Assembly (NCBI GenBank): GCA_021234155.1 | Contig: JAJEKV010000541.1 | Coordinates: forward strand, 1 to 64,000 | Origin: Isoetes taiwanensis | Lineage: Eukaryota > Streptophyta > Lycopodiopsida > Isoetales > Isoetaceae | DNA: 64,000 bases | Direction of reading: 5' to 3' | In this document: positions 1-64,000 of the stretch, one piece after another | Layout of the letters: every line of letters begins with the position of its first letter | How positions within the stretch are numbered: the stretch's first letter is position 1 | The notes under the pieces: generated by a model | Database searches by the model: none | What the model saw: the letters and a program-made list of their open reading frames with translations, nothing else | What the model was told of the DNA's origin: nothing | Translations under genes and position numbers: made by a program

Positions 1-365
1 ATAGAATTAGTTAAATGGGTGAATTAAAATGCATGGGCGATTACTAACACGTCTATTGAATAGCGAGCGTGAATGAAGGCCTTCCCATTAAGCCCCGGAA
101 ACTCAATAGAGTGCACCCATTTTGCAAGGCGGGTGACGAGGGAAAGATGCATCAAACTACGTAACCATATTGATCTAGAGCACTTTTTGCTAAGATAATG
201 GGGAGTCTATTAGAAAGAAACTTAGCTCTTGGGCGTAATGTAACAATAAGCTGGGTCATGTTTCCAGCAGATTTCATGAGGAACATAACACTCTAGATCA
301 AGTGCTCTTTCCGTGAGTGCTTATCGAAAAAGCTAAAGACTCCTAAACATGCCCCAGAGGTTGCT

Positions 366-1740
366 TTTTATTGACTTTTCCAAAGCATTTGATTAAGGTT
401 TCGTGAAAGAACTAGGTGAGTTTAATGGCACGCGATTGAGTTCCTTATGAGATAAGAGGCGCTAGCTTCCTCATTTTGTATTCAGAGGTACTCATTAAAT
501 TGGGGTACAGGATATGAAAGATTTTGGTCAGAACAACCATTTGGGGTACGCCAAGGGTGTCCGCTATCTCCTACCTTGTTTGGTCTATTCATGAGCGAAT
601 CGAGGAATGGCTTAGAAGAGGATCCATAGCGGTGCAATAATCAGCTTGGTTCATACATAGTTCAAATTTTACTCATGTATGCGGATGACGCTGCCTTGAT
701 GGCGCATAAGGAGAAGGATTACGCGAATGCCACTTGGATAGCTTGAAGCATTTAGTATCACAAAGCAAATGAAAAGTAAACCTTTCAAAAATCAAAGATT
801 ATGATCTTTGGGACCGAGATCGCCAAGATTCACGTATGGTGAAGTGAATCGCATGTAAGAGATTGCTGGGCGTATATTTGGGAATAGATTTTTCCTCCAA
901 ATATAATTGGAAGGAATGCATCAAAAATGTGAGTCACAGAGGCAAATCAAGACTATACAGTATGCTTTCCAAGTGCTTTCTAAGGCAAAGATCGCGACAA
1001 TTGGGGTTTTGAAGAAGATCTTGTTCAAAACCTTAGTGCAAGCAGATCCACCTTATATGGATCACCTATATGGGGGGGGTATCTCCAAAATCTATGGAAT
1101 CGGATTGAAAACGTGCAAAAAAACTTTCATCCAAGATGAACTTGGCAACATATCACCAAATCCTATATGCTATTCTCCTTTAGAGATGGACTACTCCCTT
1201 TAGAAGTGGAGGCTTTATTCCAAGCCATTAATTTTGTTAACAGACTGAAAGAGCAAGCACCGGACAGATTATCTCATACAGCAATGGTAAATTCAGAACA
1301 ACAAGGATGGTATCGAGATATGATGAATTGGGGCCGCGTGATGGAATGTAGAAACTAATTGGCGGAGAACAAATCGAGCGCGCACTCTTTTGGTCCAGCT
1401 AGCCAACACAAGCATGTGGTCCCTCCTGAGTAGCGAATGCAACACTACAAAGCATATATTAATCAAATTTGGGCGGGGCAGCCAAGGGTACACAATTCGA
1501 GGATATCCAGAAATTCGCTAAAGCAGGTAATCGCGACGCCTTCTCTGAGAACCCAGTTCTGCCAAATTAGCTATTAATTTGGTAGATGGTATAAAATCCC
1601 AATTGAGGAAAGGGTTTGTAAGGCTTGTGATATGAACTCCATAGAAAGTGAAGACCATGTATTTGCCCGGTACCTAACATATTCGAGGAGATCAGAGAGA
1701 AGTTTAGAATTCAAGTCACGAGGATTTGATCCTTATTTTC
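366..1740 (+). pseudogene. LINE reverse transcriptase remnant (ORF2 C-terminal half)
   Basis: RNA-directed DNA polymerase remnant. Visible in order: motif A as FIDFSKAFD near 370-392, the GVRQGCPLSPTLFGLF block near 543-590, and the catalytic YADD box at 678-689 within MYADDAALMAHKEKD. A thumb-like region follows at 907-1080 (AFQVLSKAKIATIGVLKK). The C-terminal block at about 1,590-1,720 reads RVCKACDMNSIESEDHVFA, a C..C...E.E.H pattern seen at the end of such polyproteins. Several in-frame stops and shifts interrupt it, for example just after motif A. The family assignment is secure, the clade is not. Confidence 0.8.
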
Positions 1741-1869
1741 ATTATCATTTTGACTTGGGTTTTGTATTTAAGGGCGGTGGATGCACACCGTTCCTTACTC
1801 TTGAAAAACCGTGAATCGTAAAAAGATTTGCAGGCTCCATGGCTCTCTTCAGGGTCCAAGTGAGCTAGT

Positions 1870-1902
1870 TAAATAAATAAATAAATAAAATAAATAAATA
1901 AT
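1870..1902 (+). repeat. AAAT simple-repeat tail of LINE A
   Basis: AAAT units follow the LINE 3' UTR with no poly(A). Other copies of this LINE family in the window end in TTCTA or TTA repeats, so the tail unit varies between insertions. Confidence 0.75.
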
Positions 1903-2208
1903 GTTTTAGTGCAAGTAATGGACCACGCCTTAATCTGGACGGCTTGGATTTCATTCGGTACAATCGGAGGGCTGAGATTTGAGAAATGGCTACGGTGTTT
2001 TTCCTGCTATGGCATAACTAGGTTTTGTTCCATCGGCCCTGTTCCACATCAGAGTGCTTCATTGATTTCGAGTTTAGGCTGAGATCTGCCAGTCGATCCT
2101 ATTGTTCTTGGTTCAACTTCAGCAATGGGAGGCATCGAGACTTTTCCAGACATTCCAAGCTATCGTTCCTGCGGCCAGCTTGATTTCCTTTCCATTAAAG
2201 CGTGAAAC
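1903..2208. other. No recognisable feature
   Basis: About 300 bp of ordinary base composition between the LINE tail and the PP2A fragment. No long frame and no repeat are visible. It could be the upstream part of the same gene fragment, but nothing in the sequence shows this. Confidence 0.4.
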
Positions 2209-2469
2209 ACTGCCATGGCGGGTACTCGCCATTCAGTTTCAACAAGATTGGTTGCATTAGGTAGTCGTTCCCCAAAATCAAACCCAGCAAATGGTGGATT
2301 GACTGTTACTTTTGAGAAGCTTCCTGCTTTTAGGGATGTCCCTAATTTGGAAAGACATAATCTTTTCGTGAAGAACTGCAATACCAAGGGTTTTGATCCT
2401 CAAGAGGAAGAACCGGTTATGGATTCTGCTTGGCCATATCTGCAGTTTGTATATGAATTTCCTCTTTGA
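2209..2469 (+). pseudogene. PP2A B' (B56) regulatory subunit, fragment
   Basis: The 84-codon frame starting at 2215 resembles the N-terminal part of plant PP2A B' regulatory subunits, which direct the phosphatase to its substrates. LPAFRDVPNLERHNLFVKN matches the family's conserved 'FRDVP..E+..LF..K' block. FDPQEEEPVMDSAWPYLQ matches the later 'DPEEDEPALEPAWPHLQ.VYE' block. In intact proteins roughly 60-80 residues separate these blocks; here they are about four residues apart, so an internal piece is missing. The frame stops right after FVYEFPL, where the long HEAT-repeat body should begin. I see no HEAT-repeat coding downstream. It is a broken or captured gene fragment; the base family is fairly certain. 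Confidence 0.75.
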
Positions 2470-4805
2470 TATGTTGTCGCAATACAGGCAGTAAAGGTTC
2501 TTGTTTCTTTGATTTAAATATGGCTTGTTTTGAAATAGACCAAACCCTTCTCTAACTGGGCACGGCAGAGCTCTGCAATCTCTCAACCTCTTGCTGCAAG
2601 AACTTAAAAGAGTATAATATGGCCAGAAACAGAAATCAACTAAAAATGCATGGCTATCGCTTAGTCGTGCAGCTTTAGGTTTAATTTTGAGCCCTGTCCT
2701 GTACCCATTCAGAATTATCAGAGCAAGGAGGAGAAAAGGACCATGGCTGGGGCATATCTGGGGCCTCAGGCATAACATCAACTCAGGTATTCTTACTCTC
2801 AATCTTTTCTTTCTTTCAGTTTCTACTCAGGTTCATTCTCAAGGATCTACAAATTCTGGAGAGTTAGCCTTTAGCTTGATGCAAAGATGCAAAGAACAGT
2901 AAGATATCAATCTGGCTAGGCAACTGTAAATGCCTTTCTCTGTGTGCTTTTCTATAAATCTGTGCACTTTCTTATCACAAATATATATTTTGTTTGCCAT
3001 GTCAGTACGTGAATTTCCATTGCTCATCTTTTGTGGTTGAATTGTCACAGGTTGCAGCAGGTGTAAATGGCGGCGTTACAAATTTATTTTGTAAGCTTAA
3101 TCATTGAGTAGCCAAAAAAAATATAAGTTATGTTGGTTTGGCTATGCCGTTTTTTTGTTTATCACATTGTTTGTTTTGAAAGATTTTGACATTTTGTTCC
3201 CTTGCAGTAACCATTGCCATTTTCCTCAACTGGAAGTAACTCAAATAATGACATTAATGATTAATGCTGTAAGGTAAGATTCCATTTTGCTCCTTATTTG
3301 CTGATTGAGCTAAAACCATGTTGATCATTGCCATCTTATTCAAATCCATCATTTGTGATTGCAGCCTTCCCTATACATGCAGCACCATAGGCATTGATGT
3401 TCAAACTGAGGCCCAGAAGGAAGTCATAACATTTGGTTGTCTTGGCCAGTTATTTTGCTCGGAATTGCGTAAAGAACTAATGCAGCTCTTTAGATTCAGG
3501 TATGGTGTAATGTTGCTCTGGTTTAACCTTCAAAATGCATGCTGCTGTGCAAGCATTGGATATAATATTAAATTATAGTTGTTCTTAGCTCATAGGAGCA
3601 CCTTCAATAGTTAAAATACTCCATCTTAAGCATTTAATTTAAGTTTCATGGGAATTCAAGATAAAGGTGTTCATGGGATCCTACATTTTGACTGTCTTGT
3701 AGATGGATCATGTGGTTGCTTTGCAGCTAGACCTGAATTGGTACATGCGACTCTAAAAATTTAGTGAGTTTTCTTGCTGGCCTAAGTTGGAGTGATGGAA
3801 TCTGATCCTTTTGTTGAAATGATGGAATGTGCGTAACAAGTTATGTATGACATTTACAAAATGAAATCACTGGAAGCTCAATGGCTAGATCTAGGTGCAA
3901 ATGTCTTTCTTTAGTAATAGCCAGATTCTAGAAAAACCTGTACTCATGGCATGTACTTCTTTGCATTGGATCAATACAGATGAATGATGCCTAAGCGAGA
4001 GAGATGCCAGTGGATGCAGTGACAATAAGAAGCCTGAAAATATGTTCATGCTGGTTCAAAGGCTCCGCAACAGTATGTCACGAGCTGCCTAAGATAAATA
4101 GATCAAAGAATGGTTGGCAGATTTGCGAGCTTTGCAATTGTATGTCCTTGACAAGGGTGGGCAGACTGCAAAAATAGCGAGAGCCTGGTCATGGAATTTG
4201 TTCAAACAACATGAATCTATTTTTAAGTAAAGACAGTATTTTGCCACAAAGAATGATAAATTAATTTACTATTTTTTTTTTCCATAGTCCCACTTAGTGC
4301 AGAAAGAAACGTATCTATCTAGACTTGCAAGATGTTGCTTGATAATAATGTATATCAATATTCATGTTAGATCTTTCTTCGTTGATAAATTGTTAGTCTA
4401 TAGGAGTAAAATGAAAGAAAGGACCTACATTATTTGCAAGGTGTAATTGACAATTTTGGATAAGCAAGTCGGCATTCAACGATTTATTAAATGTGTGATG
4501 TGGCATGAATGTATTGCCATTGATATGATTTGATGTCTTTGCCATGAATGGACATCAATGCTATTCTTAATCATCAAATAGAAGACAATATTTTGGAATA
4601 AATTAGCCCATGAAATAGCAAACAATATTTTGACAATCCAACTTATTTTAACAATCCAGCTTATGCCCAACAATAGTTTGGTCTTCTATTGAGATTTGAA
4701 TTACTTCAGTTATCAAATGTCACCAGGTGCATTGGATGTTTCAAGTATACACAATGGATGCCACAAAATAGAGACATCTTTTATATTATAATGTTTTACG
4801 TTGTG
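2470..4805. other. Unassigned region, possible captured-gene remnants
   Basis: No frame matches a known family. Around 2,700-2,905 there is an exon-intron-like arrangement: a frame interrupted by GTATTC...TTTCAG (about 2,786-2,819), then a short open stretch ending CAG near 2,900. A short frame at about 3,362-3,500 is also flanked by intron-like T-rich sequence. These could be more pieces of the gene that supplied the PP2A fragment, but I cannot recognise the encoded residues. From 3,550 to 4,805 I see only AT-rich sequence. Confidence 0.3.
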
Positions 4806-4891
4806 TCTTCAGTCGCGGCCGAGATCAGACGATACAGATAGTTTGACATCTTCAATCGTGGCCAAAATCAGACGATACAGATAGTTTGACA
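4806..4891 (+). repeat. 43-bp tandem duplication
   Basis: Two adjacent 43-bp copies differ at only a few positions (CAGTCGCGGCCGAG versus CAATCGTGGCCAAA) and share ATCAGACGATACAGATAG. Function unknown. Confidence 0.85.
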
Positions 4892-4995
4892 TAGATCTGA
4901 GGGGTGAAATGTCACTTTTTAATAGTTAATCCTAGCTTGCCCCAAAATCTTGGAGGCATTGCCTAATAATTCGGCTTCCATACCTCGGGTCTTGA

Positions 4996-5927
4996 TTGGA
5001 ATCAATAAGCTTGCTAAAGAAAAGGCCCACATCCAGAAATATCTTAGTACTGCCAATGAAGAAGATGTCTTTAACATTACAAGGCCATGTGCCAGTATGT
5101 CCTAATTGGTCCCTTAACAATAAGAAACCATTCAAGGGCATGCATGATCAAAACATTTTCAGGCTCCCAACTTATGCCCAGCAACGCTGGGCATCATTAC
5201 TAGTTGGATCTAACGACTATATTCATCAGTATCTGCGAAATGTTAGTGGGATCCGCAATGCCCTTTCGCCCGAAAAGTTCGCCAGGCATATTGCATCACA
5301 ACTTCTGGAGCAAGTGGAGGTGGAAATCAGAGGGAAAACAACGAGTGCACTCCTACCTAGCACCTCTACAGTAGCACCAGTCGGACAAGAAAGAGGGGGT
5401 ATCAACTTGACCTCTTCCAGGTCCATGTTCGGTGACTACCGAGAGATGATAGCGGTACCGGTGGACGAGTACTCCGGAAGACACAGGCTGCAATCAGAAC
5501 CGGAGAAGAGGCAGGGGAGGCAGGGCACGACAAAGCCCTCAGGTTTTATTTACCACTGTTCACCGATGGAAGAATAGCGGTCGTACACCGCCAGTTTAGC
5601 CCACGGGGTGAAGAAGGAGTTTTTATGCTGATTGTCCTCTCAGGATTCGGAAGACATGCTCGGATGCCTCCAAACATCGACCATGTCATCCTGGTCAAGA
5701 GGACAATAGCTTTAAGTGTCTTTGATTTTGGGGTCCCATACAGGCGACAGGGCATGTTGGCCGTCACTGCAGCCTACACATCGGATAGGAGGATCGAAAA
5801 CTTGGTCACAGCACTCCAAGGTGGCACGACCACCAACATCCTTAGAAACTTGGGGCGAACAGTTGACACAACCCAAGTGAAGAAGTTCTTGGAAGACAAC
5901 CCAACATACAGAAGATTCCAAGAATAG
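4996..5927 (+). pseudogene. Broken coding region, unrecognised protein
   Basis: Base composition here is clearly more coding-like than the AT-rich flanks. One frame runs 4996-5577 and contains LPTYAQQRWASLLVG and ALSPEKFARHIASQLLEQ. A different frame carries the better-looking end, about 5,470-5,927, with FTDGRIAVVHRQFSP and the terminus FLEDNPTYRRFQE. The reading therefore switches frame between about 5,450 and 5,620. A third frame near 5,000-5,090 (KEKAHIQKYLSTANEEDVF) also looks coding, suggesting a further shift upstream. I do not recognise the family. An origin from an integrated virus or a retroelement gag-like protein is conceivable, but no diagnostic motif was seen. Confidence 0.4.
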
Positions 5928-6097
5928 GATTAAAATTTCTAATTCTCTCTCTTTTTATTTATTGAATGTAAAAATATTATATCTTATGAATATAAGTGAT
6001 GGCGTTATATATGTTCTTTTGATATATTTTGTCCCCACAACTATATCATCAAACAAACCAATGCAATAACAAACAAAAAAAACTAATCATCAGAGTG

Positions 6098-6328
6098 CAA
6101 TCTAATGTGTATACAGCTAGAGCGCCTAGGAATGTGGAAGAAGATGGACAACATCAGGAAGACCAAACACCCGCAAGGCAATTCCAGCCAAGGAACCTGT
6201 TCCAAGAGTTCGAGGCACCAACCCCAGAAGAAGAATTATTCTTCGCACTTTTTGGTTTGATTTTAATCTTCAACTTATCTGGCCAGATTATGCATAGACA
6301 GTGCGTAAGAAAGGCATCGGTCCTCTAG
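6098..6328 (+). pseudogene. Second unrecognised coding remnant
   Basis: A frame downstream of the preceding remnant on the same strand contains an acidic, glutamine-rich stretch (APRNVEEDGQHQEDQTPARQ) and a hydrophobic end (FFALFGLILIFNLSG). The interval between the two remnants (5,928-6,097) is AT-rich. Shared strand and composition suggest both belonged to one multi-gene element. Another frame around 6,300-6,410 (GPLDCVPHNLFEYNSTTG) may continue it. No family recognised. Confidence 0.3.
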
Positions 6329-6529
6329 ACTGCGTTCCCCACAATTTATTTGAGTATAATAGTACCACAGGCTCTTGCATTAAAGAGATCAACTCCATGG
6401 TTAAGGATTTTTAACTCTGCTGTGAGATCAGAGATCGGAAAGTTTTCTAGATCGCATAAAGTGGTTAATATAATAAACTGCGACCTCTTCTCTTCCCTTA
6501 TTATTGAACAACCAAGCAGATATGGTAAA

Positions 6530-7424
6530 TGACATATTTAATAAAATTTGGACTTATTCTAATCTAATAAATGTACTTCAAGGATGCCATGATAATATTA
6601 TATGTATTTTTAGCTTTTATTGATTTTAATAATTTGTTCTGTTTATCTTTAGATAAAAAATATGATACTTATTAAAATTTAAAGTTGCTTTCTAAACTAA
6701 TTCTCGGTTTCATCTATTTAGAATTAAATTTTCATCTAAGATAACTCTGTATAATTAAAATGCTATTCTTTTTAAAATATTTAAAGAAAGTTTTAGATTG
6801 AAATTAATTAAATGATTACGTTTATGTTTAATAAAAATTGAATAGTTTATTTGATTAAATGTCAATATATTTTATTTCATCAATAATAAATTATTCAATA
6901 GTTATTATTAAAACAATAAATTTATATCATTTAATTAATTTCAACTTAAAACTTTTCTTAAAGTTTTAAAAGTGTAAAAGTTTGTAAATTGTTAAAATCT
7001 AATAATAGTTTTAAGTCAATCACTTATGAAACCATCAGATTTTCATTTAATTATCATGATTGTTAAATTTGAATCTGTTAAATCACTACAAATTGAAATT
7101 GTTATATTCTTGAAATGTCCAATTCTAAATAGATTCAAATAAGTTTGGAAATCAAGTTTATTCTTTGATAACCATTATAATTTTAATTGAAAGATAAACT
7201 TATATAATTAAAACTTATAAAAATTATCACAATAAAGAAGAATAAAAAAATACATTTATAATGGCGTTCTTGAAGTGCTATATGTTAAATCTGAATAAGT
7301 CCAAATATAATTAAAACTTATAAAATTATAACAATAAAGAAGAATAAAAAAATGCATTTATAATGGCATTCTTGAAGTGCTATCTATTAAATGTGAATAA
7401 GTCCAAATTTTGTTGAATATGTCA
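6530..7424. mobile_element. Fold-back element copy 1 (895 bp)
   Basis: AT-rich element whose ends are inverted copies. The left end begins TGACATATTTAATAAA and the right end, reverse-complemented, begins TGACATATTCAACAAA; the match continues through TTTGGACTTATTC. The symmetry goes deeper: the block around 6,785-6,820 (GAAATTAATTAAATGA) is mirrored at about 6,928-6,955. Much of the element can therefore fold into one long imperfect hairpin, with its centre near 6,870. The right arm is longer because of an internal direct duplication of about 110 bp (7,200-7,410). No coding capacity. No convincing target duplication was found. Confidence 0.8.
7200..7410 (+). repeat. Direct duplication inside the fold-back right arm
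   Basis: Two adjacent blocks of about 110 bp share AAGAAGAATAAAAAAAT, then ATTTATAATGGC and TTCTTGAAGTGCTAT, and each ends in AATAAGTCCAAAT. The same duplication is present in the right arms of copies 2 and 3, so it predates amplification of the array. Confidence 0.8.
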
Positions 7425-7654
7425 TGTAAGCATTTTCAGAACATACTGATGTATTTAGTTTGCTAATTAGAGTGGGCGTTGGGGTCAAAATGCAGACACC
7501 ACATCGACCTTGGGGTCAAAATGCAGACACCACATTATATGATGTTGGCTGAGTGCAATGTGATGCAATTAGAGTATGAAGCCCAATGTCACTTTCTAAC
7601 ATACCTTATGGAAGAAGGTAGTTATCCTAGATTGGCACCGAAGGCGACAAATTA
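7425..7654 (+). repeat. Spacer 1 between fold-back copies (230 bp)
   Basis: Non-fold-back DNA lying between two fold-back copies. It recurs almost unchanged as spacer 2 at 14,527-14,755. It contains a 31-bp-period direct repeat starting at 7479 and 7510 (TTGGGGTCAAAATGCAGACA). A short open frame crosses it (CNVMQLEYEAQCHFLTYL) and runs into the next fold-back, so it may be a scrap of coding sequence. The spacer is not found left of copy 1 or right of copy 3. Confidence 0.75.
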
Positions 7655-8199
7655 TGACATATTTAATAAAATTTGGACTTATTCTAATCTAATAAATGTA
7701 CTTCAAGGATGCCATGATAATATTATATGTATTTTTAGCTCTTATTAATTTTAATAATTTGTCTGTTTATCTTTAGATAAAAAATATGATGCTTATTAAA
7801 ATTTAAAGTTGCTTTCTAAACTAATTCTCGGTTTCATCTATTTAGAATTAAATTTTCATCTAAGATAACTCTGTATAATTAAAATGCTATTCTTTTCAAA
7901 ATATTTAAAGAAAGTTTTAGATTGAAATTAATTAAATGATTACGTTTATGTTTAATAAAAATTGAATAGTTTATTTGATTAAATGTCAATATATTTTATT
8001 TCATCAATAATAAATTATTCAATAGTTATTATTAAAACAATAAATTTATATCATTTAATTAATTTCAACTTAAAACTTTTCTTAAAGTTTTTAAAAGTGT
8101 AAAAGTTTGTAAATTGTTAAAATCTAATAATAGTTTTAAGTCAATCACTTATGAAACCATCAGATTTTCATTTAATTATCACAAGGCACCCAAAAATTT

Positions 8200-8970
8200 A
8201 ACCACTACCATAAACCACTGAAAAACCACTATAGATGTGGTTTTTAATGCTAAAAATTTCATTCTTAATAAAAACCACGTAGCATAGTGGTTTTCATAAC
8301 TAGTACATGGTTATTCATGTTGATTTTCTCTTATAGTGTGGTTTATTAAAACCGATATTAGTTTACTACATGGTTTTCTAGCATTAATGTTGGTCATTCA
8401 TGTTGGTTTCTAAGATAGCATGGTTTATTAAATCGATATTGGTTTGTAGCATGGTTTTTCAACACCACTATAAGTATGGCAGTGGTTATTTATGTTGGTT
8501 TCTATTGTTCTATTGCTTAGAGAAGTTGAAATAATTTATGGTGTGGTGTTTTATACCAATTTAATTGCCATGGTGGTTATTCATGCTAGTTTTTTATTAT
8601 CGCAATGTATTTTATAGACTAGTTGTGGTTTTATGCCATGGTTTTTAATACTGAGTTAATTATCATGGTAATGACTCATAGATATTACCGAAAAAGATGT
8701 GGTTATCCATAGTGGTTACTCATAAGGAACCCAAAAACCAATTGCCGTAATTAACTGCTATCAAACCACTATAGATATGGTTCAGACTTTATTTAAATAT
8801 CAAGCAAATGAGTAAATGTCCAAATACAAAGGCATCTTTTTTAATTTGTCATTCTTTAGTTTTTTGTAATTTGTTTTGAAAACCAGCATGCAATAGTGGT
8901 TTTCAACTCTTCTCCATTTCATGTGGTTCCCCCTCCTATCTTTCATGACAATGTGGTGGTTAAAGTAAAG
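8200..8970. repeat. Left subterminal repeats of the CACTA-like element
   Basis: The motifs AACCACTATA, GTGGTTTT and CATGGTTTT recur many times in both orientations over about 770 bp. Near 8,730 there is a partial internal echo of the terminus (AAGGAACCCAAAAACC). Such repeats are the usual transposase-binding region in this superfamily. A looser set lies at about 13,960-14,135 on the right side. Confidence 0.75.
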
Positions 8971-11900
8971 TTGTTGATAAACTCAGGAGAGGGAAAATCC
9001 CGATAATGAGATATGAAATCCCTTTTTTAGGCAATTTAAAATAATTTTAATCATGTATATAATTGGGAGGAGTCGGTACCCTAGGGGTGGTGTGGTTATG
9101 AACACCCCCATGCACCATTAGAGTCAAACAAAACATTCATAGATGTTACATGTGGCAACTTCTAGTTATTCAATTTTGTTCTATTGCAATAGTATAGTAT
9201 TTTTCTAAAACTGAGTACGCATATAAAAGTGCAAACATTGGCATGGCTCTATCATGTGCCAGATATTGGTTGACTATGCTTAGATGCATCAATTCACATT
9301 TTTTATCAAGCCCATATGGAAATTTGCCTCAGGAAAGAGCAAACTTAGATGCACTAATGAAGTTAAACGATGAAGACTTCTTGCCTCATTTAATTACTTA
9401 AACTCCATTTGTTGGTGGTTCCTTTTGCCAGAATAGATCTTTGTTTTGTTTATTCAAAGCTAATCAGCAGGATGTTGCCAACGAATATGCCCCTTGCTTT
9501 ACTTGACAAAATATTATATAGTTTGAGGTTTGTTTTATAAAGTGAGACATTTATGGACATATTCTCTAAGTTTGCACATGATCTAGAGCTTTTACAAGGT
9601 TCAAACCCTTGGAGTTCAATTTTGCTATAGAATGTCTAGGTGGAAATCTATTTACATGCGAAATTGGCATTGGGATAGGACTCTAGGAGATGCAACCAGG
9701 AAGAGAGATATAAGGAGGATTCTTGACATTGTTCCTTTTGTTGTGATATCCAAGTAGTGCCTTCAAAGCTCTTATGAATGAATAATCTCTTCAAACAAAA
9801 AGATCTCATATTCAACATTTTATTTCATACGAATGTACATTTAGAGGTTGAAATGTAGAGGCGCAAATGATGTGCATATTCCAACTATACTTGAAGATGC
9901 TTCCGTAATGACATCGAGTCAACTTATGGCATATCCTTAATAGAAATTTTTAATTACAAAAATTGAAAGCTGGATGGTTGATATATCTAACAACACCATA
10001 GAAATTGTTTCTAGGAATGCTTTATTATGGTTTTAAACAAGGGAGTTTAGATTTTCGTATCACGTTTTTCATGAAATGAGCATGAATTTGGGGAACACAA
10101 ATTTGGTCCAAATGTTTTCTTTCTTGATTGTTTTTTGGATCAACTTCATTCATAACATGGCTGCTCCTGGTCATAGTAAGCATCTTCATTGTTGTTTTAT
10201 TTATAGATGGTATCCCTCGCATATTTTTTCAAACCCCCATGAATGGCTTCCATATGCCTGTCAATTCATAATCTTTGCATCTGTACTAGGTGTGCTTTTG
10301 ATGAGTAAATTTCTGATCTAGCTCAACCTTCTGAAGAACCTCCATAGACTGAGCTTTGGTTGGGCATTAAGGGTGCCTTCCGGATGGGGCTTTTATGATG
10401 TAGGCCATTGTTAAGACAAAATTCACAAATGTAGCTTTGCTTCACACACCAAATCATCTTTCAATTTTTGAGCAACACAACAGAGCTTAACTCTTGAAAG
10501 CAACAGCCATAAAAACTATCATGCAAGAATAACTCATGGAAAACAATGTTTATATGGCTTTAGACAGGAAATCCTAGGTCTAACATGCTTCATGAGCAAA
10601 AAATGCTTATGATGTCACAATTGGAAGAAAAATGGCAAGAACAAAAAGCATGAGCGAGGGAGGTACGTTTAAAAAGATCAGGGGCCAGCCTAGAAAACAA
10701 CAGGAATGATGCGCATGACATGGTAGATAGATGAGAGGATCCGGCGATGTTTCTGCTGGCTGCTAAATGTTATATTGACAGGTTCCAGAAGATGGATGGC
10801 CTTAAGTCAAGCTTGATACAGATCATCACCAAGGTTGGAGGCTGCTTACATGCATGCGGCTGTACGGTGGATTTTTTATTTGCAGCAAATATGTCAAGTC
10901 TTGTTTTCATCAGGATTAGACTGGAGCAGGGATTTCGTTTCAATAAGGCAATGTTATCTAGGTTTTATTGTCCTTTGGCTATGATTTAGAATTAGAACAA
11001 GTTTTCTCCTCAGCTTTGGCAGTGGCAATTTTAATTTAAAATAGAAGCCAATAGGAAATCCCCACGTCACATTTTGTCGTTCATCCCTCTTTAGTTGTGG
11101 TAGCTGCATTGCATAACTGGTATTATTTTTGTTGTTGCCGTGGAATTTTCATGCTTTCGGCCAATATTGCTTGGTAGAATAAAATTTCGACGACAATAGG
11201 AAGAATGCACGGTTAAAAATAGCTAATTAGTGGTTTTGTGGTTGGCTTATTGGAAGTTTTTAAAGTAGAAGATGCAGCAATTTCAAACAAATTTATGTTA
11301 GTGCCTTGAAACTATGAGGCCACATCATTTTGAAATCCGAGCTTAGGTAAAATACTGACTAGTGGAAATCGTTAGTGGAATTCGAGCTTAAGTAAATCTG
11401 ACTAGGTTACCACTCAAACAACTACTGCGCTTAAATTTTGAAAAATGCGTGAAAACAAATTCAACTAGTCTAAAATCCAAATATGGAAGTCATCAGCGGC
11501 TCACGATTGTGATCTCTTGCTCTCTATGAAAAAGGGGAAGCGACTTCAAAGGGAATGAGGCGACAAACCCTCATTGAGGGGCGCCTCAACGATCGGGGCA
11601 AGTAAAAAACCTTGAGCTCCTGCGGGCGTCTTGAGCAAGCAAAAGGCGGAACCTTGGGGTAGTTTCATTGCAAGCTTCACCTTTAAAATGGATTTCATTG
11701 CCGCCTCAAAGCGAGAGATGGATTATTTTGTTTCGTTTGTTCTTCTTTGTTTTTGTTTCTTTCGGTGTCGCACTGAGAGAGGTATGTTTTGCTTGCCCCT
11801 CTTTATTTTATTACATTCTTTTGTTTCGTTTCACGGCTCATTCGTTTTTTTTCGTTGAACTGAAATGAAATAGCAGATAGTAAGTGGATTAAAATATCCC

Positions 11901-13430
11901 TTTCACGGAGTTGAGTTTTTGATTTACGGTTTGGGCGCTTAAACGGATCGAGGGAAAGGAAAGGCTGCTTGTTTGGTTGTCGAGGTATGGGAATAATATC
12001 AAGCACGAGATATCATCCCGATCTTTCTCATATGTATTATTCTCTCACCTTTCCATACTTCGCATAACCCATCTCATCGAAGGCTTCAAAACCTTTTCTT
12101 TTGACTCAAGCTTTGATCGTGAATATCTCCACCGTGAGCCGTATGTCGGAAGAAGGCTAGCAACTGTATCGAGAAGAAGGTTAGGGAAAAATTCATGTTA
12201 GCCCATCCTATCTAGGACATATTTTTTCTGAAATGAGAATGCTTTATAGCCTTGGTTTCTAATACTTCTTTAACTACATGCATTCAATGCACGACCGGTT
12301 TTGCGATCATCAATAGGTTATCAAGAACATTCATTTTGCAATGATTATGTGCATTATCTTTGGATAGAAGTGTTCATTCTCATTTGGCTTGCATCTTATT
12401 CATGTTTGATAATCCAACTGTAAATGGGCCTCATTTTGTGATGCAACTACTTTGGGCTTGCTAAATCGATCTGCAACTTTACCTTGAGGTTATCCTTACT
12501 GCTCTTGCGGCATGGTTCTTCCCTTTTATTTCCCTTTTACTGGCTCTTTTATATTGCAGAGGTATAAGAAGGAAATCCAGCACCAACTTGTGAAACTACA
12601 GTTTTGGCGAATGGAAGCTCATGCTGATTGAGGCAGGTAGGACCTTCCAAGTCTAGCTCTATTTGTTATGCCATTTATTTAGCTAATGCTTTTAAGCATG
12701 GTTACTTTGTTTGTTACGCAGGAGATCTTGGTCGGCATCTGGAGACAGACTACGAATAATGCTTAGTAGCTTGTGGTTAGAGTGGAATGCTTCAAATGCC
12801 ATTGTCTACCAATAGGAGCACATACATCTAAAGTCAGCAGGTCTGGTAAAGTTTCATTGACGCCCTATTTTGCTACTTCAACGCTAAGCCAGACCCTTGT
12901 TTTTTGACACACTATTTTCTCTCTTTTCTACTCTTCCAGCTATGGCAATAGGCAAACACCGTCTGCATCAAGGGTAGTTCAAAGCTAGGAATATGCTTGG
13001 AATGTAATTTTTGAATCTCCACGTTGAATACAGTAGGTGCAATCTGCGGGGCCTTGTCGCATCGCCACAGGGAATTAGAGGTGATCCAAATAGGGGTGAT
13101 CTGTTTAAGTTGGATTAATATGTGATCCATTTGAGCTGTATTAATATATGTTTGATGTTTGAGTACTTAAATACAAATGCAAGGTCATTACTTTCTTCCT
13201 ATGCTGGATGTTTGCTATTTGATATAAATTTACATTGTACATATTTCTTTTTAAAAATAGATTTGTCATTGTTTTGTTTATATGAGTTTTGGAATGGGGG
13301 TTCAAATCCCCTTGCTCTCTGATTTGTGTTGCTATTAAGGAGCAGTTGAGGAAAGCAAATATAGTGACATAGTTGGAATACGTCCTACAATATATAAAAG
13401 AAACCATTCATAGTCTTTAATAGTTTCAGT
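8971..13430. other. Interior of the CACTA-like element, no recognisable gene
   Basis: Short frames only. Around 12,540-12,775 there are exon-like stretches preceded by intron-like acceptors: TTTATATTGCAG before a frame reading RYKKEIQHQLVKLQFW, and TTTGTTACGCAG before the next block. A more GC-rich stretch at 11,480-11,660 contains no recognisable product. The 80-codon frame at 10,747-10,989 is unrecognised. These may be fragments of captured host genes, as is common for this superfamily, but the source is unknown. Confidence 0.35.
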
Positions 13431-13437
13431 TTACAAA

Positions 13438-13665
13438 ACCTGAAATGCTTCAAACAACAAAACGTTGTTAGCTATCATTATTAAACATGAAATGCTTCAA
13501 ACAACAGAACATTATTAAACATGAAATGCTTCAAACAACAAAACATTGTTGGCTATCATCTTTTGGTTTATTAATGATAAACATACACATTTAGGACAAA
13601 CAATTACTATAAATACATAACAAAATCATACACATTTAGGACAAACAATTACTATAAATAGATAG
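13438..13665 (+). repeat. Short tandem duplications inside the CACTA-like element
   Basis: Three near copies of TGAAATGCTTCAAACAACA lie at about 13,440-13,545. The segment ACATTTAGGACAAACAATTA is duplicated at about 13,587 and 13,632. A GATA run follows and forms the tail of the adjacent SINE. Confidence 0.75.
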
Positions 13666-13907
13666 ATAGATAGTAGTTTTAACGTCACGCCACTAGGCAG
13701 CATCCAACTGGACATGTGACCACACACCACACTACATTGCTTGGTTGGGCCCTGCCCCCAACCACCTTACATTGCGCGTAAGATGGGGGGATTTGACCCC
13801 CAGCGAAGCATGTCGGGGAGATCTTCAGCGGACAGGAAGCACATGGTCTCGAACTCGAGACCACATTGCTAAGGAACTAGTGTGTTACCACTAGACCAAA
13901 CGCCCAG
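13665..13907 (-). mobile_element. tRNA-derived SINE
   Basis: Read on the minus strand, the element starts GGGCGTTTGG and has an A box TGGTCTAGTGG (13888-13898). About 33 bp later it has a B box GTTCGAGACC within the block at 13845-13862. This is the layout of an internal RNA polymerase III promoter. A body of roughly 165 bp without tRNA similarity follows. The 3' end is GTGACGTTAAAACTA followed by CTAT repeats, the same kind of 3' end as the LINE family in this window. No clear target duplication was found. It should be transcribed by Pol III if still active. Confidence 0.75.
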
Positions 13908-14526
13908 ACCCTTACATGAAGCCATACCCTTAAACATGAAGCCATATCCTTAAACACTATAATGTACCACATCAACTTACCAACATGTAATACCACTTTG
14001 ACAAACTCTACAAAGAAACTATTTGCAATTACCATGTCATAATACCATCATAACAAACCTTACAAGAGAACCCATTAGTTTAGTCACATATGGTTTTTAA
14101 TGATATCAACCCACAAACATGCATTGGTTTTCTATAATTTTGGGTGTCTTGTGTATCATGATTGTTAAATTTGAATATGTTAAATCACTACAAATTGAAA
14201 TTGTTATATTCTTGAAATGTCCAATTCTAAATAGATTCAAATAAGTTTGGAAATCAAGTTTATTCTTTGATAACCATTATAATTTTAATTGAAAGATAAA
14301 CTTATATAATTAAAACTTATAAAAATTATCACAATAAAGAAGAATAAAAAAATACATTTATAATGGCGTTCTTGAAGTGCTATATGTTAAATCTGAATAA
14401 GTCCAAATATAATTAAAACTTATAAAATTATAACAATAAAGAAGAATAAAAAAATGCATTTATAATGGCATTCTTGAAGTGCTATCTATTAAATGTGAAT
14501 AAGTCCAAATTTTGTTGAATATGTCA

Positions 14527-14755
14527 TAAGCATTTTCAGAACATACTGATGTATTTAGTTTGCTGATTAGAGTGGGCGTTGGGGTCAAAATGCAGACACC
14601 ACATCGACCTTGGGGTCAAAATGTAGACACCACATTATATGATGTTGGCTGAGTGCAATGTGATGCAATTAGAGTATGAAGCCCAATGTCACTTTCTAAC
14701 ATACCTTATGGAAGAAGGTAGTTATCCTAGATTTAGCCTTAGAATCGACAAATTA
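14527..14755 (+). repeat. Spacer 2 between fold-back copies
   Basis: Near-identical to spacer 1, including the 31-bp-period direct repeat (here at about 14,579 and 14,610). Differences are single substitutions and a small change near 14,733 (ATTTAGCCTTAGAATC instead of ATTGGCACCGAAGGC). Confidence 0.8.
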
Positions 14756-15649
14756 TGACATTTTTAATAAAATTTGGACTTATTCTAATCTAATAAATGT
14801 ACTTCAAGGATGCCATGATAATATTATATGTATTTTTAGCTCTTATTAATTTTAATAATTTGTTCTGTTTATCTTTAGATAAAAAATATGATGCTTATTA
14901 AAATTTAAAGTTGCTTTCTAAACTAATTCTCGGTTTCATCTATTTAGAATTAAATTTTCATCTAAGATAACTCTGTATAATTAAAATGCTATTCTTTTCA
15001 AAATATTTAAAGAAACTTTTAGATTGAAATTAATTAAATGATTACGTTTATGTTTAATAAAAATTGAATAGTTTATTTGATTAAATGTCAATATATTTTA
15101 TTTCATCAGTAATAAATTATTCAATAGTTATTATTAAAACAATAAATTTATATCATTTAATTAATTTCAACTTAAAACTTTTCTTAAAGTTTTTAAAAGT
15201 GTAAAAGTTTGTAAATTGTTAAAATCTAATAATAGTTTTAAGTTAATCACTTATGAAACCATCAGATTTTCATTTAATTATCATGATTGTTAAATTTAAA
15301 TCTGTTAAATCACTACAAATTGAAATTATTATATTCTTGAAATGTCCAATTCTAAATAAATTCAAATAAGTTTGGAAATCAAGTTTATTCTTTGATAACC
15401 ATTATAATCTTAATTGAAAGATAAACTTATATAATTAAAACTTACAAAAATTATAACAATAAAGAAGAAAAAAAATACATTTATAATGGCGTTCTTGAAG
15501 TGCTATATGTTAAATCTGAATAAGTCCAAATATAATTAAAACTTATAAAATTATAACAATAAAGAAGAATAAAAAAATGCATTTATAATGGCGTTCTTGA
15601 AGTGCAATCTATTAAATGTGAATAAGTCCAAATTTTGTTGAATATGTCA
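14756..15649. mobile_element. Fold-back element copy 3 (894 bp)
   Basis: Same termini and interior as copies 1 and 2, including the duplication in the right arm. It is followed directly by LINE-like sequence and not by another spacer, so the array reads element-spacer-element-spacer-element. Confidence 0.8.
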
Positions 15650-15654
15650 TCTGA

Positions 15655-16015
15655 ATAGATAAAAGGTGGTATGCAGATGGAATGATTTGATTATAAAAAT
15701 GGGATATCCAGATCAAGGGTTAGCATGCAATAAGAGAGGGATCAAAGAATGGATAAGGGATAATGTCTGCGAAAGAATTTGGCATGCCTCTAGTATCAGA
15801 ATGTCACACTATAGGGAGAAGATGAACCTGGCACTCCAGGGAATGAAATATTTGGATGGGAACATCCAAGAAAAGTAAAATAGCAACAAGATGCATTGGC
15901 AACCGAAAAAATTGTGAGGCAAGAGAATCAGTCCTTAAAGGACAACCTTATGGTGATGCCTGCAAAAATAGATAATGTAAGCAATGACCTCGACACATTG
16001 CAAACCCAACTTGTA
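15655..16015 (+). pseudogene. Retroelement-like coding remnant
   Basis: A 70-codon frame at 15,666-15,878 contains EWIRDNVCERIWHASS and MSHYREKMN. After a stop, a coiled-coil-like stretch follows in another frame (KIVRQENQSLKDNLMVM). Spacing and residues recall the C-terminal region of the LINE polyproteins seen elsewhere in this window, but no diagnostic motif is present and the assignment is weak. It fills the gap between the fold-back array and the LTR element. Confidence 0.3.
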
Positions 16016-18643
16016 TGTAATGAGCTTGGCGGGTCGTGAGACATGTAATTTATGTTTCATTATTCATGCTTATGGAGAATATTCAAACCGATCATTATAT
16101 GAGAAATACATACTATGTATGAGGAGTTTATACTAAATTCATGTGATAAAAGCGAAAGGGCATCGGTTTCTATGAGGGTTTTGGAAGGAAGGAAAGAGCA
16201 ATTTTTGGGCGAGTTTTTTGGCCGAAATTTGGAGCATCATATCTCAACAACCCGAGATTCAATTCAGGTAATTCTTACTTTATTGGAAAGGTTTTGAATC
16301 AGCTTTCGGATTGGGTCCGATAGAAATTCATCGTATGAAGGAGATATGATGAGAAAAGAGTGAAGCTGTATTAGAATTGAGTGCACCATTGTATCTCTTT
16401 GTGCAGCTTCCTTCCTGGAGCTAGGAGCTGAAAGGAGGGGATATTTTGAGAAGAAAACAGGTACAAGGACTCAAAGGATCGTCATTGAAGTGGTTCTCAG
16501 GTGGGTGGTTTTCCGCTTACACCAGGGGAAGCTTAGATTGCTTAGATTGTTCTTGTTGTTGAAAGAGAATCATGATATAATGATTTGAATTAAGAGTATA
16601 AAAAAATCTGGGTGATCTTGAATGTGATAATGTGGGATTGAATGTCTTTTGCCACATTGATATATAAGAGGAAGTAAGAACTAAGCTAAGCTTATTGTAA
16701 GAAGTCTGAGAATGGTCCTTCGAATTGTAGATAGTAGGCCAGACCTTGTATATAGTAAACGGATCCTGGCAACAACAATATAGAGATTGTTATGCTTGGA
16801 GAAGCTAGAACTCAATTGGAACCTTGAGACCATGTAGCTCATGGGGGCTGAATGGAGGTTCTAACAAAGGCACGAAAGACGCCATCAGCTCCATGAGACA
16901 AGAAGCTAATTTAGAAGATAGACAAAGATGTATATATACTTTTGGTGATTAGATTGAAGTTAAGATGCTAAAATAAACTATGATAGAGAATTGCACTCCT
17001 AAGAAACAACTGTGGAGGTTATGTGAGATACGTTAATCTTTCACTTAGATAGTAAGAGAATGTATGCCAAAGCGGTCTAAAGAAGCTTATGGGGGCTTCT
17101 GCAGTATGGCAATGGCATGGAGTATTATTGGCCAAATAAAATGGTAAGTTATGTAATTAATTTATTAGTAAGAAAAATAAGCTAACATATTGAATTGCAT
17201 ATGAGTATTCTGTAAAATGTTCGCTCCTTATGAAGGGAGTGATTTTGGGGAAGCATGCCGGTAGAAGTATGTTGTAGTTGCTAGGTGATCCTTATAACTT
17301 ATATGGACGTAAATTATATAGGGATATCAAACATTATGACATCCTAGGATAAGCTTTTCCTATGGGGAGGAAAATGCTAGATCTTTTATGTGTTCTTGTA
17401 TAATATATCTAGACATGTTAAATGCTTGGATACCATGGTGATGTGTCAAGGTTGCATTATATTAGCATGTACTTGTTGAATATTTGACATCATGTGGTAG
17501 AACATGAATGTCATATGTCTATGATATCATTGCAAATGTTGGCATTGTTCTATGTTGTTCCTGGTAAATGCATAGGAAATGCATGTGAGAATAGAATAGA
17601 ATAGAATAGTTTTTTTAACGTCCACGGAGACCAATAGGTCATGGGACTCTTGATTCTTGGATCATATGATGATAAACATGGTCTAAACTCTAACATGTGG
17701 GGCATATTAAGTTCTTGGCTGATACATGAGTGCATATTCTCCGGGGCTGGAGTCCATTTGCAGTGGCTTGGACTCGCAGTTGTTCTTGTTCTTGACATCG
17801 AGGCGTTGTTACCCAAGCAAGGGTGCTTGCCGCGGCTACATGGCTTGGAAGTGGTCCCCTAGTGCTGGGCCAGGCTGGGAGGGTGTGTACACATGAGGCT
17901 TACCCGCCAGTATTTCTGCTTGGGGGCTGATCGGCCGGGTGGCCTTCATAGAACCCGGAGTAGGCCTTGCATGTTTATGGATATCTCATGGTTATTTCAT
18001 GGTTCTTCATGGTCTCGTGATTATCTCTTGATTATTGCAAGGTTATGGCATGTGCATTTACACCTTATTTGGATGGCTTGATGATGTTTTAATTCTTATT
18101 ATCATTGTTCATGTTATATGCTAATAATGCATTCTGGTTTCTAGCATAGAGGATTCTTAGGTGAGGCATCTAAGTCGAGAATTACTCTTGTGATTGGTAC
18201 ATCGTACATGTTTCTTGTTGATTATGCCATCTTTTTTCTAAATGCCTCAAACCCCACTTAGTCTTTAAGACTAACCCCCGTGTTCATGGTGTATGCTTGA
18301 GTTTGAAATGTGAGAATGTAGCGGGGGCAAGCAACTGAAGGGCACAATTGAGTGCAGTCTTCACTTGTGGGGAAACTGTATGCCTTTAGAAAGGCCTTAT
18401 CATTTCTGGAGCTTATGTATATATGGAGCTCATTTGTATATGCCACAAGAGTGCTATACAATTATGCTTGAAATGAATATGTACTAACTACTATGGATTT
18501 GAAGACAAAGATTCAATTCTTTACCAAGATTTCTTCAGTAGCATTGCATCATTCAATCCGTACATACCAATTTGGCATTCACTCATGCAAAGTTAGATGG
18601 GATTTTGGGTTACCTGGTGGGTTAACCTAGCAGGCCCGTTACA
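16016..18643 (+). mobile_element. 5' LTR of a LARD-like LTR retrotransposon
   Basis: The LTR begins TGTAATGAGC and ends GGCCCGTTACA, the TG...CA form, directly before a primer-binding site. At least its first 1.47 kb is repeated at 21,609-23,089 with high similarity. The copy is 2,628 bp here, about 380 bp of which appear to be a LINE fragment (17,587-17,967). A motif CCCCACTTAGTCTTTAAGAC lies at about 18,254 and a related form recurs at 45.17 kb. The left flank ends TTGTA; the matching right flank is lost, so the target duplication cannot be checked. Confidence 0.85.
17587..17967 (-). mobile_element. 5'-truncated LINE insertion in the 5' LTR
   Basis: On the minus strand the fragment ends CCGTGGACGTTAAAAAAAC followed by TATTC repeats, the 3' end typical of this window's non-L1 LINE family. 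Candidate target duplications TGCATGT lie at 17,580-17,586 and 17,968-17,974. I looked for A and B boxes near its 5' end and found none, so it is a LINE fragment and not a SINE. Confidence 0.6.
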
Positions 18644-18644
18644 G

Positions 18645-18658
18645 TTGGTATCAGAGCA
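18645..18658 (+). other. Primer-binding site, initiator Met-tRNA type
   Basis: TTGGTATCAGAGC one base after the LTR matches the complement of the 3' end of plant initiator methionine tRNA. This is the usual primer for Ty3 and many Ty1-type plant elements. Confidence 0.85.
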
Positions 18659-19716
18659 TAGTTGGATCATTGATGTTGATATGGTTGATTAGAAATTTTA
18701 TTTGAGGTATTGGTTGTTGGATGGTGCTAATGATAATATTTCAGATCATGTAGGGACGATGATCTAGGATGTGCGATGGATCTGTCAAGTATGGAAATGT
18801 AATGACATGATATCCTAGTATTGATTTCTTTAATTATATTTTCTGTGGTAGATAACTCTGGTGGGATGCATGTGATCAAGGAACTAATCTTAGTTCAATC
18901 TTGTACAAAACATGAAGAATGCTAATAGAAACGTCTTCATGTGGAGCATGAAAAGTGAGGCTGGATGATGTGAAGGTATGGTTTTTACGTTTGCTTATGT
19001 TCTCTACAATTGATAGATGATCGAGTATAGATCCTATTGGCAAATGCATTTTCGAATAAAGTGCGAAAGAATATCAAAGCAGAATATAATTATGTATGAA
19101 GGTGAGCTTTCCTTATCAAATCAGGTGAGATATTTCTACATTAAGGAGACATTAAGTGGCTTGCTAGTAATGAGTTGATGCTTCTGAATCTTTGAGTATG
19201 AGGTGTTAATATATCTTCGCCTGTTGTTGCTGAGTCAATTTGAGACAGGTTATAATTGAGTTCACAGTAACGAGAATGCAGCTAAAATAAGATATAAGCT
19301 GTCAAGATGGCTAGTTTGGAAATCTTATTTTGATAGTTATGGAATTGACATAGAAGAAAATGCCATTACCCTATACAATGACTCTATTTGGAGATTAAAG
19401 TTTTGTGCATGTTCTTGTAAGCAGTCTTTTGTGCATGTTTCCATCCAAGGTTAAAGCTGAAGTAAAATTTGGAGGATTTGAAAGATTCTTGTATTTGTCG
19501 AGGATAAAAGTAAGTGCTTTTCAGAACACACAGATCTGATCGAAGGATTGAATAAATAGAGAATAATCCTAAATATTTGGTCAAGATATATTGAGAAATA
19601 ACTTGAGCTATGTTGGATGTATAATAGGATATATCCACATTGCAAATGCTGATTGGAATAGCCATATCCTTGGTGGTAGGGAACAATCGTGCCAGACATA
19701 ATAGTGGAACCCAAAA

Positions 19717-19752
19717 ATAGAATAGAATAGAATAGATTTTTTAACGTCCACA
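19717..19752 (-). mobile_element. Extremely short LINE 3' end insertion
   Basis: On the minus strand it reads TGTGGACGTTAAAAAATC followed by TATTC repeats, the same 3' signature as the other LINE insertions. Little or no LINE sequence is recognisable upstream of the signature, so reverse transcription seems to have stopped almost at once. Confidence 0.55.
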
Positions 19753-21596
19753 GGGAAAAGTATAAGGACATACTTGAGCTGAGGTGGAAGGAAATGTTAC
19801 AGCAAGATGAAATGCCACATTTGGAATTATTTAATTTGATAGGAAAGTACCATAGCAATATGCCCAAGAAGTTGGGGTTACTGTCTACATACTTGTGCTC
19901 TCTTATCGAGTCTTTTGAGGGATATATTAAAAGGATGTTAATTTCATCACGATCTATCAAAAAAGTAAGCATCTATTGGGGATTGCATCATTGGATTCTT
20001 ACTAGTGATGGAAGGAAACTTGATGGTTTGAATAGTTTGGATTGGTTCGACGTATTCTAGCTCGGGTTAGTAAAGAAGCTAATTGGATTATGCGTGAGAA
20101 CATGCTAGCAATTTTATAGTGTAGGAATAGAGGTTTTGTTTGATATATAAGATAAAGTTTTTTATAGCTTGACTGATGTCTGGGAAAAGTTAGCGCTGTA
20201 GAATAGAAATTAACCAATGTAATGGGTATGGATTTAGAGAGCGGGTGAGCAATGTCTATCGAAATTACTTTTATAGCTTAAGATATTTGATAAGTATTCC
20301 CGATATGTTAAATAGGCTTCTTTGAGAGATTCTATATTGTAGACTATGATTGTAATCATTATAGGCTCTCTTATATTGATTATCTGTGCTTTATAGCCTT
20401 GAGATACTCAGACAGGGGGACTTAACTATGTATTCTACTTGTCATTTTTTGGATTTAGCCACCGAAGAAGTTTCGTGTGAGTACATATTGAGTTCGATCT
20501 GAGCATCTATGTTGCCATGGTGTGCTTAGTATTTTAATGTATAGAACCCTCTATAAAAAAATGGTAGATTCATTCTGTGCGTGAAGTTGCATTAGGCTTG
20601 GTTGGGTTATACTTAAGTTTGCCCGCATTATATGCATAAGCATAGACATAGTTAGTAACAATTGAGTTTGATTCTAAACTATGTGTGTGCCAAATTCGTC
20701 ATTGATGGTCAATACACTTAACTTATGTAACATACATCTTTAACTTTATTTATTATATATGTCAAGCTAGGCAAGTTTGGAAAGATATGAGGTGGTTTGT
20801 GTGCGATAAAGCATTTGGCGCTTGAAGATTGTGGCAGTTTGTGCTTGTTAAGGCCATAGCAGTGTCATGGAAGGATCTTCATTTCATGTTAAGTGTTCTT
20901 TTTTTTGTATGATTAAGATGCCACATATAAAGAAGCTTATTTATAAATGAAAAGTATTTATTGGTGAGATATCTCTACGGGTATGCCGGAATCGTAAGAC
21001 GAGTTGGTTGCCTCTTGGAATTATTTTGAGCTGCATTTTCTTATCTAATTCAAGTAAAGCTTTCCATGCATGTTATAGATCATGGAACATATAATTTTAA
21101 AGAAGCACCATAATGGATTCTATTTAGTGAGATAAATGGCATCTGGGTAATGTTCAGAGGAGGCATAAGTAGCCAAGATTAATTATCATGAGCATGAGCT
21201 ATTTACGGTCAAGTGTTTAATTGATGTTGTCAAGGACTTCAAGACATATATGGTTTACTGGCATAAGTGCTTCACAATGATATGTTGAGAAGAAGAAGAA
21301 GATCAGTTCCTTGCAGATTGGTTTCAAGCGTGTAATTTGATTTGTTATAATGCATGTATGCTTTTCATTCAACTAAGGAAGTGTGGTGCTTCAATGGAGG
21401 CAGTATAAGCAAGCCCGGTCAACTCATTGATTATGTAGGAAGAAATTATTATATTCATGACAGCTAGCAAGGGAAGAAAGAATAATTATGGTGATAAGTT
21501 GGCGTTATTATATAGTTGGTCATGAAGATTTAATTCTATGATTTATTGGATACTCCGCTATTTTGGAACGACCCATGAGGACATGGGTTAAATTTT

Positions 21597-21608
21597 AGAA
21601 GAGGAGAA
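21597..21608 (+). other. Polypurine tract
   Basis: AGAAGAGGAGAA immediately precedes the TG that opens the 3' LTR. This is the expected position for plus-strand priming. Confidence 0.7.
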
Positions 21609-23089
21609 TGTAACGAGCTTGGCCTGTCAACAGGCATGTAATTTATGTTTCATTATTCATGCTTATGGAGAATATTCGAAACTGATCATTATATGAGAAT
21701 GACATACTATGTATGAGGAGTTTATATTAAATTCATGTGATAAAACCAAAGGGCATCAGTTTCTATGAGGGTTTTTGGAAGGAGGCAGAAGGAGCAAATT
21801 TTGGGCAGTTTTGCTGGCCGAAATTTGGAGCATCATATCTCGGCAACCCGAGATCCAATTCAGGTAATTCTTACTTTATTGGAAAGGTTTTCGAATCAGC
21901 TTTCCCGATTGGGTCTGATAAGGCCGAAATTCATCTGTAATGAAGGAGATATGATAGAAAGAGTGAAGCTGTATCAGAATTGAGTGCACCATTGTATCTC
22001 TTTGTGCAGCTTGCTTCCTGGAGCTAGGAGCTGAAAGCAGGGGATATTTTGAGAAGAAAACAGGTACAAGGACTCAAAGGATCGTCATTGAAGTGATTCT
22101 CAGGTGGGTGGTTTTCCGCTTACACCAGGGAAAGCTTGGATTGCTTAGATTGTTCTTGTTGTTGAAAGAGAATCATGATTTAATGATTTGAATTAAGAGT
22201 ATAAAAGAATCTGGGTGATCCTGAATGTGATAATGTGGGATTGAATGTCTTTTGCCACATTGGTATATAAGAGGAAGTAAGAACTAAGCTAAGCTTATTG
22301 TAAATAGTCTGGGAATAGTCCTTCGAATTGTAGATAGTAGGGCAGACCTTGTATATAGTAAACGGGATCCTGGCAACAGCAATATAGAGATTGTTATGCT
22401 TGGAGAAGCTAGAACTCAATTGGAACCTTGAGACCATGTAGCTCATGGGGGCTGAATGGAGGTTCTAACAAAGGCACGAAAGGCGCCATCAGCTCCATGA
22501 GACAAGAAGCTAATTTAGAAGATAGACAAAGATGTATATATACTTTTGGTGATTAGATTGAAGTTAATTGCTAAAATAAACTACGATAGGGAATTGCACT
22601 CCTAAGAAACAACCATGGAGGTTTTGTGAGATACGTTAATATTCCACTTAGATAGTAAGAGAATGTATGCCAAATTGGCCTAAAGAAGCTTATGGGGGCT
22701 TCTGCAGTATGGCAATGGCATGGAGTATTATTGGCCAAATAAAATGGTAAGTTATGTAATTAATTTATTAGTAAGAAAAATAAGCTAACATATTGAATTG
22801 CATATGAGTATTCTGTAAAATGTTCGCTCCTTATGAAGGGAGTGACTTTGGGGAAGCATGCCGGTAGAAGTATGTTGTAGTTGCTAGGTGATCCTTATAA
22901 CTTATATGGATGTAAATTGTAGGGATATCATGATTGATGGGAATAAACATTATGACATCCTAGAATAAGCTTTTCCTATGGGGAGGAAAATGCTAGACCT
23001 TTTATGTGTTCTTGTATAATATATCTAGACATGTTAAATGCTTGGATACCATGGTGATGTGTCAAGGTTGCATTATATTAGCATGTACT
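21609..23089 (+). mobile_element. 3' LTR of the LARD-like element, truncated by a LINE
   Basis: It begins TGTAACGAGC and follows the 5' LTR closely until GCATGTACT at 23,089, where the LINE tail starts. In the 5' LTR the sequence continues TGTTGAATATTTGACATC (from about 17,482). I do not find that continuation on the far side of the LINE, so the remainder has been deleted or moved. Confidence 0.85.
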
Positions 23090-23989
23090 AGAATAGAATA
23101 GAATAGAATAGAATAGACATTAACGTCCCTTGTGCCCTGAGGCCCCTGGACTTGTGTAGCATGGGCGAGCTCCCTAGAAGGGCAGCTACTAGCACATCCT
23201 TATTTGTTATGATGTAGCCTTTTAGAAGGTGACTTTTTTCTATTATTACCCGGCATCCCGCTTCACCGGCTTCATGGCGTGCGGTGATCGTCGTTATCAA
23301 TCAGCTTTTAAGCGAACAATTTGTATGGGGTTTATGATCCGCTTTTGTGCGGTTCATATTACAAACCCTCTCTATATACATTCATCATTCCCGAATCAGC
23401 GTCTGCCAAATCTCGAAGTGATTACATTTATTGTCATTAGAGTATATACGGTTCCCCCATCTTATATTTACGTACTTATTTGATGTCTCGTATATATGGA
23501 ACAAAGCGTTAATCATGTGGTTCTCATCCTCTACTCTTCCATTGTCACCAGATTACGCATATCCGGTCCTCCTTGTCTATTCCCCTCCACTGTCTTTTTC
23601 GATTCTCGGATCATGACTCCCCATCACGAACCTAGCCAAGATATATCTCTTACGGTTTTCCCAATTATGTTATCCGATACATCGATGTCCTATTTCTTGA
23701 TCTGGGTTAAAAACTGTCATGAGCCATGTTGTCTTGGGTCCTGTGTGTTTTTGCAGCCATGCTCTTGTGGCTCTGTCTGCCCACTCCTCATTCCACTGCC
23801 CTTCTTTTATTAGGTCGCTCGGGTTTAATCCCCATCTCTACGGTCCAATTTGCCACATCTTTAAACCATCCATTTGCCTATGAGAATGTGTGATTTTTTT
23901 TGATTTCGGTGATTGCAATACTAGACAATTTACCCTGGAGGTCTCCTGCATTGTCCCTAATCAGGTACCTTATGGTCCTCTCCCATGCT

Positions 23990-26580
23990 CTCACCTCCAT
24001 TGGTTTTTGCCCTGTTTCGAGGACCATGATTGTCAGTGGCATATTTGTCAGGTACTACGAATTCAATGCATTGCCATTGCCTAAGGATACCTTCCTTTTT
24101 TCCCATTTTAAATGCGGTAGGGCACGGCCCCAAGCACGCCCCATATAATTGGGTAGTAGCTACTCTTTGCGACCGAATAAGTAGCATTTGATGTCCCAAT
24201 CAATTATTCTGCTTTTGCTGCAGAAATTCTTCATATTGAAATAACTCCCTATAGCTGATTGGAACCTGGTGTCTGCACCCTTAGCCCATTTTCCTATGCC
24301 ATGTGCGTCGTACCCTAGATATCTGTATTCCGTAGTTTTCTCTATTTCTGTTTCTTTATATCTGAAGGGTCTATGCCTGTTCTTATGGCCAAAGATGACT
24401 ATCTTAGTTTTTGCTAGATTCTGGATTCTTGGATTTTTTCCGCAAATTGTTCTAGAATTTTTAGCAGTCTGTGCATCTCCTTATTTTTTGTGGCCATCAT
24501 ACTCAGATCATCAGCGTATAGCATAATCGGTACCTTCGTGTCTCCTAACGTAGGGGCGTATTCTTCCCCTTGCTTTTTTACGCTATGTAGCCACCGAAAG
24601 CATCTATGTATATCCCAAATAGAGTTGGGGATAGCGGGGCAACCATTTAGCGCTTTGTGTCCGCGGTTTATTGGGCTGTCCTTCTTGCTCTATCTTGGCA
24701 TATACCCTATGGTATAGTCTTGCAATCGATCCTACCATGTTTCTTGGGGCTTGCATGTCCATAAACCTTTGTAATATCTTCTCCCTCGGGACTGTGTCGA
24801 ATGCTTTCCTGAAATCTACAAAACAGCAGATGATCTTTCTTCTCTGTGCTTTGTTCTGTTCTATTAATATCCGAAGGGTTACTAGATGGTCTGTGGTTGA
24901 GTGTTCCGGCCTGAATCCTGCTTGCCCTTGTGCTCTCATGTTTCCCTTTTCTGCCCATTTCTTTACTTGTTGTCCAGTGCCTTTCTGAACCACTTTGCGA
25001 AAATGGAACTCACCATTATTGTTCTATAGTTTCCTGGATCTTGCCTGCTTCCTGCCTTATGTAGAGGTATGACTCTATTGTATGTCCACATGTCTGGGAG
25101 CCCTGTATGTATTATGCCATTGAAAATGTCCGTGACCTGTCTGCCAATTTCTGTCTCAGCACATTTCAGTAATTCCACGGTCAGACCGTATAGATCCAGG
25201 GCTTTGTGGTTAGCCATCCTGTTTAGGGCTATCATTACCTCTTGCATGCTGAAGCATGGTTTATCCGAATCCTGCAGCATTGGTATTGATACAGGTGGTG
25301 TCCCTGTCTTATACAATTTCTCCAGGTATTTCTCCCATCTGACTGTTCCAATACTGTCCTGCTCATTCCCTATTTTCATATTCTCCCCTCCCTTCCTTTT
25401 GAATCCCCTTCAAAATCTTCGGGGTTGTTTCTTCAACAATTTTGCCATACCCCATTGATGTTGCAGCAGGTTCTTATTCCATTTTATCTTCAGTAGTCTT
25501 ATGTATGCTGCTTTTTCTGTTCTGGTATGTCTCCTTCCCTATGTGCTCTTTGGTTTTTCTCTTTTGTTCTCTGCACTCGCCATCGTACCATACTGATGCC
25601 TTGAAGGCCCTATTCTTTCTGGCTCTGTTCTTTTTCCTGAATACCTCTGTTGCTACTCTCACCATGATGTCATTGAGTGTATTACCATTGTCATTCGCAT
25701 TGTGTTTTCCCCATTCCCATTTTTCCATTTCCTCCCTGACCGTTTGTATGAATGTATCTGTGTATTTTTCTTGAAATTGGATCCTCATCCTCGATTTCTC
25801 TTCCTCCTTTTCCCCTGTGTTATTTATCTGTGTCGTCTCACCCCCTTTGAGTGTTAATTTGATCGGTCTATGACTTTCCCTTTTTCCAGTCGGCCAGTCC
25901 TGTAGCATTAGTCCTACTACTCTTTCTACCGCTCAATCGTTCAAAATTACATAATCTAACCATGTGCATTCTGACTCGTAAAGCTCCCTGATCCCCTCCA
26001 TTTTTTCACTCCATTAGCTATGATTACCCCTGTTGCCGTGCAGACTTCCAGCAGCAATTCGCCTTTAGCGTTGACCTCTGCCTTATCCTATGTATCTCTT
26101 TGCCATTCCTGTATTCTTGCTGCGTATATTATCTGACCATCCGTTTCATCAATGTTCGTGCTTTGTGCCTGTTCTTGTCTGGTTCTGGCATTTAAATCCC
26201 CTACTAGTATTATTGGCCCCTGTTCTTTCCATTTCATCATACTTTCCCCTAGGTCTAGCAACTCTAGCTTGTCACTGTTTGGCGGATAGTATGCTATTAT
26301 CAGAAATATGTCTTGTTTGTTTTGCAATTGAACATTCAACACCATGTATCTTTTATTGATATCTGAATGCAAAATACATGCGCTGCTAGCTATACTATTC
26401 TTTACATAACAGGCCAGGCCTGCACTTCCCCTCCCTATCTTGAAATCCTTATCTTTCCAACATGTGAACAGCTGATATCCTTCTTCCTCTGGCAGCCTCT
26501 TGATGTTATGCTCCCATGTCTCTACTAGACATACTATGTCGCAGCTGTGGGCTCCAATTAGCCTAACATCATATTTAATT
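23990..26580 (-). pseudogene. LINE C ORF2: endonuclease and reverse transcriptase remnant
   Basis: The endonuclease part at about 26,560-26,090 shows DIVCLVETWEHN, GSAGLACYVKNSI, LIIAYYPPNSD and the catalytic-region motif VGDLNART. The reverse transcriptase part at about 25,380-24,240 shows NHKALDLYGLTVELLK, YNRVIPLHKAG, GQAGFRPEHSTTDHL, CFVDFRKAFDTVPR and the catalytic YADD (complement of 24,507-24,518). A later thumb-type block reads YRYLGYDAHGIGKW (about 24,310). Between endonuclease and reverse transcriptase the frame at 25,908-25,474 is rich in charged residues and links the two. Stops and shifts break it into at least five frames, so it cannot encode an active enzyme. Confidence 0.8.
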
Positions 26581-26592
26581 TTACTCTGCTCT

Positions 26593-26940
26593 TCATATTA
26601 TCCTATCAAATGACTCCCATGCATTTAACTCAACATTTGATTTCTCTAATTCAACCAACCTTTGCAGAATTTTTGCTTTCTCCTCTTCAATCTCGTCCAT
26701 TCTGCGCTGCATTTCCTCGTTCGTCCTCTCCACCCCTCCTATCCTCACGTCCATACTGGAGATAGCTAATTTGTTACGATTGCATGTTTCCGCCAGTGCG
26801 TTGAGTGCATCCATGCTCGGAATTTTCGATTCTAACTGCTTGTCCATCTGTGCCAGAAAATCCCTAAGGTCCTGTTGGCTCACTGGCGCTCTCGCTGCAT
26901 CTGCTCTCCTCTGCTGGCTGCTGTTGGTATTGTCGGCCAT
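26593..26940 (-). CDS. LINE C ORF1-like coiled-coil protein
   Basis: A 115-codon frame starts MADNTNSSQQRRADAARAP. Its middle and end are predicted coiled coil by eye (RTNEEMQRRMDEIEEEKAKI, then LQRLVELEKSNVEL). Its position just upstream of the endonuclease on the same strand is that of a LINE ORF1, whose product normally binds the element's RNA as a trimer. No RRM or zinc knuckle is visible, so this may be only the coiled-coil part. It ends about 30 bp before the ORF2 region begins. Confidence 0.6.
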   Translation of the reverse strand: MADNTNSSQQRRADAARAPVSQQDLRDFLAQMDKQLESKIPSMDALNALAETCNRNKLAISSMDVRIGGVERTNEEMQRRMDEIEEEKAKILQRLVELEKSNVELNAWESFDRII

Positions 26941-26944
26941 AGTT

Positions 26945-28189
26945 TCTGTTTGCGAAAAAAGAAACTCTGCGGTGGCTCTGGGCAGTGCTACCGTGCTAGA
27001 CTCTCTCTGGTAAGGTAGCCGTGATTTCTCCTTAAGGGGTATATATTACCTCCTTATAAACGGTCTTTTATTTGAAATTACCGTTTTAATTTGAATTTCG
27101 AAATGTCCATAATTATTCTGCCCGTCTCTTTTTATTATTCGATCCTCTCTTCGGAAATCTTTGTCATATTGCCTCTTAGATTCGGTTGGCGGCGATCCTC
27201 TCTGAGCCGATTAGTTCGGTAGTTGCCTACCGCATTAGTTATGCATTTATGCGGTTAAACATTCCATCCTTTACGCATTTACGCATTTACGTCATTTTGG
27301 TGATCGACGAGAACCGGTTGAGGGCGAGCCACGCTATCTGGCCTATGGCGGGGTTATACCCTCGATCCATAATTTGCCCCATTCTCCTTTTTGACAATTG
27401 GGGTATTCTTCATACCCATTAAAAGTCATATTTTGCTCTTACGGTATTAGCGAGTTTTTAGTGGTCGGTTACCCGGTGGTGGGTCTAGCCCTTGCTATCT
27501 TTGTTGTCGCGGTGGGCTTAGCCTCTCTGTCCCGTATCTTGTCCCGTCCACCTTTTACTCTGAGGATCCTGTAGTCTTTTTGTGTTCTGTACTTCCAATG
27601 ATCCAGTTTTTACCTTTACGAAGTGTGTTCCCTCGATATTTGTCGTTTTGTCATCCGCATATCATCCACTCTCCTTCAACTTATCTGTCTTTTCTGTCCG
27701 TTTGTCTGTCCAACATGGCACCGTTTTATTATCTATTTGCTTACCTGTCACCCTTGTCCTGTGTTTCTCCCGGGTCTCCCCTCTTCGCCATCCTTTCTGC
27801 GTCCAAATTTGGTTTCTACCGTGATATGGTCCATCTTCCTTTGATTTGTCTGCTATCATCTTCCTTTGTTGTTGAATTGATCCTGTTATTGTTTAGCATG
27901 CCGACCTACCCTGTATATGTCCATGGGTGATATCGGTCGAAGTGTACCTCCTGAGATTATTCCTCCTGTTATCATATTCCATCCGAGGTGCTTTTTTGCA
28001 TGGCCATAACATAAATGTGTGAAGGTATCCGCAGTTCCATAAATAATTGTTCATATTCATTATAGAATCTAATACTTTAGATCAGAAACGATTCACACCA
28101 GAAGCAGACGATTTAAACTACACAATAAGGTTGTTTTACCAGTAACATCCAGCATTTTAATTTTATATTCAAAAATTCTCTTTCCATAG
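26945..28189 (-). other. LINE C leader and flanking sequence
   Basis: The minus strand is purine-rich here (pyrimidine-rich on plus), consistent with a LINE 5' UTR up to about 27,960. The plus-strand frames of up to 116 codons are hydrophobic by-products of the T- and C-rich composition. From 27,960 to 28,189 I see ordinary AT-rich sequence without features. Confidence 0.45.
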
Positions 28190-28198
28190 ATAACATTA

Positions 28199-28375
28199 GG
28201 GAAAAACTACAATATACCCCTAACTTTTTGCAAAATTCACAACATACCCCTAACTTTTAGAAAATTCATGAAATGCCCCTAACGTATAGGTTTTGAGGGG
28301 GCATTTTGTGAATTTTAGAAAGATTAATTATCTGTGAATTTTGCAAAAAAATAAAGTATTTTTATAGTTTTCCCC
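28199..28375. mobile_element. Mutator-type MITE, 177 bp
   Basis: The left end reads GGGAAAAACTACAATATAC; the right end, reverse-complemented, reads GGGGAAAACTATAAAAATAC. The element is flanked by a perfect 9-bp target duplication ATAACATTA at 28,190-28,198 and 28,376-28,384. A 9-bp duplication points to Mutator-superfamily transposase. The left half carries three degenerate units containing ACCCCTAAC or GCCCCTAAC. No coding capacity. Confidence 0.9.
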
Positions 28376-28384
28376 ATAACATTA

Positions 28385-28559
28385 TATATATTGGGCATGC
28401 TTAAAGCATGGTATTTCCTCAAGAAAACCGCAGTTCTATATTACGCAAAGTTTCATCCACGGTTAAACAATTATATTCACCAAATCGCTACGGATTACTC
28501 ATCTTGGTAATTGACAGAGACCACCTATGAAACATGAGCGAAAAAGGATTGATTCAAAA
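28385..28559. other. No recognisable feature
   Basis: AT-rich sequence between the MITE and the next coding remnant. Confidence 0.4.
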
Positions 28560-29310
28560 CAAAAGAAAATTAAAGAAAAGAAGAATGTAAGGTTATATCC
28601 TATCCACTTCAAACTCCTCCACTTTTGCCCTTCCTTCCGTCCCTTCCTTGTTGCTTTCTTCCATGGATTCACTTCTTCTGCTTCTTTCCTGTCGAAGGTT
28701 CTCCTATCTTCTTGACCTTTTCCAGATTTCTATGCATGTAAGCCTGGCATATAAAATCCACTGGATTTTTCTCCAAAGCAGAATATGCATACCTTACCGT
28801 AGTCGCCTATCATAAGATTATGTTGGTAGCTGGAAGACTTCTGGATTGCTGCATGCATCTGGAGCCTGTTAAAGCATTGCATCACTCTGTCCATGTCTTG
28901 GCACCGGTTGTATCGTGGTGCGCTAAAACTCCAAAGCAACTCCTAGAAGACCAAAGGTTATAACTTTTGCATCCCTCATCATTGCGCATGGTGGATACGA
29001 TCACAAAACAAGCAATGGGCCAGCCTACGGCTTATGCATGGCCTTGGGACCTTTACATAAACATACGCATCCCGGCTCATAAATGCACCATGGGTTAAGA
29101 TCTTCAAGATCTGGGTTCCATGGCACGATGAGATTGCCCGGAACCCCCGTTCTTGAGCGCTTCCTAACTGACTGCTTATCCCCATCGCCCTCGCTGATGA
29201 CCTTCTTCCCCTTATCCATTCTAATTCTGGGTTCTTCTGGAGCCGGTCGAGGTACGACTGCTTTGTAGCGGGGAGCTTTCGAAGAATACAGAAAAATTGG
29301 AAACTTGAAA
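28560..29310 (-). pseudogene. L1 ORF1-like or host-derived coding remnant
   Basis: The minus-strand frames are biased toward charged residues. One reads PRPAPEEPRIRMDKGKKVIS (about 29,250-29,190). A later one (28,939-28,730) contains YGKVCIFCFGEKSSGFYMPG, reminiscent of the CxxC...H zinc-knuckle end of plant L1 ORF1 proteins, and is followed by a basic tail in another frame. It lies downstream of the minus-strand L1 ORF2 piece, which is the wrong order for one intact L1, so a rearrangement or a second element is needed. Uncertain. Confidence 0.35.
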
Positions 29311-29324
29311 ACTTGAAAACTTCC

Positions 29325-30480
29325 AATTGTGCACAAGCCCTTATCCATCCACTCCTTGTATTTTCTTGGATGTTTAAGAGCTAGGCATCCATCATCTTCA
29401 CTAACCAGCCCTTGATGCCAGAAAAAGTTGAAGTTTTCTGAGACTTGTTCTATTGGATTTGCTTTAAAGCACCACACGGATACTGGTTCCAAGCTTGAAT
29501 AATCCTTCTCATTATGGTGGAGGTGCGACCTGGATTAAGTTGATAAAAGGTCGAGTCAGGGAAGATGGTGAGTGTGTAGATGTAGTCTTCCCAACCCAAT
29601 ATTTAGTGAAAATAAGGCGGGAGATTTAGTATTTGGGTCGGGGCTCTCGGACCAGCTTAGCTGCCAGAGCTTGGGCCTGCAAGAAAAGATCTTTGCATCC
29701 CAATCCTCCTTTCTTTCTAGGTAGAGTCAAGTATTTCCATCCTACCATGTGTGTGCCCCTGCCAAATGAATTCCTTCATTATGACCTCTAGCTCTGGTAG
29801 GTCTTCACATCTGCAATTATTGCTGATGAGAAATAAACATGAGAAGCTGGCAATAACTCTTGTTGATTATCTCTATTCTCCCGGCTAAGGGCCAGTTTAG
29901 ACTTGGGATACATTTGAAGTTTCTTCTTTATCTTGGTCACAATGGGTTCCCAAAGGCCATGTAGACTCATGTTGAGAAGCTAATGGAAGACCTAATAATT
30001 TGGTAGCTTTAAAGAAGACCACAAACACTTATCCCTCAATATGATCCTCAAAAAGTTTCAGAAATGAAGGCACACTTTTCCTTGTTCGGGACCACCCGAA
30101 GCATTCAAAAAAAGCTCCATGGCGAGAAAGGAAATTTGAATCTTGTCCCTTGTCTTTTAAGAACACAAAAGGTGTCGTCGACATCTTGCATTCTTGATAG
30201 AGTGTCTTACGTGCACGGAAGATTTAAGCAACTAATTCTCTTATCTTGTTGCATCTTCATGATAAATCTAGTAACCATTTACGCTACTATTAAGATAGGG
30301 GGCTAAAGGACACCCCTGCCTCACTCCTCTTTTGCACTAAAAAAAGGAAGAGGGAGAGCCATTAACCAAAACTGTTGAGCAGCAAGTTACATTGAAGCCA
30401 ACTATTTTCCCAATAACCTGATCTGAGAATCCAAGCTGTGCCATGGCCTGTCATAGGCTCTTTTAAAATCCAATTTTAAG
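29325..30480 (-). mobile_element. L1 ORF2 fragment, inverted relative to the main L1
   Basis: The minus strand carries LDFKRAYDRPWHSLDSQIRL (about 30,480-30,410), a reverse transcriptase core, then the post-RT region including the segment that reads DDGCLALKHPRKYKEWMDKG (about 29,400-29,335). The sequence is a close inverted copy of about 33,180-34,350 on the plus strand. For example, the AGACAAGG...GAAATTTCC region and the TTATCATGAAGATGCAACAA region are found in both. Multiple stops. The two arms face each other across about 2.7 kb. Confidence 0.8.
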
Positions 30481-30498
30481 AGCACAGGCAGAATAAGA

Positions 30499-30915
30499 AT
30501 GGGAGTGAAAAAAGAAAAAGAAGGAGGCAAAAAATCAGAGAAGAAAAGAAAAAAGGGAGAACTAAAATGGAGGCGGGGAAAGAGTTTGGAAAGGAAATTG
30601 AGAACTGAATGGAAAAGAAAGGTGCAGTTCATGGAGGACTCTTCTAAAGTAAAGGTCCTTAACAATCCTGATGCTAAAGGGAAAGGGGTTATGGAGGAAG
30701 AAAAATCCTATCAAAAGAATAAATCCATGGCCCTCACAATAAGGGAGCCTCAGGAGAATGGGAGCTACTCTTCTTCTGAGGAGTCAACTGGATGCCAGGA
30801 GAAAGGAGAACCGAGCTCACCTAAAACTACTCTCGTAGTCAACATTAACAATGAATCTCCCCTCCCGGTCATGGAATTATTTCCCAAAGGATCAGAGGTC
30901 TTTGACCCGGTTTGA
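30499..30915 (+). CDS. L1 ORF1-like N-terminal protein
   Basis: A 138-codon frame starts MGVKKEKEGGKKSEKKRKKG. The first 55 residues are strongly basic, followed by a polar acidic region (SYSSSEESTGCQEKGEPSS). It sits upstream of the ORF2 endonuclease on the same strand, the place of L1 ORF1, whose product binds RNA. The typical RRM and CCHC knuckle are not seen; frames continue brokenly to about 31,300. The basic N-terminus could in part reflect A-rich sequence, so the start is uncertain. Confidence 0.45.
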   Translation: MGVKKEKEGGKKSEKKRKKGELKWRRGKSLERKLRTEWKRKVQFMEDSSKVKVLNNPDAKGKGVMEEEKSYQKNKSMALTIREPQENGSYSSSEESTGCQEKGEPSSPKTTLVVNINNESPLPVMELFPKGSEVFDPV

Positions 30916-31350
30916 GCAATGAAGATACAACAATAGAGAACTCCATTCTTTGTGGAACATGTAAAAGATACATCGACCACGAGGGGATTTGGAAAATGAT
31001 CCAAATCCGGGGTTTCAACTCGAAGGCGGGGGAATTGATCTTTGAAACCTTTGCAATAGGCACGTAAGTCCATCGGCCAAGGATTGGGGAACCAGCCCCA
31101 AAGACTTGTAACTCGGTGGGGGGGAATTGGCGGTGTCGAGATCAATAGACCTATAAGCCCCTTTGATCAAGAATTGGAGAAAGACACTCCACGAAAACGG
31201 TAACCTTGGAAAGGGAAGAGTTCAAGACTCCGGCAGACTAAGCTAAGGGGAACGAAAGACCCTTCTTCGGACTTTATGGTAAATTGCGGGAGGATGAGGA
31301 TGAAGATGTACGTGAAGAGGAGTTGGGGAGTGAATTAAAGGAGCAAAACT

Positions 31351-32253
31351 ATGTTACTCCTACGCCCACGGATCAAAAAAAAGCGAGAAAAAGGTCTATA
31401 CCCCCAGGGAGAATGGGCCTGTCACCAGAAATTCCAAAACCCAATGAAGATAGTCACATGGAACTTAAGAGGAATTAAGGGCTCCCTGAAAAGGAAAAGG
31501 GCTCTAATAGCTCTCAAAGAGCTCAAAGCAGATATTATTCTTCTACAGGAGCACAGGCTGCCAGCCTTTGAAGCCTCAAACTTGGGAAATTGGATTTTCC
31601 CCAATGGTGAATCCATTTGGTCCCCTGCAGATGGCACAAAAGGAGGCATCTGCATTGCTTGGAATGGGTATAGAATGTTGAATTCCTTCATACACCCCTC
31701 AGGTAGATGGCAGGTGGCATTCTTGAAGATTGGGCAAGAGCAAGTAGGCATCATAAATGTCTATGCCTCTACCTCTCCTGAAGAAAGAGAAGAGCAATGG
31801 AAAACTATGGCAAAGCTGGTTTGCAAAGTCGAGAATACCGATGCTTGGATTCTTAGTGGTGACTTTAATAATACTCCATCTTGGGAGCAAAAAAGCGGGA
31901 AAGAAGATCAACATGTCGAGGAGGAGAGAGAACTCAATGGGATAAATTGGCTCATAGTTTCATATACCATGCTCCTTCTTCCTCTAATGCATACTCTTGG
32001 TGCAATAAGAGAAAAGGAAATATGCCGAGTTTATTGTCTTTTAGGCGGATATTATACCGATATTTCCACTTTGGATGGCTGGGATAATTTGATTATCAAC
32101 AATGATTGTAGCAACTCAATCTCAGATCATTACCCACAGATCCTGGACACTGGTATTTTTCCTCAAAACAGGTGTGCTGACACTCCCTTCAAATTTAATG
32201 TCAGTCTCCTGAATAACAAAGCATTTTGTGAGGAGTTCACCAGATTTTTATAG
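31351..32253 (+). CDS. L1 ORF2 endonuclease domain
   Basis: This 300-codon frame is the best preserved in the window. The endonuclease starts at MKIVTWNLRGIKG (31,444); the true ORF2 start may be that ATG and not the upstream one at 31,351. Landmarks are ADIILLQEHRLP (the catalytic glutamate region), GTKGGICIAWNG, INVYASTSPEEREEQW and AWILSGDFNNTP. A later part reads NDCSNSISDHYPQIL, the SDH motif near the domain end. These residues form the apurinic-type active site that nicks target DNA. The frame closes at 32,253 and the rest of ORF2 continues in other frames. Confidence 0.85.
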   Translation: MLLLRPRIKKKREKGLYPQGEWACHQKFQNPMKIVTWNLRGIKGSLKRKRALIALKELKADIILLQEHRLPAFEASNLGNWIFPNGESIWSPADGTKGGICIAWNGYRMLNSFIHPSGRWQVAFLKIGQEQVGIINVYASTSPEEREEQWKTMAKLVCKVENTDAWILSGDFNNTPSWEQKSGKEDQHVEEERELNGINWLIVSYTMLLLPLMHTLGAIREKEICRVYCLLGGYYTDISTLDGWDNLIINNDCSNSISDHYPQILDTGIFPQNRCADTPFKFNVSLLNNKAFCEEFTRFL

Positions 32254-35200
32254 GTCATTAGAGCACTTGAATGCAAGTGGCTCTATGAAGGAGTTTATAT
32301 CACGAGAAACAAACAAATCAAAAGCTGGGTTAAAAGGCGTGAGGCAAAGGAATGGAGCAGGAAAAAAAGGCTAGAAAAAAATGGAGGTCTACTAGGAAAT
32401 AAGAGATGTTAAGCGAGAGTCTCTTTTTGGACAAAGCTAATGTGCAAGCGCAGCGAGAGAAGAGGAGTCCACGGAAAGGAAGGTCAAGTTGATTGAAGAA
32501 TATGAAGCTAAAAAGTCTGGCCATAAAAAGGAAGTCTATATGTGAATTTCATGGATGATTGCGGTTCAAAATTCTTTTTTTTGAGCTGCTAAAAGCGAGA
32601 ATTATGAACAATGGGATAGTCTCGATTCGAGATGACAATCAGCAAAGTTGTCTAAACAAGAGGACATCAAAAGCTGTTTTACACTAAATACAAGGAAATA
32701 TTTCTGCCAAGGATAATGGCGGTGCTAAAATAGATGAATTCTTTGAGTACCTTGGTCCAAAGGATGATCACATTCGGGATGTGACTTTTGGCGGTTCAAT
32801 GGAAGCTGAGATTTTAAGTACATTAAGGAGTATGGCTCATGGGAAAAGCCCGGACCTGATGGGCTACCTCACGAATTCTATGATCACTTACGGGATGTAA
32901 TGAACAAGGACATAGTTACATTTTATGCGGGGTGCTTGGCGGCTGAAAAATTACATCCGACAATCAATGCGGGCCTAATTGCCCTAATCCCAAAGGTAGA
33001 TATGCCCATCAATTTTTTGGATTGGAGGCCTATCTCATTAACAAATGTGACATATAAAGTTTTGGCTAAGATCTTTGCCAGCAGGAATAAAAAGATTCTT
33101 GAATAAGATCATCGGTACAATCTGGATTTCTTCGAGGGGAGGTGCATCTTGGACAATTTCATTGGAGCCTATGGAAAAGAGCCTATGACACCATCATTGG
33201 GAAATTTCTTTACAAGGCCATGGCACGCCTTGGATTCTCGGATCGGGTTATTGGGAAAATAGTTGGCTTCAATGTGGCTTGGCTGCTCAGCGGTTTTGGT
33301 TAATGGCTCTCCCTCTTCCTTTTTTGAGTGCAAAAGAGTTTGAGGGGTGTCCTTTAGCCCCCTATCTCTTCTTAATAGTAGCGAGAAATGGTTACTAGAT
33401 TTATCATGAAGATGCAACAAGATAAGAGAATTAGTTGCTTAAATCTTCCGGGCACAAAAGACACTCTATCGAGTGTCGCATATATCTTGTGACACCTTTG
33501 TGTTCTTAAAAGACAAGGGGCGGTATTGAAATTTCCTTTACGCCATGGAGCTTTTTGGGAATGCTTACGGGGGTGGTCCTGAACAATCATTTCTGAAACT
33601 TTTGAGGATCATATTGAGGGGATAAGTGTTTGTGGTCTTCAGAAAGCTACCAAATTATTAGGTCTTCCATTAGCTCTCAACATGAGTCTACATGGCCTTT
33701 GGGAACCCATTGTGACCAAGATAAAGAAAAACTTCAAATGTATCCCAAGTCTACGTCCTTATTTGGGAGAATAGAGATAATCAAGCAGTGTTATTGCGAG
33801 TTCTCATGTTTATTTCTCATCGGCAATAATTGCGACGAGGAAGACCTACCGGGGAGCTAGAGGTCATAATGAAGGAATTCATTTGGCGGGGCACACACAT
33901 GGTAGGATGGAAATACTTGACTCTACCTAGAAAGAAAGGAGGATTGGGATGCAAAGATCTTTTCTTGCGGGCCCAAGCTCTGGCGACTAAGGCTGATGCA
34001 GGAGAGCCACGGACCCAACTGCTAAATCTCACGCCCTTATTTTCACTAAATATTGGGTTGGGAAGACTACATTAGTGGGAAGCCCATCTACACCTCACCA
34101 TCTTCTAACTCGGCCTTTTATCAACTTAATCCGGTCGGGGCACCTCCACCATAATGAGAAGGATTATTCAAGCTTGGAACCCGGTATCACGTGTGCTTTA
34201 AAAGCAAATCAATAGAACAAGTCTCAGAAAACTTCAACTTTTACGGCATCAAGGGCTGGTTAGTGAAGATGATGGATGCCTAGCTCTTAAACATCAAGAA
34301 AATACAAAGGAGTGGATGGATAAGGGCTTGTGCACAATTGGTAACATGGCGGATGGTGAAGCTGGGAAAACATGGCGAGAAATTTCTAGTCTCCTACAAG
34401 ATACCACTTCAATAGAAATATTTACAAAGCCCTAACAAGGCACAATAGAGGGAGGGGAACACGACAGGTGGTGGGCTTGGGCTGGACCATGGATGGCGAA
34501 AGGGTATAGTGTGGCTAAAGCTTATTCCCTGCTTTGTTGGGGGACGAGCACTAAAGTTGCCAATCAATGGGGTTGTGTCTGAGCAGGGAAGCCCACTCGG
34601 GTTGTAAGAAAAGGTTGGAAACTTCAATGTGCAAAGAAGGTTGTTCTTTTCGGGTGGCTTTTTCTGAACAAAAGCTTGAAGTCTAATGCTCCACGGGGCT
34701 AAGTATAATAATCAAAACTTCGGCGGATGTCCTTTAGGTGTGGCCAAGCGGAGTCCTCTACACACATATTTATTTGCCCTTGGCTGACCCCTTTTGGACT
34801 GGGTATGCAATCATATTGGTGCAATTCAGTTCTTTGAACATGATCTTTTTGACTTCCTTGCAAGTACTTCCTCCTTTGTGGATACAATTAGATCATTATG
34901 CCTGTGGGTAATTTGGAAACATAGGAACAATGTAGCCATTAATCACCATACTCCAGACTTGAACTTTCTTAAGACTACCCTCCAATTGGAGTTAGCGAGG
35001 AAGCGACCATGGCACATAGAATGAAAAGGGGTGCAACTATGACAAAAGATGGGATGCCTTGGGCTCTTTTCAAGGGTTCTATGCTTTCTTTTCGTCTTAC
35101 TTCAATAACATTTCTAATGTCTCTGACAGATTATCTAGTCAACAAGCATCATGAAGGCGGACATGCCAGAGAGGTCCCGGAAGATACCCGCCCTATGTCT

Positions 35201-35466
35201 CATCAGGAGGTGCTGGCAGCTCTGCAATGGGTCAAAACAAAAACGATTATGATTCGAACCTTACAGCAGGTACTGAAGGATGAAGATATCTGGGTTTTCA
35301 AACAGGAAATCAAGCCTTATTTCGATGTATAGGGGCCCGGGAATCATGGATCCTCTACATTCTGGATTCCTCCCCATATGGAGCACTGGAGCTCGATGAC
35401 CTGCTGTTCAGATTTACCATACATGCCTCGGTAGTTATTTCCTTGGATGGAGTCACAGAAAACTGA
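32254..35466 (+). pseudogene. L1 ORF2 reverse transcriptase and C-terminal domain remnant
   Basis: Landmarks in order: HPTINAGLIALIPKVD and FLDWRPISLTNVTYKVLAKI (about 32,955-33,080) at the start of the reverse transcriptase; the FTRPWHALDSRIGLLGK-like segment (about 33,210-33,260); a post-RT block WKYLTLPRKKGGLGCKDLFL (about 33,908-33,967); a zinc-finger-like RVT tail with KKVVLFGWLFLNKSLKS (about 34,635-34,685); and LCLWVIWKHRNNVAIN (about 34,896-34,945). The last open stretch ends SLDGVTEN with a stop at 35,466. Frameshifts and stops are frequent, so only the endonuclease part is still open. Confidence 0.75.
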
Positions 35467-35483
35467 AGATTCAGTACACTAGC

Positions 35484-35529
35484 AGGAATGCCACGGTTCT
35501 ATTGCGACAGCAATAGAACCGACATTCCT
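35484..35529 (+). promoter_or_regulatory. Stem-loop just after the L1 ORF2 stop
   Basis: GGTTCTATTGC and GCAATAGAACC pair perfectly across the 4-base loop GACA. AGGAATG and CATTCCT extend the stem after a small internal bulge, giving about 18-20 base pairs. It begins 18 bp after the presumed ORF2 stop. Its role is unknown; a structured 3' element used in reverse transcriptase recognition is one possibility. Confidence 0.65.
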
Positions 35530-36600
35530 TGGATGGGGACGTCCCTTTGCCACTCCTCCTATTTATTCAACCTCTCTTCATTGTTCTATCATCGGCGTTC
35601 TCTTGAGCTAGATTTCTTCTTCTTCTCTATCCTATCAGTTTATTGAGCTGCTGGTGCTCTACTGCATCTCATCTTAGTTCTTCATCCCTGACTCTGAAGA
35701 GACTCACTCTGCATATTTTCGCAATCGTGGCCTTAGGCCTTTATACGAATTGATTCCATGGAAATCATTTATCCTGCCGTCGTGTTTTGAATCGAGGGAG
35801 AAAACTACGATGTCTTCTTGCTTGGGAAGGCCCTTTGGCCGGTGGTCATCAGAACCTCAGATGGAGATTATCATCTCCAAAGGCATGGGGCGATCTGTTG
35901 TGAGGTAGTATCGTCTACAGAGCCCACTCTATCCAGATAAGTTGCTATCATAGAACAATGTTTTTTCTTCTATTTTTTTCGGTGGCTCTGTTCTAGATTT
36001 GGAGCTTTATGTCTTCTGTTCTTTTGCTGGCTTTCCACGATTTGGTGGTTTTAGTATGATCATTTGGTAAAGGGGCTTTGGCACTTCTTTCTTGGTCGAT
36101 TTAGAGCTATGCTTGCATCGTTTGCTTCAAGCTTTGGTTCTTGATATTTTGGTGCGGGGTTTCTAATGCGGGCAATTTAATCGATTGAGATCTTGTGCTT
36201 TAGTAGAGGATGGCAAGGGGTTTGAGGTGTATATTCTTTACGTCGATTCATTTGTTTTCTTTACATTTGGTACCTAGATAAGTCTAGGATTGTTGCCCTT
36301 TGTAATAGAACTTCAATTGCTTACATTTTTTGTGATGCTTGATGTGATCCTCTTAGTCCAAGGGATCGATTCTGATTAGGGGCCATACACCACGCCTCTA
36401 TAATGGCCTCAATCCCTCCTTTTTGGCTTGAGGGGCTTCTCTGAGGCTCCATCTTCACGGCCTCTCCGGCTCGAATCTTGGATCGTTCGGGTTAAGCAAT
36501 TCCGGATAGTGTTCGTAGAAAAGCTTCGAATCTTGCCGGCCATGTTCTGTTTTAAATTGATTAAACCACAGATTGATGATCTATTAAACTCGGTGGGCAC
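35530..36600 (+). other. L1 3' region or adjoining element, partly coding-like
   Basis: Pyrimidine-rich sequence with one coding-like stretch at about 35,790-35,935 (ENYDVFLLGKALWPVVI) that I do not recognise. It may be L1 3' UTR or the leader of another element. No other feature is visible. Confidence 0.35.
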
Positions 36601-36614
36601 ATGTATAACAATTA

Positions 36615-36690
36615 CTTTGGTGGCGCATTGGTAACGTTGCTCCTTTGTTTGAATGGGGGCTTGGGTTCGAATCTTCATAAGCACACAATG
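36615..36690 (+). other. tRNA-like Pol III promoter (SINE head or tRNA relic)
   Basis: An A box-like TGGCGCATTGG lies at 36,621-36,631 and a near-perfect B box GGTTCGAATCT at 36,664-36,674, with 32 bp between them, the spacing of a tRNA gene or SINE. No acceptor stem can be closed, so it is not a functional tRNA gene. The sequence differs from the SINE at 13.7 kb. Confidence 0.5.
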
Positions 36691-36719
36691 TAATGTGGTT
36701 ATTTTTCGTTATATTTTTC

Positions 36720-36965
36720 TCTTCATGATGTTAAAAGTAATGGGGTTATTTTTTCGCTATATCTTTTGTTATACATGAACGATACATTTTCCTAGCATTG
36801 TTTTGCAGAAATCTCTCAGAGGGTCCCTTATCCCTTCATGATGTTAAAGGGGTCGATGGGGTTATTCTTTGCTATATTTTTTGTTATATATGAACGATAT
36901 ACATTTTCTTAGCATTGTTTTGAAGAAATCTTTCACAGGATCCCTTATCCCTTTGTGATGCTAAA
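36720..36965 (+). repeat. Tandem duplication of about 115 bp
   Basis: Two degenerate copies share CATGATGTTAAA, TGGGGTTATT, TTTTGTTATA, TGAACGATA, AGCATTGTTTTG and CCCTTATCCCTT. They mark the start of the repeat-built T-rich region. Confidence 0.7.
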
Positions 36966-37099
36966 CAAGTCGTTAGTACAAATCGAGTCGGCCAGTTTGG
37001 GCCTTTCTTGCTGGCAATCAACGCGCCCTTCAATCTTGTGTCTTATTTTCTGCTGGACCCTCTGAAGCGCATCAAGAAGGTCTCATTTCATCATTTGGT

Positions 37100-40000
37100 G
37101 GATCTGCCTCCCATTAGAAACATATAAATGGAGGTATGTCTCGATTTTGGCTATTTGGTTATTGTTTTGGATATTTACAAGTACGTTGCGGTCGATTAGT
37201 ATTCTTTGCATGTTTGCAACCTTTTTGCTCCTCAATATCCTTTGGCATTTTCACATGATTGTATAATTTGATGCGTACATCTTTTTGGCCCATGTGGGTT
37301 TCTTTAGGTCATTTAAACTATACTGTTTTTTCACTTAATGTATACTTTTGTCATGTAGATTAATTCCTGGTTGATGATTCTTTTTGCAAGTTGTATCTTT
37401 GGTGGGTGGCTTTCGACGGATGTTTGGTTTGGTCTAGTGATATGATGGTCTTGTTCCTTTTTGTTGCTTTCGTGATATATTAATAGTATGTCTTATTAGG
37501 TTGCCTCTTTCTACTCTATTCCATTCGATGATCTTTTTTTTTGCTCTAGTTCATTTTTTTTCCAATTGCAATCTATTATGTTTAGCACCTCCGGATAGTC
37601 AGTTTGTCCTTTCATTGGTTTCGTTTCTCTCGTTCATATCGCCTTGTTGGCTATAATATTGTTGTTCCTTTACATGTGGCTAGCTTGGTGGAGGTTCTTC
37701 TTCTTATTATTGTTATTATTATTATTTTGTTGTTATTCTACCCTTTTTTTTTTTTTTTTTTTCTTTGCATTGTCCAATTATTTCCTATAATATTGGCTCC
37801 TTAGTAACTTATCTGGTCTTATTTGGCCCATTTGTTCGGTTAATTTTTTTGTGTTCTCTTTTCTTTTATATGATCCATCTGCTTTATCTAACCTTTGCCT
37901 TCTCTTTATTTTTATTTAATGCATTAGATCCATTGGCTTCCTTTTGACTTTTAAGTGATATGCTCCTTCTATTCGATTTCTCTGTCACTTTGTTCGTTTT
38001 TCTTACGGCTTCCTTTTTCTCTATCTCTCTGTCATATGTGTCTCATCCGTCCAATCTTGTTTGTGTCAATTATTTCATTTGCGTTGTTGGTTCCTTTTCA
38101 CCTCATCCATTCCATTATATCCTTTTTGTTGGCGTTAACTCTAATATTTCTTCCATTTGTACTATGTTCCTCTTATTCTGATCCCATTTTTCTGTCGGTT
38201 TCACTTTGTTTTCTTGTTCGATGGGTCCCTTTGGTTTTATATTAACACATTCGCTATTGACATTGACACCACTGTTGACCCTTGCAGATTCATTGTTCCA
38301 TTTTGCTTCCATATTTCGTGTTCATTTGGTTTTGCATGTCGGTTATTCGCCATGTTAAACTCATCCTTTGATTCTTCCCACTCTTTCTACCATTGACTCG
38401 TAATCCTCTTGAGATTCATTATACTCTTTTTTCCATTGTTGGGTGAAATCTATTTACATACTATGTTGTCATTTAGATGATGGCGGGGATAGCTATCTTG
38501 ACTTGAGGAAGGGGTGTAAGGATTCTTGATTGTATATTTGGTGAGTAAGGTTCACATTAAATATTTTCACTTCATCGATTCTTATATAGTTTTATTCATA
38601 TAGTTTCCTTTCACCTTGATTCTCTTATGCGGTTTGTTTAATCACGAGGGAATTTGGTTATATGCATCTAGTAGATAATGTGTGTAGTGCATGGTTTTGG
38701 TTGTGCCGTAGGATTTGTACATGTGCCTATCTGGTTTCATCTGGCACATTAAGTATTCTTCTCCATAGATCCATTCTTAGCATTGATTTCTTTTATAACT
38801 CATTTGTTTTATTTGACCACTTGATCCCCGTTAGGGATGTCTTGTATATTGTTTCCAGTGGATTTTTGTTGTTTCCAATCTTCGTTCCTCTTTATGGTCA
38901 TCTGGGTTACCTCCATCATTGCTCAAGCAAGGTTTGGATATTGATGGACCATATTCCATTTTTCTTCTCTGTTTACGATACTCTCTTATAGTTGTTCCAT
39001 ACTTAGGTTTCTCATCTCAGTGCCAACAATGCAGTTAGTCTAGTAGGCCATATATGTTCCATTTTTTCCAATTGCTTGGTTAGTTCCATTGTTTACCCCA
39101 CTGACTTCGTTAAACCATTGGCCCTTTGGCTTTTTGCTCTGTATTTTCTCCATGGGTTTCATGAGTTCCTTTGACCCCTTTATATGTATTGGCTCCAATG
39201 ATACATTTAGTCCTTTGATTCAGTTGGGCTTTTGCTTCGAATAGATGTTACCCCTTCGTGCCATTTTCCCGTTTTGGTCCCTCTATCTTCTTTTTGTGCC
39301 TTTGTCCCGATTGGTTTCACTCATTATCTTTTGCATCCCTTGATATGCTTAGTTCATTTATCACATTTGTCGTTTTATGCTAGGTTATTTCAGGTTTGTT
39401 GCTTGATGTCATTATTCCAGTTACTTGTTTTCCTGTGGACTTGTTTGGCTAGGTGATCCATCCACTCGCCATTGCTTCATTATCTCAATTTATTTTTTAG
39501 CATCATTTGCTCATTTATTTCCATTTAATCAGTTTTTAAGTACTTTATGCCTTTAAGTTTTGTAATACTTTATGCCTTTATTCTTTCTAGGAGTGTTACA
39601 TTTGTCACTTGGGTATTCGTTGCTCCCTTTAACTGTTTCTCTGGTTTTTGCTTTGTTTTTGTGTTATCTTCGTTTTTAGATTCGTTGTGCTTTTTCCATC
39701 AGCCTCATCTGTGCATTCTCTTTCATTTTAGTCCAGTAACCCTTGTAGATTCGTTTCTTATTTTCTTTGAAGCATATTTTCAATTGTTTTCTTAACTCTG
39801 CGGTACACATGACATTCTTATTTAAACTTATGGTAGCTTTTAGGGGCTAATCCATCCATTTGCCATTGCTTCATTATCTAAATGTGCTTTTTTCCTTCCT
39901 TTGCTCATCTTTGTTCCATATTTTCCCTTTTTCCCAAGTACTTGGTGCCTTTATCTCCATTTGTTCCAGTCTATCAGTCGATTTGTTTGTTTCTAGGTGT

Positions 40001-40950
40001 TTTATATTGGGTCACTTGGGTTTTTTGTTTCTATGTCTTTCGCATTGATCCTTTGTTGTCTCTGTTTGTGAATTCACTCCACTTGTTCCATGTGTCCCAT
40101 CAGCTTCATTTTGTGCATTCTATTTTGTTGCAGTGACCTTTGTAGACTCGTTCCTCCCTTTCTTTATTCCATTTTTCAATCGTTGTATTAAGATTCTACA
40201 TGCTTCATTATGGGTTTGGTGCGCTCCATTTGCTATACATTCCTCATTATCTCGGTAGCTCCATTTGATATCATTTCTCTATTTTGGTTGTGTTTGCATT
40301 GTTTCCTTAATTTATTTTCTTGAGCTTATTGTTTCATTTAGCTCTAGTAATATTATTACTATAGTAGTCACATTGGTTCCTTCTTTGGTTTCTTTGTCTT
40401 CTTGCTCCTTTTTTCTATTGCTAGTTAGGATCGTTTGCTTTTATGGTATCTTTGTTAGTGTAGTATTCATTGGACATTAGTCATTTGAGATTGTTACTCT
40501 GATGATGACATCATGTTCATGGCTCTGTCTGCTGTCGTCCCATAAGTTCCTTCCCTCATCTCTTACTGCACTATTCCATTGTCTTCTTCATTCTTATGTT
40601 CTCGTTTCCATCTCTCATAACATTCCTCCATCGTGTTCTCCTTCATTTTTATTCATTCCATTGTTTGCATTCCAGCATTACTTGCTCTTTCTGCTTCTTC
40701 ATTGTTCCTTTGTCTCTTTCTTCTTCTTATCCCCTTTTTCCTCCATTTTTTCTTGGTTTCCTCTTCCTTCGTTACTCTGATTGCCATCAGCCTTATCTAT
40801 GCATTCTTTTCCAGTGACCTTGTAGACTCGTTTCTCCCTTTCTTTATACTATATTTCTCGCTAGCTTCCCTTTCTTTCAGTTTCCATGCTGAGTAGTTTT
40901 TTAGTTTGTTCCTCTTCTATCGGCCAGTATATGCCTATCATAGGACCCAT
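37100..40950 (+). repeat. T-rich region built from degenerate tandem repeats
   Basis: The plus strand is strikingly T-rich over about 3.8 kb. At least the right half consists of imperfect direct repeats. CATTGCTTCATTATCT-like segments occur at about 39,466 and 39,866, with a weaker form near 40,240. A segment containing GTAGACTCGTTTCT or a close variant occurs at about 39,747, 40,140 and 40,820. The many hydrophobic frames on plus follow from this composition and are not proposed as genes. It lies between the L1 ORF2 and a poly(A) run at 41,164, so it may be an expanded L1 3' UTR. Confidence 0.6.
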
Positions 40951-41039
40951 CCTAGGAATTACCAGAACAAGAGAAACTTAATGCTTTTATAAATTTTTAT
41001 TCTGATATTCCTTAAAAACTTTAATCAGTGTTTTAATCT

Positions 41040-41179
41040 AGGTAATTATCCTCCTTGGGAGTGTCAAGGCCATTTTTCAATTTGGCCTTTATAACAGGGT
41101 TTCCCCCTGTCTTTTTGTATTACTATGTATCTACATGTAATATAATACTACTGTCGTTTCCACAAAAAAAAAAAAAAAA
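41040..41179 (+). mobile_element. 3' terminus of an L1-type element with poly(A)
   Basis: The sequence ends GTCGTTTCCAC followed by 16 A residues (41,164-41,179), abutting the interior of a fold-back copy. This looks like the tail of the L1 that starts near 30.5 kb. No target duplication could be matched on the left side, so the link with that L1 is an inference. Confidence 0.5.
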
Positions 41180-41720
41180 TATGATACTTATTAAAATTTA
41201 AAGTTGCTTTCTAAACTAATTCTCAGTTTCATCTATTTAGAATTAAATTTTCATCTAAGATAACTCAGTATAATTAAAATGCTATTCTTTTTAAAATATT
41301 TAAAGAAAGTTTTAGATTGAAATTAATTAAATGATTACGTTTATGTTTAATAAAAATTGAATAGTTTATTTGATTAAATGTCAATATATTTTATTTCATC
41401 AATAATAAATTATTCAATAGTTATTATTAAAACAATAAATTTATATCATTCAATTAATTTCAACTTAAAACTTTTCTTAAAGTTTTTAAAAGTGTAAAAG
41501 TTTGTAAATTGTTAAAATCTAATAATAGTTTTATGTCAATCACTTATGAAACCATCAGATTTACATTTAATTATCATGATTGTTAAATTTGAATCTGTTA
41601 AATCACTACAAATTGAAATTGTTATATTCTTGAAATGTCCAATTCTAAATAGATTCAAATAAGTTTGGAAATCAAGTTTATTCTTTGATAACCATTATAA
41701 TTTTAATTGAAAGATAAACT
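41180..41720. mobile_element. Fold-back element copy 4, internal fragment
   Basis: Near-identical to 6,660-7,200 of copy 1 over 541 bp with no net length change. It starts at the poly(A) run and stops at GATAAACT, where LTR sequence begins. Both ends of the fold-back are missing. Confidence 0.85.
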
Positions 41721-43519
41721 TAGCTTAGCTTATTGTAAGAACTAAGCTAAGCTTATTGTAAGAAGTCTGGGAATAGTCCTTCGTATTGTAGATAGTAGGG
41801 CAGACCTTGTATATAGTAAACGGGATCCTGGCAACAACAATATAGAGATTGTTATGCTTGGAGAAGCTAGAACTCAATTGGAACCTTGAGACCATGTAGC
41901 CTCATGGGGGCTGAATGGAGGTTCTAACAAAGGCACGAAAGACGCCATCAGCTCCATGAGACAAGAAGCTAATTTAGAAGATAGACAAAGATGTATATAT
42001 ACTTTTGGTGATTAGATTGAAGTTAAGATGCTCCTTCCAAAATGGGCAGGTGGTCTGGATATGATGGACTTCTTACTGCAGATCAAAGTGCTTATTTCAA
42101 AGTTCATTTGGAGACTCCTGAATAGTGAGGACGACTCTCCTGGTTCATGCCTTCTTAGACAAGCTCTTGGTCCTTTGTATCTCTCTAGGCAAGAAGAATT
42201 TGTCAAACCCAGTCCTACCTTAGGATTTATTTGAGTGCTGACCTTTTTCAAGTGCTTCTCCATTTTTGCGTGGCTTGTTGGCGGCATGGGAGGCGGTCGA
42301 GACATCTTTTACGGCCATGCCTCTCTATCCCACATCCTATTGGAGACTCCATGGTGGTGGGCACCCTTTGCCTCCGGATCCCTCGGCACCTCCATTGGCG
42401 ACCTCACTTCATCCCCTTACACATAGGCGATGGGTTCTTGCGGTGTTGTCTCTATTCAAGCATGGTATGGGCGGGTAAGCCCTCTTGTCTTGGTCTGAAT
42501 TTCGGGCAAAGTTCTGCTCTCTCATTGGGGCGTATCTCTATGGGAGAAGGTCATGAGAAAACTTGCCTCTTATAGTCAAGTTGATGTTCTTTGAAAAGGG
42601 TGCCATGGGGCTGTCATGAAAATCTTCACAAAAGGCAAGCAATTTGTCGGATCGGTATATATCGCCTTCTTTTAGCACCACAACCCCTCCGGTTGCGGAT
42701 GGGTGGCACCTACATGTTCCCTGACCCACTTTGTGTCATTACATGGCGATGGCTTTGGGATAAGTTGCTCCACCCTAAAGTCTACATCTTGTGGTGGCGG
42801 GTTATCCACGAGGTGCACTGCGGGTTAATGCCTTTCGACGACGCTAGCTATGATCCTCGCATATCTGCGGTATGCCGCTATGTCTTCCGGACGTTGAGAC
42901 TCTTGAGCATTGTCTCTTTGATTGTCTGAGGTTCAACCCGCGTGGTCACGGCTACAAGGTTTGTTTAACAATACATTGTTTGCCGATGCATCCTTTTTGG
43001 CGTCCTATCCCCAGCGCATGGCCTCGGCTAAGCGAAGGGCATTTCATCTTGGTTGGGTTGGCTCCTATGGTGCGATATGGGGCGTCGCGGAACAAACATC
43101 TTCGGGGCATTTATTCATGCGTATCACGGTGTTATTACGGTGGCCGAGAAAAAGATATTGACGACCCTCGAGTGTTCCTCCCTTATTTCGAGGCTGGTGG
43201 AGGCATGCGGATTGATATCTTGAATTGATTCTTATCATTAGTCTCCTAAATTGATTCTTATCATTAGTCTCCTATTCGGGTAAGTACATTTGTGCTCCAG
43301 GGCTCGTGCTCTGTGGCATCTTTGTGTGCTTACGGTTAGATGAGACATATAAATTTTGTACTTTTTCTCGATTAATAAACTTTTTGGGTTTAGTCCTTCA
43401 AAAAAAAAAAAAAAAAAGATGCTAAAATAAACTATGATAGAAATGCACTCCTAAGAAACAACAGAGTGGAGGTTATGTGAGATCGTTAATCTTTCCTTAG
43501 ATAGTAAGAGAATGTATGC
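41721..43519 (+). mobile_element. Third LTR copy of the LARD family, interrupted by L1
   Basis: 41,721-42,032 matches the 5' LTR from about 16,675 to 16,975, and 43,416-43,519 continues it to about 17,060. The L1 at 42,033-43,415 lies between. At its left end AAGCTAAGCTTATTGTAAGA is locally duplicated. The junction with fold-back sequence is abrupt and has no recognisable element end, so it arose by recombination or deletion. Confidence 0.8.
42033..43415 (+). mobile_element. 5'-truncated L1 insertion with poly(A) and 8-bp target duplication
   Basis: The insertion is flanked by AAGATGCT at 42,025-42,032 and 43,416-43,423 and ends in a poly(A) run from 43,400. It holds the C-terminal part of L1 ORF2: PKWAGGLDMMDFLLQIKVLI, the zinc-finger RVT region with LHPKVYILWWRVIHEV (about 42,770-42,815), and VETLEHCLFDC (about 42,886-42,920). 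Stops and shifts are present. The 3' UTR contains a 26-bp direct duplication (TTGATTCTTATCATTAGTCT) at about 43,222 and 43,248. Coordinates are certain to within the A run. Confidence 0.85.
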
Positions 43520-45104
43520 AATGCAAGCTACTTGTAGATGAATCACGATGCCAAAATGCAAGCTTGGTTGCGGTGATTCCCAGTCTACTTTTTTGGGCGG
43601 GGAGCATTATCGAACACAAGCTACCTGACAAAAGGCATTCAAAGTAGGCGGCACCATCTGCTCCAACCATGGCGAAGATGATTGCCCTAGTCTAATCTAC
43701 ATCCATTGACCCATTCTCTTAGCCGATGGGTGGCAAAATCTTAAGCGAAGAAAGATACTTGAAATTAAAACCCTAAACTCCACACTTGGTAGAAGAAGGA
43801 AGCGCCTGTTTCTTTTTAACACGGCCAGTCGGATCTGCGGCTCTAGATGAGCCGTTGGATCTAGGGCTGGGTCAACACCTACTCTTATGTTCTCACTTTC
43901 GATTGGCGAGGGCTTACAAGGGCAACTAGATGTGTTGTATGAATTTTGCTCACAATTTGAGCTTTTAGTTATCTGGGAAAGACTAAGGTTGGGCTTTGGG
44001 GCCTTGAGACAAATGCTTTGAATTACCATGGGCATGTGGTAGAACAAGCCCAATCCTACAAATATCTGGGTCATGAAGTGTTTCACGGGCGTGCCATGGA
44101 CAAAAGGAGTAGATATCAGAATTGCAGCGGCCTTGAAAGCGTTTTTCGCAATGGCAAATATGTGTCGTCGGGCTCACATCACTTATTGGCCGCTGCGGAA
44201 GAAACTCTTTGAGGCACTGGTCATGCCAGTTATTCTATATGCTAGTGAAATCTGGGGTCCATCTCTATGTTGTTCTAAATGGCAAGAAATTGAAGCAATT
44301 CAAAAACATGGCTGCACATGACTCACGAAGGTGAAAAGAGGGTTCCATGAGAGATAATGTTATAGAATTGTGGTTCTTATCCATTGGAAATACAATCCAT
44401 GTGTAACACTCTCGGATATCTTGATCGGAAGCGGCAAGCAAAGGATGGCTCTCTTGTAAGGCTAGCACTTAACGCTGCTGCGAAGCTTGAAACAGATGGC
44501 AAAAATTCTTTGGTATAAGGATTTACAAAAGGCTGGTTTACTCGATGGGGGCTCACTATTTGTTCTTATACAAAAGAGTTCAAGGCTGCGCCTTCTTGGC
44601 ATCTTGTGAGGTGTCTTCAAAAAAAAACTCAATATTACATCAGGGATTTCAATCCGGACGTGCCATAACATACAACCATATTTGTCCCTTCATAGCATGT
44701 TTAGGAACAAATCGGATCGATTCTTGGCGCATGCGCATGAGCTCTTGTTTAATGATTGAAAAGGGAAGGTGGTTGAAAATTGCGGAAAAACGGAGAGGAT
44801 ATAATGCGTAAGGAGGATGTGGAGACTAAGAAGCATGCTATATATTTTTGCGCAGCCATGACACTCTTCGTGCCAAGTATCACATGATTGATTGGAGCAT
44901 GCCTTTGGATGAATTATTTCAACATATTCCTTAGCTTCCACAATTAGGAAATTTCCTCAGGAAGCTTACGGTTTACATTGAGCATCGTTGAGAGGCTTGA
45001 TTCTCTCATTTTATGATGATTGTACTAGATCTTGATTTCTTTGTCCCATAGCCTACGGGCTCCCGTGGACGTTAATAAAATTTATTATTATTATTATTAA
45101 TATA
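43520..45104 (+). mobile_element. Non-L1 LINE, 5'-truncated (LINE B)
   Basis: Plus-strand LINE fragment ending CCGTGGACGTTAATAAAA followed by TTA repeats (about 45,067-45,100), the family's 3' signature. Coding remnants are the reverse transcriptase thumb with QAQSYKYLGHEVFHG (about 44,048-44,092), LRKKLFEALVMPVILYASEI (about 44,191-44,250), then EKGRWLKIAEKRR (about 44,757-44,800) and KYHMIDWSMPLDELFQHIP (about 44,875-44,930). Stops and shifts throughout. It interrupts the third LTR copy, which appears to resume after it. Confidence 0.75.
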
Positions 45105-45260
45105 AGATGTTATATGCTAGATTGCTTTGTGGTTGATGTTGTGAATGCTTCCGAAATGTTTCCTCCCCACTTAGTCCTTTTGGACTAACACCCTTGCATT
45201 GTTTGTCTATGTTTAAGAGGGTACGTCCTGGGCTGGGAATGCGGTATTGATCAGATGGAT
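45105..45260 (+). mobile_element. Right part of the third LTR copy (diverged)
   Basis: ATGTTATATGCTA and CCCCACTTAGTCCTTTTGGAC correspond to ATGTTATATGCTA (about 18,111) and CCCCACTTAGTCTTTAAGAC (about 18,254) of the 5' LTR. Similarity elsewhere is loose. From 45,260 to 45,698 I see only AT-rich sequence and a short hairpin (CCCCTTTTTTACAGAAAAGG at about 45,450). Confidence 0.45.
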
Positions 45261-45698
45261 AGTCCATGGATGAGGTTGCTATGGAGGGACGTTTTCTGAG
45301 GCCCTGATGAAGTTGGAGTAGAAGACATAGGAGCGGCCTATGGGGCTAGTGGAAGTTATTGGAGTACCAAGAATTTGACGAGCAACAAGATTGCGTATTA
45401 AACGGGAGCAAATCATCGAAACGAGAGCAAAAGGAATATTCCTTAAACATTCCCCTTTTTTACAGAAAAGGGGGTAAAACGAGGTAAAAAAAAGAAAAAG
45501 ATGCATGAAATTCTATTTTGACTCCTCCCAAACGACTAGTTTTTTGGTGCAACGAAAGAATTGACTTTTTTAAAGTGACACTTTTCTTAGCAAATGCAAT
45601 GTTCTTGAAGTATGTTTTAAGAGAGAAACTCTAATTTCAGAGGATAAAATATTTAACAAAAAATTGAAGTAAAGTCTGTAACTGAAACTGTAGTATTC

Positions 45699-46403
45699 TC
45701 AAAATTTGAAGATAAAATCTTCATATTCACATGCAAAATTTACAGTTTTTTTTCTAAGACTCAGTGATGTACAAAAGTGTGAGGAGTGATGGAGGAAGAC
45801 ATCATCATATTCATTTATGCCTTCCTCATCACCTTCACTTTTTTCAGTGTCACTCGAGGAAGTGCTTGAGTTGTCTTCCTCATCACTATCAACAGATGAT
45901 GAAGCATTGCCACCACCACTCCCTTCTTCATCCTCTTCCTCGTAATTACAAGCCTTTTTAAGTAAATTGATAGTCCTCTGGCGTAGACGATTGTTAGATT
46001 TCAATTTAAAATCATAGCACAATATAGTCACGTCATTAAAGTTCAACTCATCCCTACAATCCACTTTCTTGAACTTTCTTCCTTTTCCTTGGCTTCTCAT
46101 TTCTAACTCATATCTACCTTCTGAGCGTGTTGCAAGCCGATGAATCTTGAGTTTAGTGACTAAGCCTTCCTCCTTGACTGTATCAAGTACTTTTGCTATC
46201 CAGAAAGGTCGACCTTTGTCATCCTCCTCAGTTGGAAGAGCAATCAGCATACCTTTAACAATTTCTGTGATATTACCTTGAGGCTCATTCCTGCGTCTTG
46301 GTCCGAGGTACATGACTCGATCCTCGTCTTCTTCTACTGCAGGTGCTAATGTAGCATTGCTTGGACCTGCTTGGTGCTGGGGTTGATGGAAGGTGTTAGG
46401 TCA
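45699..46403 (-). pseudogene. C-terminal part of a DUF7869-type transposase-like protein
   Basis: The open frame runs from about 46,403 to 45,699; its first ATG is at 46,313 (204 codons), but in-frame sequence continues upstream (AVEEDEDRV before the Met), so the ATG is internal. Residues about 20-50 after that Met (KGMLIALPTEEDDKGRPFWI, then AKVL) resemble the small beta-barrel tail found in large DUF7869 proteins of transposon origin. An acidic, serine-rich stretch (EEEDEEGSGGGNASSSVDSD) follows. I infer that this is the end of the gene whose core lies at 61.1-61.9 kb on the same strand. The tail itself is intact; the gene as a whole is split. Confidence 0.55.
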
Positions 46404-46660
46404 TTGAAATGGTTCTTGCAACTATCTTAGAGCTATATTTTGTACAACAATTTTCTGTTCGAGAAAGAAATTACTCTACCACATCCGATCTTCTTCTAAG
46501 AAGTACTTAAAACCCGAGGAAATTCTATTTTCAATGGCTTTTAAGGATGACACTGGGGTACTTTTCTTCTGCTTCGACTCCTTAGGATTTTTGAGAGGAA
46601 GTTGCTTTCGTACGTTCTATGAAGCAAGTGTCGGAATATATTTAAGAAAGCGTAATCCTG
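46404..46660 (-). pseudogene. Upstream continuation of the DUF7869-type gene, broken
   Basis: Minus-strand frames here include AIENRISSGFKYFLEEDRMW (about 46,545-46,485) and SNFFLEQKIVVQN, with two or more stops and shifts before the open C-terminal frame. They bridge the C-terminal part and the insertion boundary near 46,665. Confidence 0.4.
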
Positions 46661-46703
46661 CACAGTGCGGGGATAGGTTCTATCACGTACAAAATTAAAA
46701 TTC

Positions 46704-47040
46704 TGGCGTATAAAGTCAAAAAACGTATTTTTTAATAAAATCGTATTTAGCGTATAAAAAACCCCGCCGTAGGAAAAAATTTTGGCGTCTAGCGAAAGCT
46801 TTTAAAAGCGTCTGTGAAAAAACTTCAGCGTCGAAATCTAATTCTCGCCGCCAAAAGTCTGGTCGACTTTTCGTGCAGACGAAAACCGGTTCAGCGTCTG
46901 CGAAAGTGTTTCCTGCACGCTTTCGAAACTATTTGGCGTCGCAGCGAAAAAAGGCGATGTTAGCGTCTGTTGCTTTTTTCCACGTTTCGGCGTCTGCGAA
47001 ATTTTTTTATATATTCGCGGCGCGCGGATTCAGTTTTTGC
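46704..47040 (+). repeat. Left cluster of GCGTCTGCGAAA-type repeats
   Basis: About eight variants in 340 bp: GGCGTCTAGCGAAAGC, AGCGTCTGTGAAAA, CAGCGTCGAAAT, CAGCGTCTGCGAAAGTG, GGCGTCGCAGCGAAAA, TAGCGTCTG and CGGCGTCTGCGAAAT. Spacing is irregular. The motif density is unlike any neighbouring sequence. Confidence 0.8.
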
Positions 47041-47239
47041 GCCGCAAACAAGGTATTTCCTGCGCCCAACCTTGCAATTTGCCACCCAAAACCTTTTTTT
47101 TTTGTTTTCTTAGTTTTTAGGGTTTTTGTTGTTTTTTTTGATAGGTAGGCCAGGTTAGGTCATGATTAGGCCCTCGCTTTTTGCCCCCACAATGTAAGGC
47201 GTAACGATGGTGAGTGCCTTGATTACGTGGCTGAGCAGC

Positions 47240-47330
47240 CTATTTTAAAAAAAAAAATAATAATAATAATTTAAGCAAATAATAATTTAAGAGTAAAGTA
47301 AAAAAAAAAAAAAAAAAAAAAGAAAAGAAA
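47240..47330 (+). repeat. A-rich simple repeat
   Basis: Runs of A and AAT units from 47,246 to 47,330. It could be the tail of an unrecognised retroelement; no coding sequence is evident upstream. Confidence 0.7.
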
Positions 47331-50300
47331 TTGGTTGCCTTCCTTAAACAACAACCGAGAGGGCTTTTTAGGGTTGCGTGTTGCCAAAACATAGGCATGC
47401 CCTTGCACGGTATTGCCGCATTTATTTGCGCCATATGCCGAGGGTGGGTGTAAACTTGGGTCTAAGTTAGATATTGGGGTACAAAAAGCGCGACAAGCGA
47501 GCGGAGAAAGCCGCATAAAACACGAACATAGCGTATCTCGGCTTCCGCATGCCTCTAAAACTATCCTTCTCCTACCAAATTTATAATTTGTTCATACTTA
47601 TTTGAAGGTACCAAATGTCATATTGGGAAATTTTGCTCATTGCGCTTCTCGGTTTGTATTTGTGTTTTCAGCGGTGTTTGATGCCGTTAATCTCAGTCGA
47701 GTTCTTTTTACTGCGGATGACTAATAACTTTTGTATTGGGTTTCCAAATGGCGTTGAAAAAGTTATTAAAAGAGCCCCATGTTACTTGGTTATTTGTCAA
47801 GTAAACTTTGTATTGAGATTCATCGTCAAATATTTGTTGCATTCTTTTTTGCACATCGAAAGAGCTCCATATTTCTTGTTATTTGTCAAGTAACCTTGTG
47901 TTGAGTTTCATCGTCAAAAGGCCATTGCTTTCTTTTTGCACATAGACAAAATCTATCGTAATTTGGTGGAACTTCGGATCGAATCCTCTAAATAGCAACA
48001 TTATTTTCTCGTTGGTTTGGAATTGCTCTATTTTCATCTATAGTTCTATAATTTGAAGGCGGTCATCTTGCGGATCGGAAGATTCTTGATCCTACGGCAT
48101 GGGTCGTTTGCATGATTTGCACCTTGTAGTACAATTCAGACAATCCTGATGATTTGCATGATCTAATGCCTTCGAGACGTGAGTCAAGGATTGTAAAGCA
48201 AGATCAATATGAGCGAATAAATCCACGAGCCCTCTAAGTCAAACAAATATTGGTAAAGAATGGTAGTTAATGGATCGACATTGCCAAGTTGAGATTAGAT
48301 GTTTATATTCTTATCTCCAAACGACTAATTTATTAAGTATACCCAGCATCTTAGTGTGGTGTGATACAATGTTTCACATATGAAACATATGTATTTCCAC
48401 AAAAATGTCGTTGTAGGTTTCATGCCATATCCCTTGTTGAAACTCTTGCTAATTTGCATATCATATCTCATGCCAAACACGGTTGTAAATTCTTGAGTGT
48501 TGTGTTTCACCAAGCTTGGAAAAGAAATCATCGTTTCCATTTAACCAAAGCTCAAGAATAGTCTCAATTTGGTTGTTTGCGGATCCATAAGTTGCCATCT
48601 TATATACCAAATTGGAGTGCTTAAATTCCAATCCTTTCACATTTGCTTCTAGTATGCGATAAATTCTAGAAAAAGCTGGCTATACTAACGGTTCCATTCA
48701 GCAATAGCTTGATTTGTGCAGAAATTTGTTAATGCCAACACAAAGGCTGCCGAAATGGGATCATGTATTTCAAGGCATATTTTCATGAAGAAGCACATTA
48801 CGATTGTAACATCTATTTTTGAGTGCGATAAGAATACCAACAAACAAATCCTTGGCTATTTATCTCGGTGATAAATGCACCAAATTAGATCAGTATTCCA
48901 AGGCATATTTTCATGGAGAAGCACACTACCATGTAACATCTATGCCTATGCAATAGAATACCTACATAGAGTTGGCCTATTAGCTAAATTTACTTTCGAT
49001 ATGATATCTACAAGTCTATGAGCATTTGCCATTGCTAGAATGCATGAAATATAAAAGGCAAGCCGGTGAAAAGGCCTCTCATAATCTTCTCCATATTATC
49101 AATTGTGCACATTTCCTTGCCACGGGCATGCTTATACAATGCTTCCTATTCCAATCCTTTTCTATTCCTCCTCCATGTCATACGCCATGTGTTCTTTCAA
49201 TATGCAATGAGTTCTATCTTATACGAGAAGTTGTACTCTAGCAGCAAATTTTACATGTCTCTTTAAATCTTGTTTACTGTGTAGAGGACCACACATCTCT
49301 TTAAATGTTGTTACGCTCTAGAGAACCGGATGATATAGCAATTCTCCATCGTCATCAACCTCCATGCGTCACCAACCTCCATGCGTCATCAACAAATCTT
49401 CCGGTCTTTGGGAGTATCATATAACTTCTTTTCAATAATTATTTGGAACTTCTCATCTTGATTCACGACTGTTTTCACAAGATATAAGATGTGAAGATAA
49501 TTGTATAATATCCAAAGGAATATAAATACGGGATGTCTACTTGGAATACTTGAGACCACAATCCCTGAATTTGCTTTCGAGTTACGTAAGTGAGAGACCT
49601 TCAATCCTGGTTGCTTTCGACCTATAATTATAAGCATGATATTGCACAGGTAGCATCATGCCTATAGATGACGAAAAATTAGCTAAACCAAATATTACTT
49701 GCATGAATGTGCTGAAAATGGTGTCATTGCCCCAAGAAGATACAATGTGCGAGTATAAAACAAATTTTCCATTTCATTCAAAGATATACACTAAGCGGGG
49801 AGAGTTGTATCTTTGCCGAAGTTGTATCTTGCCAAAATGCCATACATATTCTGAGACATTAATGCTTGTAAGTCGGCCAAGCTAACTTACAATGTGCCTT
49901 TAGATGCCTCGTAGAGTTTTTCAAATTTCTTAATAAAGTGTTCTGTAAAGAATAGAAACGGTAAAGGGATCATCATTGCTGCATCAAGCCTACGGACTAT
50001 AATTTTCTAATTGTTGATCAAAATGTACAAGCAAAACATTCCTCACTTTTTGGCCAAGATCGGAAAACTTGGGACATAATCTCAAAGCGACTTACATTTT
50101 AAAGCGGTTGGAACCAATGTCCGTTATTGACTCTATCATTACCACGCCAACACAATCTTATCATATCAATCATCGTTGCTTTCAGCCTATAATTGAAAGC
50201 ATGACATTGTCGAGTCCATGATTGCCTAGATGGGCTAGGCATAAAGATTTTAAATGCCAAGCTATATGCATGCATGTAATCCCAGTTATATGACTTGATT

Positions 50301-51300
50301 GAAATGCCGCTATAGATGTGACATAACAACCTAGCTAAGAGTGAAGGCATTTACGGATCTTTTTAACTTTGGCAAATCGCCACTAAGTTACTATATACGA
50401 GGAAACATACCTATAGAAAACATACGAGAATTCTTTAGAACAATTCTATCGCTCATCGAGGTAGAACAATGAAATTGAAAATTGCATCACCACGGTTTCA
50501 AAAAGTGTTGGGTGGGCACACAAGAAACCAAACCTATCCTTCACAATTTGCCGGAAAACACACTTTGTCGAAGCCTTCATTATATGATATAAACATGAAA
50601 AGCTTTTTCCGCATCATGGCTCAATTGCATTATCGGATAGGTAGTGCCCACAAGTTCACACGCCGATCTTTCCACATACAAGACTCTTATATCGATTGAA
50701 GGCCTTCTACTTCCTCTGCGCAACAAGATTTCTCTGACCCATAATGCTCGGCATATATGAATATGCATATAAAGCCTTCTGTTGGAGAATAAGATACACT
50801 TGTAGGAGCTCCACTACGACTTCATGACACATGCATCTTTGGCTAGTGACCTGCTAACTTTCTACCATACTTACGGATCTGCGGCATTGATTGTACCTTA
50901 ATGCAAGAAGCTCTAGCGGCGAGCTTCTACAAAGAAGAAATACATGGGCGATGGTGGAAAGCCGGAATAAACTACCTAATGGAGTCCTACCACTACTTAC
51001 ATCCCACTACGCAAGTACGTGGTCAATGGGGGATATTGTAGGATCTCCGGTGCTTGCAAACCTAAATGCATTGAGGTATCATTGTTCTTTATCCATTGAT
51101 CAATTCTCTCACCAAATGCTTCATCAACAAGCATTCTGGAGATACTCCATGAGGCATTCATCCGCCATGGCGGGATCAAGAAAATCCTCTGCGCACTTAA
51201 AAATCAGCCCGCAAATTATCTCTGAGCCATTTACTGCTGAATTTGAAATTACGGATGTCCATGTCATCGATCCGGCACCAATTTGCTAAGAGCAAAATGG
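47331..51300. other. Giant-element interior with local duplications, no recognised gene
   Basis: No frame resembles a known family. Several adjacent degenerate duplications are visible: GTTATTTGTCAAGTAA with its flanks at about 47,785 and 47,880; CAAGGCATATTTTCATG at about 48,771 and 48,899; CATCTCTTTAAAT-type segments at about 49,255 and 49,290; and CAACCTCCATGCGTCA at about 49,358 and 49,373. The pattern suggests an old repeated-unit gene or repeat family decayed beyond recognition. Confidence 0.4.
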
Positions 51301-52180
51301 TTTTCCTTTCGAAAGCACCCAAAGCGGATCCGGCTTTAAAAGCGAGGCGTCGGGACCAGTGCTTTTGTACTAATATCTAACCCAGCCCCCCTTTGCTGAA
51401 GCTTAAGGCAACTAGGGTCTCCCTTTAGTAAGAGTATAACCCTCGCTGACGCCGTTGTTGGCCTTGGTCAGGTGTCGAAAGGTGTCGCGTTATTACTTTT
51501 ATTAAAAGTTAGGAGAATGTTTTATCAATTCACACCCTAGTTCTGATGGTGTTGTTGATGAAAGTCCGAAGCACTAATATAGGCTGGCGTATGTTTTGAT
51601 AAGCATTCGATTGGTCTCGTCTTTGAAAAAAAGCGTGACCTAGGACAAGTGCAATGCATTTAAAACTTGCTAGCCTTGCATTTTGGAAGTGATTTGGGCT
51701 ATAGATCATAAATCGTGTTTTGGTCCTTTTATTTGTTACCCTATCCTTGGCCTTGCACATACATACTCATGTTAGGGTCTTAGTGTAGGAAGCATAAAAA
51801 TTAGTGTTTTGTTTTGGTTAAAGTGAGTTGATTTACCCTCATGTGCTAAGCACTAAATTGAAAGTTTTATCTTTGCTTGACTTGTAGGTGTTCTTGTTGT
51901 CGGGTTCGTATTATCAGCGAATTAAGCATTTTGCTAGCCTGCTAGACAATCCCTTAAAACAAGTATGACTTGAGGAAGAGAGGCGGAAGTTAACTTGCAA
52001 CCAAATGTGGCATTAGTGTCTCAGAGGAGAGCCGCAACCAGTTAGAGCATTGGCGTCTCAAACCCTGAACTCTGAGCCGCAGCACAGGTCATCTTACTGC
52101 ACGCCAGCAAAAAAAAAGTAGACCACAACAAGCATGGTCTACTTTGAGACCCAATTTCATGGTATTTGGATTTTAGCGTG
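51301..52180. other. No recognisable feature
   Basis: Mixed-composition sequence without long frames or repeats. Confidence 0.4.
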
Positions 52181-52189
52181 TCGGTTTGT

Positions 52190-53230
52190 GCAATGCCTGG
52201 CTCAGGATTTGGAATTGATTACTAGCGTTGAGGAAGGATGGCTAGACTACCATGCGGGGCTAAAAGATGCCGAGAGGGCTTTTAAGCAGAATGATGGAGC
52301 TAGAGCCTGAAAAGAGTGAGCAAGAGAGGTATACATGGATGGTGGGTAATATTAAGCACTACGGCAATATGATCACAGAAGTTGCAAATTTGAGTAGTCA
52401 TCGGCAGGGAGGCTAGAGTTGAAAGAAAAAGCCCAGCACATGGAATGCTTGGCGTGGACCAAATGAAAATTGAAGAAAGAGGCCCATCAACCCCATCTTG
52501 TTAAGAAAGTGTTGGCGCCAAACCATAAAAGCCAAGCGTCCTGGTGAAGACAGATAGGGAATTAGGGAGGCTAAATGAAAAAGCAGATGCCAAGACTACT
52601 TGGTTTGCCATGGTAGATTCATCACAAATAATAAGCGGGACATGAATTGGTTCTCGTTCATATGGCGCAGGTGTATAAGTGCAATATTTTAGGGTCTAGT
52701 TTTATTAAGGATGAACCTTATTGTAAAACTTCAACATAATAATTTTCAGCATAGTACGTAACCCAATAAGTTAGTGGGAAGCTATCTTTGAAGAACATGA
52801 GGGAGTCGGGAATGCAAGTTAGGCGCGGGTGTATAATGTGCATTGGTAGCTGTGGCCTAGAAAGACAAGGCTTAATTTTCCCTTTTGGAATGGAGGTTCG
52901 TTGGCAACCTTCTTTTACAAGTCATGGGTCCAATGCCTTTGCGAGCTTGCATTTAAGTTGGGAGCTGTCCCCAGAGTTGGGGCGGACTTGAGGCGCTTGA
53001 GGCCTTGAGAAAGAAAAAATTATTTGTTGCCTCTAGGGTTGGGGACTTAGCAATGTCATTCTGTGGCAGACTCAAAGCTCCATCAAGAAAGATATTTGCA
53101 TATGGACTTGCATCGGGCAATATATTGCTCCATTTTGATTATGGAAAGGAGAAGGGATGTATTAATCCTCATTTTGTATACATTGGCATTTGTGATTAGG
53201 GTGAATCCAGGTTGATCCACCGAGGCAAGG
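52190..53230 (+). pseudogene. Unrecognised coding remnant inside the giant element
   Basis: Plus-strand frames look coding but are broken: LELITSVEEGWLDYHAGLKD (about 52,209-52,268), LVKKVLAPNHKSQASW (about 52,498-52,545), and a 67-codon frame at 52,788-52,991. Composition is charged and helix-forming in the first part. Family not recognised. It is one candidate for the element's own protein; the minus-strand remnant at 57.7-60.0 kb is another. Confidence 0.3.
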
Positions 53231-55470
53231 TGGAGGTAAAGCGATGGCATTACAAGGGTATGGATGGCGAAGGTAAGAAAAGAATTGAGATGGAAAGGGC
53301 CGGGCATCCATATATGCATGATGATCTTTTTTGGTAGTGGCTGAAGCCCGGATTACGCAAGGGTTGACTTTTGATTTACGGAACTGGCGTGCATTGTCTA
53401 CTACTTAGTACGACTTTGCTGGTAAGCACTCCTACATGGGTCAATAGAACTTGGGGAGCAGCAAGGCAAGCATGAGGGAATGCGACTATTTGAAACATTA
53501 CGTTGAGTGCTTGATGAGGACAAAAACGAAAATTTGATATGGCCCGGCTTCTTGACACAATTTGGGCCAGTTCATTGCTCTCAATTCCGTGCGGGGCCAC
53601 AATTGGAATCAATTGGATTCTTCAACTTGGCGGGTGGCGGCGATGCATTAGACCAAGCTGGTCTAGTCCATGGCGTGCATATTCCTTACATTCAAACATC
53701 CTTGTATTACATAATATTCCAACTAAATTCATTAAACACTTGCTCGATGCTACATGAATTGTTGTCTATGTGTGTTGTGTAGCTTAGTTTTTTCCTTTTA
53801 GATGTATTTTTTTTTTGTTATTTATTCTATGCTTTTTATATGTATGCTCTTGAACATTATAAAGACAAACAAAGTCAAAACACACCTATACAAGTCGGTC
53901 CGATTGCACCTATAGAAATTAGGTGAGTCAAATTATGTCCCACGAACAAGGCGAAAGTGAATCTGACACAGCGGAATGTGGGTCATTCGAGCGGCGGGAT
54001 CAGCATGGATTTTTGGTTCCCTCTAATTTGAGGACCCCCTCTACTCGATCTCCCTTGGCATGAAGGGTTGGAAGCGAGCTTGAGATGTCATTTTGCTTTC
54101 GGCAAATGGAAGGCGGCGGCACATGCAAGAGGCGAATGAGTTTCGCTGCAGCCCGAGTTAAGAAGGTTCGCGTCGCGATGGATGAAGTTTCAAGAGGATA
54201 ATTGCACCATCACGGAGGTGCATAATGTAGTGGCGAAGCGAGGGGCAGCTATTGTCAAGTGGAGGCCGGACTAGCGATGTAATCACAAATTTGGACAAGA
54301 ATGAGTTTGAAAGTGGAGTGGCCTAGTAGGCCAGAGTGCAGTATGAGCTCTCCACGAGGTGCAAGAATCGCGTGGATTTGAGCAAAAAGCTTTCGGCGTC
54401 ATGTCGAAGGGACATTTACCCCTAGCAGTGAGTTTGAAGTAAGAGTTTTGCTGCGGCAAGTATACCTCTGTGAGCTTGTAGAAGGTAAAAAATGATGAAT
54501 TATGGAGTAGGAAATGGAGGCAAGAGGCGGTAGTGGCATACGAGGGTCAGAAGCTAGCCGGAGGAGATGGCGAGAGAGTGTAGACCACATGGTGAGCCCA
54601 TCACCATTACATGCAACTTATTTAGCGGCGGCTATCCAGCACCTGGAGTGTGAGGGGTAGCGGCCAGGCAGGCGTGAACCGGCCTTGTGGACCGGGCCCA
54701 ACTAGAGAATGAGAGAAGTGAACGCGACGCTGGGAGGAATATTGCGGCAGAAGGGTAGTGCCGATGGGTATGATAAGATGGCCCTTGAATTAGAGGGCGG
54801 CTAAAAAGCGGCAACTAAGCGGCATTAAGCAGGAAGTACGCGGTCCTTAGAAAACAAGACACTTTGCTTGATTTGACCGTCGTTAGACTCGACCCTTTTA
54901 GGGTGACTTGAACGGATGATATCCTATCTCCCTCGCAGTATTTGTATGAGTCAGTGGGAAGAGCTAAAGGATTTGTTGATTCGGACATTGCCAATTTTGT
55001 GGTGACAACGACACGCAAGTGTTTGAGTACACTCTAGAATTGTGGCATCATTATTATGCACATCACGATGTGTTCTTGATTGGATGTTACCAAAGCGCTT
55101 CTGTCCAACCTTGCAAGGCGGATGGATTTTTCCTGAGTTACAATATGCCATGGCCCCCAATATGCAAGGTGGCATACCCGGTGTTACCACATTTGACCCT
55201 TCGCGCGGAGGAGGGATGATCACACTTTCCAAACCTTTCGCCCGAGATGGAATTGTGGAGGGTGGAGGGGCAGCGTGAAGGAGAGCCGGTGCGGACATTA
55301 ACAGTTCTTACCACCACCTCGGGCCAGGGGTGATTATATTGATCAAATGACCAATGAAAATGAGATATTACATTTTTTAGACATGCCAAATTTTGACTGT
55401 ATCATTTTGTGAATGGCGGGTATAATGGCGTTATTTCAAACAAGGTGTAATGATGTTATCAAAGGATGAG
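53231..55470. other. Giant-element interior, GC-richer, no recognised gene
   Basis: Short frames only, including a 78-codon plus frame at 55,042-55,278 rich in glycine (FDPSRGGGMITLSKPFARDG). No family recognised. The base composition is higher in G than the retroelement-rich left side of the window. Confidence 0.35.
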
Positions 55471-55479
55471 TAGTGCTCA

Positions 55480-57290
55480 TAGTAAAGCATCGAGACTTCC
55501 AAATCGCTCTTTAGTTTTCTGTTTGTGAGAGTAAAGGCATTGAGACTTCCCAATCTCTTTTATCTGGCTTAGTCTCTTTTGTTTGTCTAGTGGTCACCTG
55601 GCTCACCCACAGTGAGTCTCCTTAGTTTTACGTTTATCGTATCAATTTGCCCCCTAGGATGACGCCGGCTCACTTCGGTGGCGAATTAGATCGTTCTGCG
55701 AAAACTTCGAAAAGGAGTAAGCCAAGGCGCGACTCCTCTTGGATGGTCATGGTTGGATGGTGAGTGGTCAAAACATACGCACCGCATAACCCTCTTGAAT
55801 GGTTGTTGAGGGTCACCGGGCCTTATATTCTGATGGCAAACAATATAGACTTCTCGAAATTCTTGTTACCTCCTTTAGAAGGGCGAGCTTTGCTCTCACT
55901 CTCTTTACGTGTCTACGTGTCCAATGTATCTTAGATACTTTGCTAGGTTATATTACACAAAGGCCAAAATGAAAATGGGAACGAAATCGTTGGTTCTAGA
56001 GGGAGGTTACAGAATTTTAGTACTCTATTTTATTGTGGCGGGGATATAAGGCCTAGTGGTTGCTAACGATTACAATGTGTTCATTAGATGTTAGTGATTG
56101 AAGCAAGCTTTGACTCACGAATTCAAGCATCGAAGCTTCCACGGTTTTTCTTTCCCAGGCTCTTTGGGCAATGTAGCTTAGTTTACATGCTAGTTCCATT
56201 GTCCAAGGAGCTCTAAGGCCAAGGGCGTCTCGATGCACAGACCAGTCTCGGTCGAGGAGGTGAGGCGCACTCTAATTTCAAGCCAAAGTGGTGCACGGCG
56301 TTGTCCATCTATCTACGGTGGCTGTTAGGCACCAAATCATGGAACACATGGAGAACCTTGACATCACTATATGACTTGAAATTGGATGCGTCCGTTATTT
56401 GGATGCCATTTGGATGCCATCTGGATAATTTGTACCTCCATTCCTTTGGGTGGCACATGCCATACAAACCCATTTGGGTATTCGTGCATGTGCCACCGGA
56501 GAATAAATAGCAATTATAGATGCGGATCTGGATAACATTCAAAGCATAATGGAAGTATCTTTAACTTCGCTCACCCTGGCTTAGTCTCTTTACGTTTTTT
56601 TTTGTGTATCTAATTTTGCCCCTAGGATGACGCCGGCTCCATTCGGTGGCGATTAGATCCAGCGGGGAAACTTCGAAAAGGAGTAAGCCAAGCGCAACCC
56701 TCTTGAATGGTTGTCGGGTCACCGGGCTTTATATTCCATGGCAAACCAATATAGACTTAAATGTAGAAGGAGCTTGCGATTACGTGGGTTCATTAGATGT
56801 TGATTGATTGATGAGTTCAAGCATCGAGACTTCCCAATCTTTCTTTCCCCTCCTCTTTGGGCAATGTAGCTTGGTTTACATGCTAAGTTCCATTGTTCAA
56901 GGAGTTAACAGAGGTTAGGAAGTCTCGATATTCTCGATCTCTTTCATCATTTTGGGCGTGATCGCCGGGTTAGTGGATGTTAGTGATTGATGAGTTCAAG
57001 CAGCCGAGACTTCCCAATCTTTCTTTCCCCCTCTTTGGGCAATGTAGCTTAGTTTACATGCTTAAGTTCCATTGTTCAAGGGAAGTGCTGGGTTTGGGAA
57101 GTCTCGATCTCTTCTTCAGTCTCTTCATCGGCACAGGGGCGTGATCCTCTTGAATGGTTGCCAAATCGCCATTTTGGATGCCATCACGGACCTAATTTGT
57201 ACCTCCATTCCTTTGGGTGGTACATGCCATGCAAACCCATTTTGGGTATTGAGCATGTGCCACCCGATAAGAATGCAATTATAGAGTCGA
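55480..57290 (+). repeat. Complex degenerate tandem repeats
   Basis: GGATGACGCCGGCTC occurs at about 55,658 and 56,626 with similar flanks. The block GGGCAATGTAGCTTAGTTTACATG, or a close variant, occurs at about 56,165, 56,858 and 57,037. Segments like GCATCGAGACTTCCCAATC occur five times. GTACCTCCATTCCTTTGGGT occurs at about 56,431 and 57,199. The units are therefore partly duplicated with internal deletions. Confidence 0.8.
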
Positions 57291-57689
57291 ATAAGCAAAA
57301 ACCTTAATTCATGCGAAGTTATTCCGACTTGTAGAAATTGCACCTTGTGAGACAACCGATGGATCGGAGTTAATTAAGACTGGTAGAGAACATTTGGCCC
57401 CCCAGCATCATTGGATTACTTCTCATCGGCAAGATTAGTGGCGTGCGAAGAGGCAAGCAACAACGAGGAGGTCGAGGCGATTCTGATCCAGCGAAGGTTT
57501 TCGAAGTTACTGGCGGTTACATGAAAGAAACATAGAAGAAACATAGAAAGAACTATCATACATTACTTAGTAAACGCTGGATAAAAATTATAACCAAAAA
57601 CTTCTTTTTTATTAATATGAGTGCGAGGGGCCGGTTACAATAGTATGAAAATCCTCAAGACCCAATTATGGGCCCAGAAGATACTCATA

Positions 57690-60020
57690 TCACAGCATCA
57701 TTTTTTCTAACTGCTTCATGAGTTTCATCGACACGGTTCCATCCTCTTTAACTATACTTTGGGAACCTAGAGTTTCAGCCTCCGATGACCCTTTCCTTTG
57801 GTGACGTCCTCGAGACGTGTTTTTCCTAGCCGTTCTCGTGTCAAGGTAAAAGCAAAGGTCCGGGTTGGATCCACGTAAGCGATCCGTCATCAAGGCGCAT
57901 TCTCGAACACGGCCTTTGCGTATGGAACTCCTCGGTATCCTCATTTTGTCGGCTGATCCAGATGCGAGGTATGGCTTGGTCTATATCATCTTAGCATCAG
58001 CGAAGTGGAGTGCGGTCAGATGTCTTCATCCAGCATAGCTTGCGGCATTTGTGCAGCATCTCGTCCCTCAACTTTGTCTTGATTTGTCCTCTTCCACGCC
58101 GGAATGCATCCATGAAGGCGTAGCTTATGGATTCGCGGATGTACCGCTGATACGATTCAATAGCGCTGATTTGAGAGTTTGTATACAAGTTTATGCCGCC
58201 TTCTTATGTAGCAAGCGATTCTGCGGGTGACATGTATGTGCTTATAAACTCCAGTTTCTCTCACGCTTGCCACTGTGGAAGACACCAAGAGGATAGTCAT
58301 TGCAACTACTTGCAAAGGTATGTATTAACTTGCCCATGGAAGGCACCACCATGCATATGATTCCATATTTGGTTTCGCTTCTTATGACTCTCCGGTCGCG
58401 TGGCGACTCTTCATCGCCCACCTTCCACCGAGTGCGGGTATTGATTAACTTCGGCAATGAAAACACCAGTCAGAACATTTGGGATGGTACATTTTGCAAC
58501 CTTCTTCCTTGAGCCCATCGCTAGCACATCACGTATGCTGGTCATATACCATTGGTTGTGTGTGGGTTCTACCAAAGGCATGGCGCCATGAGGAATCAGC
58601 TGTATGACTTCTTCATACGTTCGTAGAGTCTAGGTAGTCTTTGCTTGGCGGCTTAGCATTGTGTCAAGTAATGACATTGGGACCATCACGTTCTAGGAAA
58701 GGTTGGGCCAGATTACCAGCACCTCGATTTTCGATTGCGCAGCCAGAGAATCCATAGGGTTTGATGGCATGACAAGCGGTTGCATGCACCTCACAACTTA
58801 TTTTACACCTTTCCAAAATGTCTCATGACATTTCGAAGGGCAATGACTTCTTTGGCGTCGGTGGCGGCATTTTACTGCCTTCTTTCCCAATCAAAAACTA
58901 CGTATGATTAAGGTTGAGATAATCCAATCGACACTTCAACACTCTTTCAAGGCGGATATAATTGGAACCAAACGGTTGCCGGATTCATAGTGCTAGGCTC
59001 CCGGCGCAATGACTTGTAAATGGCATAAATTACGGCTTCTTTGTGATGAATTTTACAATGGCTGTGGCGCTTTTACGGAATGGGATCTTTGAACCCCGTG
59101 TCTTTGTGAAACGGTCCTTCAGCAATAGGTTTGAGGCAATAGCATTGGCAACTAGTATAAAAACCACAAATTACGGCCTCCGGTAATTGACCCGCTAGAA
59201 AAAGCACAGGCGAGCGTTATCCATTACAACTTGAAATATTCTCTTGATTCAAAACTCTATCCGGCCTTTGTTTCTGAAAAATCCAATCTCCGGTCCTTTG
59301 GTCAGTTTGGTTTCTACGGTTTTCAAAATACTTCACCTGGATACGATCTGGAAATTAATAAGATGGTCCCATTTTACATTGCTCAACCATCGGGTCACTA
59401 TTAAGTAGCGGCGGTCACCGCGTACAACTTCATCTCCACCCTCCTCAACCATTTTTCCATGTATTTCATCAACCATCTTATTGTTGGCATGCTTGTATAG
59501 GCCAATAAAAGCCGGTCTGGCACGGCAGCGCTTCTTGGAAGCTTCTTTCATTTGCTTTATGCTCGAATATGTGAAACTGACCCGGCATATAAAATGCCTC
59601 TACAACCTTGATTGTGTCTTCTTCAATGCTCTGATGTTAAGCGTGATCAACCCCTCTGTTGGCAAATACGTCTTTCCACTATTTCAATTGTCTCATATCA
59701 TTCTGTTCTCAGGTAAGCTTACCTATTGACCCTAATTCAGTCGCCCTCGATGGTGGTATGCTGTCCCAGCTGGTGGTATGGTTATCTTAAATACATACGC
59801 TGGCCTGCTCTTGGTATTCGTACAACTTCGTCTTTTTCTCATATTATTCTTACGTTTCGTATCCCATTCGAGACAATCTCGTAGCATCCTTTCCGCCGTC
59901 GTGAGATCACGATTACAAGTTCGCGACAGAAGCGTCGTTCCGTAAGATGTGAGCTCGAATTCTTGTTGCAAAACCATTTTACAGATGTGTATCCACAAAA
60001 CACACATTCCCACTCATTTG
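57690..60020 (-). pseudogene. Unrecognised minus-strand protein remnant inside the giant element
   Basis: A series of minus-strand frames with few stops per stretch. From upstream to downstream they include FYMPGQFHIFEHKANE (about 59,600-59,555), VIWPNLS and VMVPMSLLDTMLSRQAKTT (about 58,720-58,640), YEEVIQLIPHGAMPLVEP (about 58,625-58,570), YGIICMVVPSMGKLIHTFAS (about 58,365-58,305), YRYIRESISYAFM-like sequence (58,150-58,110) and a basic tail KGRVRECALMTDRLRG (about 57,925-57,880). The amount of coherent sequence suggests a protein of several hundred residues that has decayed. I recognise no transposase motif. Confidence 0.4.
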
Positions 60021-60039
60021 CTTAAAACTCTTTCACAAA

Positions 60040-60580
60040 CTCCATTACGGGCCTCTTTTCGACCACATAACTCGGTTACCCGCGACCATGTGCAGAGTTC
60101 GGTCCGGAAATCGGACACGCCACGGGCTGCGCGTCTCGCACCTCTAGAGGTAGATGCATGACGACCACCTCCGGTGGATGCATGACCATAGCCACCATTT
60201 ATAGGACGGTGACAATATCTCTCTTAATCGACTCCTTGATTACACGAACTAAGGAAGGCGTGCGCCTGCTACAGGGAGCAAGCTCCTGATGCATATATTT
60301 AAAACCGGCGTTCCGACATCTTGATCAAAGGGGTTAGGCAAGGACCCTACTGCGGATATTCTATAACAGGCGGTTGGCAAATTTGGAAACCAGCAGGACC
60401 CGGAGTAAACTCCGCGTTCCGATTATCCAACTTATCGGTGGCCCATTTCGAAAGCACGACACCTCAAAGGCAAGCCGTTTCCAGAAGTGTTATTTTGACT
60501 CAACTGGCGGTCAGCGTTGAGGTGAATTCTAGGGCTAATCCGTTTTTTCGCCTTATATACTAATGCCAGTGCCGCAAAGC
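60040..60580. other. No recognisable feature
   Basis: Mixed sequence between the minus-strand remnant and the right repeat cluster; one 80-codon plus frame (60,321-60,563) is unrecognised. Confidence 0.35.
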
Positions 60581-60589
60581 GAGGCCAAG

Positions 60590-60930
60590 CGATGGCGCCA
60601 AATATTTTTGCTTGGCAAATCGGGCAAAAACTGACTAGAAAATTTTGGCGTCTTGGCGAAAACAGCATATAAAACCGCGTCGCGAAAATATTTCAGCGTC
60701 TGAAGTCAATGTTTGGCGTCTTGGCGAAGTTCAAGTATTCGGCGTCTGCGAAAACTCTGCTTGCGTATGCGAAAAATTCTAGCGTGCGGTGAAATTACCG
60801 TTTTGATGCGAAAAATTAGTTCAGCGTCTGCGAAGCTGCTTAATCTTCGCGATGCTTAGCGAAATATTTTCAGCGTCACCCAGCGGTTTGTTCACTTTTC
60901 GTGCGAATTTTTACGGCCAGCGAGATTGTT
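60590..60930 (+). repeat. Right cluster of GCGTCTGCGAAA-type repeats
   Basis: About ten variants in 340 bp, for example GGCGTCTTGGCGAAAAC, CCGCGTCGCGAAAAT, CGGCGTCTGCGAAAACTC and CAGCGTCTGCGAAGC. They are in the same orientation as the left cluster, so the two clusters are direct, not inverted, although the outer ends are inverted. Confidence 0.8.
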
Positions 60931-61039
60931 TTCCTTGTAGGTATTTTTCGTTTTATCTGGCAAATTTATGCCGTGTCAATTTCAATTCATCGTATTCGGT
61001 ATAAAGCGTCGTGATATTGAACCTATCCGCTTTCTGGTA

Positions 61040-61900
61040 GGACTCCGGTCGCCGTTGTAGTATACTTCTTCCCTTATGAAGCATGTCCATCCTTCAAGTA
61101 GAACTTGATGTGATGTTGAAAGGTGCGAGATCATTCAACTTATTTCTACAACTTGTTCTCACAATACGGCGTTGAGAAAGGAAACAAACTCCACACAAAG
61201 AGTAAGCGGTCTCTTTAAAACTCGATCCTTTGGAGTGGGGAGTGTAAATCTTCAATAATTGAACTAAAGTAGGAAGAAAAAGCCTTCTTCCTTTTTAAAG
61301 TATACGAAGAAAATCTCTTGAACATTTGGTCAATCGATCATGAGTGTGGCCTACAAGTAAAAACGAGCTTCACTTTTCTAAAGATCCCTAGCTCCACTAA
61401 CATGGCATAGTAAGCAAAGAGTGTTTGATTCTTGTTCTCCCTTGTAGTATTGTCAAGTTGCAGGTAGAGCACTGGTGATAATTGCTCTTGCTCATACAGG
61501 ACCTTGTTAAGAATTGTAAGGTTCGGGTGTCACCATGCAAGTTTGGATACGTCAAAAATACTTTGCACTTTAGACTTCCTTTGAAGACCATAGCTCCTAC
61601 AAGGCGGACCTTAACAAAACATTCCTCTGGCACATCAGAAGGTGTTAAGGTCTGGTCTTACATGATAGGCCAAGTATGGTCTGCCAATGTCATTGAATTG
61701 TAGTTGTCTCTAATTGCTCGTAATTTAGACATGTTAAATTTGTTGATGCAACCCAATGAGCAGCATTTAGTTCTTAAAAGTCTTCTAATTTTGTGCTCGT
61801 CCATAAGGTTTCTTCTTCTTACAGAGGAGCATGCGCTCAAACCATAATCCACCTTGAATTTCTTGGTGGAGTGGCTAGAGAATGTGTAATCTCGTTGCAC
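61040..61900 (-). pseudogene. DUF7869-type transposase-like core
   Basis: Minus-strand landmarks are RTKCCSLGCINKFNMSKLRA (about 61,780-61,720), the cysteine-rich segment that precedes the domain; VRLVGAMVFKGSLKCKVFLT (about 61,610-61,550); LYLQLDNTTRENKNQTLFAY (about 61,468-61,409), the family's hallmark DN...ENKN; and LVELGIFRKVKLVF (about 61,398-61,357). The usual GHTH...D motif is present only as a damaged CRPHS, with a stop and shift at about 61,342. One frameshift separates the second and third segments. DUF7869 proteins are large and thought to come from DNA transposons; the conserved acidic residues suggest an RNase H-like nuclease fold, but that is inference. The gene is dead here. 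Confidence 0.7.
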
Positions 61901-62640
61901 CTCGTTGGTGTCTTCATCTTGAAGAGAGTTCTACTCACGCCCTAAGTGGTGTGCTTGTAGAGGAGAACAAACCACGTGAAAGTCGCAATGCGAATAAAGG
62001 CGGAGGTACATTGTTGAATGGAGATGGGCCACCATATCTTGTGCCGGCAAATGTTATTGCGGCTTCTTCACAAGGAGTTAGGATTCAACCATGTCTTTAG
62101 AGCCGGTGAAATTACGCAAACCCATGTGTGTCACCACGTTTTGTGAAGAGGAGTAGATCTTTGCAAGGTCGTCTTCATTTGTAGTGACGTCTTGGTGGGA
62201 GAAGCGATGGAGAATCTCCAGATCTTGGAGCGTCTTTGTATTCCTCGTTTGTGTAAGTAAAGAAGGAGAAACCTACAAATAGGCGAGGTAGTGCATTGCG
62301 AAAAATTTGCCGGTCGAGCCTCTGTAGTGTAGGGGATGGTACAAAAGGTGGTGGAAGATTGCTACGATTACCAAGTGTGAGGCTATGAAAGGAGGTAGCA
62401 GCCGGTTTCCTACTAGACTTGGAGAGGGTTGGAAAGGTGGTGGCAGTCTACTAGTTACTGGACTCGGAGTGTCTTCGAGAAGCAACAAAGACCTTGTCGA
62501 GGTAGAAGTTGAAGAAGCATCTGCTTTATGTGTTCCATCTGAAGTAGCGGTACTTGGGGAAACAAATGGTGGTGGAAGTTTGTTCACGAAGCGGTTAACC
62601 ATCTTAAAGAACTGCAAAAAATTATGGACTTGTTAGTAAC
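61901..62640 (-). pseudogene. N-terminal region of the DUF7869-type gene, broken
   Basis: Sequence upstream of the cysteine-rich segment on the same strand. The 114-codon minus frame at 62,273-62,617 is proline- and serine-rich (LPPPFVSPSTATSDGTHK) and partly repetitive, with LPPPF at two places. It may be the disordered N-terminus or a by-product of a GGTGG-rich repeat on plus (about 62,350, 62,430 and 62,570). The start codon is not identified. Confidence 0.35.
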
Positions 62641-62679
62641 TCACAAGGCGGTTGGACTAATGATATACGAGAATACAAA

Positions 62680-63545
62680 TGCTATTCCGGAATACTGTTT
62701 TGTGTACAACATTTTCCGTTTGTGTGCATGAATCCTATTCTAGAATACACTTGTCCAGACTGTCTGGACATGAAGTATTCCACTTTACATAGAAAAAGAC
62801 AACTGACAATAGCCTACCTTTAAAAAGGAAAATTGAGCGCCTCTGTTGCGTATTCCGCTTTTAGAGATTTAGTCGCCAACCCGAGCGCCTTCCAATCTAT
62901 ATTGATTTGCTGTATTCCATTTTACATAGCAAAAATTATGGACAGGTAAGCATGTAAAGCACATAGTACGTCTTTTATCCCCATGTTAGTTTAATTTTGT
63001 GGGCAAAGTGTATTCCGGAATACACTTTGCCTTCAGTCAGAAGGGCAAAGTGTATTCCGGAATACACTTTGCCTTCAGTCATAAGGGCAAAGTGTATTCC
63101 AGTGTATTCCGGAATACACTTTGCCCTAATACACTTTGCCCTTATGACTGAAGGCAAAGTGAGGTAAAGTGTATTCCGGAATACACTTTACCTCACTTTG
63201 CCTTCAGTCAAAAGAGCAAAGTGTATTCCAGAATACACTTTGCCCTTCAGGTCAAAGGCAAGTGTATTCCGGAATACACTTTGCCCTTCAGGTCAAAGGC
63301 AAGTGTATTCCGGAATACACTTTGCCCTTTTGACTGAAGGCAAAGTGTATTCCGGAATAAGAATCTTGGATTTTTGGGAAATAATGCCCTTTTTTTTGTT
63401 GTTTTTAGCTTACGAAAACCACTTTTTAGTTAATTAAGAACATGAAAAAGCATGTTTGTGCGTCTATTTTCTAGCTGTTTTTTCTTCTTTTTGCTTGCAT
63501 TTAACACACAAATTTTCAATTCTTATTATGGAATACAGTTTTCAT
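62680..63545. repeat. Scattered GTATTCC/GGAATAC motifs
   Basis: The heptamer GTATTCC or its complement occurs at about 62,685, 62,693, 62,776, 62,850, 62,913 and 63,530, in addition to the dense array. It lies upstream of the DUF7869-type gene, a position where transposase-binding repeats would be expected. Confidence 0.6.
63001..63358. repeat. Array of palindromes centred on GTATTCCGGAATAC
   Basis: About seven copies of a palindrome whose arms read GGCAAAGTGTATTCC and GGAATACACTTTGCC. They are joined by short spacers containing TTCAGTCA or its complement TGACTGAA. Some copies are altered: one has CCAGAATAC at the centre, one has an extra half repeat near 63,095-63,140, and one has a variant arm with GAGGTAAAGTG. 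Spacers appear in both orientations, so larger palindromes are nested in the array, for example around the centre at about 63,178. Confidence 0.9.
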
Positions 63546-63569
63546 CCCTTTTCAACTCTTAACAGTGTT

Positions 63570-64000
63570 GTCTTAAACATTTCTGTGGCAGGCAAGAAGG
63601 AAGCAAGAGGGCACCAAAGAAAGTGCTGAAGATAGTCAAGCGGCCACATCCAATGAAGCGGGCCCGACACTGGGGCGAGCCTGCGATTTATGAAAATTTT
63701 CAAACGCAGATGGTTCGTAACCGGGTGCAGCGGCAAGTATAGCACCGACATTTCTACACGCTTGCAAGAGCCCCACGGGAACAAACGATCACGCCGACTC
63801 GAGTTTGTCAACCTTGGGACAATAAAAATGTCTCCGAGATTGCCTGGACAAGGAGGTCAAGCTGGGAGGCTATCCTTCAAAACCTCCTGGGCTGCATTGT
63901 TGCGAGACCTTGCAAGCTTTAGAATTGGGTTGCAAACCACGGGCACTATACAAATACATTTCACATTACCGGAGCAAACGGCTTTGGCTACAATTAATAT
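63570..64000 (+). other. Possible coding fragment at the window edge
   Basis: GC-rich relative to its left neighbour. A plus frame reads RHWGEPAIYENFQTQMVRNR (about 63,669-63,728), and after a stop continues with TPTRVCQPWDNKNVSEIAW. Other frames are also partly open and no family is recognised. It may belong to a gene or element that continues to the right. Confidence 0.3.

Follow-up and report, generated by a model that had tools for sequence, protein, structure and literature searches.

The window analysed here, a stretch of Isoetes taiwanensis DNA of 64,000 nucleotides, carries three near-identical fold-back elements (A, B and C, all copies of an element termed E) alternating with two copies of one spacer (S1 and S2, together S). 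This layout had been proposed in a sequence-only reading and is real: A, B and C measure 897, 897 and 896 bp and the spacers about 228 bp (n=2), and the pairwise substitutions over about 895 columns number 5 for A-B, 16 for A-C and 13 for B-C. The span first assigned to the array was right as to its elements and spacers but not as an uninterrupted 9.1 kb, because a CACTA-like element of 5,974 bp splits B, leaving an array of about 3.1 kb plus the insert. The insertion has CAC...GTG inverted ends (CACAAGGCACCCAAAA and CACAAGACACCCAAAA) and a 3-bp target site duplication (TSD), TAT, at 8177-8179 and 14154-14156, the second copy forming the first 3 bases of B's right part. Judging from its ends and 3-bp TSD, both as in CACTA (En/Spm) elements, it may be classed as CACTA-like; Pfam gave 0 matches among the ORFs submitted from it, which were part of those of at least 45 aa, taken without regard to introns.

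Table 1. Features of the array, its flanks and a further fold-back copy (window positions).
Feature	Position	Strand	Remarks
Left flank	5830..6528	+	Common to the relocated two-element copy at C1063
Fold-back element A	6529..7425	+	897 bp; TSD GTAA on both sides
Spacer S1	7426..7653	+	Bases 1-53, without match in the E-free LINE loci; 26-bp direct-repeat copy, 54-79; LINE remnant, 75-225
Fold-back element B, left part	7654..8179	+	C-type at sites 88, 94, 139
CACTA-like insertion	8180..14153	.	5,974 bp; termini CACAAGGCACCC...GGGTGTCTTGTG; TSD TAT
Fold-back element B, right part	14154..14527	+	A-type at sites 700, 840, 853
Spacer S2	14528..14754	+	99% identity with S1 (207 bp compared); strongly different over about 12 bp beside C
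Fold-back element C	14755..15650	+	896 bp; sits in LINE remnant; no clean TSD
Right flank	15651..16014	+	LINE remnant, continuation of S beyond C; LINE similarity to about its base 216
Fourth fold-back copy, incomplete	41174..41722	+	Element positions 126-673; without spacer

E, a non-autonomous DNA transposon with dispersed copies, is about 0.8-0.9 kb long; its terminal inverted repeats (TIRs) are long and fold back, and its TSD measures 4 bp. Its ends (ATGACATATT...AATATGTCAT) are inverted, i.e., it begins with ATGACAT and finishes with ATGTCAT; the outer arms agree at about 77% over 108 bp, an inner palindrome agrees at 78% over 212 bp, and at one end the arm is doubled, forming tandem 102-bp repeats at 7202-7408. 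When A and C were folded, z values of -8.3 and -7.2 were obtained, with 0/20 shuffles equally good for each. The genome search with E yielded 2,020 first-look candidates, 40 of which were scored. A perfect 4-bp TSD, for which the chance rate is about 1% per site, is present at five of the nine distinct E sites fetched and absent at the other four, and further 4-bp TSDs belong to A (GTAA, with one copy in the left flank and the other at the S side), to two C1098 copies (AAAG) and to C952 copy 3 (TGAT). No TSD of 8-11 bp, even with up to 2 mismatches allowed, borders A, B or C at their exact ends. Neither Rfam, at gathering thresholds, nor tRNA scanning gave a match, the TIR core had 0 matches in viral_contigs, and Pfam searches of selected ORFs, the LINE remnants and part of the CACTA-like insert retrieved just LINE endonuclease and weak RT matches. 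Elsewhere, copies of E lie on larger tandem duplications, three of them at C1098 with near-identical flanks on both sides, and C952 also holds three copies.

Origin of the spacer and the empty site of element C

Most of S is a LINE fragment that runs on into the right flank, and the LINE copies found elsewhere preserve the empty site of C. The genome search with the spacer gave 67 candidate places, 40 of which were scored; in 35 of these the match is limited to the spacer's LINE part, and the whole spacer occurs among the 40 only at this locus, at C1063 and, decayed, at C1036. The spacer had been described as absent outside the array, which holds for DNA matches in the window and fails for these scored places in the genome. 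Its LINE part (about bases 75-225) lies without fold-backs at 25 of the 30 loci that were cut. Wide occurrence free of such flanks, which the same reading had named as evidence against itself, is thus found for the LINE part, whereas the complete spacer is confined, among the 40 scored places, to this locus and its copies.

Across the 25 E-free loci, S and the right flank are collinear through the site of C in 16, no match to the right flank is present in seven, and two are non-collinear. Seven of the 25 were chosen for alignment, and C's site is uninterrupted in all seven, so that the empty site sought for the array exists for this element. The LINE copies read GACAA|TAGAT, to which C adds ATT on the left and CTGAA ahead of TAGAT on the right, making the insertion irregular. 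About 12 bp of S2 beside C are strongly unlike both S1 and the LINE copies. A candidate TSD for C, GAATCGACAAA / GAATAGATAAA (2 mismatches, offset 2; null 0.145%), seemed significant within the window but was rejected because the matching S2 block is itself altered, as judged from the LINE copies. At its other end, bases 1-53 of S1 have no match in the E-free LINE loci.

The LINE origin of S was settled by the genome search, the window alone being indecisive. Within the window, S compared with the LINE remnant at about 44 kb was equalled by 0/500 residue shuffles (6/1000 under another scoring) and 1/150 dinucleotide shuffles, with 6/100 as good in a window-wide search. For the LINE similarity of the right flank, 125/500 and 337/500 controls were as good, as were 1/150 against the remnant at about 1.2 kb and 58/150 against that at 44 kb. 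S joined to the right flank was equalled in 1/150 and 15/150 cases, and control joins reached that score in 14/400 and 4/400, or in 157/600 with one supposed TSD copy removed. DNA-level alignment returned nothing in favour of a LINE origin (122/300 and 181/300 controls as good), and the left flank has no LINE similarity (142/200 and 174/200 controls as good).

The middle element and two related loci

Using the C952 outgroup copies of E to polarise sites, we found derived states common to B and C at positions 88, 94 and 139 and derived states common to A and B at 700 and 840, with 0 B-C derived states on the right and 0 A-B derived states on the left. The polarised evidence that B is a mosaic comprises these five sites. 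The right parts of A and B differ by 1 substitution in 369 columns, S1 and S2 diverge by about 1% over 207 bp, and A and C differ at 16/895. A within-window, unpolarised max-chi2 permutation test gave p 0.0095, a value that alone would overstate the case because many of its sites are private to C. Aligning the three copies, proposed earlier as a check on recent expansion, returned a middle element with a C-type left and an A-type right, and the suggestion of one expansion by unequal exchange between the fold-backs is supported by this polarised mosaic and by the E-S-E arrangement kept at C1063.

That locus (C1063:6.94 Mb) reads left flank-E-S-E-right flank at about 96-98.5% identity, with a single spacer and no CACTA-like element within. 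It looks like the pre-expansion state because the derived 139G and 700C are missing, A standing at both positions as in the C952 outgroup copies. Sorting is imperfect, its first element having C at 88 and its second the derived A at 840 that A and B also have.

At C1036 (3.267-3.282 Mb) the same E-S-E[insert]-S-E order recurs, which makes it unlikely that the layout is an error of one contig; there the first spacer is without its end and the middle element without its first 94 bases. Against the window, C1036 shows 8% substitutions across 18.4 kb together with 841 gap openings, and all three segments have a strand asymmetry (A>G 297, T>C 98 in total). No such asymmetry marks the comparison with C1063 (A>G 17, T>C 13) or that of the LTRs (A>G 13, T>C 10). 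On the asymmetry and the gap openings, we rejected an ancient paralogue. Probably C1036 is this locus again, as a second copy or haplotype whose sequence was poorly corrected, and it was kept out of any dating.

We consider it highly probable that the array is the product of two separately inserted fold-backs, a later unequal exchange that duplicated the local spacer, and then the CACTA-like insertion. Copy A, a member of a dispersed family with its own TSD, would have inserted next to the truncated remnant of a LINE, and copy C, oriented alike, inside that remnant, the source of most of S, at the site still empty in the LINE copies. The result would have been left flank-A-S-C-right flank, with S, local DNA of about 228 bp, in between A and C, an order that survives as E-S-E at C1063. 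A on one chromatid or homologue could then have paired with C on another, and an exchange inside E, falling between its positions 139 and 700, would give A-S1-B-S2-C, with B made of the left part of C and the right part of A, the mosaic that is observed. The CACTA-like element now found in B would have inserted afterwards, and its nested position helps to order the events. We infer that the exchange was reciprocal crossing-over and not another homologous repair route, and likewise the order of some of the steps. The array is most likely a readable example of an ordinary process rather than a mobile element of a new kind: a record, unusually complete, of two ordinary insertions making the intervening DNA a tandem repeat, comprising the LINE empty site, the surviving two-element copy, the mosaic middle element and the later nested insertion.

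Alternative explanations and comparable systems

Drosophila Foldback (FB) elements have long inverted repeats with internal subrepeats, fold back, and exist also as compound FB units. By analogy, E-S-E was originally proposed to be a compound mobile element that moves as a unit via its outer fold-back ends, and E-S-E with a matching spacer does occur again at C1063, a location that is otherwise different. However, that copy, the sole clearly relocated one found, reaches beyond the two fold-backs into the flanks, by about 0.7 kb on the left and about 1.2 kb on the right, and so breaks outside the elements instead of at fold-back ends; E-spacer-E with edges at the E ends was not found at unrelated sites. 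No TSD links the left of A with the right of C, where the flanks have no exact match of 3-12 bp in common, either at the ends or at offsets up to 2, and A on its own has a 4-bp TSD. Moreover, at LINE loci free of E, S (mostly LINE remnant) runs collinearly into the right flank, and the full-length spacer, among the 40 scored places, has the same neighbours wherever it occurs. We therefore regard movement as a compound element as very improbable, and suggest that, for element-spacer-element arrays, the spacer be checked genome-wide before a compound mobile element is called. It is also improbable that an aberrant transposition, aided by the fold-back pair and capturing DNA on both sides, brought the surrounding 3.9-kb segment (left flank-E-S-E-right flank-part LTR) to C1063; if true, fold-back pairs would move neighbouring DNA in this genome, though not via exact outer ends.

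Unequal exchange between repeats can delete units as well as add them, and the triple array is present at C1036, so one could take the triple array as older and the two-element C1063 copy as the loss of one unit. Loss of any unit, however, would leave 139G (the B- or C-type state of the left part) in the second element and 700C (the A- or B-type state of the right part) in the first, whereas C1063 has A at both sites, and we hold such a contraction to be unlikely. An incipient satellite, or a longer tandem repeat in which E is just one component, would recall C1098 and C952, where other copies of E (n=3 at each) lie on larger tandem duplications, with near-identical flanks at C1098. We find this highly implausible at the present locus: the array edges coincide exactly with E, the DNA to the left of A and that to the right of C differ from the spacer ends, and the full unit occurs, among the scored places, only here and in the copies of this locus. 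Least credible of all, to the point of being negligible, is an LTR- or TRIM-like tandem with E as the long terminal repeat and S as the internal domain, expanded between LTRs. The layout does match the LTR-int-LTR-int-LTR order of tandem LTR retrotransposons in the cited portions of PMC11899658 and PMC7215508. Nevertheless, the ends of E are inverted, E folds back, and lone copies have 4-bp TSDs at several sites, while most of S is LINE sequence found elsewhere without E; direct TG...CA repeats, a PBS and a PPT, the latter two judged by eye, were not found.

The preferred history of two insertions and an unequal exchange has partial parallels in known systems. Tandem LTR-retrotransposon and TRIM arrays share the repeat-spacer-repeat-spacer-repeat layout, and inter-repeat recombination is one route proposed for them in the sections drawn on here (PMC11899658, PMC7215508); in contrast, the repeats of the present array are separately inserted fold-back DNA transposons, and the spacer is local and mostly LINE instead of an internal domain. 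Unlike in Drosophila FB, there is no sign here of outer ends moving the intervening DNA, and E has a 4-bp TSD. What E and FB do share is an architecture of long inverted repeats, containing internal subrepeats, that fold back (for Tetris, see PMC4079207). Mutator-like elements with tandem TIRs resemble E in its long inverted ends and in the tandem doubling of the arm that E has at one end, but their TSDs are 9-11 bp, whereas that of E is 4 bp (PMC3310237). In the SaTar MULE arrays of guayule and rice, several non-autonomous DNA elements also stand in line; according to the extract cited, those arrays are continuous and join unrelated elements, whereas here a single element was duplicated with its spacer (PMC5907723).

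Layout and growth of the array

The array is ordered A, S1, B, S2, C, where A, B and C are copies of a fold-back element, E, and S1 and S2 are copies of a spacer, S. A CACTA-like insertion interrupts B after its base 526. Any two of the three copies of E are separated by 5 to 16 substitutions in an alignment of about 895 columns.

Features of the array and its surroundings in window coordinates
Feature	Position	Remarks
Two overlapping ORFs	4996-5924	193 and 163 aa
Fold-back A	6529-7425	
Spacer S1	7426-7653	
CACTA-like insertion in B	8180-14153	5,974 bp; ends CACAAGGCACCC...GGGTGTCTTGTG; 3-bp duplication TAT
Spacer S2	14528-14754	
Divergent stretch of S2	14733-14745	about 12 bp near C
Fold-back C	14755-15650	
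LTR retrotransposon-like element	16015-23089	direct repeats 16015-17473 and 21608-23089, 93.8%
Inverted 1.1-kb repeat pair	29323-30449 / 33215-34341	87.5% identical
LINE endonuclease ORF	31339-32250	between the inverted repeats
Fragment of E	41174-41722	positions 126-673 of E
Further pieces of the LTR	41735-42032, 43416-43519	interruption of about 1.4 kb
Tandem array	63001-63359	41-42 bp unit, itself an inverted repeat (GGCAAAGTGTATTCCGGAATACACTTTGCC)

We polarised variant sites within E using the copies on contig C952 as outgroup (three copies for sites 88, 94 and 139; two for 700, 840 and 853). B and C have derived states in common at 88, 94 and 139, and A and B at 700 and 840, while at 853 A and B carry the ancestral T and C is derived; among the sites so polarised, the right side holds no B-C derived state and the left side no A-B derived state. 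Unequal recombination of neighbouring repeats duplicates the DNA that lies between them. The mosaic B is what such an event should produce if A misaligned with C and an exchange took place inside E, with its junction between 139 and 700. The sequence-only reading had proposed expansion by unequal exchange between fold-backs, and the mosaic supports this step. Over 369 columns there is 1 substitution between the right parts of A and B, and S1 and S2 are about 1% apart over 207 bp, against 16 substitutions of 895 between A and C; the duplication is therefore younger than the A-C split.

Tandem LTR-retrotransposon structures and TRIM arrays have a matching layout, and one of the routes proposed for them is recombination between the repeats (PMC11899658, PMC7215508). 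No plant fold-back pair with such a history was found in the literature searched, which lay mostly outside subscription journals.

Related segments on two other contigs

A second triple array lies on contig C1036 at 3.267-3.282 Mb (fetched as 3257000-3292000; L031, L032, L038, L039), collinear with window positions 11-19776. Its order, E-S-E (with the CACTA-like element)-S-E plus the neighbouring LTR, is that of the window, although its first spacer lacks the end and its middle element the initial 94 bases, and many position-specific variants of A, B and C are present there too. The two segments differ by 1,472 substitutions in 18,449 bp (8%) and 841 gap openings. When the alignment is taken in three parts, the substitutions are strand-asymmetric in each (A>G 297 vs T>C 98 in total), which points to uncorrected sequence as the probable source of the differences rather than age; the pattern looks like that of long reads left uncorrected, or else of a mutation process that is very unusual. 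We used this array as support for the layout and left it out of the dating.

Contig C1063 carries, at 6.94 Mb, a two-element copy (left flank-E-S-E-right flank-part of an LTR) that matches the window at 98.5% in its left part and 96.2% in its right part, with no CACTA-like element inside. Its edges correspond to window positions 5830 and 16872, beyond the fold-backs; past them, within the 49.5 kb examined, the window is matched only by one 53-bp piece and three CACTA-like pieces (77%, 87% and 69%; 599, 133 and 194 bp) at least 11 kb away. Such a copy might have arisen by loss of a unit from a triple array, but this would leave 139G in the second element and 700C in the first, whereas both elements carry A at these two sites, as the outgroup does. 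The simplest reading is thus that the two-element segment was copied before the expansion. The fit is imperfect, as the first element has C at 88 and the second has an A at 840 in common with A and B. The short stretches TCTAA, CAAAG and ACATC near both edges of the 3.9-kb segment would be compatible with end-joining, yet are short enough to occur by chance.

The spacer and the insertion site of C

The genome was also searched with the spacer, which gave 67 candidates; 40 of these places were scored. Apart from S1, S2, a full copy at C1063 (99%) and two parts at C1036 (83% and 79%), 35 of the 40 matched only in the LINE part of S, which starts at about base 75, behind a 26-bp repeated stretch; bases 1-53 had no match in the LINE loci. 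The LINE name is tentative, suggested by motifs and by a weak resemblance, at the protein level, to LINE remnants of the window; that this part of S belongs to a dispersed repeat family is independent of the name. The sequence-only reading had asked whether the spacer always lies between two fold-backs; the LINE part does not, since 25 of 30 cut-out loci have no E within 1.5 kb on each side.

At 16 of these 25 E-free loci the spacer match and the array's right flank lie in collinear order, 11 of them to within 1 bp, 4 to within 14 bp and one, L026, by projection from a more distant match; seven lack a right-flank match, and L014 and L028 are not collinear. When seven loci chosen from the 25 were aligned (L004, L005, L007, L009, L012, L015 and L020), the sequence was continuous across the position of C in all of them, which shows that a LINE remnant was the insertion target of C and that S is local DNA. 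A clean target-site duplication (TSD) of C was not found; extra bases occur on both sides relative to the LINE copies. The divergent stretch of S2 is strongly unlike both S1 and the LINE copies, and the preceding 207 bp are 99% identical to S1.

The fold-back element and its family

E is an imperfect fold-back. Its outer arms match at about 77% over 108 bp, its right arm is doubled as a 102-bp tandem repeat, and its inner palindrome reaches 78% over 212 bp. A and C fold at energies 8.3 and 7.2 standard deviations lower than those of shuffled sequences (20 for each). When E was searched for in the genome, which comprises 1.66 Gb in 1,110 contigs, 2,020 first-look candidates came up and 40 were scored; among the matches listed, many end at query position 778, suggesting copies with a single right arm beside the 897-bp form with two. 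Both edges of 10 copies were sampled, counted as nine sites because C1030 and C37 have their flanks in common. Five have a perfect 4-bp duplication (TAAT, CTTT, AAAG, TACC, ACAT) and four do not (C1084, C1058, C919, C1034); C1084 and C1058 have a left flank in common, so at least one of these two copies is rearranged. In the window, A has GTAA; two copies at C1098 have AAAG and one at C952 has TGAT. Among random pairs, about 1% should agree perfectly over at least 4 bases at the exact ends. Given these duplications at separate sites, E is a DNA transposon that has dispersed and whose TSD measures 4 bp.

Doubled arms of terminal inverted repeats, which the tandem right arm of E resembles, are known from Mutator-like elements, and the fold-backs of Drosophila Tetris have internal subrepeats (PMC3310237 and PMC4079207, respectively). 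A Mutator-like identity was rejected on the TSD, 4 bp in E against the 9-11 bp given in PMC3310237.

Copies of E are also carried along on tandem duplications at C1098 (3.445-3.455 Mb, L062-L067; three copies about 4.6 kb apart, with near-identical flanks on both sides, and with matches to E that suggest a third right arm) and at C952 (7.724 Mb, L061; three copies inside 3.4 kb). Two copies at C1072 (2.651-2.654 Mb, L068-L071) have identical left and different right flanks, which suggests a duplication whose breakpoint lies at E or inside it. To the left of the E fragment in the window is an A-rich run that ends a T-rich region; to its right lies a fragment of the LTR belonging to the 16-23 kb element. 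The overlapping ORFs, for which no Pfam match was found, could be a single frameshifted protein, and a purine-rich tract lies ahead of the second direct repeat of the LTR retrotransposon-like element.
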